NCBI RefSeq assembly: GCF_016767175.1
Contig: NZ_CP068564.1
Coordinates: 1,550,001-1,614,000, forward strand
Length of the DNA: 64,000 nucleotides
DNA from: Keratinibaculum paraultunense
GTDB lineage: Bacteria; Bacillota; Clostridia; Tissierellales; Tepidimicrobiaceae
Reading direction: 5' to 3'
Shown here: positions 1 to 64,000 of the stretch, in pieces
Layout: every line of letters begins with the position of its first letter
Position numbering within the stretch: position 1 is the stretch's first letter
Notes under the pieces: generated by a model
The model's input: the letters and a program-made list of their open reading frames with translations, nothing else
The model's database searches: none
Told to the model about the DNA's origin: nothing
Program-made: the position numbers and the translations under genes

Positions 1-50
1 TTTTTTAGTTCAAATTTAATAATACGAGCTATTATTTTCATATTTGCCAT
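1..50 (-). CDS. ABC-2 permease, 5' end only (copy 1)
   Basis: The first 16-17 codons of a permease run off the left edge of the window. They match the start of the permease at 30230-31468, including the G-rich ribosome binding site just upstream. The rest of the gene lies outside, so it cannot be said whether this copy is complete. Its presence shows that the duplication continues to the left. Confidence 0.8.
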   Translation of the reverse strand, partial: MANMKIIARIIKFELK

Positions 51-74
51 TTAAATCCCCCTTGTTAATATAAT

Positions 75-118
75 AAAAGCCTATTATCAAGTATAAGTAT
101 ACTTAATAATAGGCTTTT
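75..118 (-). terminator. Hairpin between kinase and permease genes (copy 1)
   Basis: AAAAGCCTATTAT pairs with ATAATAGGCTTTT across an inner AAGTATA/TATACTT stem, with T-runs on both sides. It lies between the kinase stop and the permease start, so it probably ends or attenuates the regulator transcript before the transporter genes. The same hairpin is at 31493-31536. Confidence 0.75.
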
Positions 119-162
119 AAACTTGAAGAAAATATCAATAAAAAATAAATATTTCTTTATAT

Positions 163-1287
163 TTAATTATTTGTCATTTTAAGTGGAAAGTCCATAATGA
201 TTTTCAAAGTTGAACTAGTCAATTCCGAACTAATTCTACCCTTATGTTTTTCCATAATCTCTTTTGATATAGCCAATCCTAAACCAGAACCCTCAATAGA
301 TTTATTTCTAGACTTATCTATCCTGTAAAAAGGTTGAAACAGCTTAGAAGCTTGTTCATCAGTCATACCATAGACATCATTTTCAATAATAACAGATTGA
401 TATTCCGAATTTGAAATGGTGTAAATTCTTATTTTCCCACCTGGTTTTGTATATTGTATAGCATTTTTTATAACATTGTAAAATGCTCTAGCAATCAAAT
501 CTTGATCTACAAGAAATATAATAGACTCTTCTATATCAATCTCAAATTTAAGGTTTTTTTGGGTGATTTTAGGATAAAAAGTTTCTCTCATCTGTATTAG
601 CAAATTTAATAAATCTATTTTTTTTAAGTTCAAATGAGAAATTTGAAGTTGAAATTTGGCCAAATCAAAAAATTGATTGATGAGATTCTCTAGTTCTTTG
701 GATTTTTCCTGAATAATCTTCAAATATTTCTTTCTATTTTCTTCTGATATATTTGGTTCATCTAATAGCAAGGATACATATCCAAATATTGAGGTTAATG
801 GCGTCTTCAAATCATGTGCTAAAAATGCCATAGATTGATTATGTTGTATAACTTGGTCTTGGTTTTGTTTTATAAGCTCGTTTCTTTCTTCGATTAATGC
901 TTTAATTTCTTTATCTATGCCTAGATATTCCAGCTTATTTTCTGGCACAAGGTTATTTTTTAACATTTGAATTCTTTCATGGATTTCTAACGCTACCGCA
1001 TTTTTAACTTCTAAAACTTTTCTCATAATGAAAACTTCTGAAATAATAAATGCTATAATATATACTGCATAGATTAGTAGTATTGAAGTCTGCCTAATAC
1101 TACTCCAATCCAATTTCCCCTCAATATAAGTTTTACCATAAACCTTTACTTCTCTTATGTCAAACATAAAATTGTTTGTAAAAATGTGTAGGAAGTTACT
1201 TCCAATAATCATATATATAAGAATCAATATGAGAGTTAATATAATTAAACCTTTAAGAAAACTTTTAGTCGTTTTTTTCAATAACAT
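163..1287 (-). CDS. Sensor histidine kinase, VanS-like (copy 1)
   Basis: Membrane histidine kinase of about 374 residues. Two transmembrane segments near the N-terminus (roughly residues 10-30 and 67-88) flank a short outside loop. The phosphoacceptor box is LAHDLKTPLTS, with His at about residue 158. The ATPase domain shows an N box (YNVIKNA) and a G2 box (GSGLGLAISKE). The H-box wording resembles VanS and lantibiotic-sensing kinases. The start at 1287 is preferred over an upstream one because GGGGGGAGGG lies just before this ATG. The gene overlaps the regulator gene by 23 bp, suggesting translational coupling. The signal is unknown; adjacency to an ABC transporter suggests a cell-wall-active peptide. 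Copy 2 is at 31581-32705 and differs at two residues seen by eye (A/T, V/I). Confidence 0.9.
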   Translation of the reverse strand: MLLKKTTKSFLKGLIILTLILILIYMIIGSNFLHIFTNNFMFDIREVKVYGKTYIEGKLDWSSIRQTSILLIYAVYIIAFIISEVFIMRKVLEVKNAVALEIHERIQMLKNNLVPENKLEYLGIDKEIKALIEERNELIKQNQDQVIQHNQSMAFLAHDLKTPLTSIFGYVSLLLDEPNISEENRKKYLKIIQEKSKELENLINQFFDLAKFQLQISHLNLKKIDLLNLLIQMRETFYPKITQKNLKFEIDIEESIIFLVDQDLIARAFYNVIKNAIQYTKPGGKIRIYTISNSEYQSVIIENDVYGMTDEQASKLFQPFYRIDKSRNKSIEGSGLGLAISKEIMEKHKGRISSELTSSTLKIIMDFPLKMTNN

Positions 1288-1963
1288 ATCCCTCCCCCCA
1301 AACGGTCTTGATATAATGGGGATTTTCAAAAGAATCTCCTAATTTTATCCTTAAATTTCGGATATGGGTTGCCACACTATTGTAAGCCATATTATAATAG
1401 TCATCTCCAGTAATACTCTTATAAATCCACTCGGATGAAAGTTTTTTGCCAATATTCATCAACAATAATGTTAATATTTCAAACTCTGTTGTTGTTAAAT
1501 CTATCTTCTTTCCTTTCACATAGCAATCTCGGGTCTCCAAGTTCAGCTGTAGATCCTTGTATTGAAATATCATTTTCTGCTTTTTGTCAAGCTCTTCATA
1601 TACTTCTATTCTGCGTAACAATGCCTTTACCCTAGTCACTAGCTCTAGAGGATTAAAAGGCTTTTTGATGTAATCATCACTTCCTAACATCAATCCCTTA
1701 ATAACATCTAAATCTTCATTTTTGGCCGTAACTAAAACTACAGGATAATAATATTTCTCCCTTATTTTTGTTAACATAGTCAAACCATCTATTTTAGGCA
1801 TCATAATATCCAAAATTAAGGCTTTAGGAATATTATCTTCTAAGTACTCCATAGCATCTTGAGAGTCATAAAAAACAACCACCTCAAATCCTTCGTTTGT
1901 TAAATACAAAGCTATTAAATCAGCTATTTCTTTTTCATCATCCACAACAACTATTTTTCCCAT
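1265..1963 (-). CDS. OmpR-family response regulator (copy 1)
   Basis: Response regulator of 232 residues. The receiver domain has the acidic pair VVVDDE near the N-terminus, the phosphorylation site Asp52 in LILDIMMPK and the conserved VTAK lysine. A winged-helix DNA-binding domain follows, ending HIRNLRIKLG...TVWGEGYVI. The ribosome binding site is GGGGG before ATG at 1963. It is the first gene of the regulator-kinase pair and probably controls the ABC transporter encoded next. It differs from copy 2 at one residue (Asp33 here, Glu there), which is not the phosphosite, so both copies look functional. Confidence 0.93.
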   Translation of the reverse strand: MGKIVVVDDEKEIADLIALYLTNEGFEVVVFYDSQDAMEYLEDNIPKALILDIMMPKIDGLTMLTKIREKYYYPVVLVTAKNEDLDVIKGLMLGSDDYIKKPFNPLELVTRVKALLRRIEVYEELDKKQKMIFQYKDLQLNLETRDCYVKGKKIDLTTTEFEILTLLLMNIGKKLSSEWIYKSITGDDYYNMAYNSVATHIRNLRIKLGDSFENPHYIKTVWGEGYVIEKND

Positions 1964-2235
1964 AGATTATCCCCCCTACACCAATACTCCAAAAAAAACA
2001 CTACATTACATTACCTTAAGGATTTGTTATGTTATTATAGGAATAAAATCATCTCTTTTTGCACCTATATTATATCATTAAATATAATTGATTATATAAT
2101 GAAATCTATTATTTCATCTATTAATTGAAACATACTAATCTAAAACCTTTACACACCCAGTCATAGCTTGTCTCCAATCAGCCTTCGCCAACACTAGTCT
2201 CCTTGGGCAGACCTGGCATTAGTGATACCATTTGT

Positions 2236-2280
2236 CTATTTCGATACCTCGTTCCTTATAAGCAAAGTAACCACCTCAAC
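2236..2280 (-). pseudogene. 3'-terminal fragment of rlmD
   Basis: The last 14 codons and stop of rlmD (VEVVTLLIRNEVSK) are repeated here without the rest of the gene. The codon just before the identical block is still His (CAT here, CAC in the intact gene), after which the sequences are unrelated. Conserved 3' gene ends of this kind are typical of attachment sites, but no recombinase gene is in the window. Confidence 0.8.
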
Positions 2281-2732
2281 ATGCCTTGAGAGTACAATAA
2301 TGATGTCGTAGCATGATATTACCCCCTTGACGGTGACTTGTATTTTTGAATAAAATTTATTCTGTGATTATTAGAGCTAGTGTAAACTCGTGATATATAA
2401 TCTTTTATTATCTAGTTATGTTCCTAAATTTACACTTACTCTTTAAATTGCAATCAATGAAATCCTCAAAATTTGTTTTGTCTTTTGAAAACTTTATTCA
2501 TCACAATCTATAGACTATATTCTTCTAGTCTTATCTTTCAATTTAATTACTCCCCTCTTTCCCTGGAATCACTTTAAATTCCATTATCCTCTTCTAGATT
2601 ATATAACAAATGTATCAAGGTTTTTATACCCCGATGCATTTACTAAATGATTAACCCTTAATTCTATTTATTTTCCTATCTTTTATTTCATAAATAATAT
2701 CTGCTACATTATTGCTTTTGTCAATAGGATCG
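2281..2732. other. Intergenic stretch without a recognisable gene
   Basis: About 450 bp of AT-rich sequence between the rlmD fragment and the IS21 element. No reading frame of useful length, RNA gene or clear hairpin is seen. It is unique relative to the second copy, so it marks the start of the inserted island. Confidence 0.5.
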
Positions 2733-2805
2733 TGTACCACCCTACTAATCAAATTGTGTACCACATAATGGTAAAAAAATAATAATAGATTTGTTCTCTA
2801 TATTC

Positions 2806-3555
2806 TTATACAATCTTTTCTTGCCGGCTTAATAAACGGTAACTTGATCCCTTAAAAGATTTTATAATACTATTGTGTATTAGACGGTCAATAATAGCAG
2901 CAGCCATTATTTCATCGTTAAATATGTTTCCCCATTCTCCAAATTCAAGATTACTGATTATCATTATTGAGCCTTTTTCATATCTCTCTGAAAAGACTTG
3001 AAATAGCAGTTGGGTAGAACGATGGGATAAGGAGACGTATCCCAATTCGTCTATTATTAATAGGTCTACTTTTCTAAGTTTTTCAATAAATTTACCTAAG
3101 GCTAATTGTTCTTGCATTTCTATAAGCTTGTTTCCAAGGGATGCAGCTGTGAAAAATAATACTGATTTACCTTGTTTACATGTTTCTACTCCTATTGATG
3201 TTACTATATGGGTTTTTCCAGTCCCTTGGTCTCCAATAAATATTATATTTTGATTATCATTTAGGAAATCAAGGGTAAATAGTTCCATGATTTCCTTTTT
3301 ATTAAGGAAGGGGGCCTTGGAAAAATCGAAGGTGTCTATGGTCTTAATGGTTGGGAAACATGCATTTTTCAATAGCCTATTGTATCTACGATTTTCTCTA
3401 TTTATTACCTTCTCGTCTAAAAGCATTTCAAAAAACTCCAAGTGGTTTAATTCTTTGTCTAAAGCTTCCTCTAGTACCCTATCAAATACATCTATCATTC
3501 CTGAAAGTTTACAATATTTTAGTTTATTGAATAGCTCTTCTCTCAACATTCTCAC
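2806..3555 (-). CDS. istB: IS21 helper ATPase IstB
   Basis: AAA+ ATPase of 249 residues that assists the IS21 transposase. The Walker A motif GDQGTGKTH is at about residues 107-115 and Walker B LLIIDELGY at about 163-171. The length is normal for IstB. It overlaps the 3' end of istA by about 30 bp, the standard IS21 arrangement. Confidence 0.93.
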   Translation of the reverse strand: MRMLREELFNKLKYCKLSGMIDVFDRVLEEALDKELNHLEFFEMLLDEKVINRENRRYNRLLKNACFPTIKTIDTFDFSKAPFLNKKEIMELFTLDFLNDNQNIIFIGDQGTGKTHIVTSIGVETCKQGKSVLFFTAASLGNKLIEMQEQLALGKFIEKLRKVDLLIIDELGYVSLSHRSTQLLFQVFSERYEKGSIMIISNLEFGEWGNIFNDEIMAAAIIDRLIHNSIIKSFKGSSYRLLSRQEKIV

Positions 3556-5095
3556 CTCCTTCTAGGAGGATATCATATTGAGATATGTTTGGAGAAGATG
3601 ATTGAATGTCTGGAGCTCCCATTGCTTCTAGTATATCTTTGGATATTGTCTTTTTGATTATCTTATCTTCCCTATATCTTAATAGGCTTAAAACCTCTTC
3701 ATAGCTATATCTATTTGATTTATCAAGTTCTTTTAATATTGAAACAATTTTCCCTATACCATAGCTTTTCGTTAGCTTTAATATGTTTATGAATTCTCTT
3801 GTTCCCTTAGATTTGGATTTAGTAGTAGCCTGAAGCATCCTGTGATAGTTATCAAACTCCTTTGGAAGTTTCCACTGCTTAATCACTAGCGCATCATCAT
3901 ATGCTCTTGCCTTTTTCATTAGTAAGTCTAAAAAATGGTAGGGCTCTAAGCTATCCTTATTCTTTGAGAATAACCTTTGGTGTTCGGCTATTTGTTCCCC
4001 TTTGTAGATTATCTTTATTTTAAATGGATATATCTTCACATCTACTTTTTTCCCTACATAAGCTGTAGGAACTGAATATCTATTTCTGTCAATGTGAGCA
4101 AGCTGATATGTATTAATTTTAGCTGTAGTTAATCTTGCATGATCATAATGTCCTTTAAGTGGAAGAAAGTAATCTTTTCGAGCCTCATTAAGGGTTTTAA
4201 ACCAGGTAATTCCATCTATCTTTTTAGTATGCATCTTGTCCCAGCATTCAGCGTATAGTTTTTCATTTAACTTATCAAAGCCTTTAAAGTCAATATAGGA
4301 CAGGAAGTAATTATTCCTTACATACTTTACCAGGTTCTCAACAAGACCTTTTTCGTTACCTTTCCCGGGGCCACAAAATTCTGCTTCAAAGCAGTAGAAG
4401 GATTTAAATCTTAAAAACTCATCTTGAAGAATTCTTTCACTACCGGATAATACCTCTTTAACAGCTGGTTTAAGATTGTCAAATATTATCTTTCTTGGTA
4501 TTCCACCATAAAAGTCAAAGGCCCTAATCAATCCGTCAAAGAAAAATTCTGTGCTTTGTCGTGGGTATGCTTGTACAAATTCTACCTTTTCCTTAGATAG
4601 TTTGGCACAAAAGACCATTACTTTTCTTGGATATCCTTCATCCATAACAATCATTTCACCAAAGTCTACCTGAAGCACACCATTACCATAATCTAGCTTT
4701 ACATGAGCTTCCTTTTGGTTTACACCTAACTCTTCCTCAATAATCCTAACTTGATGGGTAAAAGCTGAGTAGGAGCCTTTATACCCTTCTTCTTGAAGAA
4801 GTTGGTGCATTCTAGTTTTCGTTAACCTTTCTTTCTTTCCTTTGGCCTTGTTTTCCAGAACCATTACCTTAATTCTTTCAATGAATTCACCATTAACAGG
4901 CTTTTCTTTTTCTACTGTAAGTAAATATTTATTATCTTCCCTTTCAATGGCTCTAGTTACAGTATTTCTGTGTATCATTAATCTTTTTGCAATTTCTCTT
5001 TTAGAAAGCCCTTTATTAAAATACAATTCTCTGATAGTATCATATATAGCCACCTTTATCACCTCATATACCTCCCGTATGTTTTGTTTGCTCAA
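3524..5095 (-). CDS. istA: IS21 transposase IstA
   Basis: DDE transposase of 523 residues. It has an N-terminal helix-turn-helix (GLSKREIAKRLMIHRNTVTRAI) in which the recognition helix is clear, and a retroviral-integrase-type catalytic core. Likely catalytic residues are Asp in VDFGEM (about 143), Asp in FDNLK (about 205) and Glu in EKGLVENLV (about 250). Length and gene order are normal for the family, and no disruption is visible, so the element may be active. Confidence 0.93.
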   Translation of the reverse strand: MSKQNIREVYEVIKVAIYDTIRELYFNKGLSKREIAKRLMIHRNTVTRAIEREDNKYLLTVEKEKPVNGEFIERIKVMVLENKAKGKKERLTKTRMHQLLQEEGYKGSYSAFTHQVRIIEEELGVNQKEAHVKLDYGNGVLQVDFGEMIVMDEGYPRKVMVFCAKLSKEKVEFVQAYPRQSTEFFFDGLIRAFDFYGGIPRKIIFDNLKPAVKEVLSGSERILQDEFLRFKSFYCFEAEFCGPGKGNEKGLVENLVKYVRNNYFLSYIDFKGFDKLNEKLYAECWDKMHTKKIDGITWFKTLNEARKDYFLPLKGHYDHARLTTAKINTYQLAHIDRNRYSVPTAYVGKKVDVKIYPFKIKIIYKGEQIAEHQRLFSKNKDSLEPYHFLDLLMKKARAYDDALVIKQWKLPKEFDNYHRMLQATTKSKSKGTREFINILKLTKSYGIGKIVSILKELDKSNRYSYEEVLSLLRYREDKIIKKTISKDILEAMGAPDIQSSSPNISQYDILLEGGENVERRAIQ

Positions 5096-5164
5096 CTATA
5101 TTATACGGGAAGAGTTGGTAAAGGTGGTACACTTTTTCATTAGCAGCTCTTCTTTACTGGTACA

Positions 5165-5402
5165 TATTTAGTTTAGCATCTGCAAAAGCTAAAATTAGAT
5201 ATTTTAGTAGTAAAAATAAAAAGCTATATCAATACAACAGATATAATAGATAGAGAAAGTAATAAAATAGACAAAAACAAGTTAGAAAATAAAAATTTAA
5301 TTTCTAAAACTTTATGATATAATACGAACAACAAAATACAAAATATAGTAAAAATATGAGAAATTAATAGGTTATAAAGTTCCAAAAATGTGTAGAAATT
5401 TA
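5165..5402. other. Spacer between IS21 and lanthipeptide terminator
   Basis: AT-rich sequence with no reading frame of note. No promoter could be assigned with confidence. It probably represents ordinary flank downstream of the peptide operon. Confidence 0.4.
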
Positions 5403-5434
5403 AAAAGGGACATTGGTACTACCAATATCCCTTT
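5403..5434 (-). terminator. Terminator of the lanthipeptide operon
   Basis: AAAGGGACATTGG pairs with CCAATATCCCTTT around a short loop, one internal mismatch aside. On the minus strand it is followed by TTTTTAAATTT. It sits 25 bp after the stop of the last precursor gene. Confidence 0.8.
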
Positions 5435-5459
5435 AATATGGTGAGTACATTTTTTGCGA

Positions 5460-5642
5460 TTACTCACAAGCATTTGCTCTAGAGTTTTCGCAGCCTCGAG
5501 TCAATCCAGCTACTAAAGAAATTACAGTTAATAATGTAATTACAGAAACACCTTGTGCCTCAACAGGTGTATTTTGACTTGCTTCCATTTCATCTAAAGA
5601 ATAATCTTCAAATGTAGGTCCTACAAGATTATAATTCTTCAT
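5460..5642 (-). CDS. Class II lanthipeptide precursor 1
   Basis: A 60-residue peptide with the form of a LanM substrate. An acidic leader (about residues 1-31, containing FEDYSLDEMEASQ) is followed by a hydrophobic Ser/Thr-rich stretch and a C-terminal part with two cysteines, Cys51 and Cys59. Likely rings are Thr48-Cys51 (TRGC) and Ser54-Cys59 (SRANAC). Four upstream Ser/Thr residues around VSVITLLTVIS have no Cys partner. The leader lacks a double-glycine site, in keeping with an exporter that has no C39 peptidase. The start has a GGGGGG binding site. The leader motif F-E-x-x-x-x-(D/E)-E-M-x-x-S-Q is shared with the neighbouring precursor. Ring positions are inferred. Confidence 0.82.
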   Translation of the reverse strand: MKNYNLVGPTFEDYSLDEMEASQNTPVEAQGVSVITLLTVISLVAGLTRGCENSRANACE

Positions 5643-5753
5643 TCTTTTCCCCCCTAACTATTTGTTTATTAATTTAATTTATATTTAATAAGTCTAAAGA
5701 ATTGGTTTAAATTATATTATTAAATATTCTAAACTTATGAATTTTTAATAGGT

Positions 5754-5933
5754 TTATGGACAATTAAAGTTTCTACTCCACCATCTGGATATATAATATG
5801 ATGCTTCATATGCTGTAAGTATAGATAATACTGTTACTGCTGTGGCAACACTCTCTGGCTCATATTCAACCTGCTGAGAAGATGCCATCTCTTCAAATTC
5901 TAATTCTTCAAAAGTAACACCAATATTATTCAT
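5754..5933 (-). CDS. Class II lanthipeptide precursor 2 (short ORF)
   Basis: A 59-residue peptide read by hand between precursor 1 and the reductase gene. It starts MNNIGVTFEELEFEEM and has GGGGGG six bases before its ATG. The leader shares the EEMxSSQ pattern with precursor 1. The core is rich in unpaired Ser/Thr (SVATAVTVLSILT), then aromatic (SYYISRWW), and ends with Ser53-Arg-Asn-Phe-Asn-Cys58-Pro. Only one Cys is present, so only one thioether ring is possible. The SRxxxC spacing equals that of the last ring of precursor 1. The remaining Ser/Thr are candidates for dehydration and reduction. It is probably the partner peptide of a two-component product. Confidence 0.8.
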   Translation of the reverse strand: MNNIGVTFEELEFEEMASSQQVEYEPESVATAVTVLSILTAYEASYYISRWWSRNFNCP

Positions 5934-5979
5934 TATCTTCCCCCCTTCTTTTATTATTTACATAGAAATTCCCAATTCT

Positions 5980-6681
5980 TTAGACTTTATTAAGCGTATA
6001 TGTTAAGAAGGAATCGAATGTATAAAAATCTAGTAACCCATTTTTAAGCCAATAATTATATTCATATCCTTGTCTATGTTTAGATAATTGGTTATACATT
6101 GAAGAATATAATCCATTTTGAAAAACATTACCTCTTAATGATTTTGGATTTTTATATGCTTTATCTACTTTTTCTGCTAATTGCATGATATTACGATTTA
6201 TATCTTCTTCAAGCATTAAATCGTTTATTACTAAGGAATCTATACAAATACATCCAAAGGCAGATACAACTTTTTTTAAATAGCTAGTTACATATTCTTC
6301 GCCTGAAGTTGATGTACTTGTACATACTACAGCAAGTTTTCCTGTAAGAGGAAATAGATGTGACCAATGTGCTAATCTATCTATAAAGACTTTGGTCGAA
6401 CCAGATATTTGATGTATATAAACTGGAGAACCTATTATTAATAAGTCGCACTTTTTTATTTTTTCCTTAATCATTTTCATGTCATCCTTATTATCTTGAG
6501 GACAAATACCAGTAGCAAAACAAGAATTACATCCCATACATGGAAGAATATTTAAGGATTCTGCTGTAAAAACATCAACATTGTTACCCCTACTGGGAAG
6601 GGAATCAATTAGTTGTTTAGTATATTTAAGTGTGGTTGAGTTCTTTCCTTGCATACTGCCAATAAAACAAAAAATATTCAT
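5980..6681 (-). CDS. Flavodoxin-fold NAD(P)H:FMN reductase, candidate dehydroamino-acid reductase (LanJ-like)
   Basis: A 233-residue flavodoxin-like oxidoreductase. The N-terminal IFCFIGSMQGKNSTT is the FMN-phosphate loop, and CMGCNSC...C (Cys48, 51, 54, 60) is the cysteine cluster common in iron-sulfur flavoprotein/FMN reductases. IGSPVYIHQISGSTKVFIDR is the second flavin-binding block. It sits between lanM and the two precursor genes in the same direction. In some lanthipeptide clusters dedicated reductases turn dehydroalanine and dehydrobutyrine into D-Ala and D-aminobutyrate, and one group of these is flavin-dependent. Context and the Ser/Thr-rich, Cys-poor cores suggest that role here. 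Family membership in the known LanJ groups was not tested. A general quinone or nitro-reductase is the alternative. Confidence 0.8.
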   Translation of the reverse strand: MNIFCFIGSMQGKNSTTLKYTKQLIDSLPSRGNNVDVFTAESLNILPCMGCNSCFATGICPQDNKDDMKMIKEKIKKCDLLIIGSPVYIHQISGSTKVFIDRLAHWSHLFPLTGKLAVVCTSTSTSGEEYVTSYLKKVVSAFGCICIDSLVINDLMLEEDINRNIMQLAEKVDKAYKNPKSLRGNVFQNGLYSSMYNQLSKHRQGYEYNYWLKNGLLDFYTFDSFLTYTLNKV

Positions 6682-6719
6682 TTTATATCACCCTACATTA
6701 TTTTTTATAGTATTAAATT

Positions 6720-6735
6720 AGGTGTTTTCACACCT
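6720..6735 (-). other. Small hairpin between lanM and the reductase gene
   Basis: On the minus strand AGGTGT-GAAA-ACACCT forms a six-pair stem with a GAAA tetraloop in the 101-bp gap. No T-run follows, so it is more likely an RNA stability or processing element than a terminator. It could let the precursor and reductase part of the message be more abundant than lanM. Confidence 0.4.
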
Positions 6736-6782
6736 TATTGGACACATAATACATGTGCTTAAATCTTTGAATAAGCTGCTAG

Positions 6783-9700
6783 TTAATCTAAAGTTAATAC
6801 ACTAGGTATTTCTTCTGGAAATATTGATCTTAGTAGAGAGTAACCAACTCCTGATAATCCCATAAATAACCCTACATCTCTGAAATCATCTAATTCTTGT
6901 AATCTTGCCTGTCCATGTTCTAAAAAATAATTAGCAATTTGACTAGATGTTGAGTTTATATAGTCTGTAAACCTATCTTGAGGACTTAATAAACTACATG
7001 TTATTAAAAAATCTAGATTTCCTGATAAACCATGACATAAAGACATATTCTGGTTAGAATCATTTATAGCCTGTCTTAAAGCAAGTTCTTTAAAATGTAC
7101 CAATCTATCATCATTAAGATATTTCAAACATGCTACAGCTCCAATTCCAAGTCCAGTTGTTCCATGACACCAAGAAGTATGGTTTTTGCTATGGATATAA
7201 TCATTTTTGTAATAATTTAAATCTTTAATTTGATTTAATGTATGATCTAGTATTTTCTCAATATCTTTCTCGCAATTTATTCCATATTTATTTTGAGCAA
7301 TTAACATAGCATATAATATCCCAATTCCACCATGTCCCATTCCTATACTTGATTCTTTTTCTAAAAACATGTCTAAATTTGATTTAATTGTGGTAATTAT
7401 TTTGGCTATTTCTTCATAGAGTAAGGATTTACTAGTTAAAATATTTTGATTATTATCTAATAGTTTAACTAAACTAGCTCCTCCTCCTAACCAATCAATA
7501 CCAGTATATGTGTTATTTTTTGAATATTTTGAATTTTTGGAATACCTAGAATATAGTTTTTTAAAATAAGTAGGATCATCTATATTACATTTCAAAAGTA
7601 CATATGCCTCACCTAAACTACCTGAAAATACACCATGGTGATGATAAATTCCATAATCTTTTGTGGTATTTTTAACTTTTTCTGTAAATTCTATAATATT
7701 TCTATCGGTTGTATATTTAGATAAATAGTTTAAAAAAAGTAAAATTCCAGCTCTACCTGAATATAAACCATTTTCAATGGAGGTAATTTTATAAAAACCA
7801 TCAGTTGTATCTATATATGGCCATGAAACATACTTTCCACTTTTGCTATAGTAACATAAATCCATGATTTTATATGCAATTTTGTTACATGTATCCAAAA
7901 TCTTTTCCTTATTTAAATAATCCTCTTGGTATGATATTTCTGGCATCTTCTTATCTCTTTCATCAATCAACTCATAGTAATTTCCTAATAATATTCTCAA
8001 CTTTAATTTTTCCTTATTTACTTCCTTCATATTTAATTTTTTAAGTCTACTTATGGTTATTTCTAAACCACTTTTAGGAAAATAATCTTCTATATACTCA
8101 TAGTTGCTTGTAATAATATGATTTTTAGAAGTATTGCAAAAGAAAATTGGGATATCCATATTGAGCATATCATTAACTTCATAAGGAACTATACGTCTAT
8201 CTTTATAAGGATTAGCCCAGTTATTTTCAAATAGCTTTTCTAAATGTTTGCTATCTGATAGGTAGTGCGGATGATCTGCAAATGTCAATAAATCTCCATA
8301 AACTGCTGTCGATTTCGTTAATTGCCTTACTAGCAAGTTTTGAAATGTATTTTCTATTAACTCAATAATTTCTTTTCTATTCCGATAAACAAAATTTAGT
8401 GCATCATCAAATCCTTGAATAATATCATTTTTATAGTTGTGATATGTTATAGTTTTGTTTTTAAATTTTGGCAAATTTTCATTCGCTTTAATAACAGCGT
8501 CATATTTATACTCAAAACGCATTTCATCAGTATAGACATTTATTGGCACTAATACTTTAGTAGGGTAGATTTCTTCCTGTCCCCCTCCTAGTCCACTGAC
8601 ATCAACACCTTTACCTTCTACATTATTATCAAAACCTTTCGTTGGTAAGATACCTATCGCAAATAATCTTAGTATATGATCGTTAATTACCTCTAAGTTT
8701 GCATTATCCTCTAAATCGTATTCATATTGCGATAATAATGTTTCACAGTCAATAATATATGGATATTCTCCCGATGCTATGATGTTCTCGCTATGCATGT
8801 CTGTTGCGCCAACTATTCCCAATAATACGATTAATTCACCAATTCTATAATAATAGTTGTTTAATTGATTTTTATTAGTACATTCTTTATGAGTAATTAC
8901 TTCTTCTACTGTAAATTTTTCTGCATAATATACATTATTAGTACGAAGATCCATCAATCCACTATTTTCGTTAAAGTAATTTATTAATGAACTGAATGCT
9001 TTTTGAATATATAAATTTCTTGGTTTATAGATTAATTCCTTAGAATTTGAAAATATTAATTTTGAAACACTTCTCCCCCTCTGGTGAGTATCTCCTTTAG
9101 ATGTTTCAAAACCTATTATCTTATTATCAGATAGACCAAAATAATTACTTATCTTATGATAGTCCCCATCAATAAACTTAAACATTTCCATCGTTGAGTT
9201 GATAAAATCTTGACTTCGATTAATTAATAATCGGAGCAACACTGGATACTTTAGATAGAATGATTTTATTTTATCAATTGATGAGTATTTTCTCTTGATA
9301 AAGTCTAAATACCTTTCATGCCCATCATTTCCTTTAAGTTCATTATGTTGTTTAAATTGGTGAAGCTCTATAATCAGACATTTCCAAGTCATACGACTAA
9401 GTATGCTTTTACAATCAGCAATATATTCTTCTATTGTTTTAGCTGATACGCTAATATTTTTTAATTCTTTAACTTGAGTAAAAATCTCCTGTTTGATGTA
9501 TTCTGAAAAAGGGATAACTAATTGATCTTTATCAATATTATTTAGATTGACATTACATGTATCAAATATCATATTGAAAAGCTGAAACCAATTTTGTTGT
9601 TCTAGATAATTATATAAAATACTATTTTCATACTCAGTAAAATTTTTAAGTGCAAATGCAAAGTTTTCTTTTTTAATATTCCGAATTTTTAAACTTTCAT

Positions 9701-9851
9701 TAAAAGATTCTTCATTAACTAAACTTCTTATATTTAGCCAATCATAAATTAATTGGATATCATCAAAAATATATTCACTTTCTACATTGAAGGCATTTAT
9801 TCTTTCTTCGATTGTTAATGCTTTAGTTAGTGAAGGGTATGTTTGTTGCAT
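6783..9851 (-). CDS. lanM: Class II lanthipeptide synthetase LanM
   Basis: Bifunctional enzyme of 1022 residues, normal for LanM. It phosphorylates and eliminates Ser/Thr in the core peptide, then adds Cys to form (methyl)lanthionine rings. The N-terminal dehydratase half has the KPRNLYIQKAF lysine motif at about 275, the kinase-like loop GATDMHSENII at about 350 and the following IIDCETLL. The C-terminal LanC-like cyclase has GHGGIGILYA at about 838 and the zinc ligands in SWCHGTTG (about 895) and SLCHGLSG (about 938). All catalytic motifs looked for are present. The start is backed by a GGGGGG ribosome binding site. It lies downstream of the LspA-like gene and upstream of the reductase and both precursors. 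One synthetase for two differing precursors is known from two-component systems. Confidence 0.96.
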   Translation of the reverse strand: MQQTYPSLTKALTIEERINAFNVESEYIFDDIQLIYDWLNIRSLVNEESFNESLKIRNIKKENFAFALKNFTEYENSILYNYLEQQNWFQLFNMIFDTCNVNLNNIDKDQLVIPFSEYIKQEIFTQVKELKNISVSAKTIEEYIADCKSILSRMTWKCLIIELHQFKQHNELKGNDGHERYLDFIKRKYSSIDKIKSFYLKYPVLLRLLINRSQDFINSTMEMFKFIDGDYHKISNYFGLSDNKIIGFETSKGDTHQRGRSVSKLIFSNSKELIYKPRNLYIQKAFSSLINYFNENSGLMDLRTNNVYYAEKFTVEEVITHKECTNKNQLNNYYYRIGELIVLLGIVGATDMHSENIIASGEYPYIIDCETLLSQYEYDLEDNANLEVINDHILRLFAIGILPTKGFDNNVEGKGVDVSGLGGGQEEIYPTKVLVPINVYTDEMRFEYKYDAVIKANENLPKFKNKTITYHNYKNDIIQGFDDALNFVYRNRKEIIELIENTFQNLLVRQLTKSTAVYGDLLTFADHPHYLSDSKHLEKLFENNWANPYKDRRIVPYEVNDMLNMDIPIFFCNTSKNHIITSNYEYIEDYFPKSGLEITISRLKKLNMKEVNKEKLKLRILLGNYYELIDERDKKMPEISYQEDYLNKEKILDTCNKIAYKIMDLCYYSKSGKYVSWPYIDTTDGFYKITSIENGLYSGRAGILLFLNYLSKYTTDRNIIEFTEKVKNTTKDYGIYHHHGVFSGSLGEAYVLLKCNIDDPTYFKKLYSRYSKNSKYSKNNTYTGIDWLGGGASLVKLLDNNQNILTSKSLLYEEIAKIITTIKSNLDMFLEKESSIGMGHGGIGILYAMLIAQNKYGINCEKDIEKILDHTLNQIKDLNYYKNDYIHSKNHTSWCHGTTGLGIGAVACLKYLNDDRLVHFKELALRQAINDSNQNMSLCHGLSGNLDFLITCSLLSPQDRFTDYINSTSSQIANYFLEHGQARLQELDDFRDVGLFMGLSGVGYSLLRSIFPEEIPSVLTLD

Positions 9852-9893
9852 ATTTCGCCCCCCTATATATTAATGACATGTTAGGTTTTAGTA

Positions 9894-10553
9894 TTAATTA
9901 TTGTATTTTTTAATTACAAATAAGTCATTTTTAATGCCGTACATTAATAATGTTCCAATTCCTAATTGTGCATATATATCTTTTATATCAATAGCTTGTA
10001 AACCCTTAAACACTATAAAATCCAATGTATAACCCCAGAGAGCACTATCCATTATGGAACATATAACCATGGCATATGTTAAGATTTTTGTTAAATTTAA
10101 ATAACTATCTTTTTGATATTTTTCTTCACAATATCGGTAGAAAATTAATAGAACTATTAATACCATGAGCCTAGCAATAGTTGTAATCCAACCAGGTAAT
10201 GTTAATCCAAGAATATTGAACAACGCACTTATCTGTTCATTTTTAACTATCTTTAGCATAAATAAGTTTCCAGGAAGAGTAATTACTTTGTTACCTAGAA
10301 ATCTATAGATGATTAATTTTGCAATTTGATCTATTCCAACAAGTACTCCAATTGTTACTGCCATAAACTTATTAGAGAAATCATGCTTTTTTAAATAAGA
10401 TGTTATAAAATATCCTAAAAAAATATATATTAATATAGGTATAAACAGTGTAATATAATGTCTAAGTTCGTAAGCTTGACCAATTACAATTTTTCTTATC
10501 ATGTTTAAAATAGGCATGATGGCAAATGCAATTAAGTAAATATATTTGTTCAA
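9894..10553 (-). CDS. LspA-like (signal peptidase II family) membrane protein
   Basis: A 219-residue polytopic membrane protein with about six helices. It carries signal peptidase II signatures in order: GIDQIAKLII (residues 73-82), a KNEQISALFN block (104-113) standing for the usual N-x-G-A-A-F, MDSALWGYTLDF (168-179) and IDIKDIY (189-194). Asp169 and Asp192 align by eye with the two catalytic aspartates. It is longer than ordinary LspA (about 160 residues) by an N-terminal membrane portion, and the middle motifs are relaxed. It lies 42 bp before lanM. Possible roles are self-protection, if the product targets LspA or lipoprotein processing, or processing of a cluster peptide. The signatures point to the family but not to activity. 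Confidence 0.7.
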   Translation of the reverse strand: MNKYIYLIAFAIMPILNMIRKIVIGQAYELRHYITLFIPILIYIFLGYFITSYLKKHDFSNKFMAVTIGVLVGIDQIAKLIIYRFLGNKVITLPGNLFMLKIVKNEQISALFNILGLTLPGWITTIARLMVLIVLLIFYRYCEEKYQKDSYLNLTKILTYAMVICSIMDSALWGYTLDFIVFKGLQAIDIKDIYAQLGIGTLLMYGIKNDLFVIKKYNN

Positions 10554-10824
10554 ATCATTCTCCTCCTCTTTAAATCAAGTAGTATTTTCCAATACCCCTA
10601 ATTAATTTTATATTATTTTAATGGATCATTTGCAACGAAATACGGATTGACCCCTTAATTTTGGACAAAAACTCACTAATACTTCCAATATCATAATATT
10701 TCATTTTGCCCTTGGTTTATTGTACATTAATATTTATCTTCATCAAGGGTAAAGGCTACGCCCCTCAAAGCAGGCCCTTGATTTCAGCTAAATATTAATG
10801 TGTTAGGCACTTGAAGGCAAAGTA

Positions 10825-11652
10825 TTAAAGCTTTATTTTCAAAGGTTTTGCTGTTCCTTCCAATGTTTTATGGTAAAATTCTACTGGTGAAATATATCCT
10901 AAAGAACTATGGATTCTAACTTTATTGTAGAATTTAATATATTCAGATACTGCTTCATAAGCTTCTGTATAGCTTTTAAATTCGTACCTTGACAAACATT
11001 CATCTTCTAACAATCTATGAAAAGCTTCTATATGGGCATTTTTATTTGGAGTCTTAAATGGTATCCTTTCATGCTCTAATTTTAATTCTTTACAAGTATC
11101 TTGAAATTTATTGCTGATAAATTGTGGGCCATTATCTGACCTTATAATCAAGTTAATTTTCTTATTATAAAGTTCCCGCTTCATTAATCCCCTTTTAAGG
11201 GTTACGATTATGTCTTCAGTTTTACAAGATAATCCCATATGATATTCTACTATATTTCTATCATATACATCTAAAAAAGAAGCTATATAGAAGAATCTAT
11301 CTTCACCATGAATATAACCATATTTAACATCTACTTCCCAAAGGGAATTTGATGTTGTTATTTCTCTATTTATAGCTATTTTTCTAGGAAATTTAGGTTT
11401 AATTTTCCTTTGAGGCCTTAAGACCTCAAGCTCTTTACATAATCTATATACTTTTTTCTTATTTATAATTAAATTAAATTTCCTTCTTAACAATACAGTT
11501 ATTTTGCAGTAACCGTAGTACAATCCTTCTGTTTCAATGATTTTTAATATATATTCCTTTATTTGTTCATCACAAATATGATTGCCATCTTTATCAAAAG
11601 AGTAACCAGGAATTGGTCTACCGCCTTTATTTATTTTTGTATCTTCATTCAT
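10825..11652 (-). CDS. IS3-family transposase OrfB
   Basis: DDE transposase catalytic part (rve integrase core) of 275 residues from the first ATG. Visible are WEVDVKYGYI, RSDNGPQF and the HIEAFHRLLEDE region carrying the third acidic residue, then an RIHSSLGYISPVEF tail. The same frame stays open upstream without an ATG to the A8 run at 11795-11802, where it overlaps orfA. It is therefore almost certainly made as an OrfAB fusion by -1 frameshifting, as in other IS3 elements. Confidence 0.92.
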   Translation of the reverse strand: MNEDTKINKGGRPIPGYSFDKDGNHICDEQIKEYILKIIETEGLYYGYCKITVLLRRKFNLIINKKKVYRLCKELEVLRPQRKIKPKFPRKIAINREITTSNSLWEVDVKYGYIHGEDRFFYIASFLDVYDRNIVEYHMGLSCKTEDIIVTLKRGLMKRELYNKKINLIIRSDNGPQFISNKFQDTCKELKLEHERIPFKTPNKNAHIEAFHRLLEDECLSRYEFKSYTEAYEAVSEYIKFYNKVRIHSSLGYISPVEFYHKTLEGTAKPLKIKL

Positions 11653-11780
11653 ATCTTCAGTTTTAGTTCTTTTTTTAATATTGTAATAATAGGTAGACCT
11701 ACTTAATCCAAGAATTTTAAGGACAGTAACTGCAGTATATCCTAAATCAATCCATTTCTTCGCAATATTAACTTTATCTT

Positions 11781-12089
11781 CTATTGTGGGTTCGTTTTTT
11801 TTAAAAGGTCTTTAAGAATGGCAATTTCTAAATCTTTTTCGCCTAATAATTTTTTTAATTGCTCATTTTCTTCTTCTAGGGATTTAGCATTAATATTATT
11901 GGAATAATTATAATTTGGAATTAGTCCATTTTCTTTCTTTGACTCCCTAACCCAGCGGGTAACAGTTCCAGGGACTAAATCGTGTCTTCTGGCAACTAAT
12001 GTAGCATTACCAGTTTCCTCTACTTCCTTAATAATTTGACGTTTAAATTCTTCTGGATATCTTTTACCTTTACCTCTCAATTTAGACAA
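11781..12089 (-). CDS. IS3-family transposase OrfA (helix-turn-helix)
   Basis: A 102-residue DNA-binding subunit. The helix-turn-helix is in ATLVARRHDLVPGTVTRWVR, followed by a leucine-zipper-like segment (LEEENEQLKKLLGEKDLEI). Its last codons cross an eight-A run (11795-11802 on the plus strand as T8), the expected slippery site for making OrfAB. Confidence 0.9.
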   Translation of the reverse strand: MSKLRGKGKRYPEEFKRQIIKEVEETGNATLVARRHDLVPGTVTRWVRESKKENGLIPNYNYSNNINAKSLEEENEQLKKLLGEKDLEIAILKDLLKKTNPQ

Positions 12090-12177
12090 CCTCCCATTAA
12101 TTTTTATTTTACTAAATTAGTGTGCGATTGTCCAAATAGGTTAGGGGGCTTAATAGAGGTGTTATAAAGTATTAGTC

Positions 12178-13848
12178 CTATGAACTTGTTTTCAATAAAG
12201 AATTTGTCCTGTTATAATCAATATTTATTATTTCATCACATATTGTGAATAATCTTTCATCATGAGTTACAATAATAGTGATAGTGTCTAATTTATTTAA
12301 TTCCAATATGTTAATTAATTCATTGACACTATCTGAGTCTAGGGCTGATGAAGGTTCATCTAATATCAATAAACTTGGTCTTTTCAATAGAGCATGTAAT
12401 ATGGCAATTCTTTGATTTTCACCTCCCGATAATTCTGATATTTTTTTAAACCAAAACTTATCTAAATCAAAGTGATTATTATAAAATAATCCCATTAATC
12501 CCAATTCTTTAATTTGATTTTTAATTAACTTAATATTTTCTTTAGTGTTATCACTATAATTAAATAATGATAATACTGTATCCGACATAAGATTTGGAAA
12601 TTGTTGTACTACTGCAATGTTGCGTTTTCTAAGTTCATATAAATCAATTTCTTTTATATTAATATTGTTATATTTTACATTTCCACTTAAATTTTCACTT
12701 AGGAGCCCTATAATAATATCTATTAATGTTGATTTTCCAGATCCATTATGACCTCTAATTATATAAATTTTGTCTTTTTCAAACTTATAATTAAAGTCTT
12801 TTATAATATAAGGTTCCTTTTTATTCTTATAGGTATAGGAATAGTTAATATCATTTAATGATACTGAATTAATATTTTCTATAATTTTTGTTCCATTATG
12901 TTCTTTTTTCACACTATACAATTCATTTATTCTATTGAATGATACCTTAGTTTCTTGATAAGATTTTCCAAAGTTTAGATAATATTTTATGCATTCTATA
13001 ATCATTGAATAGTATGATAAGATAATTGTAAATTGACCTATAGTCATATGCCCATCTAATATAGACTTAGATCCCAAGACTAATATAACTGATTGTAATA
13101 ATAGCGTAATTATTCCATCTAAAGAATAAAAAAGATGGGCTACTCTATTTGCATTTATCGAATTTGTAAGTAATTTACTAAATGTAGAGTTTAATAGCTT
13201 AGAACTTTGATTAAAGCTACCATTTGTTTTAATATCTTTTATATATATATACTGTTCTGATAAACTTGTAAAAAATTTATTTTGACTCTCTTTTAATATT
13301 AAATTCCATTTATATAGAGGACTTTTTAAATAATTATAAAGAATAAGAAAGAAAGGTATACTAACTAAACTACAAATAAATATTTTAAAATTGATAGTAA
13401 ATAACATATAAAAAGAAAACAATATCGTGCCAAGGTTTGTAAAAAATCTCAGATAGTTATCTAAAAAAAAAGTAATTAGGCTATTTGAATCATTATAAAT
13501 CCTTTGGCTAAGGTAAACAGGCTTATAATCTGAAAAAAACAATATAAATACTCTCTTTAAATGCTCAGTTACATCATAAATTATTTGATAAGTAAACTTC
13601 AGTTTTAGCTTTGCCATTTGCATGTTTAAAACATAAGATAGTACCATGTTTAGTAATGTAAGAAGTATAATAGTATAAATAATTCGTAGAACAATATTCA
13701 TAGATTTAAGTTTAGTCAGATTATCTATCAATTCAGCATTTAGATAAGGAAATAATAGTCCATAAACCCATACAAAAATAGATATTATAGTAATTAAAAT
13801 AAACTTATATTTTTCCTTTCTGATAGTATTTACAATCAGTTTTCTCAT
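12178..13848 (-). CDS. ABC exporter of the lanthipeptide cluster (LanT-like, no peptidase domain)
   Basis: A 556-residue half-transporter. About six membrane helices occupy residues 15-300. The ATPase domain has Walker A GHNGSGKST at about 365, signature LSGGENQRIAI at about 471 and Walker B LLILDEPSSALD at about 490. It begins directly with the membrane domain, so it lacks the C39 leader peptidase found in many class II LanT proteins. The precursor leaders accordingly lack double-glycine sites. The leader protease must be elsewhere. It follows the propeptide gene by 68 bp and is separated from the biosynthetic genes by the IS3 element. Export of the lanthipeptide is the likeliest job; self-resistance is the alternative. 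Confidence 0.85.
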   Translation of the reverse strand: MRKLIVNTIRKEKYKFILITIISIFVWVYGLLFPYLNAELIDNLTKLKSMNIVLRIIYTIILLTLLNMVLSYVLNMQMAKLKLKFTYQIIYDVTEHLKRVFILFFSDYKPVYLSQRIYNDSNSLITFFLDNYLRFFTNLGTILFSFYMLFTINFKIFICSLVSIPFFLILYNYLKSPLYKWNLILKESQNKFFTSLSEQYIYIKDIKTNGSFNQSSKLLNSTFSKLLTNSINANRVAHLFYSLDGIITLLLQSVILVLGSKSILDGHMTIGQFTIILSYYSMIIECIKYYLNFGKSYQETKVSFNRINELYSVKKEHNGTKIIENINSVSLNDINYSYTYKNKKEPYIIKDFNYKFEKDKIYIIRGHNGSGKSTLIDIIIGLLSENLSGNVKYNNINIKEIDLYELRKRNIAVVQQFPNLMSDTVLSLFNYSDNTKENIKLIKNQIKELGLMGLFYNNHFDLDKFWFKKISELSGGENQRIAILHALLKRPSLLILDEPSSALDSDSVNELINILELNKLDTITIIVTHDERLFTICDEIINIDYNRTNSLLKTSS

Positions 13849-13916
13849 ATGATCTCCCTATTTATTATTCAGTAATATTTTTGTACTCTGTTACCATACT
13901 TACTTAGTTACCTATA

Positions 13917-14069
13917 TTAATTAATGCTTATATTTTTATATATATCTTCGTAGCTATGTGCATCTATCAAATCATCTTTTCCTGCTACTATTAAATCTGA
14001 AGTTCTAATTGATTGGTTAAAAACTAATAAGGATAATATTAAAATTAAAGCAGATAATCTTTTTTTCAT
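13917..14069 (-). CDS. Small secreted propeptide, candidate quorum-sensing pheromone precursor
   Basis: A 50-residue ORF read by hand. It starts MKKRLSALILILSLLVFNQS, a typical signal peptide, and continues with a polar acidic tail ending HSYEDIYKNISIN. The ATG has GGGAGAGAAGG just upstream. Size and design match PapR/Phr/SHP-type propeptides, which are exported, trimmed to a few C-terminal or internal residues and re-imported to bind an RRNPP regulator. It is transcribed divergently from just such a regulator gene (14190-15119) and is the first gene ahead of the exporter. No Cys is present, so it is not a lanthipeptide substrate. The active peptide cannot be read from sequence alone. Confidence 0.7.
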   Translation of the reverse strand: MKKRLSALILILSLLVFNQSIRTSDLIVAGKDDLIDAHSYEDIYKNISIN

Positions 14070-14133
14070 AGGCCTTCTCTCCCTTATTTAAATTTTTTCG
14101 AATTATCTAACTATTTATATGATATAATATGAT

Positions 14134-14139
14134 TGTCAA
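14134..14139 (-). promoter_or_regulatory. Candidate -35 box of the lanthipeptide operon
   Basis: On the minus strand TTGACA lies about 65 bp before the propeptide ATG. Downstream -10 candidates (TAAATA at spacing 16, TATAAA at 14) are imperfect, as expected of an activator-dependent promoter. The inverted repeat at 14142-14170 abuts its upstream side. Confidence 0.45.
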
Positions 14140-14141
14140 AT

Positions 14142-14170
14142 TTTCAACCCTATTCAAATCGGGGTTGAAA
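14142..14170. promoter_or_regulatory. Inverted repeat, probable regulator-binding site
   Basis: TTTCAACCC and GGGTTGAAA form perfect 9-bp arms separated by 11 bp, in the divergent promoter region. The repeat lies directly upstream of the minus-strand TTGACA, the position of an activator site, and between the TATAAT at 14123-14128 and the regulator start on the plus strand. No second copy was noticed in the window. Confidence 0.6.
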
Positions 14171-14189
14171 TTAGAAAGGATGTGCTGAT

Positions 14190-15119
14190 GTGTATAATCT
14201 TGACTTATTTGGAAAAGAAGTTCGCAAGATTAGAAGACAGCGAGGATATACACAAAAGTATGTCTGTAGCGCTTCTAATATTAGTATTGATACCATTAGA
14301 AAGATTGAGAATGGAAAAGTTACTCCTAATCAAATTACTCTAGAATTATTATCTCCTGTTCTAAAAGTAGACCTCAATGAATTACTTTTAAAGTATAGGT
14401 TTAAAAACTATGGTGATTTTATAAAAATAAAAAGCAAAATAGAAACACATCTAGAAAATGGTGAGTTTGAACAATTAGAATTTGATTTAAAAGTTGCAAA
14501 AAAATTACTACATCAAGAAAAATATAATGCTTATGTTAAAAACTTACTAAGACAATATTGTCTATTAATTAAATCTATCATAGTAAAAACAGAAATCAAA
14601 AATTATAGTAAAGCTTTAGACTTACTTATTAGAGCTTTAAAAATAACAACTCCCAATTTTGATTTATCAAATTATGATGACTTTGTATATAGTAATTTAG
14701 AGATTAGAATCTTAATGAATATAGCTATCCTTTTCAATAAACTTAGAACAGTAAATGAAGGAATTGAAATATTAAAATTTTGTTTGTCTATTATAGATTC
14801 TGATGATGTTAAACTTAAAATTAAGATATTATATAATTTAGCATATAATTATTATAGACTTGATCTTCATAAGGAATGTTTACATTATTGTAATGTCGGT
14901 ATAAGTACTTGTGTAAAAAACAATGTTCTTACTTGCTTATCCTTATTATATGCCCGTAAATCTATTTCTGAGTACTATCTTAACCATGACACATATAAAG
15001 ACTCTATTTCTAAAACTATCATACTATTTGATATATACAAACAAGAAAAATTAAAACACATATTCTTACAATCTTGTAGAGACATACATAATATTGATAT
15101 TAGTGAATGGATGATGTAA
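14190..15119 (+). CDS. HTH-TPR regulator of RRNPP (PlcR/Rgg) type
   Basis: A 309-residue cytoplasmic regulator. Residues 6-60 are an XRE-type helix-turn-helix (VRKIRRQRGYTQKYVC, then TIRKIENGKVTP). The rest is helical with TPR-like pairs, for example YNLAYNYYRLDLHKECLHYC and the region around residues 140-270. The architecture is that of peptide-pheromone receptors. The start is GTG at 14190 with AGAAAGGA nine bases upstream; a nearby ATG is out of frame. It diverges from the 50-residue propeptide and the exporter, with the inverted repeat between them. It probably activates the lanthipeptide operon when the pheromone binds. Repression is also possible. Confidence 0.82.
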   Translation: MYNLDLFGKEVRKIRRQRGYTQKYVCSASNISIDTIRKIENGKVTPNQITLELLSPVLKVDLNELLLKYRFKNYGDFIKIKSKIETHLENGEFEQLEFDLKVAKKLLHQEKYNAYVKNLLRQYCLLIKSIIVKTEIKNYSKALDLLIRALKITTPNFDLSNYDDFVYSNLEIRILMNIAILFNKLRTVNEGIEILKFCLSIIDSDDVKLKIKILYNLAYNYYRLDLHKECLHYCNVGISTCVKNNVLTCLSLLYARKSISEYYLNHDTYKDSISKTIILFDIYKQEKLKHIFLQSCRDIHNIDISEWMM

Positions 15120-15277
15120 TTGATAATAAATAGATATAAATATATATGTATATAAAGCTCAAATCAATGATAAACATCGTCTTTTCATATATTATTAGTA
15201 AGGTGAAATAATCTGTACTTTTGAGAAAAAGAATTCTCTTTTCTGCCAAGAATCAAAATAAGATTTAAATGGATCTA
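15120..15277. other. Short flank left of the second IS3 element
   Basis: AT-rich sequence with no supported gene. A minus-strand frame of about 25 codons ends at a TAA near 15200 and might be the tail of a gene cut by the IS, but nothing in it is recognisable. Confidence 0.3.
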
Positions 15278-15498
15278 TGTCAATAGTTTGGACAAAAATT
15301 TAGGTTTTTTTGTGGGTCTCCGCCACCATTGACAATCCAAACATAAATGCTTTTAGGTTTCTACCCGAAGGCGATAAACTCAAAGCAAGCTATGTTTTAT
15401 GCCTTCGTGGTGGAATATTGTAGCATTTATTTATTGGCTTATCAATGGCAAGCCCTACGGGTGGCTATCATCCCCTCAGGCTCAAAATCTAAAGCAAG

Positions 15499-16317
15499 CT
15501 ATGCTACTCTACATAGATTCTCATATTCATCTGGAGTCATGTAGTTGATTGATGAATGAATCCTTTTTCTATTATAAAATCCTTCTATATATTGAAATAA
15601 TATTAACTTAGCATGATTATGATCTATAAATGTATTAAGATATACGCATTCTTTTTTTAGTATTGCATGAAAACTTTCTATACAGGCGTTGTCATAAGGA
15701 CAACCTTTAGCACTATACGATAGTTTAAATTGCTTTGATTCCACTGTTTCACGATATTCCTTTGACGTATATTGTGAGCCTCTATCTGAATGTATAATTA
15801 ATCCTTTACTTGGTTTTTGGGTAGTTACAGCATTATCTAATGCCTTTAATACTAAGGATGTATCCATGGTCTTTGAAAAACTATATCCTACTATTTTTTG
15901 GGTATGCAAATCTAAGATAGATGCTAGGTAATTCCATCCATCCTTTAAAGTATGAATATATGTAATATCAGCGACCCATTTTTCATTTATCTTCGTTGTA
16001 GAAAAGTCTCTATTTAATAGGTTTTCACCTTGTTCATATACCTTTTTGGCTCTATGAGGTCTATATTTTTTAACCACAATTGATCTGATTCCTAATTTTT
16101 TCATATGCCTTTGAACCCGCTTAATGCTAATAGTTTCATAGCCCATTTTCATCAACTCTTTGCGAATTTTAGGGGCTCCATAGATTTTGTTACTATTATT
16201 ATAGATTGTTAGAATATCTTCTCTAAGCTTCTTATTAAGAGTTTTCCACTTGTTTCCAGGCTTTTCCTTATGCTTATCATAATAGGTGCTTCTAGGATAT
16301 TTTAGCACCTTGCACAT
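15499..16317 (-). CDS. IS3-family transposase OrfB
   Basis: A 272-residue catalytic transposase part. Motifs include WVADITYIHTLKDGW, IIHSDRGSQYTS and ACIESFHAILKKE, giving the D, D and E of the catalytic triad, and the usual RKRIHSSINYMTPDEY end. The frame is open upstream to the A7 run of orfA, so an OrfAB fusion by -1 frameshifting is expected. Confidence 0.93.
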   Translation of the reverse strand: MCKVLKYPRSTYYDKHKEKPGNKWKTLNKKLREDILTIYNNSNKIYGAPKIRKELMKMGYETISIKRVQRHMKKLGIRSIVVKKYRPHRAKKVYEQGENLLNRDFSTTKINEKWVADITYIHTLKDGWNYLASILDLHTQKIVGYSFSKTMDTSLVLKALDNAVTTQKPSKGLIIHSDRGSQYTSKEYRETVESKQFKLSYSAKGCPYDNACIESFHAILKKECVYLNTFIDHNHAKLILFQYIEGFYNRKRIHSSINYMTPDEYENLCRVA

Positions 16318-16376
16318 AGTATCTATGCTGTGTTCCTTAGAATTAGCTTTTATTATTTCAAATATAATATCAGGAT

Positions 16377-16643
16377 TTATTTGGTTGCGAATATGGCCAT
16401 AGCTTTTTTTAATATATCATTTTCTTCCTTAAGTCTTGCATTTTCCTTCTTGATTTTTAGAATTTCTTCAAGATTTGTGGTATCTCCCTTTACATCTATC
16501 GGTGTTTTCTTCTTTACCCAATTACGTATTGCTGTTTGGCTTAGGCCATATTCGTCTGCTACTTCCCTAACTGTTTTTCCTGATAATACTAACTCTGCAA
16601 TCATTATTTTGAATTCATCTGTATAAGTTTTTCTTTTAGACAT
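16377..16643 (-). CDS. IS3-family transposase OrfA
   Basis: An 88-residue helix-turn-helix protein (TVREVADEYGLSQTAIRNW) with a coiled-coil end (KENARLKEENDILKKAM). The AAAAAAAG near its 3' end (about 16405-16412) is the likely slippery site leading into orfB. Confidence 0.92.
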   Translation of the reverse strand: MSKRKTYTDEFKIMIAELVLSGKTVREVADEYGLSQTAIRNWVKKKTPIDVKGDTTNLEEILKIKKENARLKEENDILKKAMAIFATK

Positions 16644-16690
16644 TTTATGGACACTTCCTTCCTCATTTAGTAGTATATAAAAAACCTTAT

Positions 16691-17236
16691 TTAGTGTCCA
16701 TACTTATATACTAACATCAAAATTCTCCCTGGATTTGCTATTAAAAACTCAATTATTTTATATTCTGTTGATGTTAATTTTAATTGTTTATTAAAATATG
16801 TGACGTTTTTGTTGTTGCAATCAACGACAACCTCATCTTTTGTAATTATTTTTTCAGTAGTAACAGGAATTCTTTTCATTTGTTTAATCATTGAAGATAT
16901 TCTAGCTCTTAATTCTTCATTATTAAAAGGTTTTGTTATATAATCTACCGCCCCTCCTCGTAACCCCTTTATTTTATCTATATCAGAGGAAAGGGCTGTC
17001 AACATAAATACCGGTATGTTGAAATTTGATTTTATTTTGTATAGAATTTCTAAACCACTTTCACCAGGTAACATTATATCTAAAACTATTAATGCAATAT
17101 CTTTATTAGAATTTAATATTTCTGTTACTTTAGAGCCTTCATTTAAAACAATTGCTTCATAACCCTCAAATTCAACATTCATTTTGACTATATCACAAAT
17201 ATCTTGATCATCATCAATTATCAAAATTTTGTACAT
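16691..17236 (-). pseudogene. OmpR-family response regulator truncated by IS3
   Basis: The receiver domain is intact (acidic pair LIIDDD, phosphosite Asp53 in IVLDIMLPG, conserved Lys in ITKPF). The winged-helix domain breaks off after IEFLIANPGRIL, and the last dozen codons come from the IS end. About 45 C-terminal residues, including the recognition helix and wing, are missing, so DNA binding should be lost. No partner kinase remains nearby. It is distinct from the duplicated regulator and may be a relic of an earlier regulatory system of the island. Confidence 0.85.
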
Positions 17237-18077
17237 TTTAACCCCTCTCTTTTATGTAGTCAACACCTATCTCCAATTAAATAATTCAAATTTCTCATAA
17301 TATCAGTTTAATATTCTTTCATTTTGAATTCTATTATTTCATTTGACATTAGGTACATTTCCCTACATATTCATTCTAAATTTTTTATTGAAATATATTT
17401 TTCCCCATATTTACTAAAAGATTGACTAAAATACCTACAAAAGCTTAAAACTCCATCTTCATCATCTCTTATTTGTCAAATCTACCCACAATACTCTATA
17501 ACTAACTCCTATATTTCATTATTCCTCTAATCATCCTACATTTTTCAATATAAATTCACTACTTATCTCTTGTTTTCTTTAATAATAACATTTTTCTTAA
17601 TATTTTGAAATACCAACTTACTATATTACAAATAAATTCAATTCTCTTACTTGTTTTACCTCTCTAATTTATATCAATTGCATTATCTAAGAAATTCTTA
17701 AGTACTTATTTTATGTTCCTTTATTTTATTTTTAATTCATTTGCTGTTATTTTTATATCCACCAGAGATTTTATGGGTTCTATCATAAAGCTTCTCCTAA
17801 ATATCATTAGAAGAATATCCTCTATCTAATTCTTCTAAGTAGTGCTCTTCTGAATATAAACTAAATATTTCAATATTTTAGTTATTTTGACATAGTTTTC
17901 ACTGTGATTATAGTCATATCTTGCAGTCAGATAAACCTTTCCATACATAGAATTAACTATTTTAGTTTGTTTATGATAATAAGTCATAGATTGTTTTTAA
18001 TGTTCTTTTTCTGCCTATAAATATATTCTTAAAGTGAGTCCTTCTAGTAGGTTCAACATGAACTCCACCTCAGCCCA
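17237..18077. other. Long stretch without an intact gene
   Basis: About 840 bp of AT-rich sequence with many stops in all frames. The only hint is a minus-strand frame of about 50 codons near 17838-17990 (reading MTYYHKQTKIVNSMYGKVYL onward), not recognisable and without good context. It may be decayed coding DNA between the broken regulator and the group II intron. Confidence 0.4.
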
Positions 18078-18110
18078 ATCGAGTAGGGGCTAGCCTGTAG
18101 CCCCTCTCAC

Positions 18111-18142
18111 ACCACTGTACGTGCCGTTCGGCATACAGCGGT
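18111..18142 (-). ncRNA. Group II intron domain V
   Basis: Minus-strand ACCGCTGTATGCCGAACGG followed by CACGTACAGTGGT folds into the 34-nt-type hairpin with a GCCGAACGGC tip and the usual two-base bulge. It is the catalytic core of the intron ribozyme. Domain VI follows directly, with GGGGCTA pairing with TAGCCCC. Confidence 0.75.
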
Positions 18143-19397
18143 TTAATTCAAATAATAATCCAAACAGCTTAGAAGTCCTCGTCTTGCGAGGATTTCTTTG
18201 CTTATGTGATGTAGTCCTGTGGTTTTTGCAACTGCTTGATAGTGGTCTCCAAATCCTATTGATTGTTTGGCCATCCACATTGGGGCTCCTAGTTTTCGAA
18301 GTCCCCACAGGCGTTTTTCACTTGTCTTCCACTGCTTCCATATGACTATTCTCATTCTTGTTCTAAGTCGTTCATCTATCTTTCTTAGGACTGTTTTCAT
18401 ATTTCCTAGTCTAAAATAGTTTATCCACCCTCTAATTACTTGGTTCAGTCTGTTGATTCGATATGTCATTGATACTGACCAACTTCTCTTTGTCAACTGT
18501 TTCAACTTTCTTTGGAATCTTTTAACTGAATCTTGGTGCGGTCTTGCTTTCCATTCTCCTTTAGCTTTCCAAAACCCATATCCTAAATATTTTAGTTTTG
18601 TTGGTTTTGTAACTTTGGATTTTGTTGCATTTACTTTTAGTCCTAGTTTCTTTTCTATCCACTTTGTTACTGATGCCATTACTCTATTGGCTGCTGCACT
18701 ACTTCCTACTACGATTATACAGTCGTCTGCATACCTTACAAAGTTTAATCCCCTTGCTTCTAGTTCTTTGTCTAATTCGTTTAGTATTATGTTACTTAGA
18801 AGCGGTGATAGGTTTCCTCCTTGTGGGGTTCCCTTGGTTGTTTCCTCATATTCTCCTTTTACCATTACTCCTGCATTAAGATATTTCCTAATTAGGGATT
18901 CTGTGCCTGGGTCATTTATGAGGTTATGAACCAGGGTCATGAGTTTGTCTTGTGGTACGTTATCGAAGAATTTCTCTAGGTCGATGTCTACAATGTAGGT
19001 ATATCCGTCATTAAAATACTCGAGCAATTTCACTATCGCTTGTTGTGCTCTGCGGTTTGGTCTAAAACCGTAGCTGTTATCATTAAAAGTATGGTTCTGC
19101 TATCGGTGTTAGTACTTGTGCTATTGCCTGTTCTATGACTCTGTCTACTATTGTTGGTATTCCAAGATTGCGTACTCCTCCATTTGGTTTTGGTATTTCT
19201 ACCCTTCTGACTGGTTTTGGTTTGTACTTTCTTCTTCGAATTTTGTCTCTAATTTCTACCCAGTTGTCTTTGAGGTATTGGTCTATTTCTTCGGTTGATA
19301 TTCCATCTATTCCTCCTGCTCCTTTGTTTGCTTTTACTTTGTTTAGTGCTGCAAACATATTATCTCTACTGAGTATTTGTTCTAGCAATTCTGACAT
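18143..19397 (-). pseudogene. ltrA: Group II intron reverse transcriptase/maturase, frameshifted
   Basis: The N-terminal 104 codons (19397-19083) stop at EPYF, and the remainder (from 19033) is in another frame. Removing one T from the TTTT near 19083 restores a continuous protein of about 418 residues reading EPYFNDNSYGFRPNRRAQQA across the join. RT motifs include VDIDLEKFFDNV, GTPQGGNLSPLLSN and the catalytic FVRYADD. A maturase domain follows (YRINRLNQVIRGWINYF). No HNH endonuclease domain is present, typical of terminator-targeting introns. The intron is probably immobile unless a functional copy acts in trans. Confidence 0.88.
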
Positions 19398-19908
19398 TGG
19401 ATTGTCTCCTTTCTTTGTTATGCTCTGTATCCTCTTAATCCTAACTCCTATGAAAATTTCTCGCTGTTACGTCTTTGATACTATTTTCTCGTCGGATATG
19501 GATACATACTTTTGCAAGTCCATTTGACTTTGAATTATTCAGCCCTTCGTTCCACCTCTATTACTGAGGTTTCATCACTACTATGGCTTTTGCTGACTTC
19601 TCACTATTCGTTGTTACTACTATCTCGCTAGTGAGACCTCACGGGATAAGCCATCAATCTTTCCTTGTCTACCTGCCTAATTTACTTTCATGGGTTACGA
19701 TTGCCTTTTGGACTTCACGACTTTCAGCCCGCTTATCCACCATGTAAGCCTTGGTATTAGGTTTCTGTTCGTCAGGCTACAATTTTGCTATCCCTTCTTC
19801 TCGTCTGTATCTCACGATACAAACCTTGGGAGTTGCTATGAGGTTCGCTGGCAACTGCGCCCTACGTGGACTTTCACCACAGACTTATAACATGCCCGTC
19901 ATACTAAA

Positions 19909-19942
19909 AACTACCACATAACTTAGATGTCATGTGGTAGTT
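19909..19942 (-). terminator. Terminator hairpin at the intron insertion site
   Basis: AACTACCACAT pairs perfectly with ATGTGGTAGTT over a 12-base loop, followed on the minus strand by TTTTTAG. It ends the minus-strand operon 20096-22129, and the intron begins directly after it. Confidence 0.8.
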
Positions 19943-20095
19943 CATAAAAATTATTTTAGACATTTTACCTGTCTACTTGACAAGGGGCATATCAATTTTT
20001 ACCCTTAATCGTCTTTTTCTTATAAAGTAAATTCAAACTATTTGTATTATTGTTTATTGTTGAATTGCAAAATAAATATCCTACTTAATAATCGT

Positions 20096-20263
20096 TTATT
20101 TTTTATTTAAAATTAAATATACATTTAATAAAGCAAGAAATACTCCTAAACATACAAAAACTACATTATATATTTCTTTCACATATATTCCTTTTATGCC
20201 GGATAGTAAGAATACAACACCTAATAATATACCAAATAAATAGGACAACTCTTTCTTACGCAT
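20096..20263 (-). CDS. Small two-helix membrane protein (55 residues)
   Basis: Short ORF read by hand. After MRKKEL come two hydrophobic segments (about residues 7-23 and 33-52) joined by a short loop, ending ILNKK. AAGGTGG lies seven bases before the chosen ATG; another ATG two codons upstream is too close to it. It is 24 bp after the stop of the secreted 328-residue protein and may be its immunity or anchor partner. Function unknown. Confidence 0.6.
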   Translation of the reverse strand: MRKKELSYLFGILLGVVFLLSGIKGIYVKEIYNVVFVCLGVFLALLNVYLILNKK

Positions 20264-20287
20264 AAACATTCCACCTTATCTTTTCAT

Positions 20288-21274
20288 TTAATATAATTCA
20301 CATCCTCTTTTTATTATTGCACTATTATTATTGTATAAATTATCACTGGTTTTTGTTTTTTTATAATAAAAATCTGATACTCCTGTGCTTGAAATTAGTA
20401 CTTCTCCTACATAATCTTTTAATGATCTATATGGATAAATAGACCCTACCTTTACCTCTTTGCAATTATAGCATGTCGTTTTATACTTTCTTACGGTCTC
20501 TGCTTTTAGAGACACTAGTGTTCCTCCTGCACCCGCGACCAATGCGACTACTTGCTTTACTCCTACTGGAGGTATCCCTAACATTACTGATATTGCTGAT
20601 AAAGCTAAGCCTGCAGCTACATATTTATTTATAGTTCTATATGCTCCAAAAGTTCTTGTATAATATAGATACCCTGTTCTACCTTTATATGTCCCTTTTG
20701 TTAAATATTTGTTCAAAACAGTATTGCCATATCTATTTTTTGCTTTGCGTATAGCTTTTGAACTCTCACCAGAATTTAATAATGATATCTCTGAGTTTAG
20801 GTTTTCATCTTTACGTGATCCTGAATCTAGAACTCCTTCATAACTTGTTTCAATGTTTATTTCTCTTGTTTCGATAAAATCGTTATTATTAAATAAATCT
20901 AAGATATTATTTATATCTGTATCTATAGATTTTGATTCTTCATTATTAAGTAACTTGTTAGTATGCAATATAGATTCCTCTAGATTCAATGTTGATTTTG
21001 GTTTGTATTCAAGCATCTTATCTTCTATATTTTGTTTTCTACTATATGCATTTACAAGGTTCCCTTCAGAATTAACAGTTATACATACAATATCTTCATT
21101 GTTTTCCAAGTACATATAATAAATATTACCTATTTGAATAATTTCAAAACTATCTAGGTCATTGTTTTCATCCATTATATTCATTTGATCAATTTCAATA
21201 TTCTGTGCAAAAGTTGGTACTGGCACTGAAATTAACATTACAAAAGCTAACAGCAAACATATAATTTTTTTCAT
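20288..21274 (-). CDS. Secreted protein of unknown function with hydrophobic Gly-rich segment
   Basis: A 328-residue protein beginning MKKIICLLLAFVMLISV with a signal peptide ending near TFAQ. The start at 21274 has AAAGGGG upstream and replaces a longer frame without such a site. An acidic, low-complexity middle is followed by a basic region and a hydrophobic Ala/Gly-rich stretch near residues 215-255 (ALSAISVMLGIPPVG, LVAGAGGTLVSL) that could insert in membranes. A CYNC pair and a final Cys occur near the C-terminus. The family is not recognised. The signal peptide, membrane-active-looking segment and following small membrane protein suggest a bacteriocin/immunity-like pair, which is inference only. 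Confidence 0.7.
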   Translation of the reverse strand: MKKIICLLLAFVMLISVPVPTFAQNIEIDQMNIMDENNDLDSFEIIQIGNIYYMYLENNEDIVCITVNSEGNLVNAYSRKQNIEDKMLEYKPKSTLNLEESILHTNKLLNNEESKSIDTDINNILDLFNNNDFIETREINIETSYEGVLDSGSRKDENLNSEISLLNSGESSKAIRKAKNRYGNTVLNKYLTKGTYKGRTGYLYYTRTFGAYRTINKYVAAGLALSAISVMLGIPPVGVKQVVALVAGAGGTLVSLKAETVRKYKTTCYNCKEVKVGSIYPYRSLKDYVGEVLISSTGVSDFYYKKTKTSDNLYNNNSAIIKRGCELY

Positions 21275-21497
21275 ATACTTACCCCTTTCACCAATAAATA
21301 TAGAAACTAAACATTTATTATTACAATCCATCATATATACTATTCCCATGTTGATAGATTACTCAATCGCCGTTACTATACCTCTGAGAGTTCATATAAG
21401 TCATATGCATGACCTCCTTCATATATTTAAATCAAGAATACCTTTCTAATGCTAGCCAATGTCTTACTTCTAACTTTAAGTTATCTGTACCATCCAA

Positions 21498-21692
21498 CTA
21501 GCAACATGCTAGAAAACTTGTAGGACATGCTCTTGATATAGTGTATATGAAAATATCATCTTCAGAAATTGATTCAATTATCTTCTGCTCTGACATATCC
21601 ATTATTTTGTTAATGCTATCTATTAGATTTTCTTTTGAAATCTCTTTAAGTTTTTTTCTTGAATTTTTTTCAAGGCTATACACTCCATCCAA
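21498..21692 (-). CDS. Putative Cys-tailed modified-peptide precursor
   Basis: A peptide of up to 64 residues. A charged helical leader-like part (ENLIDSINKIMDMSEQKI, then IESISEDD) precedes a short tail reading IFIYTISRACPTSFLACC. Three Cys and four Ser/Thr in the last 14 residues resemble a lanthipeptide or other RiPP core. The start is uncertain: TTG at 21692 or GTG at 21683, neither with a good binding site, so coupling to the upstream gene (27 bp away) is possible. No modification enzyme lies beside it; LanM is 12 kb away and its own precursors have a different leader. It could be an orphan substrate or a fragment. Confidence 0.5.
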   Translation of the reverse strand: MDGVYSLEKNSRKKLKEISKENLIDSINKIMDMSEQKIIESISEDDIFIYTISRACPTSFLACC

Positions 21693-21718
21693 ACAAGCAT
21701 AGTTTAATTGTATGCTAG

Positions 21719-22129
21719 TTATATCAAAATCCCCCCTAAAAATTCTATCAAATCAAAAGTTAGCTCAAGCATTCTATCTTTTATTTCTTTTTCATTATCA
21801 AAATTTTTTTGTTCGTATATATTTAGGATATATATTTTCTGTTCTCTTTTTTTATAGTCCTCAGCATTAACTTCTGTTAATAAATAGATTGACTCAGGAA
21901 ATCCAACATTTTTTATATTTTCCAAGAATTCAAAATAAAGTGCATTTGCTTGATCATTTAAATCAGAACTTAGTTTTTCATCAAATATAGTTTTTTTATT
22001 AAAATCATAACTGATTGTATATCCTCTATCCACTGTATAATATGAATTATTTTTAAAGTTATATTTTATCTCCAGGCTGCCTTCGCCTACATATTTTTTT
22101 ATCTCATTTTTAGCAAATGAATAAGTCAT
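21719..22129 (-). CDS. Hypothetical protein, 136 residues
   Basis: Soluble, charged, probably alpha/beta protein without signal peptide or membrane helix. The family is not recognised. It is the first gene of the minus-strand set ending at 20096, and its stop is 27 bp before the Cys-tailed peptide. A stop codon lies in frame just upstream of the ATG, and no strong ribosome binding site is visible, so the start is tentative. Position suggests a role connected with the peptide, for example an immunity or leader-binding protein. Confidence 0.55.
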   Translation of the reverse strand: MTYSFAKNEIKKYVGEGSLEIKYNFKNNSYYTVDRGYTISYDFNKKTIFDEKLSSDLNDQANALYFEFLENIKNVGFPESIYLLTEVNAEDYKKREQKIYILNIYEQKNFDNEKEIKDRMLELTFDLIEFLGGILI

Positions 22130-22378
22130 AAACGGAATGATGGTCCATTATGCAGCACAGGTTCAATTAGTATGATAAATAATAAAAAATGAATCACTCT
22201 CCTTCAAACTCACTATTTTAAATATAAACAATTCAAAACATATTTTTGAAATTAAAGAAATTTAATTTTCTTCCGATATATAAATATAGAAAGAAAATAT
22301 AAACGGTGAAAGGAGGGAAGGTTTGGTAAAGGGGCATCGTAAAGATGTTACAAAAATAAAATAAATGGAGTGATAGCC
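22130..22378. other. Divergent intergenic region
   Basis: A 249-bp gap between the minus-strand 136-residue gene and the plus-strand secreted protein. It is very AT-rich and should hold promoters for both. GGAGGGAAGG at 22312 resembles a ribosome binding site but no open frame follows it. Confidence 0.35.
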
Positions 22379-23797
22379 ATGTTTAGTGTTAAAAGTAAGA
22401 TGAAAATAATAATAACCATTTCTATTTTATTACTAGTTTTTCCCTTTCCAAGTAGTATTTTTGCTCAAAAATTAGATTTAGATAATAAATCTCAAGGCGT
22501 AGATGCTATACCTAATCTCAAAGAAATGCCTACAAACAAGGTAAAATCTCTCGAAAAAAACAACAATCCAAAAATAGAGAACCAAGAATATATTGAAAAC
22601 AAATTTAAAATTAATAAATTAAAACAAAAAAACGAACTTACACTCTCTCAAACTACGGAAACACGGAATTCCAATAATGGATCTTATGGTTATGTAACTG
22701 ATTATTTAACAGAAGAAGGTCAAGAAAAATATATATATCCAATAGCTGTAGAGCCTGGTGAAGTTTTACATGCTCAACTAGATTTACCAAACTCTAATGA
22801 ATTAGACTATGATTTATATCTCTTCGAAGTAAATCCAGATACTTTAGACATGACTTTAGTAGATCTATCACAAAATAGAACATTTCTAAATGGAATAGAA
22901 GGTACTGCTCCCGAAAGCGTAGGGATATTGAATAAAGAAAACACAATAAAGGAATATGCTGTTTTTGTTGTATCCGAAGTAGGTTCTAGTATTACTCAAC
23001 CCTTTACTCTCCATATAGGAATAAATACTAATACAGATAATTTTGAAGCGGATGAGAATATAAATTGGGCTGTTAATTTTACTTTAATGCCAGTTGGGAC
23101 AACAGTTATTGATATGAGAAGTATGGACACTCTAGTTGATAACGATTGGTATAAATTCACAATTCCCAATTCTAAAAATTACGACACAATGAACTTTACA
23201 TTAGATGAAGATTCCAAAAATGCAAATTATAAAATTGAATTATATCAACTTGAAGATAGCCAATTAAAAAAAGTAAATATCTCATCCAATGGAAAAGCAG
23301 AAATTGATTCTGGTCAGTATTACATTAGGGTTACCTCGATAGAAAGCACTAACTTATCTGGTTCAACCTATAGTTTAAGTATATTACCTGATTATCAAGC
23401 TGATGAAATTTATATTACCGGCTTTGAAGGTGGAGGTTATGCAACTTATCAGTTTGGAAAGTACTATAGAGTTAACGGAAATAGTACTTTAACAATAAAC
23501 GGAATTGCTGGTTACAATGGATATGTATTGCCAGATGCGGATGTTTCTGTAACAGTTATTAACGAACACTGGAATCCAGAAGATTTAAGATTTAGAACTG
23601 CAACAACGCAATCTGATTCAAAAGGGAATTTTACTGTAGATATACAAACATCTCATTCAACAGCTTCGTATAGTTACTTCATATCTGGTGCAATTAGTTT
23701 TACTCATTATTTTGATTATGGATACGTGAGAGTAAATTCAGGAACTGCTGTGGATATACAACCAATATACTTTTTCGCCTACAGCATTAGAAATTAA
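22379..23797 (+). CDS. Secreted multidomain protein with PPC-like beta domains
   Basis: A 472-residue exported protein. The signal peptide starts MFSVKSKMKIIITISILLL and ends near FAQ. Two beta-rich segments (about residues 85-210 and 220-340) have the look of bacterial pre-peptidase C-terminal domains, for example DYDLYLFEVNP and DNDWYKFTIPNS. A third part (about 345-470) has an Ig/carboxypeptidase-regulatory-like pattern (VLPDADVSVTVI, DSKGNFTVDI). No catalytic domain is visible. The ATG at 22379 is used because GGAGTG lies upstream. It is followed after about 23 bp by the 325-residue gene on the same strand. Probably a surface or adhesion component; domain names rest on pattern only. Confidence 0.65.
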   Translation: MFSVKSKMKIIITISILLLVFPFPSSIFAQKLDLDNKSQGVDAIPNLKEMPTNKVKSLEKNNNPKIENQEYIENKFKINKLKQKNELTLSQTTETRNSNNGSYGYVTDYLTEEGQEKYIYPIAVEPGEVLHAQLDLPNSNELDYDLYLFEVNPDTLDMTLVDLSQNRTFLNGIEGTAPESVGILNKENTIKEYAVFVVSEVGSSITQPFTLHIGINTNTDNFEADENINWAVNFTLMPVGTTVIDMRSMDTLVDNDWYKFTIPNSKNYDTMNFTLDEDSKNANYKIELYQLEDSQLKKVNISSNGKAEIDSGQYYIRVTSIESTNLSGSTYSLSILPDYQADEIYITGFEGGGYATYQFGKYYRVNGNSTLTINGIAGYNGYVLPDADVSVTVINEHWNPEDLRFRTATTQSDSKGNFTVDIQTSHSTASYSYFISGAISFTHYFDYGYVRVNSGTAVDIQPIYFFAYSIRN

Positions 23798-23820
23798 AAA
23801 TTAATGAAAGGATGAATGAC

Positions 23821-24798
23821 TTGTTTAAAATCACCAATGTTCAACAACCAACCATTTCTTTAAAGTCTCTATCGATCGATAAAGATGATTCAGATAAAAA
23901 GAAAGTCAACACCCAGGCTGCAACTATAACAATAAGTGATGCAGCTAAAAATAAGTATATCGAATCACTAAAATTCAAAGTAACGAATAAGGACGATACG
24001 ATAGGAAATCAATTCCAAAAGTTTTATGAAAAATATAATAGCACTGAAGCAATTGAACAAAGAAGACTTGAACAATTAGAAAAAGAACAAGCTTACAACC
24101 GTTTAGAAGATGAGTTCAATCTAGGTGTTAAAGGTGAGTTTCCAGAAAATACACTCCACCACACAATTAAAGAAGCGTTAGAAGGGAAAGTTGCAAACGC
24201 TTCACTCTATGCTGCTGAATTAGCTTCGGCTATACGTAGTTCGATTTCAATGTCTGATAAAAATGCTGAGGAACGTGCTGCATATCGGGAAATGGCACTA
24301 AAACAAGCAGAATATATTGCTGAAAATTATTTTGATAACGAACAAGAGGCCATATCTTTTATGAATGAAATAAATAAGTATTATGAAAATGATGTGTTGC
24401 GTGAAAAAGGATATGTTGTCATTGATAATAGTGATTTAGAACCTCTTAAAAACTATAGTAGTCGAATTTCGAACGATGATGTAAGTTTTTATACACTTGC
24501 TAAAAGGTATATGGATGCAGACTATTTTGAACGATTTATTAATGGAGAAGGAAATCCAGCAGAATCGGCAAAGTTTCTTATGCAACTCAAAAATAATAAA
24601 GAAAAATACAGTGAAGAGATTATAGATGAGTTTGAATTAAATAAGCAAAAAGTTGAAGAGCAAATCGCTGCAACAAAATCTATGTTTGAATCATTTGTAT
24701 GGGAAAACGGACTTGTAACTGGAACAATGCAAGAACAACCTAGTTATTTGGTTGAAATATTGAATTGGAATAAGAACATGTTGAACTTATTTAATTAA
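23821..24798 (+). CDS. Hypothetical cytoplasmic helical protein
   Basis: A 325-residue helical protein with no signal peptide. TTG at 23821 is preferred because GAAAGGA precedes it at proper spacing; an ATG nine bases earlier overlaps that site. The N-terminal third is disordered and charged, with TITISDAAKNKYIESLK. The rest is helical and acidic. The family is not recognised. It is downstream of the secreted protein and ends 36 bp before a strong terminator, so the two form a bicistronic unit. Confidence 0.6.
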   Translation: MFKITNVQQPTISLKSLSIDKDDSDKKKVNTQAATITISDAAKNKYIESLKFKVTNKDDTIGNQFQKFYEKYNSTEAIEQRRLEQLEKEQAYNRLEDEFNLGVKGEFPENTLHHTIKEALEGKVANASLYAAELASAIRSSISMSDKNAEERAAYREMALKQAEYIAENYFDNEQEAISFMNEINKYYENDVLREKGYVVIDNSDLEPLKNYSSRISNDDVSFYTLAKRYMDADYFERFINGEGNPAESAKFLMQLKNNKEKYSEEIIDEFELNKQKVEEQIAATKSMFESFVWENGLVTGTMQEQPSYLVEILNWNKNMLNLFN

Positions 24799-24833
24799 GT
24801 TGCTGACATAGAAAACTTACCTAATTTTATCTG

Positions 24834-24888
24834 CAAAAAAAGCAAGTAGGTGACCAATTATAAGTATTAGTCACCTACTTGCTTTTTA
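24834..24888 (+). terminator. Strong Rho-independent terminator
   Basis: AGCAAGTAGGTGAC pairs with GTCACCTACTTGCT (14 bp, perfect) around a 15-base loop, with A6 before and T5 after. It ends the 22379-24798 unit and can work in both directions. Confidence 0.9.
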
Positions 24889-24949
24889 TTTATTTAGAAT
24901 CCTAAGGTAAATCTAACAACTAATCTATTTGATATATAATTATTTTATT

Positions 24950-27297
24950 TGTGGAACTATACCGTGTAAGTGGTAAAATAAAATCATGAGATTTCGGAAA
25001 ATAAGAATCCTGAAAATTTTCCAGTTGTATATAAAACAAATCTACTTTCCTGTAAAATATTTTACAGGAGGTAGATAGAAAATGGGATTGAAGGGTTGGC
25101 ATATGTTTAATGAAATTAAAAACATGAAAGAGTTAGGGTTAAAGAAATCTCAAGTATCAAGATATTTAGATTTAGACTATGGGACTGTATCTAAATACTG
25201 GAATATGCAGGTAAAGGAGTTTGCTGAATATATGGAAAAAGTGAAGGTTAGAAAGAAAATACTAGATGAATATGAAGATGAGATAGTAGGTTGGTTAAGA
25301 GATTTTCCAGACATGAGTGCAGCTCAGATTTTGGATTGGTTAAAGGAAAGATATGGAGATATTAAATGCACAGATAGGAGTGTGAGAAACTATGTAAGAT
25401 ACATAAGAGATAAATATGATATTCCAAAGGTTGTATCTAAAAGACAACATGAAGCAGTGCAAGAACTTCCAATGGGCTATCAGGCACAAGTTGATTTTGG
25501 ACAAATATGGCTTAACAATGCAGATGGGAAAAGAGTTAAACTTTATGCCTTTGCTATGGTACTGTCTCACTCTAGAATGAAATATGCCTATTGGCAGAAC
25601 AAGCCATTTACAACGAAAGATTTTATTGATGCTCATACTAAGGCCTTTGAATACTTTGGAGGTAAAACCCACGAAATAGTATATGACCAAGACAGACTAT
25701 TAGCAGTTAATGAAAACTATGGAGACATAATTTTTACAGAAGAATTTCAAAACTTTAAAGACTTTATGAAAATTAGAGTAAGAATGTGTAGAGGATATGA
25801 CCCAGAAAGCAAAGGAAAAATAGAAGCAGTTGTTAAATATTTAAAGTATAATTTTGCAAAGAATAGAACTTTTGTTGATATAGACAAGTTTAATGAAGAT
25901 TGTCTATTGTGGTTAGATAGAACAGGAAATGCTAATATTCATGGAACAACAAAAAAGATACCGAAAGAAGTATTCTTCCTCGAAAAGAAATACCTTCTTC
26001 CAGTATCACAAACATTTAGAAATGTACCATCTAATTCAATTTTAACCTATACAGTAAGAAAAGACAATACAATTTCTTACAAACAAAACAGATATCAAGT
26101 ACCAAAAGGAACCTATGAACCAGGAAAAACAGTTGGAGTTCGTAATTTAGATGGTATTATTCAGATAATAGATAAGGATACAGGTAAAATTTTAGCAGAA
26201 CATAAGGAGTGCATACTGAAAGGAAAATTAATACAAATTGATCATCCTGAAAGGGATAAAACTTTAAAGATAGACAAACTATATGAAAAAGCTTTAAATG
26301 TACTGAACAACACCAATGAAGCCAAGATTTTTCTCGATAGAATTAGGATTGAAAAACCAAGATACATAAGGGACCAATACAGTTTAATATGCAATACTTG
26401 TAAAAATGTAGAGAAAAAACTCATAGAAGAATCTCTTAAATATTGCATAGAAAGAGAGATATTCAGTGCTGTAAGTTTTAGAGATGCAATTGAATTTTTA
26501 GGTGAGAAATATAAGGAATTAGATAACCAAAAACTAGAAACAGCTAATAAAAACATCCCTTCTATCCCTCAAAGATATGATATTAAAACCCAAATTAGGG
26601 ATACATCAGAATATGTAAAAGCATTGGAGGGATAAGATGATAGGTAAAATTGATTATATAAAAGAATATGCCAAAGAACTAAAGCTATTAAATCTACAGA
26701 AAAAGATAGATGAGTTCATAGAACATGGAGAAAATGAAGATTTATCATATCAAGAATTTCTTTACAAAATACTAAATGAAGAGATAATTGCTAAAGAGGA
26801 AAGAAAGAAACAAACTCGATTAAAAAATGCAGGATTTCCTGTAATAAAGACAATAGAAGAATTTGATTTTGAATTTCAAAAGTCTATCAGCAAAAGACAT
26901 ATAAACAGGCTTCTAGAAATGGACTGGATAGATAAGATATACAATCTTATCTTCCTAGGTCCTCCTGGTGTAGGGAAGACACATTTAGCCATAGCATTAG
27001 GCTATAAAGCTATAGATATGGGATACAAGGTAAGTTTCATCTCAATGGACAATTTGGTCTATTCATTAAAAACACAGGATATAATGAGAAAGAGTAAGAT
27101 AAAGATAAATAAAATACATTCCTCAGACCTTGTAATTATTGATGAAATTGGATATCTACCAATTAATCGTGAGGAAGCTAATATGTTTTTCCAGTTAATA
27201 TCAGCCTTACACGAACAGACTTCAATTATAATTACATCAAATAAGGGCTTTGGAGATTGGAACGAATTATTAGGAGACCCAGCATTAACTACAGATT
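24950..27297 (+). mobile_element. IS21-family element, 3' end lost
   Basis: A second istA-istB pair unlike the first. A left end is likely near the TGTGGAAC at about 24950, upstream of istA. The right part is missing: istB breaks off early and no matching right terminal repeat was seen before the next gene. The element is therefore probably immobile. Confidence 0.65.
25082..26635 (+). CDS. istA: IS21 transposase IstA
   Basis: A 517-residue DDE transposase. The N-terminal helix-turn-helix is LGLKKSQVSRYLDLDYGTVS. Catalytic candidates are Asp138 in QVDFGQIW, Asp in VYDQDRLL (about 201) and Glu in GKIEAVVKYLKY (about 243). AGGAGGTAG lies upstream, and MFNEIKNMKEL (25106) is a possible alternative start. 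It seems intact. It is only distantly similar to the IstA at 3524-5095, so the two elements arrived separately. Confidence 0.92.
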   Translation: MGLKGWHMFNEIKNMKELGLKKSQVSRYLDLDYGTVSKYWNMQVKEFAEYMEKVKVRKKILDEYEDEIVGWLRDFPDMSAAQILDWLKERYGDIKCTDRSVRNYVRYIRDKYDIPKVVSKRQHEAVQELPMGYQAQVDFGQIWLNNADGKRVKLYAFAMVLSHSRMKYAYWQNKPFTTKDFIDAHTKAFEYFGGKTHEIVYDQDRLLAVNENYGDIIFTEEFQNFKDFMKIRVRMCRGYDPESKGKIEAVVKYLKYNFAKNRTFVDIDKFNEDCLLWLDRTGNANIHGTTKKIPKEVFFLEKKYLLPVSQTFRNVPSNSILTYTVRKDNTISYKQNRYQVPKGTYEPGKTVGVRNLDGIIQIIDKDTGKILAEHKECILKGKLIQIDHPERDKTLKIDKLYEKALNVLNNTNEAKIFLDRIRIEKPRYIRDQYSLICNTCKNVEKKLIEESLKYCIEREIFSAVSFRDAIEFLGEKYKELDNQKLETANKNIPSIPQRYDIKTQIRDTSEYVKALEG

Positions 27298-27302
27298 TTT
27301 AG
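26637..27302 (+). pseudogene. istB: IS21 helper ATPase IstB, C-terminally truncated
   Basis: The 221-residue AAA+ protein has Walker A GPPGVGKTHLA at about 108 and Walker B LVIIDEIGYLP. It ends at GDPALTTDF, where IstB proteins normally continue with an A-I-L/I-D-R-L-L block for about 30 more residues. The break coincides with loss of the element's right end. Another frame after the junction, reading ESYFYSQKKGAKFFAKSI up to about 27383, may be the tail of whatever gene was there. Confidence 0.8.
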
Positions 27303-27412
27303 AATCTTATTTTTATTCTCAAAAGAAAGGAGCTAAATTTTTCGCAAAAAGCATAAATTTCTTTACACTACCTAAGAAAGATTAATAAAGTCAAAGATTT
27401 TCGAATATAAAT

Positions 27413-29159
27413 TTACCTAATCAACTGTTTAAATTCCTCTTCGTTTTTAATATCCTCTTTTTCCCCCTGCAAAACTACCTTTCCATCTTTCATAATAACA
27501 AACCATGGATTATATCTTAGTAAATCCTTTACCCTATGACTTACTAATATAAGTATTTTATTCCTTCCAATTTCATTAATTAAATCAAAAAATTTCCTTT
27601 CCATTTTTGGATCCAGAGCTGATGTTGGCTCATCAAAAATTATTATATCTGCATTTCTTAACCATATTCTAGCAACAGCTATTCTTTGCCACTGCCCTTT
27701 TGACAATTCTTCTCCACCAAACCAGTGCCCCATTTGGGTATCTAACCCATCTTTGAATATCTCTAATAATGAACTCATTTCCACCTTATCTAGAGCACTT
27801 TTTATAAAATTATCGCTATGAATAACATCAATGTTGGAGATAGCAATATTTTCTCTTAAGCTCATTTCATATTTATTAAAATCTTGAAAAACAATGCCAA
27901 TCTTTCTGCGATAAGATTCAATTTCATATTCTTTTATGTTAATACCATTGATTAAAATATTTCCCTCATATTCTTCATATAATCCTGCTAATATTTTGAT
28001 GAGAGAACTTTTCCCTGCACCGTTAGCCCCTACAATTACCGTTGGCCTATTAACTTTAAATTCTACATTGATTTCACGAAGAACTTTATCATGGCCATTA
28101 TATGAAAAGTTTAAGTTCTCCACTGTGATATTTTTGATAGTTTCTTTGATAGGTATAGTTGAATTAATTTTATTGTCTTTTTTTTTCCAAAAACTCAAAA
28201 AAATCATCTACATATAGCTTGTCTTTATATATTTCTGACAAGTTTATTAGAGTAGCTTTAAATCTACTTTTAATGAGATCTAAGGATGATATGTAAGCCA
28301 AAATATTTCCTATCAAGCCTTTGTTTTTTAAGGATGTCAGTACTGCATTAACAATTAAAAACAGCATAATTCCTACTTCAAAAAATTCTAAAACGAAATT
28401 ATAAAATGTGTAACGATTAATTACCTTTTCATTGGCAAGTAAAACTTCCCTACTAGACTTCTTAAACTTATTCAAAAGATAATCCCCAATATTGAAACTT
28501 ATGATTTCTTTGATAGCAATATTATTAGTTAACAGATAATTGATATAATTTACTCGCCTATTATTTGTAATATTCATTCGTTCAATTTGGTATGAGTATT
28601 TTCCCAACTTCATGTTAGTAAAAGTTGAAATAATAGGCACTATAAGAATCACCATCCATATCAAATTATTAAACTTCAATATGATGGTCACAACTGATAT
28701 TATGGAAATCATACTTTCGATTAACTGAAGCACATGAAATTGAGTCTGAATCACTTTTTCTTTTCCCAAATGCTTTGCCCTTGAAATAAGATCGTATGTT
28801 TCTTCAATTTCAAAATCCTTAAGCTCTAGCTGTTTACATTTTTCTATAAACATATAGTCAATATAGTAATCCACTTTCAAGAGAAGCTTTTGATGTGAAT
28901 AATAGCGTATTGAATTCAATAGTATAAAGCCAACATTTACAAGACCAAATATAAAAAGAGGTTTTTGCACTCCACCACCTTGAATAATAGCCATCTGGAT
29001 ACCGTTTACTAACATAGTCATTGAATATATGTTAATTCCTGAAAAAATTCCCAACATTAAAGTAAAAAATACATTTATAACAAATAAATAGGGAGAGCTA
29101 TGATAGGATATAGCAAAACATCTTTTTATCGTGGAAAAAAATCTATTCATGCCTTTCAC
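27413..29159 (-). pseudogene. ABC exporter split by a poly-A frameshift
   Basis: The membrane domain (29159-28170, 329 residues, about six helices) and the ATPase domain (28207-27413) are in different frames. The join is a run of nine A on the minus strand (28178-28186). With eight A the protein reads FLEKKDNKINSTIPI straight into the ATPase, giving a normal exporter of about 580 residues. The ATPase has GANGAGKSSLIK, an ELSKGQWQRIA signature and IIIFDEPTSALD. No ribosome binding site precedes the downstream ATG. Options are a real null mutation, a phase-variable or slippage-dependent gene, or a sequencing error. It is the last gene of the ABC and two-component cluster. Confidence 0.8.
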
Positions 29160-29172
29160 CCTTTTCTTGTGT

Positions 29173-29238
29173 TTATGCTAAATATCCCCATCCTGTTTCT
29201 GCAAGAATTATTTCTGGTGATAATAATACAATTATCAT
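29173..29238 (-). CDS. Possible tiny secreted peptide (21 or more codons)
   Basis: In the 138-bp gap between two ABC genes a frame reads MIIVLLSPEIILAETGWGYLA, and it stays open 13 codons upstream with more hydrophobic residues. It resembles a signal-peptide-like helix with a short tail, ETGWGYLA. The ATG lacks a ribosome binding site. A GGGAG occurs further upstream, near a CTG in frame. Placement beside an exporter and a sensor system fits a signalling peptide, but chance is not excluded. Confidence 0.3.
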   Translation of the reverse strand: MIIVLLSPEIILAETGWGYLA

Positions 29239-29297
29239 AGCATAAACAAATATAACTATGTTAAATTGATAATACAGAGTTTTCTATTCTCCCTTTT

Positions 29298-30170
29298 TTA
29301 ACCTTGAAGTTGTTCTGGATTATAATATAGATAAAGGTCCTCAAGATTAGGCTCTTCTAAATGAGCATCCTCTGCTGGAGAAGTTTCTGAAAACACTCTA
29401 ACTTTAGTTTTATTGCCATTTCTGTAATAACGAATAACAGGGAAGTTTCCAGTATTTGCCAATAATTCTATATCATCAACGGGGAATTCCCATACCTTTC
29501 CAATTAATTGATTAAGTAATGTTTCTTCATCACTTTTGCATATTATTTTACCAGACTTCATTATAATGATATCATCTGCAATATCTTGGATATCTGATGT
29601 AATATGGGTTGATAGAATGATAATTCGATCCTTAGAAATATGGGAAAGATAATTTTTAAAAACTAGTCGCTGCTTAGGATCTAAACCTGCTGTTGGTTCA
29701 TCCAATATTAATATACGAGGTTCATTAAGCATTGCTTGAATTAGTCCTAAGCGCTGTTTCATACCACCAGAATAGGTCTTTATCTTCTTATTTTTCATAT
29801 CAAACAGTTGAAATAACTCAAATAATTCATTAGCCCGTTTTTTAATAATACCTTTTGGAAGGCCTTTTACTGTACCTATAAAGTCTACATATTCCATACC
29901 TGTAAATTCTGGATAATAACCAAAATTTTGTGGTAGATAGCCTAGTAGTTCTAAATATTCTTCTCCAAGTTTTTTAGTATTTTGGCCATTAAGCATTATC
30001 TCACCACTAGTAGGTTCTAATATTCCGCATATCATTTTCATTAATGTTGTTTTACCAGCGCCATTTGCTCCTAAAAGCCCATGTATCCCATATCCAATTT
30101 TTAACGAAACATCATTAACTGCCTTTTTCCCAGCAAATACTTTGTTAACATTAATAAGAGTTAATTCCAT
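29298..30170 (-). CDS. ABC transporter ATP-binding protein
   Basis: A 290-residue ATPase of the CcmA/bacitracin-type family that pairs with ABC-2 permeases. Walker A is GANGAGKTTLM (about 34-44), the signature is YSGGMKQRLGL (about 135) and Walker B is ILILDEPTAGLDP (about 155). A C-terminal extension of about 75 residues is present. It is 60 bp downstream of the permease gene and probably forms one transporter with it, for efflux of or resistance to an antimicrobial peptide, sensed by the adjacent kinase. Confidence 0.9.
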   Translation of the reverse strand: MELTLINVNKVFAGKKAVNDVSLKIGYGIHGLLGANGAGKTTLMKMICGILEPTSGEIMLNGQNTKKLGEEYLELLGYLPQNFGYYPEFTGMEYVDFIGTVKGLPKGIIKKRANELFELFQLFDMKNKKIKTYSGGMKQRLGLIQAMLNEPRILILDEPTAGLDPKQRLVFKNYLSHISKDRIIILSTHITSDIQDIADDIIIMKSGKIICKSDEETLLNQLIGKVWEFPVDDIELLANTGNFPVIRYYRNGNKTKVRVFSETSPAEDAHLEEPNLEDLYLYYNPEQLQG

Positions 30171-30229
30171 TTACACCTTCTCCTTCCTCTACAAATTCCA
30201 TATATAAACCAATCATAAATAAATCATCT

Positions 30230-31468
30230 TTATTCTACTTGATGTTTCTTAAAAAATATCATTGAAAGGGGTAATAAGATTAAAATAAGTAATATATAAA
30301 CAGCTATAGCCATATGATAAAATGTCAAAACTTTCCCAAAGAAGGAATATGTGACTAATCCATAGTACTGACGGCCGCTTAAAAAAGCAGGTAAAAGCCT
30401 TGTTATTTTTTGAAATATCCTATTTCCTCTTTCCACTGGAATAAATAACCCACCTAAATAAAATAAGATTACAATTACCGCAACAGGCGTTGTCTTCTTA
30501 ATTTTGGAAGATAAACTTAAAGCTATTGTTGCAACAGCTAAAGCACTTAAAAAGCTCATAAATATCCTGATTCCTATAGTTTTTAATAATGTCCAATTAT
30601 ACAATATTTTCGCATCTAATACCTGTATAGGCAGATTCCATCCTTCAGTGCCAAAAAACAGTAATATGGGAACTACGCATAGTAAAAGCCCCACTAGAAC
30701 AACAACAATCGCAAATATCAAAGAGGCAGTAATTTTTCCTGTTACTAATTTCGTCCTCCCGTATTTTGCAGACAATAAAATGGCATCCATTCCTGTTTCA
30801 TGTTCCTCAGAAAAAACACCGCTAATGCCAATTCCTATAGCTAGAACTAAAAATACAACTATGTCTAAAGAATCATTGATATAATTCCAACCTTGATAAT
30901 AACCATACTGATAGGGTCCTTTTGTTATATTAGCTCTTTGTTGCCAAAATTCCCTCTCAGTACTTGTTAGATTCATTGAATCAAACCATGTTTCGATGTT
31001 TTTTTGTCTGTGTACATAAAAGTCGCCCAGTTCATCAAACTCTATCATCAATATATGAGGGTATGGACCGGATATGAAATTTTGTGAAAGCCAATAAAAA
31101 TAAGACTCTCTAGGTTTGTAATATCCATAATATATGTCTTTAGGTAATGCTTTATCATATTCAAATCCAGTTTTATTATTTTCTACTATGTAATGTTCTT
31201 TTAAATTTTCTATATTGGCCCGAATCCTTTCATCTGTTTGTACTTGGTTTAAATATTCCTTGTAAAATTCCTTTTCATAATTTACCGCCTGTTTTCTTTT
31301 AAGTAAATTGCCATTATCATCATAAAAAGTATATTTAAAGATATTTGGAACAAAAGAGTAGATTAAAATTAGGTAACTTATAATAAGGGCACCTATAGTC
31401 AATTTAGAACTTAGTATCTTTTTTAGTTCAAATTTAATAATACGAGCTATTATTTTCATATTTGCCAT
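30230..31468 (-). CDS. ABC-2 type permease
   Basis: A 412-residue membrane protein. One helix near residues 20-40 is followed by an external loop of about 150 residues, then five to six helices from about 205 on, including GIGISGVFSEEHETGMDAIL, the typical ABC-2 permease segment. The ATG has GGGGG upstream. The gene follows the kinase gene after a hairpin and precedes its ATPase. The large external loop resembles permeases for membrane-active peptides. A partial second copy starts at the left window edge. Confidence 0.88.
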   Translation of the reverse strand: MANMKIIARIIKFELKKILSSKLTIGALIISYLILIYSFVPNIFKYTFYDDNGNLLKRKQAVNYEKEFYKEYLNQVQTDERIRANIENLKEHYIVENNKTGFEYDKALPKDIYYGYYKPRESYFYWLSQNFISGPYPHILMIEFDELGDFYVHRQKNIETWFDSMNLTSTEREFWQQRANITKGPYQYGYYQGWNYINDSLDIVVFLVLAIGIGISGVFSEEHETGMDAILLSAKYGRTKLVTGKITASLIFAIVVVLVGLLLCVVPILLFFGTEGWNLPIQVLDAKILYNWTLLKTIGIRIFMSFLSALAVATIALSLSSKIKKTTPVAVIVILFYLGGLFIPVERGNRIFQKITRLLPAFLSGRQYYGLVTYSFFGKVLTFYHMAIAVYILLILILLPLSMIFFKKHQVE

Positions 31469-31492
31469 TTAAATCCCCCTTGTTAATATAAT

Positions 31493-31536
31493 AAAAGCCT
31501 ATTATCAAGTATAAGTATACTTAATAATAGGCTTTT
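31493..31536 (-). terminator. Hairpin between kinase and permease genes (copy 2)
   Basis: Same sequence as at 75-118: a long stem AAAAGCCTATTAT with ATAATAGGCTTTT, with T-runs on each side. It may limit transporter expression from the regulator promoter. Confidence 0.75.
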
Positions 31537-31580
31537 AAACTTGAAGAAAATATCAATAAAAAATAAATATTTCTTTATAT

Positions 31581-32705
31581 TTAATTATTTGTCATTTTAA
31601 GTGGAAAGTCCATAATGATTTTCAAAGTTGAACTAGTCAATTCCGAACTAATTCTACCCTTATGTTTTTCCATAATCTCTTTTGATATAGCCAATCCTAA
31701 ACCAGAACCCTCAATAGATTTATTTCTAGACTTATCTATCCTGTAAAAAGGTTGAAACAGCTTAGAAGCTTGTTCATCAGTCATACCATAGACATCATTT
31801 TCAATAATAACAGATTGATATTCCGAATTTGAAATGGTGTAAATTCTTATTTTCCCACCTGGTTTTGTATATTGTATAGCATTTTTTATAATATTGTAAA
31901 ATGCTCTAGCAATCAAATCTTGATCTACAAGAAATATAATAGACTCTTCTATATCAATCTCAAATTTAAGGTTTTTTTGGGTGATTTTAGGATAAAAAGT
32001 TTCTCTCATCTGTATTAGCAAATTTAATAAATCTATTTTTTTTAAGTTCAAATGAGAAATTTGAAGTTGAAATTTGGTCAAATCAAAAAATTGATTGATG
32101 AGATTCTCTAGTTCTTTGGATTTTTCTTGAATAATCTTCAAATATTTCTTTCTATTTTCTTCTGATATATTTGGTTCATCTAATAGCAAGGATACATATC
32201 CAAATATTGAGGTTAATGGCGTCTTCAAATCATGTGCTAAAAATGCCATAGATTGATTATGTTGTATAACTTGGTCTTGGTTTTGTTTTATAAGCTCGTT
32301 TCTTTCTTCGATTAATGCTTTAATTTCTTTATCTATGCCTAGATATTCCAGCTTATTTTCTGGCACAAGGTTATTTTTTAACATTTGAATTCTTTCATGG
32401 ATTTCTAACGCTACCGCATTTTTAACTTCTAAAACTTTTCTCATAATGAAAACTTCTGAAATAATAAATGCTATAATATATACTGCATAGATTAGTAGTA
32501 TTGAAGTCTGCCTAATACTACTCCAATCCAATTTCCCCTCAATATAAGTTTTACCATAAACCTTTACTTCTCTTATGTCAAACATAAAATTGTTTGTAAA
32601 AATGTGTAGGAAGTTACTTCCAATAATCATATATATAAGAATCAATATGAGAGTTAATATAATTAAACCTTTAAGAAAACTTTTAGTCGTTTTTTTCAAT
32701 AACAT
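31581..32705 (-). CDS. Sensor histidine kinase, VanS-like (copy 2)
   Basis: About 374 residues, nearly identical to the kinase at 163-1287. Differences seen are Thr for Ala in FFDLTKFQ, shortly after the phosphoacceptor helix, and Ile for Val in YNIIKNA of the N box. Both are mild. All catalytic motifs are kept. The start at 32705 follows GGGGGGAGGG and overlaps the regulator gene by 23 bp. This copy is directly linked to the permease and ATPase genes it probably serves. Confidence 0.9.
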   Translation of the reverse strand: MLLKKTTKSFLKGLIILTLILILIYMIIGSNFLHIFTNNFMFDIREVKVYGKTYIEGKLDWSSIRQTSILLIYAVYIIAFIISEVFIMRKVLEVKNAVALEIHERIQMLKNNLVPENKLEYLGIDKEIKALIEERNELIKQNQDQVIQHNQSMAFLAHDLKTPLTSIFGYVSLLLDEPNISEENRKKYLKIIQEKSKELENLINQFFDLTKFQLQISHLNLKKIDLLNLLIQMRETFYPKITQKNLKFEIDIEESIIFLVDQDLIARAFYNIIKNAIQYTKPGGKIRIYTISNSEYQSVIIENDVYGMTDEQASKLFQPFYRIDKSRNKSIEGSGLGLAISKEIMEKHKGRISSELTSSTLKIIMDFPLKMTNN

Positions 32706-33381
32706 ATCCCTCCCCCCAAACGGTCTTGATATAATGGGGATTTTCAAAAGAATCTCCTAATTTTATCCTTAAATTTCGGATATGGGTTGCCACACTATTG
32801 TAAGCCATATTATAATAGTCATCTCCAGTAATACTCTTATAAATCCACTCGGATGAAAGTTTTTTGCCAATATTCATCAACAATAATGTTAATATTTCAA
32901 ACTCTGTTGTTGTTAAATCTATCTTCTTTCCTTTCACATAGCAATCTCGGGTCTCCAAGTTCAGCTGTAGATCCTTGTATTGAAATATCATTTTCTGCTT
33001 TTTGTCAAGCTCTTCATATACTTCTATTCTGCGTAACAATGCCTTTACCCTAGTCACTAGCTCTAGAGGATTAAAAGGCTTTTTGATGTAATCATCACTT
33101 CCTAACATCAATCCCTTAATAACATCTAAATCTTCATTTTTGGCCGTAACTAAAACTACAGGATAATAATATTTCTCCCTTATTTTTGTTAACATAGTCA
33201 AACCATCTATTTTAGGCATCATAATATCCAAAATTAAGGCTTTAGGAATATTATCTTCTAAGTACTCCATAGCATCTTGAGATTCATAAAAAACAACCAC
33301 CTCAAATCCTTCGTTGGTTAAATACAAAGCTATTAAATCAGCTATTTCTTTTTCATCATCCACAACAACTATTTTTCCCAT
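32683..33381 (-). CDS. OmpR-family response regulator (copy 2)
   Basis: A 232-residue receiver plus winged-helix regulator, identical to copy 1 except Glu for Asp at residue 33. Phosphosite Asp52 is present. As both copies have the same DNA-binding domain they should bind the same targets, so the duplication may raise dosage or allow crosstalk with the twin kinase. Confidence 0.93.
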   Translation of the reverse strand: MGKIVVVDDEKEIADLIALYLTNEGFEVVVFYESQDAMEYLEDNIPKALILDIMMPKIDGLTMLTKIREKYYYPVVLVTAKNEDLDVIKGLMLGSDDYIKKPFNPLELVTRVKALLRRIEVYEELDKKQKMIFQYKDLQLNLETRDCYVKGKKIDLTTTEFEILTLLLMNIGKKLSSEWIYKSITGDDYYNMAYNSVATHIRNLRIKLGDSFENPHYIKTVWGEGYVIEKND

Positions 33382-33653
33382 AGATTATCCCCCCTACACC
33401 AATACTCCAAAAAAAACACTACATTACATTACCTTAAGGATTTGTTATGTTATTATAGGAATAAAATCATCTCTTTTTGCACCTATATTATATCATTAAA
33501 TATAATTGATTATATAATGAAATCTATTATTTCATCTATTAATTGAAACATACTAATCTAAAACCTTTACACACCCAGTCATAGCTTGTCTCCAATCAGC
33601 CTTCGCCAACACTAGTCTCCTTGGGCAGACCTGGCATTAGTGATACCATTTGT

Positions 33654-35027
33654 CTATTTCGATACCTCGTTCCTTATAAGCAAAGTAACCACCTCAACGT
33701 GTGTCGTCTGGGGAAACATATCTACTGGCTGCACTTCTACAACTTTATACCCTCCTTCAACCAAATAAGCTAAATCTCTAGCTAAGATAGCTGGATTGCA
33801 AGATACATAAATAATTTTTTCCGGAGCCATATTTACCATAGTTTCTAATACACTTTCTTCGCAGCCTTTTCTTGGTGGATCTACTACTACAATATCAGCG
33901 TACAAGCCTTCTTTGTATAATCTTGGTACTACATCTTCTCCTTTTCCTGTATAAAATTTTGCATTATTTATATTATTTATCTTTGCATTTAACTTAGCAT
34001 CCTCTATAGCAGATTTTACTATTTCTACGCCATATACCTCTTTTGCTTTTTTAGCTAAAAACAAGGAAATAGTCCCTATACCACAGTAAATATCAAAAAC
34101 TATTTCATCTCCTTTTAAATTAGCATATTCTAAAACCTTATTATAAAGAATTTCCGTTTGAATAGGATTTACTTGAAAAAAGGATTTAGGGGATATGAAA
34201 AATTTATATTCCCCTATACAATCTACTATTCTATCCTCCCCGTATAGCTTTATATTCTTTGAACCTAATACTACAGATGTATCCTTTTTATTTATATTTT
34301 GATATATGCTTTTTATTTCATAGTTATTAGATCTATCTTTATTTATTAATATATCTATAAGTTTTTCTTTGTAGGGAAGTTTTTCTTCTTTTGTAACTAT
34401 TATCACCATAACTTTATTATCTTTAGTTATCCTTACTATTATATTTCTTATAATTCCTTCTTTAGTTTTTGTATCATAGCCTTCTAATTTGTATTTTTTC
34501 ATATGCTCCCTTACTAATTCTACTATTTCATTTACAGCTTCATTTTGGATAATACATTTATCTATAGGATATATTTCATGAGTTCCTTTTTTAAAATAAC
34601 CTATATTGCAATCCTTTCCTACCTTAAATTCTCCTTTGTTTCTATATCTATAAGGATTGTTCATTCCTATAATTTTTTTAACTGGTACATTTGTAATATT
34701 ACCTATCTTTTTAATATTATTTTTTACCATATCTTGTTTTAATTCCAATTGTTTTTGGTAATTTAAATTTTGAAGTTGGCATCCATCACATGAATGAAAA
34801 TATTTACATTTAGGTTCAACTCTATAAGGAGACTTTTCTAATAACTCTATAGTATTAGCTATACCAAAACTCTTCTTTAAATCTATAATTTTAACTCTAA
34901 CCTTATCTCCTAAAGTTCCCCCATTTATAAATAAGGTAAATCCTTCATACTTTCCTACTCCTTGTCCTTCACTATTTATATCTATTATATCTAGTATTAT
35001 TTCATCTCCAATTTTAAATTGTTTCAT
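33654..35027 (-). CDS. rlmD: 23S rRNA (uracil-5-)-methyltransferase, RumA/RlmD family
   Basis: A 457-residue SAM-dependent RNA m5U methyltransferase. An N-terminal TRAM domain (about 1-60) is followed by the iron-sulfur cysteines in CKYFHSCDGCQLQ (about 78-90) and a further Cys in DKCIIQ. The SAM region is VFDIYCGIGTISLFLA. The nucleophile is in IIYVSCNPAILARDL, with VVDPPRKGCEE before it. The family includes RlmD and RlmCD, so the exact uridine is not certain. Its last 45 bp recur at 2236-2280. The rumA gene 3' end is a known integration target of conjugative elements in Firmicutes, which bears on the island to its left. Confidence 0.93.
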   Translation of the reverse strand: MKQFKIGDEIILDIIDINSEGQGVGKYEGFTLFINGGTLGDKVRVKIIDLKKSFGIANTIELLEKSPYRVEPKCKYFHSCDGCQLQNLNYQKQLELKQDMVKNNIKKIGNITNVPVKKIIGMNNPYRYRNKGEFKVGKDCNIGYFKKGTHEIYPIDKCIIQNEAVNEIVELVREHMKKYKLEGYDTKTKEGIIRNIIVRITKDNKVMVIIVTKEEKLPYKEKLIDILINKDRSNNYEIKSIYQNINKKDTSVVLGSKNIKLYGEDRIVDCIGEYKFFISPKSFFQVNPIQTEILYNKVLEYANLKGDEIVFDIYCGIGTISLFLAKKAKEVYGVEIVKSAIEDAKLNAKINNINNAKFYTGKGEDVVPRLYKEGLYADIVVVDPPRKGCEESVLETMVNMAPEKIIYVSCNPAILARDLAYLVEGGYKVVEVQPVDMFPQTTHVEVVTLLIRNEVSK

Positions 35028-35067
35028 ATATTGTGCTCCTTCCTAATAATAAATCTATAAAAAATTT

Positions 35068-35126
35068 CCCGACATTAACTTATTATTTGGATTTATAATC
35101 CAACAACTTAGTAAGTTAGTGCCGGG
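35068..35126 (-). terminator. Structured terminator between thioesterase and rlmD
   Basis: CCCGACATTAACTTA pairs with TAAGTTAGTGCCGGG, with G-U pairs on one strand, enclosing a smaller TTGGAT/ATCCAA hairpin. On the minus strand it is followed by AAATTTTTTAT. It should end the pfkA-pyk-thioesterase transcript. A regulatory leader for rlmD is an alternative because of the two-hairpin form. Confidence 0.65.
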
Positions 35127-35195
35127 TAAAGAATCAGTGCCTCTTTTTAAGATTTTATCCAATAATTGCTAATGTATACAATAAATACACTTTAT

Positions 35196-35612
35196 CTATT
35201 TCCCTACATGCTCCTTTAGTAAATTCCAAATTTCATTATACTTTCTTTTAAAATTCATAGGTTTTAAATTTTTATCTACAACAGCATGACAAGTATAGCC
35301 TTCTGCTAACAAAGTGTTGTCACTTTTTCTATATAGTTCATAGTCAAATTGTATTCTAACCCCTTTTAATTTAGTCAATTTTGCAATTATAATTACTTCA
35401 TCCCCATATTTTGCAGGTTTTTTATATTTGCAATTTGCTTCAATTACAGGCAAAAATATTCCTTCATCTTCTAACTCCCAGTAGGGTAGTCCAATGCTTC
35501 CTAAAAAGCCTGTCCTACCTATATCAAACCATGCAAAATAATTTCCATGATATACTACTCCCATTTTATCTGTTTCATTATATCTTACTTTAATTTCTGT
35601 TTTATATTCCAT
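35196..35612 (-). CDS. YbgC-like acyl-CoA thioesterase (hot-dog fold)
   Basis: A 138-residue hot-dog enzyme. RYNETDKMGVVYHGNYFAWF is the typical 4-hydroxybenzoyl-CoA thioesterase/YbgC active-site stretch, with the Asp and His present. ATG at 35612 is chosen because AGAGGTG precedes it; a GTG three codons earlier overlaps that site. It starts 12 bp after the pyk stop, so it is in the glycolytic operon. It hydrolyses acyl-CoA thioesters; the substrate is unknown. Confidence 0.85.
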   Translation of the reverse strand: MEYKTEIKVRYNETDKMGVVYHGNYFAWFDIGRTGFLGSIGLPYWELEDEGIFLPVIEANCKYKKPAKYGDEVIIIAKLTKLKGVRIQFDYELYRKSDNTLLAEGYTCHAVVDKNLKPMNFKRKYNEIWNLLKEHVGK

Positions 35613-35623
35613 TATATTCACCT

Positions 35624-37381
35624 CTACAGTACTCTTGCTTCACCTTTATATATTCGCCCTGCAATAGTATCTACAGTTACTATTTCTCCATCTTTTAATA
35701 CTTTTGTAGCTTCTACTGCTCCTACTATTGTGGGTTTTCCTAAGTTTAACCCTACTATTGCTGCATGGGAGGTTAGCCCACCTCGTTCCACTATTATAGC
35801 AGATGCTTTTTCCATAAATTCTACTATATCCTTTTCGGTAAATTTACTAACTAATATATCCCCTTCTTCAAATTTACCTTCTAATTCTTCACTTGTACTT
35901 CCAATACACACTTTTCCTGATACTGACTTTTTGCCTATTCCTACTCCTTTTAACAATACTTTACCAACAGTATGAACCTTTATTAAATTAGTAGTTCCTG
36001 GCACTCCTACAGGAATTCCTGCAGTTATTACTATTAAATCTCCTTCTTTAACATATCCTTTTTCCAATGCACCATTAATGGATCTTTCTATAACTTCATC
36101 TGTAATTTCACTTTTTAAAGATTCCACTGGATAAACTCCCCAAACCAAGGATAATTTTCTCATAACCCTTTTTGTAGTTGTAGCTGCAATAATGGGCACC
36201 TTTGGTCTAAATTTAGATACTGCTTTAGAAGTATATCCTGAAGATGTAGCAGTTATAATAGCTGAAGCTTGTAAATCTTTTGCTATTGTGCATGTTGCTT
36301 TACTAATAGCATTAGTTGTAGAAACATCCTTATCTATATGTCTCATTTTGAGCATTTCCATATACTCTGAAGATTCTTCTGTTTTAGTTGCTATATTGTA
36401 CATGGTTTTTACTGCCTCTATAGGATATTTACCTGCTGCTGTTTCTCCTGATAACATTATAGCATCAGAACCATCTAGTATTGCATTAGCTACATCTGTT
36501 ACCTCTGCCCTTGTGGGTCTTGGATTCCTAATCATGGAATCTAGCATTTGAGTAGCGGTAATTACTGGTTTACCTACTATATTGCATTTTCTAATAATTT
36601 CCTTTTGTATAAGGGGTATTTCTTCTGTAAGTATCTCTACTCCTAAATCCCCTCTTGCTACCATTATTCCATCAGAGGCCTCTATAATTTCATCTATGTT
36701 GTCTACTCCTTCTCGATTTTCTATCTTAGATATAATATCAATATGTGCACCATTATTTTCCTCAAGTATTCTTCTTATTTCCAACACATCAGAAGCTTTT
36801 CTTATGAAGGAAGCAGCTATAAAATCTACATCATTTTCAATTCCAAATTTAATATCATTAATATCTTTTTCAGTTATAGGGGGTAAATTTATGGAAACAT
36901 TGGGTACATTTATTCCCTTATGGTCTTTTAATGTCCCGCCGTTTAAAACCTTACATTGTATATCTTTATTTCCTATGATCTCCTCTACAACTAATTCTAT
37001 TAATCCATCATCTATTAATATTCTATCTCCTATTTTCACATCTTTAGGTAATCCTTCATAGGATACATGAACCTTCGTTTTATCCCCTATTATGTCATCT
37101 GTAGTTAATGTAAATATATCTCCATCATTTAATTCTATTTCTTCTACGTTAAAAGTTCCTATTCTAATCTCCGGTCCTTTAGTATCCAACATTATTCCTA
37201 TTGGTAAATCTAATTCTTCTCTTATATTCTTTATAATGTCTATTCTCTTTTTGTGTTCTTCATAATTCCCATGGGAAAAATTTAATCTTGCAACATTTAA
37301 ACCATTTAAAAATAATTCCTTTAGTACCTCTTCACTTTCCGATGCTGGTCCTATGGTACATACTATCTTTGTTTTCTTCAC
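35624..37381 (-). CDS. pyk: Pyruvate kinase with C-terminal PEP-utilising domain
   Basis: A 585-residue enzyme converting phosphoenolpyruvate and ADP to pyruvate and ATP. The barrel carries MLDTKGPEIRIG, the active-site signature IISKIENREGVDNIDEI and TRAEVTDVANAILDGSDA. The last 110 residues form the extra domain seen in many Bacillus and clostridial enzymes, with GGLTSHAAIVG holding the His. It follows pfkA by 15 bp, forming the pfkA-pyk operon that joins upper and lower glycolytic control. Confidence 0.96.
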   Translation of the reverse strand: MKKTKIVCTIGPASESEEVLKELFLNGLNVARLNFSHGNYEEHKKRIDIIKNIREELDLPIGIMLDTKGPEIRIGTFNVEEIELNDGDIFTLTTDDIIGDKTKVHVSYEGLPKDVKIGDRILIDDGLIELVVEEIIGNKDIQCKVLNGGTLKDHKGINVPNVSINLPPITEKDINDIKFGIENDVDFIAASFIRKASDVLEIRRILEENNGAHIDIISKIENREGVDNIDEIIEASDGIMVARGDLGVEILTEEIPLIQKEIIRKCNIVGKPVITATQMLDSMIRNPRPTRAEVTDVANAILDGSDAIMLSGETAAGKYPIEAVKTMYNIATKTEESSEYMEMLKMRHIDKDVSTTNAISKATCTIAKDLQASAIITATSSGYTSKAVSKFRPKVPIIAATTTKRVMRKLSLVWGVYPVESLKSEITDEVIERSINGALEKGYVKEGDLIVITAGIPVGVPGTTNLIKVHTVGKVLLKGVGIGKKSVSGKVCIGSTSEELEGKFEEGDILVSKFTEKDIVEFMEKASAIIVERGGLTSHAAIVGLNLGKPTIVGAVEATKVLKDGEIVTVDTIAGRIYKGEARVL

Positions 37382-37396
37382 AGCCTCGCCCCTTTC

Positions 37397-38356
37397 TTAT
37401 ATTGATAATATCATTCCTATATTATATAAATCTATATCAAAATTTTTTTCTGTATTAAGGGCCTCATCTAAATCTACATCCATTATATTATTGCATCTAA
37501 TTCCCAATGCTCTACCTGATTTTCCATTGAGTAAAAGCTCTACAGCTTTATTTCCCATTTTACTTGCTAGTATTCTATCAAATACTGTAGGTGAACCTCC
37601 TCTTTGAATATGACCTAATATAGTTACTCTAGTTTCAGTACCAGTTTTTTCTTCTATTTTTTCTGCCACTTCATAGGCATCGCCTATACCTTCAGCTAAA
37701 GCTATTATATGATGTAGTTTACCCCTATTTTTCCCTTGTATTACTTTTTTACAAACCTCATCAATATTAAATTCCACTTCAGGAACTATTATACTTTCAG
37801 CTCCACCAGCTATACCTGAATAAAGAGCAATATCACCACAACCTCTTCCCATCACTTCCACTATATTAGCTCTACCATGGGAAGCGGATGTATCTCTAAT
37901 CTTACCAATAGCATCTACAGCAGTTTCCACCGCTGTCATAAATCCTATAGTGTAATCTGTATAACCCATATCATTGTCAATAGTACATGGAATACATACT
38001 ACTTGGATTCCTGCATCACATAATTTTTGTGCTCCCCTAAAAGTTCCATCTCCTCCAAGTATTACTAATCCATCTATCCCAAATACTTCTATTATATTTA
38101 ATGCTTTATTAAGACCTTCTTCCGTTTTAAATTCATCACATCTAGCAGAAAGTAACATAGTACCGCCTCTGTGAATTATATCTGCAACAGAAGATAAGTT
38201 CATCTCTTCAATTTCACCATTTAGTAATCCATTATAGCCTTGTTTAATTCCCATTATCTTTACACCATTATATATAGAAGTTCTGACTACAGACCTTATG
38301 GCTGCATTCATTCCTGGAGCATCTCCTCCACTAGTTAGTATTCCTATAGTTTTCAT
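37397..38356 (-). CDS. pfkA: ATP-dependent 6-phosphofructokinase
   Basis: A 319-residue enzyme of normal length. Motifs are [26 protein letters not shown], the catalytic [25 protein letters not shown] and [14 protein letters not shown]. Gly after GGDG in GGDGTF indicates the ATP-using type and not the pyrophosphate-using type. It is preceded by a small conserved gene and dnaE in the same direction. Confidence 0.96.
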
Positions 38357-38384
38357 ATGATTCCTCCCTCTATAAATATTGTGA

Positions 38385-38579
38385 TTATAATATACCTAAA
38401 TTATATAAAACCATTTGTACATCTTTTGCTTCAACTTCTGGAGCTAATATCTCGTATAGTTCTTCATCTCCTTCTATTGAAAACAATTGTTTTTTTATCA
38501 AAAATCCTTCTTCTTTTAATTTCTTTTCAATTTCAGTAGCTTGTTCTAGACTAGTCGTTACATACACAGTAGTCCACAT
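38385..38579 (-). CDS. Small conserved protein between dnaE and pfkA
   Basis: A 64-residue protein, [20 protein letters not shown] onward, alpha/beta ferredoxin-like in pattern. The ATG at 38579 has AGGAG about ten bases upstream. Small proteins of this kind occur between dnaE and pfkA in related clostridia, to my recollection. It resembles the DUF2007-type putative signal-transducing group, but this is not certain. Function unknown. Confidence 0.7.
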
Positions 38580-38671
38580 TATTAGCACGCTCCTGATTAT
38601 TTCCCTTTTTTTTTAAAATATAGATTATATTCTACATTATAACATAATTTGATACAAATTTTACTTAAACA

Positions 38672-41600
38672 TTAAGATAATCTGACATTCTCCTCTCCTA
38701 ATATTTTAACAAGCTCTTCTACCAAAGTTTTCTCTTCTATATCAACCCATAAATCTCTCTCAGCCATTACTGTCTTATCCACTTCCTCCATATATACATA
38801 TACTGGAGTTTCTCCTTTATATCGTGAAAGCACTCCTTTTATGGTACCAAAAATATTTATTGACTTTTCTTTTGGAATCTTTAAATAAATCTTTCCTTGT
38901 TTAAAGCTATTTAATTTGCCTATACTTTCACATAATATCTTAGGTTCATCTTCTTCGCTTATGCTTACCCTTCCTTTAATTACTACTAAATTGTCCTCTT
39001 CTATTAATCTACTATATTTTTCATAGGTTATTGGAAATACTATACATTCTACAGCACCATATAAATCCTCTAATGTTACAAAAGCCATCATATTGTTATT
39101 TTTAGTAACCTTATTTTTTTTAGCTGCTATTATGCCCCCAATGGTAACTTGTTTTCCATCTATATTTTCACCTAATCCTTCTTCCATATGAACTTTAGCT
39201 TCATGTAGTTCAGATGTAGTTATGGTAGATATTTTCTTCAAATCCTCTTCATAAGGCTGTAACGGATGCCCGCTTATATATAAACCTAACATTTCCTTTT
39301 CCATAGCTAAAAGAGTCTTTTGATTAAATTCCTTTAAATCTGGTAAATTATCTTTTGAGATATTAGTATCTATAGTATCAAACATGGAAAACTGTCCTTC
39401 TATATTTCGCTTTTTATCCTCATGAATTCCATCTATAACCCTTTCAAATATAGCTAGTAGCTGAGCCCTATTTCCTCCTAGGCTATTCATAGCACCACAT
39501 TTTATTAAACTTTCTACTGCTCTTTTGTTCATAACTGAAGGATCTATATTTTCAATTCTCTCGCAAAAATCCGTAAAGCTTTTAAATGGACCTTCTTCTC
39601 TTGCTTTTATGATAACTTCAACAAAGTTTTCTCCCACATTTTTTACTGCCATAAGTCCAAATCTTATCTTTCCATCTACTACAGTAAATTTTTTGTAGCT
39701 TTCATTTATATCGGGAGGAAGTACTTCTATTCCAAGTCTTTTACATTCTTGAATATATAAGGAAACAGAATTAGTATCTCCCATTACACTACTTATTAAA
39801 GCTGCCATAAATTCTACTGGGTAATAGTATTTTAGCCAAGCAGTCCTATAAGCTACTACTGCATAAGCTGCAGAGTGGCTTTTATTGAAAGCATATTTGG
39901 CAAAATCTATCATCAAATCATATATTTTATTGGCATCTTTTTCGCTTACTCCATTACGTATGGCACCTTTTATTATTACATTCCCTTCTTCATCAGTTTC
40001 TCCATAAATAAACCTTTGCCTTTCTCTTTCCATTACATCCATCTTTTTCTTGCCCATGGCTCGTCTTACTAAATCTGCTCCACCCATGGTAAATCCACCT
40101 ATATCCCTTACTATCTGCATTACCTGTTCTTGATATACTATACATCCATAGGTTACTTCTAAAATTGGCTTTAATTTAGGATGAATATATTTTATATTTT
40201 CAGGATTATTCTTATTTTCTATATACTTAGGGATTTGATTCATAGGTCCTGGTCTAAATAAAGAATTAGCTGCTATTAAATTTTCAAACATATTGGGCTT
40301 TAATTCCCTTAAAAATTGTCTCATACCAGCACTTTCAAATTGAAAAATTCCTAAAGTTTCTCCTTTAGCAAACAACTCTATGACTTTAGGATCATCATAT
40401 GTAAATTGGGAAAAATCCACCTTTACCCCATGATTCTTTTCAATCAATTCCACTGCATCTCTTATTACTGTAAGGGTTCTTAATCCTAAAAAATCCATTT
40501 TTAGAAGACCTAGTTCTTCCAACTCTATCATATTAAACTGGGTAGTTATGGCATCATTATTTCTAGATAAAGGAACATAATTAGTTATAGGTTCTTTAGC
40601 TATAACTACACCTGCTGCATGGGTAGAAGTGTGCCTTGGAAGTCCTTCTACTGCCAATGCTAAATCTATTAAACGCTTTACTTCTTCATTGGAATTGTAC
40701 ATTTCCTTTAAATTTTTGTTTATCTCTAATGCTTTAGATATGGTCATTCCTAATTCCATAGGAATTTGTTTTGCTATATAATCCACTTCTCCATAGGGCA
40801 TATTTAGTACTCTTCCCACATCTCGTATTGCCCCTCTAGCTGCCATAGTTCCAAAAGTAGCAATTTGTGCTACTCTATCTTCTCCATATTTTTCTACTAC
40901 ATAATCTATAACTTCTTCTCTTCTTTCATAACAAAAATCTATGTCTATATCAGGCATAGATACTCGTTCTGGATTTAAAAATCTTTCAAATAGCAAATCA
41001 TATTTTAGTGGATCTATATCTATAATTCCTAGAGCATAAGATACAATGCTACCTGCTGCAGAACCTCTACCAGGTCCTACCATTATTCCTTCTTCCTTTG
41101 CAAATCTAACAAAATCCCAAACTATTAGAAAATAATCAGTATAACCCATTTGAACTATTGTATTAAATTCAAATTCAAATCTTTTCATTATTTCCGAGGT
41201 AATAGTTTTATATCTATCTTTTAATCCTTCCATACATAATTTTTTTAAATATTCTACGTTGGTATATCCTTCAGGTACCTTATATTCTGGTAAATGTAAT
41301 GTATTAAAATCTAATGTTACATTACATCTTTCAGCAATTTTTACTGTATTTTCTAAAGCACCCTTTACATCTCCAAATATGCTCTCCATCTCATCATAGG
41401 ATTTTAAATAAAATTCATTGGTAGGAAATTTCATCCTGTCAGTATCTTCAATGGTCTTACCTGTTTGAATGCACAATAATACATCATGGACTACTGCATC
41501 TTCTCTTCTTAAATAATGAACATCATTAGTGGCTACAAGAGGTATCCCTGTTTCTTGGCTAAGCTTTATAAGCTGTTGATTTACAAATCTTTGTTCTTCT

Positions 41601-42145
41601 ATCCCATGATCTTGAAGCTCTAGAAAAAAATTATCTTGTCCAAATATATCATTATATTTAAGAGCTATTTCTTTAGCCTTATCATAATTCCCATTTAATA
41701 TATGATTTTGCACCTCTCCTGCGAGACAAGCACTTAAAGCTATTATTCCTTCACTATATTTTGCTAAAATATCATGGTCTACCCTAGGCTTATAATAAAA
41801 TCCATTTACATATCCTTCTGATACTATATGCATCAGATTTTTATAGCCTGTATCATTTTCTGCTAAAAGAACCAAATGGTATTGATTTTTATCCTTCGGT
41901 TCTTTTTCTGTGTATTTATTTATAGCTATATATACTTCAGAACCCAATATAGGTTTAATCCCTCTACGTTGAGCTTCCTTATAAAATTTAACAACACCAA
42001 ACATAGCCCCATGATCTGTTATGGCTATAGCATCCATTCCTAATTCCTTGGTTCTATCTAAAAGATTTTCAATTCTATTGGCTCCATCTAATAGACTATA
42101 CTCTGTATGAACATGAAGATGTACAAATTTATCCTTATGATTCAT
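38672..42145 (-). CDS. dnaE: DNA polymerase III alpha subunit DnaE
   Basis: A 1157-residue replicative polymerase subunit. An N-terminal PHP domain (FVHLHVHTEYSLLDGA, ITDHGAMFG) is followed by the polymerase core, with catalytic aspartates in MPDIDIDFCYERR at about 398 and GPGRGSAAGSIVSYALG just before. A helix-hairpin-helix region and an OB-fold (VTIGGIIAAKK...FVTLEDLYG) complete it. The length is normal for DnaE1-type enzymes. AAGGGGATTTG precedes the ATG. No frameshift is visible. Confidence 0.97.
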   Translation of the reverse strand: MNHKDKFVHLHVHTEYSLLDGANRIENLLDRTKELGMDAIAITDHGAMFGVVKFYKEAQRRGIKPILGSEVYIAINKYTEKEPKDKNQYHLVLLAENDTGYKNLMHIVSEGYVNGFYYKPRVDHDILAKYSEGIIALSACLAGEVQNHILNGNYDKAKEIALKYNDIFGQDNFFLELQDHGIEEQRFVNQQLIKLSQETGIPLVATNDVHYLRREDAVVHDVLLCIQTGKTIEDTDRMKFPTNEFYLKSYDEMESIFGDVKGALENTVKIAERCNVTLDFNTLHLPEYKVPEGYTNVEYLKKLCMEGLKDRYKTITSEIMKRFEFEFNTIVQMGYTDYFLIVWDFVRFAKEEGIMVGPGRGSAAGSIVSYALGIIDIDPLKYDLLFERFLNPERVSMPDIDIDFCYERREEVIDYVVEKYGEDRVAQIATFGTMAARGAIRDVGRVLNMPYGEVDYIAKQIPMELGMTISKALEINKNLKEMYNSNEEVKRLIDLALAVEGLPRHTSTHAAGVVIAKEPITNYVPLSRNNDAITTQFNMIELEELGLLKMDFLGLRTLTVIRDAVELIEKNHGVKVDFSQFTYDDPKVIELFAKGETLGIFQFESAGMRQFLRELKPNMFENLIAANSLFRPGPMNQIPKYIENKNNPENIKYIHPKLKPILEVTYGCIVYQEQVMQIVRDIGGFTMGGADLVRRAMGKKKMDVMERERQRFIYGETDEEGNVIIKGAIRNGVSEKDANKIYDLMIDFAKYAFNKSHSAAYAVVAYRTAWLKYYYPVEFMAALISSVMGDTNSVSLYIQECKRLGIEVLPPDINESYKKFTVVDGKIRFGLMAVKNVGENFVEVIIKAREEGPFKSFTDFCERIENIDPSVMNKRAVESLIKCGAMNSLGGNRAQLLAIFERVIDGIHEDKKRNIEGQFSMFDTIDTNISKDNLPDLKEFNQKTLLAMEKEMLGLYISGHPLQPYEEDLKKISTITTSELHEAKVHMEEGLGENIDGKQVTIGGIIAAKKNKVTKNNNMMAFVTLEDLYGAVECIVFPITYEKYSRLIEEDNLVVIKGRVSISEEDEPKILCESIGKLNSFKQGKIYLKIPKEKSINIFGTIKGVLSRYKGETPVYVYMEEVDKTVMAERDLWVDIEEKTLVEELVKILGEENVRLS

Positions 42146-42385
42146 TACAAATCCCCTTCTAAATTATATTTATATATTTCATTCTATCACAATTACAAAA
42201 AAATTAAACTCCCTGTTATCTTGAGTTTCTGCAAAACAGAACAAAACTATCCGAACCTATGAATCACATTGACTTATAATATTTTATCATATAATTCAAA
42301 GAAATGTGGAAACTCAATCTCAAATCTTCCCCAATAAAGAATAATATGATAAAATGAATTGATAATATAATTTTGGAGGGATACT

Positions 42386-42772
42386 ATGAAAAAAATAATT
42401 GTAACCAATAATAAATATGTATATGAAAAGTATAAAGATGATTTTGAAGTATACTTTGATGAAAGTTTTTCCTATATAGAGGTTTTAAAATATGTAAGAG
42501 ATAGGATTCACGAAGGGCATAAGCTTTTGACTCATCCATTATCTGGAAGTGTAAAGCCTAATGAAACAGTATATAAAAGCATCATGATAAGTGACAAAAA
42601 GGATGTTTTGGATTTTGATAGTTTAAAGCTAATTGAAGAAAGTATTGCTACAGCTAAAAAATTTACTGCTAATAAACCTACTCCTGATTGGCCTGAAAGT
42701 ATATTGGATGACTTTAGAATACTTGATCTATCATTAATTGAAAATGTGATAGATAAATTAAAACATGCATAG
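42386..42772 (+). CDS. grdX: GrdX family protein
   Basis: A 128-residue protein with the GrdX pattern: ITVTNN-like start (IIVTNNKYVYEKY), the VRDRIHEGHKLLTHPLSGSVKPNETVYKS block and a conserved acidic tail. GrdX is usually encoded with glycine, betaine or sarcosine reductase genes of Stickland fermenters; its biochemical role is unknown. Here it is alone, between dnaE and the HPr gene and on the opposite strand. GGAGGG lies nine bases before the ATG. TTGACT and TATAAT-like boxes lie near 42270-42360. Confidence 0.85.
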   Translation: MKKIIVTNNKYVYEKYKDDFEVYFDESFSYIEVLKYVRDRIHEGHKLLTHPLSGSVKPNETVYKSIMISDKKDVLDFDSLKLIEESIATAKKFTANKPTPDWPESILDDFRILDLSLIENVIDKLKHA

Positions 42773-42776
42773 TGTA

Positions 42777-43049
42777 TCATTCATCTATAGCATCTAAACC
42801 ATATTCTATCAAATTAGTTAAGCTTTCAATTGCCTCTTCTTCATCTTCTCCCTTTGCTATTAGGGTAATTTCTTCTCCGTGGAATGCTCCCAGAGACATT
42901 ACTCCTATAATACTTTTCCCATCTACCCTAGTCCCTTTAGATTCTACATATATATCGCTAATATACTTATTAGCTTCCTTTACAAATAAAGCTGCTGGTC
43001 TTGCATGTAAACCTGTCTTATTATTTAATATTACATTTCTTTTTATCAA
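42777..43049 (-). CDS. ptsH: HPr family phosphocarrier protein
   Basis: A 90-residue HPr-fold protein. GLHARPAALFVKEANKY contains the phosphorylatable His at about 15, and SIIGVMSLGAFHGE contains the regulatory Ser at about 46 targeted by HPr kinase (hprK is in this window). Both sites are present, so it could be true HPr and not Crh. The start is TTG at 43049 with AAGGAG nine bases upstream. It follows whiA directly, as in the rapZ-yvcK-whiA-crh order of Firmicutes. Confidence 0.92.
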   Translation of the reverse strand: MIKRNVILNNKTGLHARPAALFVKEANKYISDIYVESKGTRVDGKSIIGVMSLGAFHGEEITLIAKGEDEEEAIESLTNLIEYGLDAIDE

Positions 43050-43051
43050 TT

Positions 43052-44008
43052 TTAACTCTCCTTTCTTCTTAATTTATCTGCTATATCATCTATACGCCTA
43101 AACCTGTGATTTATTCCTGATTTGCCTACAGGAGGATTAAGCATCTGCCCTAATTCTTTAAGGCTTGCTTCTCTATGTTTTAATCTCAATAGAGCTACTT
43201 CCTGTAGATTTTCAGGTAACTTTTCTAAACCAATTTTACTATCTATATATTCAATATTTTCTACTTGTCTTAAAGATGCATCTATAATCTTATTTAAATT
43301 TGCAGTTTCGCAATTTACTAATCTATTTACATTATTCCTAACATCTTTAAGTACCCTAATATCTTCAAATTTTAATAGTGCTTGATGAGCACCCATTATA
43401 TTCAATATATCTGAAATTTGCTCTCCCTCTTTTATATATACTACATAACTTTCCTTTCGGACAACTATTTTAGCATTTAACCCAAAGGAATTTATAATAC
43501 GTACAAGCTCCTTCCCATAGTCTTCACTATTTGTCACAAATTCCATATGATATGCTTTTTCTGGATTATTTATAGAACCTCCACCTAAAAAAGCACCTCT
43601 AATATATGCCCTTCTACAGCATCTATTTTCTATCAATTCTTTTGATACTTTATAGTTTGCACTATAATGTCCATTTTTACTATCAATTAAAAAACCTATA
43701 TCTTTCAGTATTTTTTTTGTCATCTCTCTATCGTTTATTATCACCAGATAATTATTGTTCTTCTTTAATTGCTTATTTTTCTTAACTACTACATTTATAT
43801 CAGTATCATACAATCTTTTAATTAAAGTAAATATTCTTCTGGCTATGGCAGCGTTTTCGGTTGAAAGTTTCAATATTACTCTATTATTACTGCCAATTTG
43901 AATAGTCCCACTAGTCCGAATTATACTTGCTAATTCTGCTAGTGCACAACATTCATTTTCAATATCCAGCCTAGATAATTCATTTTTAGTTATTGATGAA
44001 AAAGACAT
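43052..44008 (-). CDS. whiA: DNA-binding protein WhiA
   Basis: A 318-residue protein with an N-terminal LAGLIDADG-like fold (RAYIRGAFLGGGSINNPEKAYHMEF) and a C-terminal helix-turn-helix (ASLKELGQMLNPPVGKSGINHR). It is conserved in Gram-positives and linked to cell division and chromosome segregation. It ends 2 bp before the HPr gene, suggesting coupling. GGAGAGATA precedes the ATG. Confidence 0.95.
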   Translation of the reverse strand: MSFSSITKNELSRLDIENECCALAELASIIRTSGTIQIGSNNRVILKLSTENAAIARRIFTLIKRLYDTDINVVVKKNKQLKKNNNYLVIINDREMTKKILKDIGFLIDSKNGHYSANYKVSKELIENRCCRRAYIRGAFLGGGSINNPEKAYHMEFVTNSEDYGKELVRIINSFGLNAKIVVRKESYVVYIKEGEQISDILNIMGAHQALLKFEDIRVLKDVRNNVNRLVNCETANLNKIIDASLRQVENIEYIDSKIGLEKLPENLQEVALLRLKHREASLKELGQMLNPPVGKSGINHRFRRIDDIADKLRRKES

Positions 44009-44032
44009 TTTATCTCTCCTAAATCTATATTA

Positions 44033-44434
44033 TTATAAAAATAATAATGCCTTGTCTATTATTTTTTCCTCATCCTCATGTTTAACTAATTTAGCTGCTT
44101 TATCCATGTGGACAAAAGTAGCTTCTGTAAAACCTTCTCTTTTTTGAGGAATAGCTTCCATACTATTGGTTTTCATTAAATACCAATGAACAGATTTATA
44201 TACTAATCTATTACCTTTTAAATTTTTATAAGTATAGTGTATCATACCTATATATTTTAATATTTCAGCCTTCACTCCAGATTCTTCTAGCACTTCCCTT
44301 AATGCTGTATCCTTAATATCCTCATCCTTTTCCACTCTTCCTTTAGGTAATACCCAATCGCCATTAAACTTTCTCAATAATAAAAGAGTATTTTTAAATA
44401 CAACCACTCCTCCTGCACTTACTTCCTCAATCAT
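44033..44434 (-). CDS. NUDIX hydrolase
   Basis: A 133-residue NUDIX pyrophosphohydrolase. The box is GRVEKDEDIKDTALREVLEESGV, with the canonical G-x5-E-x7-R-E-x2-E-E spacing. Substrate unknown; the wording of the box and ends resembles diadenosine polyphosphate or (d)NTP hydrolases. ATG at 44434 is favoured because GGGAG precedes it; a longer frame starts 18 bp earlier. It is 24 bp upstream of whiA and likely co-transcribed. Confidence 0.88.
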   Translation of the reverse strand: MIEEVSAGGVVVFKNTLLLLRKFNGDWVLPKGRVEKDEDIKDTALREVLEESGVKAEILKYIGMIHYTYKNLKGNRLVYKSVHWYLMKTNSMEAIPQKREGFTEATFVHMDKAAKLVKHEDEEKIIDKALLFL

Positions 44435-44543
44435 ATTACCACTCCCAAACAACTTTTATCATTATAACGTAAATTTAATTATATTAAAAATATTATACTA
44501 CAAAAGTAATTATTATGCTAAAATATTTTAATTTGGAAAACAA

Positions 44544-44594
44544 AAAAGTGCTTAGTATTTTATCCATAAAGGAGTACATTCTCTAAGCACTTTT
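44544..44594 (-). terminator. Terminator of the chemoreceptor gene
   Basis: AAAAGTGCTTAG pairs with CTAAGCACTTTT over a 27-base loop. It is 20 bp after the chemoreceptor stop, with T-rich sequence on the minus strand. Confidence 0.8.
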
Positions 44595-44614
44595 CATTAT
44601 TTTATATTTAAACC

Positions 44615-46027
44615 CTAAAAAGCGTTAGTATCACTAATTAAGGCTATAATTTCATTTATTACCCTAAACATTTCCTTAGAATAATTAAGTGCTTCATTGT
44701 ATTTGTCCTGAATATAATCATAATTTTTAGAACTAATAAGATCAATAATAATTCCTCCAACATTATGAAGAGCCTGATGATATGAATCTAATTCTTTCCA
44801 TAAATCAATTATCTTAGGATTTTCAATTTGTATAGAATGATAAAAATGACCAAATCCACACCTAGTAGCATCTATTTGTAAAGGCATAATTTGACGTTGA
44901 TTTACCATGTCTTTTAAAATTTCCATCCAAGCTTTATGAAGTCTTTTTGCATTATTTAAAATATTAATTAATTCCTCTGGTTTAATTTTACTTCCATAGT
45001 TGCTAAAAATTTTATAATATTTTGTATTATTTTCCATCAATTTTATATCAGATTTAACTACTATTCCTTTTATAGAATTTAATTCACTAAGATCCTCATC
45101 AATGGTTTCTATCATTTTAGATAATTTTTCAGTCTCAATGGATAACATATGTACTGCATTGTTTATCTCAGTAGTTGAACTATTAATTTTTTCAAAAGAT
45201 TCCATAAAACTTTCCATAGCCCCATGGATTTCTTTAATCGCCTTAAAATTATTTTCAATTAAAAGTCTAATACTTTCTGATGTCTCTGGAATTTTTTCCA
45301 TTGATGTATTAGTACTTTTTATACTTTCAATACTTTCTTCTGACATAGTTTCAATTTCATCTCGAAATATTTGAAATTCATCAAGGCTTTCTTTTGTATT
45401 TTCTGCAAGTTTACGTATTTCTTCTGAAACCACCGAAAAACCCTTTCCTGATTCACCCGCTCGAGCAGCCTCAATACTTGCATTTAAAGCCAAAAGATTA
45501 GTCTGGTCAGCAATATCTTCTATAACTGCAACAATGTCAGCAATCTTGGCTATTTTGTCCAAGAGGTCTTCTAAGTTTTTGTTAACTTTTCGATTTTTAT
45601 TCATAACTTCTTCGCAGACTTCTCCCATTTTATTGATATTTTCTTTATTTTTTTCATTATTTTGAACAACAGAATCAATGTGCATGAAAATATTTTCAGC
45701 AGTTTGCACATTATAATTTAATGCATTATTTATTTCATCCATAGTAGCTGTAGTTTCTTGTGAAAAAGCCACTGTAGATTCTATTTGAGATAATAATTGG
45801 TTCATCATTTCTTGAAGATTTTTAGAAATATATACAATTTCCGTTTCAATATTCCCAAGGGAAGCACTTAATTCCATAGTTTTAAGTAAATACTTCCTAG
45901 CATCTTCTTTCAAATTATTTAATTGATGGATTTTTTCTTGAATTATTTTAAGATTTGTATCCTTAATTTCTACATTATCATTTTGTAGAATTGCCTTAAC
46001 TTGATTTTTGTATCTTATACCAAGCAT
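44615..46027 (-). CDS. Soluble methyl-accepting chemotaxis protein with C-terminal CZB domain
   Basis: A 470-residue cytoplasmic chemoreceptor without membrane helices. The signalling hairpin has [24 protein letters not shown] in its tip, the highly conserved CheA/CheW-contact region (about 170-190), followed by [16 protein letters not shown]. The last 120 residues look like a chemoreceptor zinc-binding domain: [11 protein letters not shown] and [14 protein letters not shown] supply Cys and His ligands. Such receptors sense cytosolic zinc or oxidants. ATG at 46027 follows GGGAGGGGAAG. No chemotaxis genes are adjacent. Confidence 0.88.
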
Positions 46028-46395
46028 GTCTTCCCCTCCCATCTTTGTTATCGTAAATTTAATTCTTCAATAGAAACTTGTCCATCTAATTAATCCATAT
46101 ACCCTTTATTAGAATGTTATAAACACTATTGTTGCAAGTAAAAATCACCATAATATATAATTAATATACAGTCAATGAACTCTCCTGATTTTATTGTAGT
46201 TAAATTATTTTAACAATACATCCTGAATTACTGGCTTTGTATTCTTCTTGGTCCTATATGTTAGGATAGTTGTCGTATATAAATAACAACATAGAAAATT
46301 ATCTTTTCCACAATTATTTTATATTACCTTTATTTTTATTATAAATATAGTATGATAGTATTGTAGTATATAAAACATAAAAGGAGGCCATTTAC
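46028..46395. other. Intergenic region between divergent genes
   Basis: About 370 bp separating the chemoreceptor and the M42 peptidase. It should contain both promoters. No further gene or clear RNA structure is seen. Confidence 0.4.
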
Positions 46396-47433
46396 ATGAA
46401 AATCGATATGAAATATGCAATTGAAAAATTAGAAGAACTATTAAAAATTCCAAGTCCTTCAGGTAATACCCATAAAGCCATAGATTTTGTAGAAAAAGAA
46501 TTTAAATCTATGGGAATTCCAACTTATAAAACAAATAAAGGCGCATTGATTGGAACAATTGAAGGATTGGATACTAAGAAGGAAGTAACCTTATCTGGGC
46601 ATGTGGATACACTTGGAGGAATGGTTAAAGAGATTAAATCCAATGGAAGGTTAAAATTTACTCAAATTGGTGGATATGTGTGGAGTACTGTTGAAGGGGA
46701 ATATGTTAATATTGAATCTAGCAATGGAAAAATATATTCTGGAACTATTTTAACCACTAAAGCGTCCTCCCATGTTCATGGAGAAGAGACTAGGACTATT
46801 GAAAGAAATATGGATAATATGGAAATAAGATTAGATGAAAAGGTATCTGATGAAGAAGATATAGAAAAATTAGGCATAGAAGTTGGAGATTTTATATACT
46901 TTGATCCTAGAGTTAATGTTATTCCTAGTGGCTTTATAAAATCTAGACATTTAGATGATAAAGCAGGAGTAATATCTATATTGACTATTGCTAAATATCT
47001 AAAGGATAATGACATCACTCCAAAATATACCACCAATTTCTTTATAAGTAATTATGAAGAAGTTGGTCATGGTGCAAGTGCTGCTATTCCTGAAAAAACT
47101 TTTGAATTCATAGCCATAGATATGGCAGCACCAGGTGAAGGACAAACTTCTGATGAATTTAGCGTTACCATATGTGCAAAGGATAGTTCTGGTCCATATG
47201 ATTTAGAATTAAAAAATAGATTAGTTAAATTAGCAAAGGATAATGATATAGATTATCGTGTAGACATATATCCTTACTATGGTTCTGATGGTTCTGCAGC
47301 TTTAAGAGCTGGATATGATTTTAAAGTGGGACTTATAGGACCTGGAGTAGATGCCTCCCACTCCTTTGAAAGAACCCATAGAGATGCTATTGAAAATACC
47401 ATAAAACTAGGGATTTTATACTTAACTAAATAG
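46396..47433 (+). CDS. M42 family metallopeptidase
   Basis: A 345-residue dinuclear metal aminopeptidase of the M42 (glutamyl aminopeptidase/FrvX-like) family. Metal and catalytic residues are visible in LSGHVDTLGGM, SRHLDDKAGV, NYEEVGHGAS, IDMAAPG and ERTHRDAIEN. It degrades peptides in the cytosol, fitting an amino-acid-fermenting lifestyle. AAAGGAGG precedes the ATG. It has its own terminator and is monocistronic. Confidence 0.92.
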   Translation: MKIDMKYAIEKLEELLKIPSPSGNTHKAIDFVEKEFKSMGIPTYKTNKGALIGTIEGLDTKKEVTLSGHVDTLGGMVKEIKSNGRLKFTQIGGYVWSTVEGEYVNIESSNGKIYSGTILTTKASSHVHGEETRTIERNMDNMEIRLDEKVSDEEDIEKLGIEVGDFIYFDPRVNVIPSGFIKSRHLDDKAGVISILTIAKYLKDNDITPKYTTNFFISNYEEVGHGASAAIPEKTFEFIAIDMAAPGEGQTSDEFSVTICAKDSSGPYDLELKNRLVKLAKDNDIDYRVDIYPYYGSDGSAALRAGYDFKVGLIGPGVDASHSFERTHRDAIENTIKLGILYLTK

Positions 47434-47448
47434 CTAATTTTTTAGGTA

Positions 47449-47484
47449 TAGAGTCGTAAAATATTTAATAGTTTTACGGCTCTA
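47449..47484 (+). terminator. Terminator after the M42 peptidase gene
   Basis: TAGAGTCGTAAAA pairs with TTTTACGGCTCTA, with one G-U pair, over a 10-base loop. It lies 15 bp after the stop codon. Confidence 0.75.
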
Positions 47485-47610
47485 TTAACTACATGTATAA
47501 TATTTCCTGGTTTATTTTTTAAATTATTTAACAAAATATATTATACAAGTATTTGTAAAAAATAATCCAAAGATACTGAAAAATACTATTTAATTTAAAG
47601 AGGTGATTTA

Positions 47611-48129
47611 ATGAGTATAAATGAAAAATTTATTATAAATTTACAAGGAAAATCTTATGTTACCTATGAGGGACTTTTGGATTTAGCCCATCAACATAAT
47701 TTAAAATCCTTAGAAGTGGAATTAATTCAAATTCCTACAAAGGAAAACAATATGACTGCCATATGTAAGGCAACTGCCACCACAGAAGACAAAATATATA
47801 CAGATATTGGTGATGCTAGCCCCCAATCAGTTAACAATACTATAGCACCCCATTTGATTCGAATGGCCTCCACTAGAGCTAAAGCTAGAGTACTTAGGGA
47901 TTTAACTAATGTAGGAATGACTGCTGTAGAAGAAATATCCTATAATGAAGAAACGTCTGAATACAATGAACCTTATATAGCCAATGAAGAACCACCAACT
48001 AAAAGGCAATTAGAAACTTTAAAAAAATTAGCAGATGAATTAAACATAGCTATTGATTATGAAAATTTGACTAAAAGAACTGCAGGTAATTTAATATCTA
48101 AAATGCTAGATGAAGTAAAAAAAGCCTAA
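47611..48129 (+). CDS. Conserved hypothetical protein, Rad52/ERF-like pattern
   Basis: A 172-residue soluble protein. The N-terminal domain (about 1-120) has a beta-rich start (FIINLQGKSYVTYEGLLDLA) and an ending of the type HLIRMASTRAKARVLRDLTN. That ending recalls the conserved helix of phage single-strand annealing and related recombination proteins. A C-terminal helical segment (PPTKRQLETLKKLADELN) resembles the short tail seen on such proteins. The link is by pattern only. It stands alone, convergent with yvcK. AGAGGTG lies before the ATG. Confidence 0.6.
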   Translation: MSINEKFIINLQGKSYVTYEGLLDLAHQHNLKSLEVELIQIPTKENNMTAICKATATTEDKIYTDIGDASPQSVNNTIAPHLIRMASTRAKARVLRDLTNVGMTAVEEISYNEETSEYNEPYIANEEPPTKRQLETLKKLADELNIAIDYENLTKRTAGNLISKMLDEVKKA

Positions 48130-48156
48130 CAATCAGCTAGACTTGATAGGCTTTTT
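48119..48156. terminator. Convergent terminator
   Basis: AAAAAGCCTA and TAGGCTTTTT flank an 18-base loop between two converging genes. It overlaps the 3' end of the 172-residue gene and serves both directions. Confidence 0.7.
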
Positions 48157-49404
48157 CTTTGCAATTTCAACTAATAGTTGACTTAATAGTATAGAATTGT
48201 GACGAATGTAATCTTTTTTAATGTCTATTAAATTTTCCTTAATAAGCCTAATACCCTTCTCTTTTAATATCCTCTCATCATTTTCCCCTAATATTACTGG
48301 CTTAGAACCGTCCGAAGTATATTTTTTTAATACTTCTTGGGGGATTTCCCCAGTATTTGCTATTACATAATCTAATAGATCCTTTCTGCTATGAGAAAGT
48401 ATTCCCTTAACATGGTCTAATACAGTATAATCATCTGTTTCTCCAGGTTGAGTCATTATATTGGTAATATACACTTTTGGTGCTTTAGATTCATATATTT
48501 TATCCACTATGTTATTTACCAATAAATTAGGTATAACACTAGTATATAAACTACCAGGACCTAGTACTATTAAGTCTGCTTCTTCTATAGCCTCTATAGC
48601 TTCTATTAATGGATAGCTCTCCTTAGGTTCTATATAGACTCTGCGAATTTTACTTGATATTTCCTTGCATCTTTTAGGAATCTCTGATTCTCCCTTTACA
48701 ATCTCGCCATTTTCCAATTCTGCATATAAAACTACGTCTTCAAGAGTCATAGGAAGCACTTTCCCTGTTACTGCTAGTACATTACTAGTTTCTTTTACTG
48801 CCATTTCAAAACTGCCACATATTTCATTCATAGCAGCTAAAAATAAGTTTCCAAAATTTTGTCCCTTTAATTTTCCTTCACTAAATCTATATTGTAACAA
48901 CTTTTCCATGATAGGTTCAGTATTTGCAAGGGCTAATATACATGATCTAATGTCACCTGGAGGGAGCATACCTAAATCCTCTCTTAGTATACCTGAGCCT
49001 CCTCCATCATCAGCAACAGTTACAATCGCAGTAATATTAGATGTAAATTCTTTTAATCCCCTAAGCAATACAGAAAGTCCAGTACCACCACCTATAACTA
49101 CTATTTTTGGTCCTTTGGATAGTACCCTTTCTCTATATATTATATTATTTATATCCTCTCTGTTTAAATCTTTATTTCCATTAGATTTACACACATATTT
49201 AATTACGTTATTATAAGATTTAGTAACAGAAAATATTATAAGAACTGTCCCAGTTATTATAAGTAAAATTTTTGTGCTCAATTTATAATTAATAGATATT
49301 TTATACATAAAATCAGATAATCCCATGGAAAGTAAAAATATACCTATTATCCCCAAAAGTATCCAACCTGTAATTATCAATTTTGGTCTATATTTTTTAA
49401 TCAT
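48133..49404 (-). CDS. yvcK: YvcK/CofD-like regulator (gluconeogenesis factor)
   Basis: A 423-residue protein. Two N-terminal membrane helices (about 10-30 and 38-58) precede a CofD-like Rossmann domain with VVIGGGTGLSVLLRGLKEF, VTVADDGGGSGILRE and LGPGSLYTSVIPNLL. In Bacillus it binds UDP-sugars and affects cell-wall metabolism and growth on gluconeogenic carbon sources. The membrane extension is found in several clostridial forms. It follows rapZ by 14 bp. Confidence 0.92.
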   Translation of the reverse strand: MIKKYRPKLIITGWILLGIIGIFLLSMGLSDFMYKISINYKLSTKILLIITGTVLIIFSVTKSYNNVIKYVCKSNGNKDLNREDINNIIYRERVLSKGPKIVVIGGGTGLSVLLRGLKEFTSNITAIVTVADDGGGSGILREDLGMLPPGDIRSCILALANTEPIMEKLLQYRFSEGKLKGQNFGNLFLAAMNEICGSFEMAVKETSNVLAVTGKVLPMTLEDVVLYAELENGEIVKGESEIPKRCKEISSKIRRVYIEPKESYPLIEAIEAIEEADLIVLGPGSLYTSVIPNLLVNNIVDKIYESKAPKVYITNIMTQPGETDDYTVLDHVKGILSHSRKDLLDYVIANTGEIPQEVLKKYTSDGSKPVILGENDERILKEKGIRLIKENLIDIKKDYIRHNSILLSQLLVEIAKKKPIKSS

Positions 49405-49418
49405 GAAAATTACCCTTT

Positions 49419-50276
49419 CTAATCTAATTTATAATCTCTATGACTTGCTATAGCTCTATGCCCTTTACCTTTAAGTTCATCTACTATTTTGTTAGTTATA
49501 GCCACAGAACGGTGCCTTCCGCCAGTACATCCTATTCCTATTATAAGCTGGGTTTTACCTTCCTTTATATAATAAGGTATTAAAAATTCCAGCATATCCA
49601 ACAATTTTTCTAAAAATGTATTAGTCTGTTCCCAAGCAAATATATAATCCTTCACAGCTTTATCTTCTCCAGTTAAATCCCTTAACTCTGGAATATAATA
49701 AGGATTTGGAATAAATCTCACATCAAACACCAAATCTGCATCTAATAGTATCCCATGCTTAAATCCAAAAGACACAACAGATATGGTAAGTTGTCTAAAT
49801 TCTTCTCCTTCTACAAATATTTTAGATATTTCCTCTTTCAACATTCCTATAGTCAATTTAGATGTGTCTATTATATAATCCGCTCTATTTTTTATATTCT
49901 CTAATAATACTCTTTCTTCTTCTATTCCATCTATAATTCTTCCATGAGGATTTAATGGATGAGGTCTTCTAAGTTCTTTATATCGCTTTACTAAAACAGG
50001 ATCTTCTGCATCTAAAAACAATATCCTATATTTTACATTCATTTTTTCTAATTCTTCTAAACTATCAAATAGATCTTGGAAGAATATTCCACCTCTAATA
50101 TCCACCACTACAGCTACTTTGTCTATAGTCCCTTTAGACTTGCAACATAATTCCGCAAACTTAGGTAATAAAGTAGGTGGAAGATTATCCATGCAGTAAT
50201 ACCCCATATCCTCCATTGCCTTCATAGCTTGACTCTTTCCTGCTCCAGACATTCCTGTAATAATAACAAATTCCAA
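49419..50276 (-). CDS. rapZ: RNase adapter RapZ / YvcJ nucleotide-binding protein
   Basis: A 285-residue P-loop protein. The Walker A is [12 protein letters not shown] close to the N-terminus. The C-terminal domain carries [15 protein letters not shown], the conserved motif of the family. It binds nucleotides, and in other bacteria UDP-GlcNAc or small RNAs, and links to cell-wall precursor control. TTG at 50276 is taken as start because AGGAGGTGGG lies just upstream; an ATG at 50309 would overlap the preceding gene and lacks a site. Confidence 0.93.
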
Positions 50277-50295
50277 TAAAAACCCACCTCCTGGT

Positions 50296-51027
50296 TTATT
50301 CTTTTGCATTTACTATCCTACATATAGGTACTTTAGCTTCCAATGCCCTCTGTATCCCTTGTTGAAGTTCCCCTACATCTGAAGGATGATGGGCATCACT
50401 GTTTATATAAAATTTAACCTTCGTATTTAATGCTTTCTTTATATTTTCTACAGATAATTGACTATGATGGGAATTTATCTCTAAAGCAGTATTATGCTTA
50501 TAGGCAACTTCCCCTACCTTTTCTATGTCTAATTTAGCTTTAGAACCAGGATGGGTAATTATATCTATTGGATATTTTTCTATAGCTTTAATCACTGCTT
50601 TAGTATTTAAATCCACCATATTATCATTTAAAAAAGGCAGCACTTTGGATAAATAATTTAAACCATAAAAATACCACATACTCTTTATGTTATTGGGAAT
50701 TATACCATAATGGAACCCCAACAATAATATATCCAATACTTCTAACATGCTATCATCAACATCTATATTTCCATCATAATCCATTACATTAGCTTCTATC
50801 CCTAATAATATATTAATTTCTTTATATTCTTTATTTAATTCATCTATTTCTTTCCTCATTTTAAATATATTATCCCTCTTTATACCATATATAATATGTC
50901 CTGGTCCATGATCACATATGGCTATTTCCTTTAATCCCTTCTCTATTGAAACCTCTACATTTTCCCTAATAGTACCTTTTCCATGACTATATATGGTATG
51001 AGTATGGTAATCTCCTATTATCTGCAT
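50296..51027 (-). CDS. PHP domain phosphoesterase
   Basis: A 243-residue metal-dependent hydrolase of the PHP family. Ligand motifs are [14 protein letters not shown] near the N-terminus, [24 protein letters not shown] and [11 protein letters not shown]. It is similar to YcdX-type and histidinol-phosphatase-like enzymes; the substrate is unknown. It lies between murB and rapZ, each within about 20 bp, so it belongs to this cell-wall operon. Confidence 0.88.
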
Positions 51028-51039
51028 ATTTCGCCCTTC

Positions 51040-51948
51040 CTAATCTCCTATTATTTTTATTTCTGGTTCTAATAATATATCAAATTTATCCCTTACAACC
51101 TTTTGAACTGTTTTTATAAGGGTAAATACATCTTCAAACGTAGCATTACCTTTATTTATAATAAATCCACAATGTTTTTCAGAAACTTGTGCATCTCTAA
51201 ATCTTAAACCCTTCAAACCTGCATCATCAATTAACTTACTTGCATAATGCCCTATTGGACGTTTAAATACACTTCCTCCACTAGGATATTCCAGTGGTTG
51301 TTTGGATTTTCTTTTATAAGCTAAATCCTTCATTTCCTGTTCTATTATGGAATAATCTCCCTTCTTTAATTGAAACTCCACAGCAAGAACTATAAGCTCA
51401 TCATCTACTACTCTACTTCCTCTATGCCTAAAATTCATCTGTTCCTTTTCTAATTCCAATATATTATTTTCTTTATCCAGTACCTGAACTTTAGAAACTA
51501 TATCCTTCATCTCGCCCCCATAAGCTCCAGCATTCATAGCTATAGCTCCTCCTACAGTTCCTGGTATGCCACTGGCAAATTCAAATCCTGTTAGAGAATT
51601 TTCCAATGCTTTTTTGCCTACAATGGATAATAAAGCTCCACTTTGACAAATAATCCTATCATCCACTACATCTATTTTATCATAATCTTTACCAATCTTT
51701 ATAACTACTCCTCTAATACCTGAATCCTTTACAAGTAAATTGGTTCCATTCCCCATAACAAAATATTTTATATTATTATTCCTACAAAATTTAATGGATT
51801 CTACAATATCTTCTTCTCTTTTAGGTATTATCATTATATCTGCTGGACCACCTATTTTAAAGGAAGTGTGATTTTTCATAGGTTCATCAAGTAAAACTTC
51901 TCCAAAATTTAATTGTTTAAATTGTTCATATAGCTTTTCCTTTTCCAA
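51040..51948 (-). CDS. murB: UDP-N-acetylenolpyruvoylglucosamine reductase MurB
   Basis: A 302-residue FAD enzyme that reduces UDP-GlcNAc-enolpyruvate to UDP-MurNAc in peptidoglycan synthesis. FAD-binding motifs include HTSFKIGGPADIM, VMGNGTNLLV and FASGIPGTVGGAIAMNAGAYGGE. The catalytic Ser is in PSGGSVFKRP and the final Glu in LLEPEIKIIG. The length fits type II MurB of Gram-positives. GGAGTGGTA precedes the ATG. Confidence 0.95.
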   Translation of the reverse strand: MEKEKLYEQFKQLNFGEVLLDEPMKNHTSFKIGGPADIMIIPKREEDIVESIKFCRNNNIKYFVMGNGTNLLVKDSGIRGVVIKIGKDYDKIDVVDDRIICQSGALLSIVGKKALENSLTGFEFASGIPGTVGGAIAMNAGAYGGEMKDIVSKVQVLDKENNILELEKEQMNFRHRGSRVVDDELIVLAVEFQLKKGDYSIIEQEMKDLAYKRKSKQPLEYPSGGSVFKRPIGHYASKLIDDAGLKGLRFRDAQVSEKHCGFIINKGNATFEDVFTLIKTVQKVVRDKFDILLEPEIKIIGD

Positions 51949-51966
51949 AATACCACTCCTATATCC

Positions 51967-53241
51967 TCATTTTAAATTATTTTTCAATTTGTTTATTTTT
52001 ATTTTAGCATTTTCTATTGCCTCATAGGAAGGCTTTTTCCCCAAAAGGGCATTTATTATTTCTTCATGGATTATGGAATCTATCTCGTTCCAATTATCTA
52101 CAATAGGTATGTAGTGGGTATAAGATAGACTTTCTTCTATTTTTTTCATATTGATATTATCTGTATACATATCATCTATGCCTCTTTTAACTGTGAATAG
52201 GCTAATTTCTTCTAAAAGTTTTTGATTGGAATTTGTAGTTAAATGTTTTAAAAATTCAACACACATTTTCATCTTTTTGGGATCCTCATCCTTTATTATT
52301 CCATAAGAAATTATATCGCTACTTAAAATCACTGGCAAGTTTTTGTCCCCCGTAGGAAAATTTACCACTTCAAAATTAAAACCATTATCTTCTCTATAGG
52401 ATTTTTCCAATACATCTATTGCCCAAGAACCTGTAGCAAAAGCTGCCACTCTTTGATCTTCAAAAAACATATTCCAAGCATCCTTCTCCCCTATTATACC
52501 AAAATAATCAGGTACAATTCCATGTTTATATTTTAAATCCATCAATCTTTCTAAGCCTTTAATAGCTTTCTCTCCATAAAAACTATATTCTAATCTTTTA
52601 GGTTCTATAAACTGAGCTCCATCGGATAGTATTATTCCCCAAATATGATAATTATTTTCTCCAATAGAAGTCAAAAATCCGTACTCATCTATTACACCAT
52701 CTCCATTAGAGTCACAAGTTAATTGCTTTAAAGCATCTACAAATTCCTCATAAGTCCAATTTCCATCTATAGGAGGGTTAACCCCCCTTTCATAAAATTT
52801 ATCTAAATTTATATATATAGCACTTGTAGTCATAGCTATAGGTAAAGCCTTCAATTCCTTATTATATGTTACAGGTACTAATGCTTGATGTTTAAATTCC
52901 TCTAATTCTTCATTTTCAAAATAATCGTCTAAAGGTTCTAATACGTCTAAATTTGAAAAGTTTAAATCTACAGGAATTATATCTGGCATAGTATCCTTAT
53001 TATCATCCTTAGATACAATTTCTATATATACTCCTGGATTTTGTTTTTCAAAGGTTCGAATTCTATTTTGTAGCCATTTATAAGAACCTTTCCTAGAAAA
53101 GTCCCATATCTCTATTATACCCTTATAAGGTTCTTCTTCTACTTTTTCTAATTGAATAAAATTATTTATAAATAGATTATAAGTCCAAACCAATATAAAT
53201 CCAACTAAAATAAATAAAACTATTCTCCTCAAAATAGCCAC
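51967..53241 (-). CDS. Membrane-anchored extracellular solute-binding protein (family 1)
   Basis: A 424-residue protein with an uncleaved-looking N-terminal membrane segment (RRIVLFILVGFILVWTYNLF) and no lipobox Cys. The rest has the sugar-binding-protein fold, with WTYEEFVDALKQLT, FATGSWAIDVLE and a helical end. No permease or ATPase gene is adjacent, so it may be an orphan receptor or serve a distant importer. It contains DSNGDGVIDEYG, a calcium-loop-like segment. It lies upstream of murB in the same direction, 18 bp away. Confidence 0.82.
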   Translation of the reverse strand: MAILRRIVLFILVGFILVWTYNLFINNFIQLEKVEEEPYKGIIEIWDFSRKGSYKWLQNRIRTFEKQNPGVYIEIVSKDDNKDTMPDIIPVDLNFSNLDVLEPLDDYFENEELEEFKHQALVPVTYNKELKALPIAMTTSAIYINLDKFYERGVNPPIDGNWTYEEFVDALKQLTCDSNGDGVIDEYGFLTSIGENNYHIWGIILSDGAQFIEPKRLEYSFYGEKAIKGLERLMDLKYKHGIVPDYFGIIGEKDAWNMFFEDQRVAAFATGSWAIDVLEKSYREDNGFNFEVVNFPTGDKNLPVILSSDIISYGIIKDEDPKKMKMCVEFLKHLTTNSNQKLLEEISLFTVKRGIDDMYTDNINMKKIEESLSYTHYIPIVDNWNEIDSIIHEEIINALLGKKPSYEAIENAKIKINKLKNNLK

Positions 53242-53301
53242 CTCCTACAATATAAATATTCATCGGAAATAACCATTATGTGAAGAATAGTTTTTATATC
53301 A

Positions 53302-53706
53302 CTAACCAATCTTTTCCTTTAAAGCTTGAATTTCTAATTCATGTCTCCCTACAATTTCCTTTAATCTTCTATTTTCCTGCTCAAATCCTTCATTTTTCTT
53401 GTTGCTTTCTTCTTTAAATTCCGTTAAAAATGCTGTTTGCTCATATACTGCATTTAATTTATCATCCATTTTGTCTAATTTGTTTTCTATTTTATATACT
53501 CTTCCTTTTAATCCGCTTACATCTTCTCTTACTCCTACCATATCATTCTTTAATCCACTTACATCTTCTTTTACTCCTGCCATATCATTCTTTAATCCAC
53601 TTACATCTTCTCTTACTCCTACCATATCATTCTTTAATCCGCTTACATCTTCTCTTAACGTTTTTAATTCCTTTAAAACTATGGTTTGAAATTCTTCATT
53701 AGTCAT
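53302..53706 (-). CDS. Coiled-coil protein with 14-residue repeats
   Basis: A 134-residue protein that is almost wholly heptad-patterned. Residues about 20-65 repeat the unit REDVSGLKNDMVGV three and a half times, followed by more coiled coil (KIENKLDKMDDKLNAVYEQ) and a Glu-rich end. ATG at 53706 has GGAGGTG upstream. No membrane helix or catalytic motif is seen. Function unknown; similar repeat proteins are common next to phage or surface genes, but nothing here supports either. Confidence 0.75.
   Translation of the reverse strand: MTNEEFQTIVLKELKTLREDVSGLKNDMVGVREDVSGLKNDMAGVKEDVSGLKNDMVGVREDVSGLKGRVYKIENKLDKMDDKLNAVYEQTAFLTEFKEESNKKNEGFEQENRRLKEIVGRHELEIQALKEKIG
53516..53653. repeat. 42-bp tandem repeat inside a coding region
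   Basis: The word CTTACATCTTCT recurs at 53516, 53558, 53600 and 53642, a strict 42-bp period with few substitutions. Each unit encodes 14 residues (two heptads), so copy-number change would keep frame and coiled-coil register. Confidence 0.85.
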
Positions 53707-53797
53707 CTTTAACACCTCCTATAACTATCTTTCGAATATTATACCATATTTAATAAATGTATTGAATAAGGTTCATATTTTTTATATCATCTGTATT

Positions 53798-55426
53798 TTA
53801 AAATAACATATTTTTATCATGATCTTTTCTAAAAAGTTGTTTATTTTCTATGCAAAATATTGCATCAGCAATATTATCAAAGGTATTATCATGTGTAATT
53901 ATAATAATTAGCTGTTTTTCCTTTTCAGAATTTATATGTTTATATAAAGCATTAATCGTATCTTTTTCTAAATTTGTAGTAGGTTCATCTAAAAGAACAC
54001 ATGGAAATCCTTGAATGAATATTCTAGTTAGACAAATCTTTTGACCTTCCCCACTTGATATATTTAATGGATCAATTTCAATCTTTTTATTTAAAGGTGG
54101 CAATCGAAAAATATCGTTAAAATATTTAATTTCACAACTATTATGACTATTCCCAAGAAGAATATTGTCTAATACTGTTGCTCTAAAAAAAAATAATGGA
54201 TAACTTAATATTGATATTTTACTTTTAAAACTCTCATCCATTTTAAATATTCCATTATTTTTTACTTTTAATTGATCGGAAGAGATAAGCCCTGTCATTA
54301 TATTAAAGAGCATAGATTTTCCACTACCATTAGCTCCTTTAATAATATAAAATCCTTTTTTTGGAATTACTATATTTGCCTCATATAGTAATTCTTTTTT
54401 TACATTATATATCTCTGTATTTTTAATTTCTATAAAGTTGTCTAATTTACAAAATAGCTTCTCATATTTATAATTGCTATCGCTATTATAATATAAAAAT
54501 TTTTCTAAACGATCAAAAAATGGCTTATATGCCTTCTTTTCTGTCAAAGTTTGAGAAAGATTAGTAAGCGGTTCAAAAAGAAAAGCAGTATATTGACTGA
54601 ACATAACTAATGTTCCTAATGATAATCTATTTTGGTGAACTGCTATTGCACCTGCCCAAAGAATTACAAGAGGAGCAATAATAGAAATAAAAATGGGAAT
54701 ACGATTTACGAGTATATACCAAAAATCATAATTATTCCTATTTTTAATCCATTCTGTAAGAGTTTCATCATATAATTTTTCAAAATAAGTTTCACTCTTT
54801 GTTAAATTTATATCTGCTTTATTATTTATATAATTTTTTAAATCATTTATATATATATCCTGTGAAACAATGGATTTTTTGTTAGCATCTGCTATCTTTT
54901 TTATATTCAAGTTTATAGATAATAAGTATAATGGCATAAACAAAAATGATATTAAAGCAAGTTTTACATTAACATAGAACATAAATCCCAATACTATTAC
55001 TATTTGTAATATACTTGTTATAATAAAAACTTTATAATTAAGAATAGCTACTGCTACATTACTTGAATCTGAAATATATAAATTGGTAACCATTCCCTTA
55101 TCTATAGCATTATAATCGGCTTTATTCATATCTAATTGTGACTTGAATAAAAACATTTTTAGCTTTTTATCAACTTTATTTCTATACTTTGCACTTAGAT
55201 AATTACCAAAATAGAATATGAATGCTTGTATAAAAAAAGTCAAAATAATAATTACGATAATATTTATATATGAGATATTAGCAGATGGATTACTAGCAAA
55301 ATCTATCAATACTTTATTAAAGTAAGGAATAGCAAGATATATTATACTTGAAATTAAGTAACTTATGGTTAATTTAAAAATTTCTATTCCTGAAATAACA
55401 TTCTTATCTTTCATTAGACGATACAT
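53798..55426 (-). CDS. ABC exporter of the radical-SAM peptide cluster
   Basis: A 542-residue half-transporter. About six helices span residues 10-290. The ATPase has Walker A GANGSGKSML at about 360, a signature-like ISSGEGQKICLTR and Walker B VLLDEPTTNLE. The signature is atypical (SSGEGQ for LSGGQ). No C39 peptidase domain is present. It overlaps the 3' end of the radical SAM gene by 23 bp, showing tight coupling. Probable exporter of the modified peptide; leader removal must be done by another protease. Confidence 0.85.
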   Translation of the reverse strand: MYRLMKDKNVISGIEIFKLTISYLISSIIYLAIPYFNKVLIDFASNPSANISYINIIVIIILTFFIQAFIFYFGNYLSAKYRNKVDKKLKMFLFKSQLDMNKADYNAIDKGMVTNLYISDSSNVAVAILNYKVFIITSILQIVIVLGFMFYVNVKLALISFLFMPLYLLSINLNIKKIADANKKSIVSQDIYINDLKNYINNKADINLTKSETYFEKLYDETLTEWIKNRNNYDFWYILVNRIPIFISIIAPLVILWAGAIAVHQNRLSLGTLVMFSQYTAFLFEPLTNLSQTLTEKKAYKPFFDRLEKFLYYNSDSNYKYEKLFCKLDNFIEIKNTEIYNVKKELLYEANIVIPKKGFYIIKGANGSGKSMLFNIMTGLISSDQLKVKNNGIFKMDESFKSKISILSYPLFFFRATVLDNILLGNSHNSCEIKYFNDIFRLPPLNKKIEIDPLNISSGEGQKICLTRIFIQGFPCVLLDEPTTNLEKDTINALYKHINSEKEKQLIIIITHDNTFDNIADAIFCIENKQLFRKDHDKNMLF

Positions 55427-56702
55427 CTCTAATAGCCTCTCTATACAAAAGTTTTACATAATCTTCTAAGATATATTTTTCAGGTATACATTCATTTCTG
55501 CCAGTTTTCTGCAATAAATAACAACCACCTTTACAGAAAGGTAGTACTTTACAATTTATACACTTTTCCTTAATAAAAGGATCATAGGCAATTTTTTCAT
55601 TTGTAACATTAATATTTTCATCTATTAAGCCATTTACAATCTTCCCAATCATTGAACTTTCATTAGATTCTGTAGAACTGCATCTTACTAGTTCTAAATC
55701 AGTATTAATAAGAAAATGGTTTATACAATCAAATTTACAGTTAACTCCATAAGACGAATATCTAGGAATTGGAAGCTTGTTTTCATAAAGTACATTATAA
55801 ATATTACTCAATGCTAATGCATACTCTTCCAAAGAAGAAAAATAATAATTATCAATTTCACTAGAATTTTGAAACTTTGTAGTTTGCTGAAAATATAAAT
55901 ATGTTTTATCCAATAATTCTTCACCTTTTAATAATGATATAAAAGATCTTATGTCCGTATTTAATTTGTTTACATTGTATCTAATACTCACTTCTTCTTT
56001 TGAATTTATTAAAAGATGAATATTTTCTAAAATTTTTTTGAATGTACCATTACCAGATAATAATGGTCTGGAATAATCATGCATTAATTCAATCCCATCT
56101 AAAGTTATTTCATATCTGTTTATATTCATATCTTTTAACCATTTTTCATAACATTCATCAATCAAATAACCATTAGTTGTTATTGCAGAAAAATATTTGA
56201 ATGAATATATATCAAGTAATTTCTCTATTTGTTTTTGCATGTAAAAGGCAATTTCAATATTCAGCAATGGCTCGCCACCAAACCAATGAATCTTAACAAT
56301 TTTTACACCTTCTTTTAATTTATTCTCTATCCATTTTAAGATTTCATCGGCTCCACTTCGTGAAAGGTATCGTTTTTCATGAGGTTGATAGCAGTACTTA
56401 CAAAGAAAATTACACGAATTTGTCAATTCAATAGTTATTCCTATTACTTTATAATTAAAACGTTCCCTTTGATAATTTGCCTTTAAAAGCATATCTTCAT
56501 AATTTTCTTTAACTATGAAACCATATTTCTTCATAAGATTAAATTCATGATCACAAAGAGTACTCGGATTTAACATTTTTTGAACATAAATATCTTCGAA
56601 AAGCATCATACCTTGAGTCAAAGTATTAAATATAATATTTTGATTTTCACCAATATTATAAACTAAATTATATTTAGAACATATATACTCTTCTCTATTC
56701 AA
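55404..56702 (-). CDS. Radical SAM/SPASM peptide maturase
   Basis: A protein of about 432 residues. The radical SAM motif is in TNSCNFLCKYCYQPHE (CxxxCxxC), with HWFGGEPLLN following. A C-terminal SPASM domain has Cys in VNCKFDCINHF, VRCSS and KCINCKVLPFCKGGC, enough for auxiliary iron-sulfur clusters. The N-terminal 80 residues could be a peptide-recognition region. TTG at 56702 is taken as start because GAGGAGGGAG precedes it. Enzymes of this type install thioether (sactipeptide or ranthipeptide) or other carbon links in RiPPs. It lies between a 39-residue Cys-containing peptide gene and the exporter. Confidence 0.88.
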   Translation of the reverse strand: MNREEYICSKYNLVYNIGENQNIIFNTLTQGMMLFEDIYVQKMLNPSTLCDHEFNLMKKYGFIVKENYEDMLLKANYQRERFNYKVIGITIELTNSCNFLCKYCYQPHEKRYLSRSGADEILKWIENKLKEGVKIVKIHWFGGEPLLNIEIAFYMQKQIEKLLDIYSFKYFSAITTNGYLIDECYEKWLKDMNINRYEITLDGIELMHDYSRPLLSGNGTFKKILENIHLLINSKEEVSIRYNVNKLNTDIRSFISLLKGEELLDKTYLYFQQTTKFQNSSEIDNYYFSSLEEYALALSNIYNVLYENKLPIPRYSSYGVNCKFDCINHFLINTDLELVRCSSTESNESSMIGKIVNGLIDENINVTNEKIAYDPFIKEKCINCKVLPFCKGGCYLLQKTGRNECIPEKYILEDYVKLLYREAIRDVSSNER

Positions 56703-56735
56703 TATATACTCCCTCCTCAATCAATAATATTTATA

Positions 56736-56761
56736 GGAGCTGCCAATTAATTAGCAGCTCC
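56736..56761 (-). terminator. Attenuator hairpin after the peptide gene
   Basis: GGAGCTGC and GCAGCTCC form a perfect 8-bp stem over a 10-base loop between the precursor stop and the maturase start. No long T-run follows, so partial readthrough is likely, giving more precursor than enzyme message. Confidence 0.6.
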
Positions 56762-56771
56762 TGCTCTTGCG

Positions 56772-56891
56772 TTACTTTGGAATAATTGGTCCAATTGGAA
56801 TAGCTGTACCAGTACAACATTTTTCTACTGTCCCCACACCACAAGGTTGATTTACCTTACTAGGATTTTGTGGAAGCATTATCTCCTTCAT
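56772..56891 (-). CDS. RiPP precursor peptide of the radical SAM cluster (short ORF)
   Basis: A 39-residue peptide read by hand. The start MKEIMLPQNPSKVNQ acts as a short leader; then comes PCGVGTVEKCCTGT with three Cys and Thr/Gly, and a Pro/Ile-rich end AIPIGPIIPK. GGGAGG lies eight bases before the ATG. It is directly upstream of the maturase in the same direction and separated by a hairpin. The Cys and nearby residues are natural targets for thioether formation by the radical SAM enzyme. I do not recognise a named family with certainty; clostridial Cys-rich radical-SAM bacteriocins are the closest idea. Confidence 0.72.
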   Translation of the reverse strand: MKEIMLPQNPSKVNQPCGVGTVEKCCTGTAIPIGPIIPK

Positions 56892-57185
56892 TAATGTATC
56901 CTCCCTTCTTTATATATTAATATCAAATTACGAAACATTACAATCCGAATAAATAACACATCTTTTTATGTTTAAATATGAGTTTTTACATTTTATACCT
57001 TTTTAATATATCATTTTTTACTAATATATATATTTTTTTCCTAATACAATTACTATAAGTCTAAAAATTGTTTTTGTCAAGTGAAAATTCTTAATAATTT
57101 TTATTATCTGTCTATTGAAATTTTAAATTCATTTGTTGCATTAATATACTTCTATGAATTATTATGATGGGATTAATAAAAAAAA

Positions 57186-57211
57186 GGCTATCGATTAATC
57201 GATAGCCTTTT
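57186..57211 (-). terminator. Terminator of nifJ
   Basis: GGCTATCGATTAATCGATAGCC is a perfect stem-loop flanked by A-runs and T7. It directly follows the PFOR stop on the minus strand. Confidence 0.92.
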
Positions 57212-57212
57212 T

Positions 57213-61064
<3,852 letters not shown>

Positions 61065-62000
61065 TTAGTCATTATTCTCTCGTCTTTCACTTATTTGCCT
61101 CTTTACCTTGTTATTTAATTCCTCTGCTGCATTATAACCTAATTTTTTCTGTCTAGTATTTCTTGCAGCTACCTCCACTATCATGGCTATATTTCGACCA
61201 GGTCTTACAGGAATAAGCACTTTAGGAATTTTTATGCCTAAAAGATCTATATATTCTTCATCTAAACCAATTCTATCATATTCTTTATTTTCATCCCAAA
61301 ATTCTAGCTCTATAACTAAATCTATAAATTCCTCTTCCTTAACTGCACCAACTCCATAAAGCCTTTCAATATCTATAATTCCAATTCCTCTTATCTCCAT
61401 AAAATGTCTAATCAGTTCTGGTGCTTCCCCTCTAAGCCCTTCTTCAACCCTTTTTATCTCAACCACATCATCTGCTACTAATCTGTGACCTCGTTTGACT
61501 AATTCCAATGCTGTTTCACTTTTTCCCACACCTGATTTGCCAACAATTAATATTCCCATACCATATACCTCTATCAAAACTCCATGAACTGTCATCTCAG
61601 GGGCTAACATATAGTCCAAATAATTAATTAGTATATTTATAAATTTAGTTGTAGGAAGTTCAGTCCTAAGAATAGTGATGTTGTTTTTTTTAGCTAAATC
61701 CATTATTTCTTGAAATATATCTAGTCCTCTTGATATAATCAGTGCTGGTATAGGATAAGCAAACATATTTTTAAATCTGTTATAGCGTACTTCTTTAGGT
61801 AAATTATTTAAATAATGCCATTCTACATTCCCAATTATCTGCAATCTTTCATAAGCAAATCTATCAAAATAACCTGCAAGCTGAAGTCCAGGTCTATTTA
61901 CTTCACTGCCTTTGATTTTTATCTTATCCATACCCTTTGCTTTATATATTATCTCTAATTTTAAATCTTTTACTATTTTTCCCAATGTAACATAATCCAT
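61065..62000 (-). CDS. hprK: HPr kinase/phosphorylase
   Basis: A 311-residue bifunctional enzyme that phosphorylates or dephosphorylates HPr on Ser46 for carbon catabolite control. The P-loop is GKSGVGKSETALELV, with HRLVADD following and the family signature EIRGIGIIDIERLYG. The C-terminal segment VRPGRNIAMIVEVAARN matches the family. The HPr substrate is encoded 18 kb away in this window. It follows the PspC gene by 9 bp. Confidence 0.96.
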   Translation of the reverse strand: MDYVTLGKIVKDLKLEIIYKAKGMDKIKIKGSEVNRPGLQLAGYFDRFAYERLQIIGNVEWHYLNNLPKEVRYNRFKNMFAYPIPALIISRGLDIFQEIMDLAKKNNITILRTELPTTKFINILINYLDYMLAPEMTVHGVLIEVYGMGILIVGKSGVGKSETALELVKRGHRLVADDVVEIKRVEEGLRGEAPELIRHFMEIRGIGIIDIERLYGVGAVKEEEFIDLVIELEFWDENKEYDRIGLDEEYIDLLGIKIPKVLIPVRPGRNIAMIVEVAARNTRQKKLGYNAAEELNNKVKRQISERRENND

Positions 62001-62009
62001 TTTTTCCTC

Positions 62010-62201
62010 CTATGATTCTTCTGGTATTATTATACAAGCTATTATATATGCAATAATTCCACCAAATATAGCTGTAAATACAGAAAACAATACCCATATT
62101 AACCTTACAACTGTAGGATCCACATTTAAATACTCTGCTATGCCTCCACATACACCACATATCATCCTATTTTCTTTGGAACGATATAATTTTTTACTCA
62201 T
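62010..62201 (-). CDS. PspC domain protein
   Basis: A 63-residue PspC-type membrane protein. KKLYRSKENRMICGVCGGIA followed by EYLNVDPTVVRLIWV is the family pattern, followed by one helix (about 35-58). It probably takes part in envelope stress response. Its ATG overlaps the uvrC stop by 4 bp (ATGA), so it is translationally coupled to uvrC. Confidence 0.9.
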   Translation of the reverse strand: MSKKLYRSKENRMICGVCGGIAEYLNVDPTVVRLIWVLFSVFTAIFGGIIAYIIACIIIPEES

Positions 62202-64000
62202 TTTTTTGCCCCCTTATTTTTAAAATATTCATATAAATTCTTGGCTGCTTTTTTATTCATACCCTTTACACTAGCTAATTCCTCTATAGATGCTTTTTTC
62301 ATATTATCAATAGTATGAAAATATTTAAATAATTCCTTCTTCCTTTTTTCACCGATACCCTTTACATCATCTAGTTCTGATTTAAACATCTTTTTACTTC
62401 TTAAACTTCTATGATAGGATATAGCAAATCTATGAGCTTCTTCTTGTATCCTATATATTAGTTTAAACTCCATACTATCTTCATCTAAAGTTATTTCTTC
62501 ATTTTTATATATAATACCTCTAGTAGTATGAGAATCATCCTTAACTAATCCACATACAGGAATATCTAAACCTAATTCATCTAATACAGATAATGCTACA
62601 TTTACTTGCCCTTTGCCTCCATCTACCATTATTAAATCAGGAAAAGTAGAAAAACCTTTTACCTTTATTTTATTTTCCTTTATCATTTCCCTTTCTTTTA
62701 ATCCTCTCAAAAATCTTCTATTAAGAATTTCTGCCATACTTTTATAATCATCAGGACCATCTACAGATTGTATTTTAAATCTTCTATAATCACTCTTCTT
62801 TGGCTCTCCTTGTTCAAACACAACCATAGAGCCAACGGGGGACACTCCTGCTATATTAGATATATCATATGCTTCTATTCTATATGGTATTTTTTCTAAT
62901 CCTAAAATTTTCTGTAATTTTTCCAATACTTTTTGATTTTCTCTCTGCTTTATTAAAATTTTATCACCATATTGATTTAACATATCCAAAGCATTTTTTT
63001 TAACCATATCCATAAGCTGAGATTTTTCTCCTCGTTTAGGAACCTTAATTATAACCTTTGAACCTCTTTTTCCCGATAGCCATTTGGATATGGCTTCTAT
63101 ATCGTCTATTTCTTCTTCTATATATATTTCTTTTGGTACATAAGCTGTTCCTAAATAAAATTGCTTTATAAAAGAGCTCAAAATTTCTTTTCTATCTTCA
63201 TCAAAGGTATCAGATAATATAAAGTGTTCTCGCCCTACAACTTTCCCACTTCTTATAAAAAATACTTGAACACAAACTTCATCTATACCCTTAGCCATAC
63301 CTATTATATCTTGATCTATCAAATTAGCAGTTACCACTTTTTGCTTTTCTAACACAGTTTTTAATGAATTTATCTGATCTCTGTATTTTGCTGCACTTTC
63401 AAAATCCAAATTTTTAGAAGCTTCGTACATCTTTTGTTCAATTATCTGTATTAGTTTATCCTCTTTCCCATTTAAAAACATAATTATTTCATCTATCATG
63501 GAATTATATAATTTTTCATCTACATTTCCTTGACAAGGACCTACACATTTATCTATATAATAATTTAAACAGGGTCTGGTTCTTCCTTGGTTTTTTTCTA
63601 AATTTTGATTACAAGTCCTTATAGGATATAAGTTTCTTATTATATCTATAGTATCATTAACTGCATAAGCACTAGGATAAGGTCCAAAATATTTGGCACC
63701 ATCTTTTAGCACCCTCCTAGTCTTTAACACTCTAGGATATTTTTCATTAGTAGTTACTTTTATATAAGGATATTGTTTGTCATCCCTTAAAAGTATATTG
63801 TATTTAGGCTTATGTTTCTTTATTAAATTAGCCTCTAATATTAAAGCTTCTACTTCATTATCCACTATAATATATTCAAACTCATAAATGTGTTTTACCA
63901 TCACCTTTACTTTAGGTGGATGATTTTCAGAAGCTCTAAAATATTGTCTAACCCTATTTTTAAGGGAGATAGCTTTACCTACATATATAATCTCCCCATA
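62198..64000 (-). CDS. uvrC: Excinuclease ABC subunit C, 5' end outside the window
   Basis: Nucleotide-excision repair nuclease. About 600 residues are inside the window; the frame remains open to base 64000, and the first residues, including most of the GIY part, are missing. The visible GIY-YIG remainder is IIYVGKAISLKNRVRQYF. Then come the Cys-rich TRPCLNYYIDKCVGPC, the UVR domain (LDFESAAKYRDQINSLK), the RNase H-like endonuclease with VDGGKGQVNVA, and C-terminal helix-hairpin-helix motifs (VKGIGEKRKKELF, VKGMNKKAAKNLYEYF). It is the first gene of the uvrC-pspC-hprK run. Confidence 0.96.
   Translation of the reverse strand, partial: YGEIIYVGKAISLKNRVRQYFRASENHPPKVKVMVKHIYEFEYIIVDNEVEALILEANLIKKHKPKYNILLRDDKQYPYIKVTTNEKYPRVLKTRRVLKDGAKYFGPYPSAYAVNDTIDIIRNLYPIRTCNQNLEKNQGRTRPCLNYYIDKCVGPCQGNVDEKLYNSMIDEIIMFLNGKEDKLIQIIEQKMYEASKNLDFESAAKYRDQINSLKTVLEKQKVVTANLIDQDIIGMAKGIDEVCVQVFFIRSGKVVGREHFILSDTFDEDRKEILSSFIKQFYLGTAYVPKEIYIEEEIDDIEAISKWLSGKRGSKVIIKVPKRGEKSQLMDMVKKNALDMLNQYGDKILIKQRENQKVLEKLQKILGLEKIPYRIEAYDISNIAGVSPVGSMVVFEQGEPKKSDYRRFKIQSVDGPDDYKSMAEILNRRFLRGLKEREMIKENKIKVKGFSTFPDLIMVDGGKGQVNVALSVLDELGLDIPVCGLVKDDSHTTRGIIYKNEEITLDEDSMEFKLIYRIQEEAHRFAISYHRSLRSKKMFKSELDDVKGIGEKRKKELFKYFHTIDNMKKASIEELASVKGMNKKAAKNLYEYFKNKGAKK

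Follow-up and report, generated by a model that had tools for sequence, protein, structure and literature searches.

A clostridial class II lanthipeptide locus beside an RRNPP-type switch, probably once a single operon and now divided by mobile DNA

RRNPP control of class II lanthipeptide loci has been described in Streptococcus pneumoniae, for the TprA/PhrA and TprA2/PhrA2-lcpAMT systems (PMC5436883, which cites Hoover et al. 2015), and a 2023 list (PMC10075063) contains 196 gene clusters adjoining RRNPP systems. In the pneumococcal systems, the receptor gene diverges from a small propeptide gene followed by ABC transporter genes, and the switch adjoins class II lan genes, which are controlled by the receptor. 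The same arrangement of switch, transporter and lan genes is present in Keratinibaculum paraultunense, a member of a little-studied clostridial group, in a 64,000-nucleotide stretch of contig NZ_CP068564.1 (hereafter the window). The initial annotation had taken the combination to be undescribed; its core, an RRNPP switch with a class II lanthipeptide locus, is however not new, because the pneumococcal systems had already been published. The two differ in detail. PhrA peptides end in the heptapeptides VDLGLAD or LDVGKAD (PMC5436883), whereas the window propeptide has a [DE]D.I[DE].HSY core and no PhrA-like C-terminus. Unlike the window, lcpAMT encodes a single LcpA precursor and an LcpT with a C39 domain, and it has no reductase.

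All previously named ORFs of the block 5403-15119 were found at their positions (Table 1), with the propeptide, exporter and lan genes on one strand and the HTH-TPR gene on the other. The parts thus share one 10-kb block, as had been claimed, but they are not contiguous, since an IS3-type element, overlooked in the initial annotation, lies among them.

Table 1. Features of the lanthipeptide and switch locus (positions in the window)
Feature	Position	Strand	Basis and remarks
Rho-independent terminator	5404-5434	-	sequence; 14-pair stem, T-rich tail; ends lan operon
LanA1 precursor, 60 aa, 2 Cys	5460-5642	-	TIGR03893, 21 bits, below cut-off
LanA2 precursor, 59 aa, 1 Cys	5754-5933	-	leader type as LanA1
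NAD(P)H/FMN reductase, LanJB-type	5980-6681	-	PF03358, 1.9e-21
LanM, class II lanthipeptide synthetase	6783-9851	-	TIGR03897, 631 bits; motifs at 253, 275, 348, 367, 893, 937
LspA-like cassette	9869-10642	-	ORF 9894-10553 with own promoter-like sequence and RBS
IS3-type insertion element, ~1.5 kb	10643-12156	-	transposase ORFs 10825-11652 and 11781-12089; co-oriented with operon
ABC exporter, TMD-NBD, 556 aa, without C39 peptidase domain	12178-13848	-	profile matches
Pheromone propeptide, 50 aa	13917-14069	-	hydrophobic N-terminus; C-terminal ..KDDLIDAHSYEDIYKNISIN
Perfect 9-11-9 palindrome, likely operator	14142-14170		TTTCAACCC-N11-GGGTTGAAA; 5' of regulator gene
HTH-TPR regulator, RRNPP, PlcR-like	14190-15119	+	profile, predicted structure; divergent from propeptide and exporter

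The LanM sequence contains the dehydratase (DUF4135) and LanC-like cyclase domains with all active-site and Zn-ligand motifs, as had been proposed. Both precursors combine a class II leader match, below curated cut-offs, with a Ser/Thr/Cys-bearing core; the LanA1 leader is of the mersacidin/lichenicidin-A2 type, and LanA2 is limited to at most one ring because it has a single Cys. The LanJB-type two-component lantibiotics carnolysin and bicereucin (PMC5808125, PMC11519912), the latter compared by description, likewise involve two precursors, a LanM and a flavin-dependent NAD(P)H-FMN-family reductase (for the role of this family, see PMC7268733, PMC7794033). The set recurs, with a LanJB-type, flavodoxin-like reductase, in S. 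aureus, in two further genomes (G438, G439) and on plasmid NZ_CP080292.1 of Paraclostridium sordellii; in the last three, LanM is 28-32% and the reductase 33-39% identical to the window proteins. The gene set thus supports, for the lan part, a two-component class II layout of the known LanJB type, in line with the initial annotation, and the product is probably a two-part, modified, antimicrobial lanthipeptide.

The locus departs from these relatives in leader processing and control. The P. sordellii, G438 and G439 loci encode a C39-containing LanT and precursors with GS/GG leaders, and P. sordellii carries an Agr-type peptide gene where the window has the RRNPP pair. Compared with carnolysin and bicereucin, the window likewise differs in its RRNPP control and lacks a C39 domain, a LanP and the Gly-Gly/Gly-Ser site: no GG/GS site is present in the LanA1 and LanA2 sequences, neither a C39 domain nor a LanP was seen in the block, and the ABC protein has only TMD and NBD, which bears out the earlier description of an exporter without peptidase. 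A C39 exporter that cuts at a Gly-Gly, Gly-Ala or Gly-Ser site is common, although not universal, in the LanM class.

The putative switch is best compared with PlcR/PapR of the Bacillus cereus group. A profile built from 10 regulators gave a full-length match to PlcR (4e-7) and a further match to ComR. The structural model of the regulator (pLDDT 92.5) shows an N-terminal HTH and a C-terminal TPR fold as in PlcR, Rgg and ComR, and its top PDB match is the complex of PlcR with PapR and DNA, ahead of ComR and Rgg2. Profile and structural model alike thus identify the HTH-TPR protein as a PlcR/ComR/Rgg-type (RRNPP) regulator, although its identity to PlcR is 18-19% and its pheromone is different. 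Its operator, TTTCAACCC..GGGTTGAAA, is specific to the window regulator family: 12 other loci have a TTTCAACCCGATTTGAATCGGG-type operator 15-31 nt upstream of the start of the regulator gene (20-24 of 28 positions matching), and the window site matches at 23 of 28, a level reached in none of 300 shuffles. The palindrome at 14142-14170 is thus the likely operator of the regulator, and it was the sole such site found in the window and in the genome. Weaker, divergent palindromes at eight other loci (L045, L046, L049, L052, L053, L055, L124 and L125) scored no better than shuffles.

The propeptide ends in ..HSYEDIYKNISIN, and its C-terminal stretch includes DDLIDAHSYEDIYKNISIN. Cognate propeptides adjoin the regulators in Caldanaerobacter, Thermoanaerobacter, Tissierella, [Clostridium] ultunense and MAGs, and share the [DE]D.I[DE].HSY-like C-terminal motif with the window propeptide. 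The motif occurs in 10 of the 136 short signal-like ORFs within 500 bp of regulator genes, four of the 10 deriving from closely related thermophiles, compared with 1 of 1164 beyond 1 kb, and that single match is also a related propeptide. Judged by this recurrence in Tissierellales and Thermoanaerobacter, the 50-residue propeptide is genuine and its pairing with the HTH-TPR regulator lies well above chance, as the initial annotation had it.

That annotation further counted an LspA-like protein among the members of the system, which the comparative evidence does not bear out. The ORF matches PF01252 above cut-off (42.9 bits), and in comparison with LspA (PDB 6ryo, 5dir; A2 profile, E 1.8e-23) the protein has the A8 fold and retains DQ..K, N105, D169 and the aligned catalytic Asp pair D178/D192. 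It differs in an N-terminal extension, in a D-x-K-D signature and in the loss of the housekeeping NxGAAF and GNxxDR motifs, which read NEQISALF and CSIMDS; a housekeeping LspA is encoded elsewhere (genome positions 1160498-1160920). The cassette DNA is 98.4% identical to a contig of a congener (L157), as against ~81% for other congener DNA sampled. The congener copy stands in a different setting, adjoining an IS, and none of the lan, exporter or switch genes described here was found in that congener. For this reason, the LspA-like gene is probably not a member of the lan system, but a recently transferred passenger. Contamination of the congener contig C4 by K. paraultunense was considered and rejected, as the other DNA of C4 is absent here and pieces of it are shared with other contigs of that MAG. 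A recurrent association with lan genes was likewise rejected. The proposed neighborhood search for LanM with an LspA-like gene did not find the combination near other sampled LanM loci: in 13 further genomes of the order that encode a LanM, no copy lies near it, the two genes are unlinked in G452, G634 and G636, and LspA-like relatives in the phylum occur in unrelated settings. A plasmid search with the protein gave no match.

We consider it improbable that the LspA-like protein nevertheless works in the lan system, in self-immunity or by removing leaders in place of the absent C39 domain. Its retained catalytic residues, the position of its gene 42 bp upstream of lanM, the lack of a LanP or C39 domain noted above and the membrane proteases near other LanM clusters (M50 in G438 and G439, Rce1/CPBP in P. 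sordellii) would suit such a role; its distribution and the promoter-like sequence of its own (TTGCAA-N17-TATAAA, with an RBS) speak against it. The gene that made the locus striking is therefore its least likely member.

Together with the IS3-type element, of which other full or partial copies exist in the genome, the probable passenger separates the switch genes from the lan genes. In-silico deletion of 9869-12156 leaves ~38 bp, including the lanM RBS, between the exporter stop and the lanM ATG, so that propeptide, exporter, lanM, J, A2 and A1 probably once formed one operon. No clean target duplication was found around the combined insertion; the IS3 element alone has a candidate duplication, AATA, of 4 bp only. 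The exporter is 37.6% identical to one in G440, which adjoins regulator, propeptide and radical-SAM RiPP genes.

A possible but doubtful alternative is that the block consists of two adjacent but unrelated acquisitions, with the switch acting on propeptide and exporter only and the lan genes using the promoter of the LspA-like cassette. Besides the intervening DNA, it draws on the single operator in the genome, the lan genes having none of their own, and on the promoter-like sequence before the LspA-like gene, the 5' region of this gene matching that of another chromosomal gene at 87% over 60 bp. Such promoter calls are weak, however, because a sigma-70 scan gave no more sites than shuffles. 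GC content differs as well (27-34% in the lan genes, 22-24% in exporter, propeptide and regulator), which would fit separate origins. Against it stand the common orientation of the genes from propeptide to lanA1, with gaps of at most ~111 bp once the insertion is removed, the retained exporter-lanM junction, the sole strong terminator found, 3' of lanA1, and the related G440 exporter, which likewise lies in a RiPP cluster with the same type of switch. The exporter could still have a role restricted to the switch. The locus also illustrates how mobile DNA, here an insertion element with a passenger gene, can disguise two neighbors as one system.

With moderate confidence, we favor a pheromone-switched lan operon that was later split. 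The receptor and secreted propeptide would form an RRNPP switch, divergent from an operon that began with propeptide and peptidase-less exporter and, before the insertion, also took in lanM, lanJB, lanA2 and lanA1, ending at the terminator at 5404. Trimming of the secreted propeptide would yield a short C-terminal pheromone with the [DE]D.I[DE].HSY core, which would re-enter the cell and occupy the TPR domain; binding would alter receptor action at the one palindrome, which lies between the two promoters, and thereby switch the operon with cell density. LanM would dehydrate and cyclize both precursors, the LanJB-type reductase may convert some dehydro-residues, Dha or Dhb, to the D-amino acids D-Ala or D-Abu, and the ABC protein would export the products. 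A different protease must cut the leaders, because the precursors lack a Gly-Gly/Gly-Ser site and the exporter a C39 domain. Since the IS3-type element and the cassette later entered between exporter and lanM, lan transcription would now need read-through or the cassette promoter. With this DNA interposed and one operator-like site in the genome, density control of the lan genes today, as the initial annotation has it, is a possibility rather than a finding.

Whether the split locus is instead degenerate, its lan genes silenced by the insertion and decaying, bears on this proposal. The 2.3-kb insertion in the presumed operon, the loss of the usual processing site from the precursors and the surrounding island, which abounds in mobile elements and lies between 4.4-kb repeats of 99.7% identity, point that way. 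We regard decay as unlikely, however: the frames of LanM, reductase, exporter and regulator are intact, without stops, and read-through is possible because the IS transposase and the cassette are co-oriented with the operon.

The pairing of regulator and LanM was seen once; at none of the other sampled loci does a member of this regulator family accompany a LanM. We tentatively suggest, holding it as somewhat less than an even prospect, that the HTH-TPR/'HSY' pairs might form an RRNPP subfamily, not yet described, that occurs in Tissierellales and Thermoanaerobacter and in which one pheromone code and operator repeatedly govern chemically different RiPP clusters, often with a peptidase-less exporter. 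Radical-SAM genes were not generally enriched near the regulators (in the stretches examined, they occur at 9 of 41 regulator loci and at 7 of 30 loci used for comparison), so that this link is confined to the neighborhoods G440, L117, L120, L050, L051 and L055. The pheromone motif, operator sequence and receptor model lend themselves to direct tests and could serve to activate silent RiPP clusters in anaerobes that are difficult to handle. The RiPP clusters cited for the subfamily are the class II lanthipeptide of the window and Cys-rich radical-SAM peptides in G440 and the DULG01000089 MAG.

The window spans bases 1550001-1614000 of a complete 2.31-Mb chromosome, whose relatives place it in the order of Tissierella and [Clostridium] ultunense, and its positions 5403-15119 contain every gene named in the initial annotation, which overlooked an IS3-type element in the same block (see table). 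Read along the minus strand in the direction of transcription, propeptide and exporter come first, followed by IS3, the LspA-like gene, lanM, reductase, lanA2, and lanA1, with the regulator diverging from these on the plus strand.

Features of the lan block and other elements of the window
Feature	Position	Strand	Remarks
Terminator	5434-5404	-	14-pair stem, 3' of lanA1
LspA-like cassette	9869-10642	-	gene, 5' region, and 25 bp of 3' flank
IS3-type element	~10643-12156		within the block; further full and partial copies elsewhere in the genome
Propeptide	13917-14069	-	50 aa; core KDDLIDAHSY
HTH-TPR regulator	14190-15119	+	RRNPP type
Direct repeats, 4.4 kb	-2136..2280 and 29282-33698		99.7% identical; first copy extends beyond the left edge
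Group II intron	18143-19821	-	with reverse-transcriptase ORFs; apparently split
64-aa ORF	21498-21692	-	C-terminal end TISRACPTSFLACC
Second RiPP-like set	53798-56891	-	39-aa Cys-rich peptide, radical-SAM/SPASM protein, peptidase-less ABC exporter

The regulator and propeptide make up a real RRNPP-type switch pair. A ten-regulator profile matched PlcR along its length, and ComR too, and the AlphaFold model of the regulator (mean pLDDT 92.5) has PlcR-PapR-DNA as its best PDB match, followed by ComR and Rgg2. Regulators with 39-50% identity are present in Thermoanaerobacter and Caldanaerobacter as well as within the family and order, and related regulators adjoin signal-like peptides of 47-56 aa sharing a C-terminal core (EDDSIEWYSY, KDDAIEWNNY, EDDGMIDWHSY, EEDAIELHSY; DDDTIEWYSY in a second system of the same genome, at ~1700580). 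Of the short signal-like ORFs, 10 of 136 located near regulators carry the core motif, vs 1 of 1164 located elsewhere (Fisher p 1e-9, a value that four close thermophiles inflate); the sole distant match (locus L052) is itself a related propeptide and has a regulator 2.8 kb away. The regulator and propeptide of that second system also belong to this family and lie at ~1698-1700.8 kb (locus L046, 15654-16750 and 14066-15376) beside a subtilase, and cross-talk with the switch in the window is possible.

A palindrome with the pattern TTTCAACCCGATTTGAATCGGG precedes the start of the regulator gene by 15-31 nt, both in the window and at 12 other loci, and shuffles gave no equal match. The window copy is perfect (9-11-9) and the only one found in a genome-wide pattern search. 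This putative operator is located between the two divergent start regions, so that a single protein bound there could affect both, whether as repressor or as activator.

The lan genes themselves follow a known pattern. Against TIGR03897, LanM reaches 631 bits, and it has both the dehydratase and zinc-site motifs. The reductase is a PF03358 protein with the iron-sulfur-flavoprotein motif CxxCxxCx5C, also present in homologues from Paraclostridium sordellii and three sampled genomes (G438, G439, G179) and absent from the S. aureus plasmid copy. Carnolysin and bicereucin represent the characterised examples of this two-component, LanJB-type layout (PMC5808125, PMC11519912). In related loci, LanM and the reductase are accompanied by precursors with similar, lichenicidin-A2-like leaders; whereas these relatives carry a Gly-Ser, Gly-Gly, or Gly-Thr site after an EM..SQ stretch (SQGGANP, DQGSAG, TQGTGD), both window precursors have lost it (SQNTP, SQQVE). 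The exporter has no C39 domain, which would cut a Gly-Gly-type site, and the two losses fit together. Two related two-component clusters have M50 membrane metalloproteases at or near LanM (L098, 11943-13010; L099, 2485-3471). The LanM cluster on P. sordellii plasmid NZ_CP080292.1 includes a flavodoxin reductase and two precursors identical to each other; immediately before its LanM is an AgrB-AgrD-like ORF, apparently a fusion (L022, 8202-8927), which represents a quorum-sensing type different from that of the window.

When 9869-12156 is deleted in silico, ~38 bp separate the exporter stop from the lanM ATG, whose ribosome-binding site (TAGGGGGG) lies in the native part, outside the insertion. 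All remaining gaps from propeptide through lanA1 are at most ~111 bp, with no strong terminator between. We infer that propeptide, exporter, lanM, lanJB, lanA2, and lanA1 formerly made up a single operon under the switch, an arrangement resembling that in pneumococcus, where TprA2 controls both phrA2-ABC and lcpAMT (PMC5436883).

The LspA-like protein is A8-type by fold and residues, keeps the aligned catalytic Asp pair, and belongs to a divergent paralogue group spread over Clostridia in unrelated settings; an ordinary LspA is encoded elsewhere in the genome. Its cassette is 98.4% identical to a copy on contig C4 of a congener (G398), vs ~81% for another 12-kb region common to both genomes. 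That copy adjoins an IS of the same kind in a different surrounding context, and contamination from this species does not appear to explain its contig. In G398, a 98%-complete MAG of 230 contigs, no LanM, exporter, propeptide, or regulator of this locus was detected, an absence that is strong without being absolute. The simplest reading of these sequences is a recently moving unit that landed with or beside IS3. At present, lan transcription may come from read-through or may start at the cassette's promoter-like TTGCAA-N17-TATAAA.

The exporter shares 37.6% identity with one in genome G440, and only 22-27% with LanT proteins of related lan clusters. The G440 exporter adjoins a regulator and propeptide like those of the window and is collinear with genes for a Clo7bot-like radical-SAM/SPASM maturase, a 65-aa peptide rich in Cys, and an S41 protease; locus L117 has a similar set. 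Given this closer relative and the L117 set, the exporter may have arrived together with the switch, whose family is found alongside RiPPs of more than one type. An overall excess of radical-SAM genes around these regulators was looked for and not shown. Sets at L107 (479-3433) with L049 (15610-18442) and at L117 (4034-10371) combine a radical-SAM maturase, a Cys-rich 63-65-aa peptide, and an S41 protease with a peptidase-less ABC exporter and an HSY propeptide/regulator pair.

Lanthipeptides under RRNPP control and two-component lanthipeptides of the LanJB type have both been described before, and PMC10075063 catalogued 196 clusters adjoining RRNPP systems, among them one in Tissierellaceae. 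We found no literature description of this pheromone/operator family, the comparison covering the main text of that article, or of the peptidase-less, Gly-Gly-less processing arrangement.

The 4.4-kb repeats bracket a mobile-element-rich stretch containing the lan block; each encodes a LanF/DrrA-like ABC ATPase and an ABC-2 permease along with a histidine kinase and a response regulator, a set that may serve antimicrobial-peptide resistance. The 64-aa ORF has no adjoining synthetase and resembles the tail of a lacticin-481-like precursor (compare L100, 14299-14451, ending ..TITKKCPSSLFTCC). In the second RiPP-like set, the radical-SAM/SPASM protein is near Clo7bot/TIGR04463 maturases.

Follow-up and report, generated by a model that had tools for sequence, protein, structure and literature searches.

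A probable PlcR/TprA-type RRNPP regulator and secreted propeptide with a shared promoter region beside a lanthipeptide cluster in Keratinibaculum paraultunense

The locus described here is, on good evidence, an RRNPP quorum-sensing pair of the PlcR/TprA type, in which a secreted peptide and a divergent HTH-TPR regulator share a promoter region. It lies in a 64-kb stretch of the Keratinibaculum paraultunense genome (contig NZ_CP068564.1, positions 1,550,001 to 1,614,000), hereafter the window. A previous sequence-only reading had noted a 50-residue signal-peptide ORF, a 309-residue HTH-TPR gene and an inverted repeat between them, and all three were confirmed in place. Its proposal of a new RRNPP pair with an operator holds as far as the pair and its operator are concerned, given that the regulator family aligns with PlcR along its full length and that propeptide and regulator co-occur in many genomes, but the pair is not one of a kind, since the same genome has a second one and RRNPP pairs of this sort are already catalogued. 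The minus-strand operon consists, in order, of the propeptide gene, an ABC transporter gene, an IS3 element, an LspA-like gene, lanM, an FMN reductase gene and two candidate precursor genes. The features are as follows.

14190..15119, plus strand: regulator, RRNPP-type (PlcR/TprA-like) HTH-TPR, 309 aa, GTG start (HTH_3; family profile against PlcR)
13917..14069, minus strand: signal propeptide of 50 aa, predicted to be secreted, encoded by the first minus-strand operon gene (signal-peptide-like N-terminus, Shine-Dalgarno sequence, family profile)
13950..13976, minus strand: likely core of the mature signal, DDLIDAHSY, residues 32-40 (alignment with DDxIEWxSY of relatives)
14142..14170, no strand: putative operator palindrome TTTCAACCCTATTCAAATCGGGGTTGAAA (homologous boxes before the propeptide units of relatives)
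14119..14147, minus strand: predicted propeptide-ABC promoter, -35 TTGAAA at 14142-14147, 17 bp, -10 TATCAT at 14119-14124
14120..14128, plus strand: predicted extended -10 (TGATATAAT) of the regulator promoter (sequence; overlapping -10s in relatives)
12178..13848, minus strand: ABC transporter, permease and ATPase, second operon gene (Pfam, NCBIfam)
10660..12136, no strand: IS3-family element, terminal inverted repeats and two transposase ORFs
9894..10553, minus strand: signal peptidase II-like protein (Peptidase_A8; Pfam E 7e-11)
6783..9851, minus strand: class II lanthipeptide synthetase LanM (TIGR03897 E 2e-189)
5980..6681, minus strand: NADPH-dependent FMN reductase/flavodoxin-like protein (Pfam)
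5754..5933, minus strand: candidate lanthipeptide precursor 1 (leader-like sequence, position after lanM)
5460..5642, minus strand: candidate lanthipeptide precursor 2 (lichenicidin A2 family, weak match of E 2.6e-4, below the cut-off)

The regulator, the propeptide and their relatives

The regulator (14190-15119) matched HTH_3 with an E-value of 2e-11, and its matches to TPR models in Pfam were weak. A search of its order returned relatives of 30-50% identity from many genera, 24 of which formed the family profile; an N-terminal Cro/C1-type HTH was present in the window protein and in 24/24 relatives. The best solved structure for this profile was PlcR (2qfc), with profile positions 6-296 aligned to PlcR 4-284 (E 1.3e-12), and the match to ComR was confined to the HTH and its vicinity. 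Pfam RNPP_C matched 14 of the 24 family members and gave no match to the window's own regulator. Homology of the TPR domain to RRNPP receptors is thus seen at the level of the family, in the PlcR profile alignment and the RNPP_C matches. The window regulator sits on a long branch of the regulator tree, and its single-sequence AlphaFold model had a pLDDT of 47, too low to serve as support from structure. No relative was found in viral contigs and phages, those on plasmids were remote (at most 35% identity), and these results give no indication that the system belongs to a phage or plasmid. Relatives among the scanned genome contigs were HTH-level matches only.

The propeptide ORF (13917-14069, minus strand) has a good Shine-Dalgarno sequence and encodes MKKRLSALILILSLLVFNQSIRTSDLIVAGKDDLIDAHSYEDIYKNISIN. 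Its N-terminus is signal-peptide-like, secretion is inferred, and it matched the family profile with E 3.9e-17, its own sequence being included in that profile. Short ORFs with a basic start and a hydrophobic stretch adjoin many regulator relatives, and the propeptides of relatives share an internal core of about DDxIEWxSY, represented in the window by DDLIDAHSY at residues 32-40. Trp is present in the core of most relatives and missing from the window core and from DDVIEIHSG of L048. When 249 genomes were searched in six frames with the propeptide profile, 17 hits passed E<1e-4, several of them outside the training set of the profile. Fourteen lay within about 0.6 kb of a regulator, two were in the same locus as one at 3-5 kb, and one (L109, on a short contig) had none. 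This last propeptide (168-290, minus strand, on a 5.6-kb contig lacking a regulator) carries three tandem EDDDEIIEWQS-like cores; multi-copy propeptides are known in PlcR-type systems (PMC9765709). Because L109 repeats the core three times, the signal is probably the internal core and not the C-terminus. The C-terminal position is the usual one for most known signals. The sequence-only reading had proposed peptides from the propeptide C-terminus for testing, and these would probably miss the signal because the conserved core is internal, with ten residues following it in the window propeptide. Residues 28-44 give DDLIDAHSY and AGKDDLIDAHSYED, and the C-terminal peptide is YKNISIN. Regulator and propeptide divergence were correlated (Mantel r 0.75, 0/5000 permutations), partly through shared ancestry; this is as expected of a co-inherited pair and would not, taken alone, prove contact.

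The layout is divergent in the window, L048, L023, L054 and L056 and tail-to-tail in L005, L018, L019 and L050. The convergent systems form one group in the regulator tree (support 93/92), and one rearrangement therefore suffices to explain the layout. Among them is the second pair of the window's own genome, composed of regulator L005 (9654-10574) and a minus-strand propeptide (G000:C1:1700582-1700749) with the core DDTIEWYSY and a perfect box match upstream. Its gene order is common to a genome of the same genus (G012, L018), and its regulator, 44% identical to that of the window, is the sole other full-length family member in the genome. Several relatives neighbour radical-SAM/SPASM maturases and a SagB-type enzyme, and others a subtilase, identified by sequence. 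LanM was found only in the window among 20 genomes of the family, and the window ABC transporter is about 37% identical to the ABC exporters adjoining L050 and L057. The regulator relatives at L066, L107, L108 and L110 are broken or ended by a contig edge, some with an intact-looking propeptide. Close regulator relatives at L020, L021 and L022 stand beside a gene for a UvrA-resembling ABC-ATPase with no propeptide found nearby, and might listen to the signals of other cells.

The putative operator and the overlapping predicted promoters

The perfect repeat TTTCAACCC-N11-GGGTTGAAA spans 29 bp at 14142-14170. With up to 3 mismatches allowed, the 64-kb window has no other match (0.03 expected), and the 2.3-Mb genome contains this single copy. 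Dinucleotide shuffles of the intergenic region produced a perfect arm of 9 bp with a loop of 3-16 nt in 37 of 2000 cases, and in 2 of 2000 when G+C content was weighted. The bare arm is moderately rare in this AT-rich gap, and rare once its G+C content is considered. The stronger proof of the repeat is its conservation at the same place in relatives. Over about 20 positions, the core box of L019 departs from that of the window at a single one.

The -35 of the propeptide-ABC promoter is probably TTGAAA, within the repeat arm and 17 bp from TATCAT. The repeat had been described as touching a minus-strand TTGACA; the two are indeed close, but TTGACA lacks a good -10 at 16-18 bp and was rejected as the -35. 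A script found TTGA-17-TAnnnT together with a palindrome arm in nine upstream regions, the spacing being 17 bp in all of them; the arm match was weak in L048 and L059, where it was reached by 27/300 and 8/300 shuffles, respectively. By reading, a similar promoter-box unit was recognised in L051 and L108 (with TTGT). The box also precedes the propeptide units of the convergent systems L019, L005 and L018, where the -35 hexamers, again by reading, are more variable (a weak TTTATT in L005 and L018). At L050 the box stands before a radical-SAM operon of which the propeptide is the last gene. Whether the layout is divergent or convergent, the predicted operator-promoter unit stands ahead of whichever transcription unit contains the propeptide gene.

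The promoter positions are predictions. On them, the -10s of the divergent promoters overlap by 5 bp in eight regions. The window is one of them; its regulator promoter is less strong than the others, and the -10 could instead sit 5 bp further on. The palindrome arms of L023 and L056 are the predicted -35 in both directions. Bidirectional promoters with this architecture are known in E. coli (PMC12825309). The operator follows closely after the expected start of the regulator, with its centre at about -44 from the predicted operon start.

A box pattern agreeing with the sites of other genomes was run on the window's genome. The best match was upstream of the propeptide of the second system, followed by that of the window. 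The regulon is probably local, because box matches at promoters were limited to these two propeptide promoters. A third site with one mismatch was discarded, being non-palindromic and about 150 bp past the 3' end of an amidohydrolase-like gene, as were two further matches inside DnaJ-like genes.

Mode of control and the lanthipeptide genes

The IS3 element (10660-12136) lies about 41 nt past the ABC gene and separates the propeptide-ABC genes from the LspA-like gene, lanM and the precursors. Control of the lanthipeptide genes may have been weakened or lost through this insertion. That the rest of the family lacks LanM, together with the flanking IS3, IS21 and intron sequences, suggests that the region was acquired. 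No C39 peptidase was matched in the ABC transporter, and no C39 protease among the cluster genes scanned. Candidate precursor 1 had no family match in NCBIfam. The LspA-like signal peptidase II protein (9894-10553) lies within the lanthipeptide cluster. Elsewhere in the window we observed a two-component system at 163-1963, on the far side of the IS21 genes, that resembles VanS/VanR-type models most but scores under their cut-offs; a VanR/PhoB-like response regulator, probably truncated (16691-17236, 181 aa against a 226-aa profile); a reverse transcriptase of the group II intron type, identified by eye and split between two ORFs (18143-19397); and a secreted-looking 353-aa protein with a very weak halocin C8 precursor-like match (20288-21349, E 0.004).

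We consider it reasonably probable that the whole forms a peptide-sensing RRNPP switch, in which the propeptide operon is repressed by the regulator as long as no peptide is bound, and derepressed by the peptide. The propeptide would be exported and then trimmed to a short peptide around DDLIDAHSY, and this peptide would be re-imported to bind the regulator, encoded divergently, at its TPR domain. The regulator would bind the 29-bp palindrome, which holds the propeptide-ABC -35 and sits just after the regulator's own start. When free of peptide it would most likely repress both the propeptide operon and itself, as in TprA2/PhrA2. By lifting the repression the peptide would create a positive feedback and would originally have made expression of the lanthipeptide genes downstream depend on cell density. 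The overlap of the operator with the operon -35 and its place after the regulator start are suggestive of repression of both. The sequence-only reading had the pair activating the lanthipeptide operon, a claim that lacks support in that form, since the nearest arrangement, TprA2/PhrA2, is a repressor relieved by its peptide, the operator overlaps the operon -35 and IS3 splits the operon.

Of the two possible directions of control, we place repression somewhat ahead. The same pair and operator could work with a peptide-bound regulator that activates the propeptide operon, as in PlcR/PapR and many Rgg/SHP systems, a reading that we regard as less probable. PlcR is the closest solved relative, an operator centred near -44 is at the usual site for an activator touching the -35 and could suit one here, and the poor -35s of some relatives (TTTATT in L005 and L018) would fit activation at least as well. 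However, most -35/-10 pairs of the family are fairly good and have the exact 17-bp spacing expected of promoters that work unaided, the arms of L023 and L056 serve as the -35 of both divergent promoters, and TprA2, the nearest precedent in layout, is a repressor (PMC5436883). It is quite conceivable that the pair is real and now uncoupled from the lanthipeptide genes, IS3 blocking read-through so that the switch drives only the propeptide and the ABC transporter. The element, with both transposase ORFs, lies between the ABC and LspA-like genes and there is no second operator within the 64-kb window, although outward transcription from IS3 or read-through of it is possible. Such uncoupling is compatible with the repression switch, and both can hold together.

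Two further readings would take away the signal or the operator. As the first gene, ahead of an ABC exporter, the 50-aa ORF might encode a secreted peptide akin to a bacteriocin, or a small accessory of export. This is very improbable: relatives of the peptide track the regulator family and not one type of neighbour (lanthipeptide genes, radical-SAM maturases, subtilase), the core is acidic and without Cys, and L109 has three core copies, like known multi-pheromone propeptides (PMC9765709). The palindrome, a G+C-containing inverted repeat within an AT-rich stretch, might be a terminator or RNA element, but there is no T-run after it, the arms themselves are conserved between genera beyond their pairing (window versus L019) and it keeps a fixed position with respect to the -10, leaving this reading scarcely credible.

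Novelty and comparison with known systems

A limited search of the open-access literature found no description of the DDxIEWxSY core or its operator, and the shared signal motif and operator of the window family appear undescribed. Tentatively, we propose that this clostridial order has an RRNPP pheromone family not yet described. Its signal would be an internal DDxIEWxS, sometimes in tandem, and its operator would contain the -35 for a promoter that is bidirectional and has overlapping -10s, at which bound regulator and RNA polymerase would choose between receptor and signal transcription. The module would be reused with different modified-peptide clusters, with two copies in this genome having different signals (DDLIDAHSY and DDTIEWYSY). 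If so, these distinct signals may prevent cross-talk between the two circuits. The present analysis predicts a particular operator and signal core for a group of anaerobes whose peptide signalling is little studied, and supplying the right 9-mer offers a handle for turning on silent lanthipeptide and radical-SAM peptide clusters. With the operator-promoter geometry fixed across genera and the box staying with the propeptide, the mode of control is directly testable.

The closest known layout is that of TprA2/PhrA2 of Streptococcus pneumoniae PMEN1, which controls a lanthipeptide operon (lcpAMT) through a regulator that represses and a peptide that relieves (PMC5436883); TprA also represses itself (PMC4873490). 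The likeness rests on gene layout, in which an RRNPP regulator and a small secreted peptide are encoded on opposite strands and the peptide gene leads on to genes for ABC transporters and a class II lanthipeptide cluster (PMC5436883), an arrangement also found in the window. In contrast to the window, TprA2/PhrA2 is streptococcal, has three ABC transporters (one in the window) and a C39-peptidase transporter (none seen in the window), and no IS is described in its operon. PlcR/PapR of the Bacillus cereus group resembles the window in the full-length match of the regulator family and in a secreted propeptide beside the regulator, but differs in that the window's genome has only two boxes, one per pair. 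The PapR signal is C-terminal, whereas the window core is internal, and the PlcR palindrome differs from that of the window.

Streptococcal Rgg/SHP pairs with radical-SAM RiPP clusters likewise control a neighbouring modified-peptide cluster (reviewed in PMC13361665), and relatives of the window family also adjoin radical-SAM maturases. However, SHPs are shorter and hydrophobic, whereas the window core is acidic and its precursor has 50 aa. The best full-length match of the regulator profile is PlcR and Rgg was absent from its 60 best PDB sequence matches; with a peptide that is not short and hydrophobic, the window pair does not belong to Rgg/SHP. Qsr/Qsp of Clostridium acetobutylicum (PMC7376267) are also clostridial RRNPP pairs, but their peptide gene lies downstream of the regulator, six to eight TPRs are predicted and the QspB signal is AEPTWGW (PMC7376267). 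RRNPP pairs beside biosynthetic clusters have been catalogued, with one cluster each in Tissierellaceae and Peptoniphilaceae (PMC10075063). Such pairs are a known kind, of which the window pair is another member.
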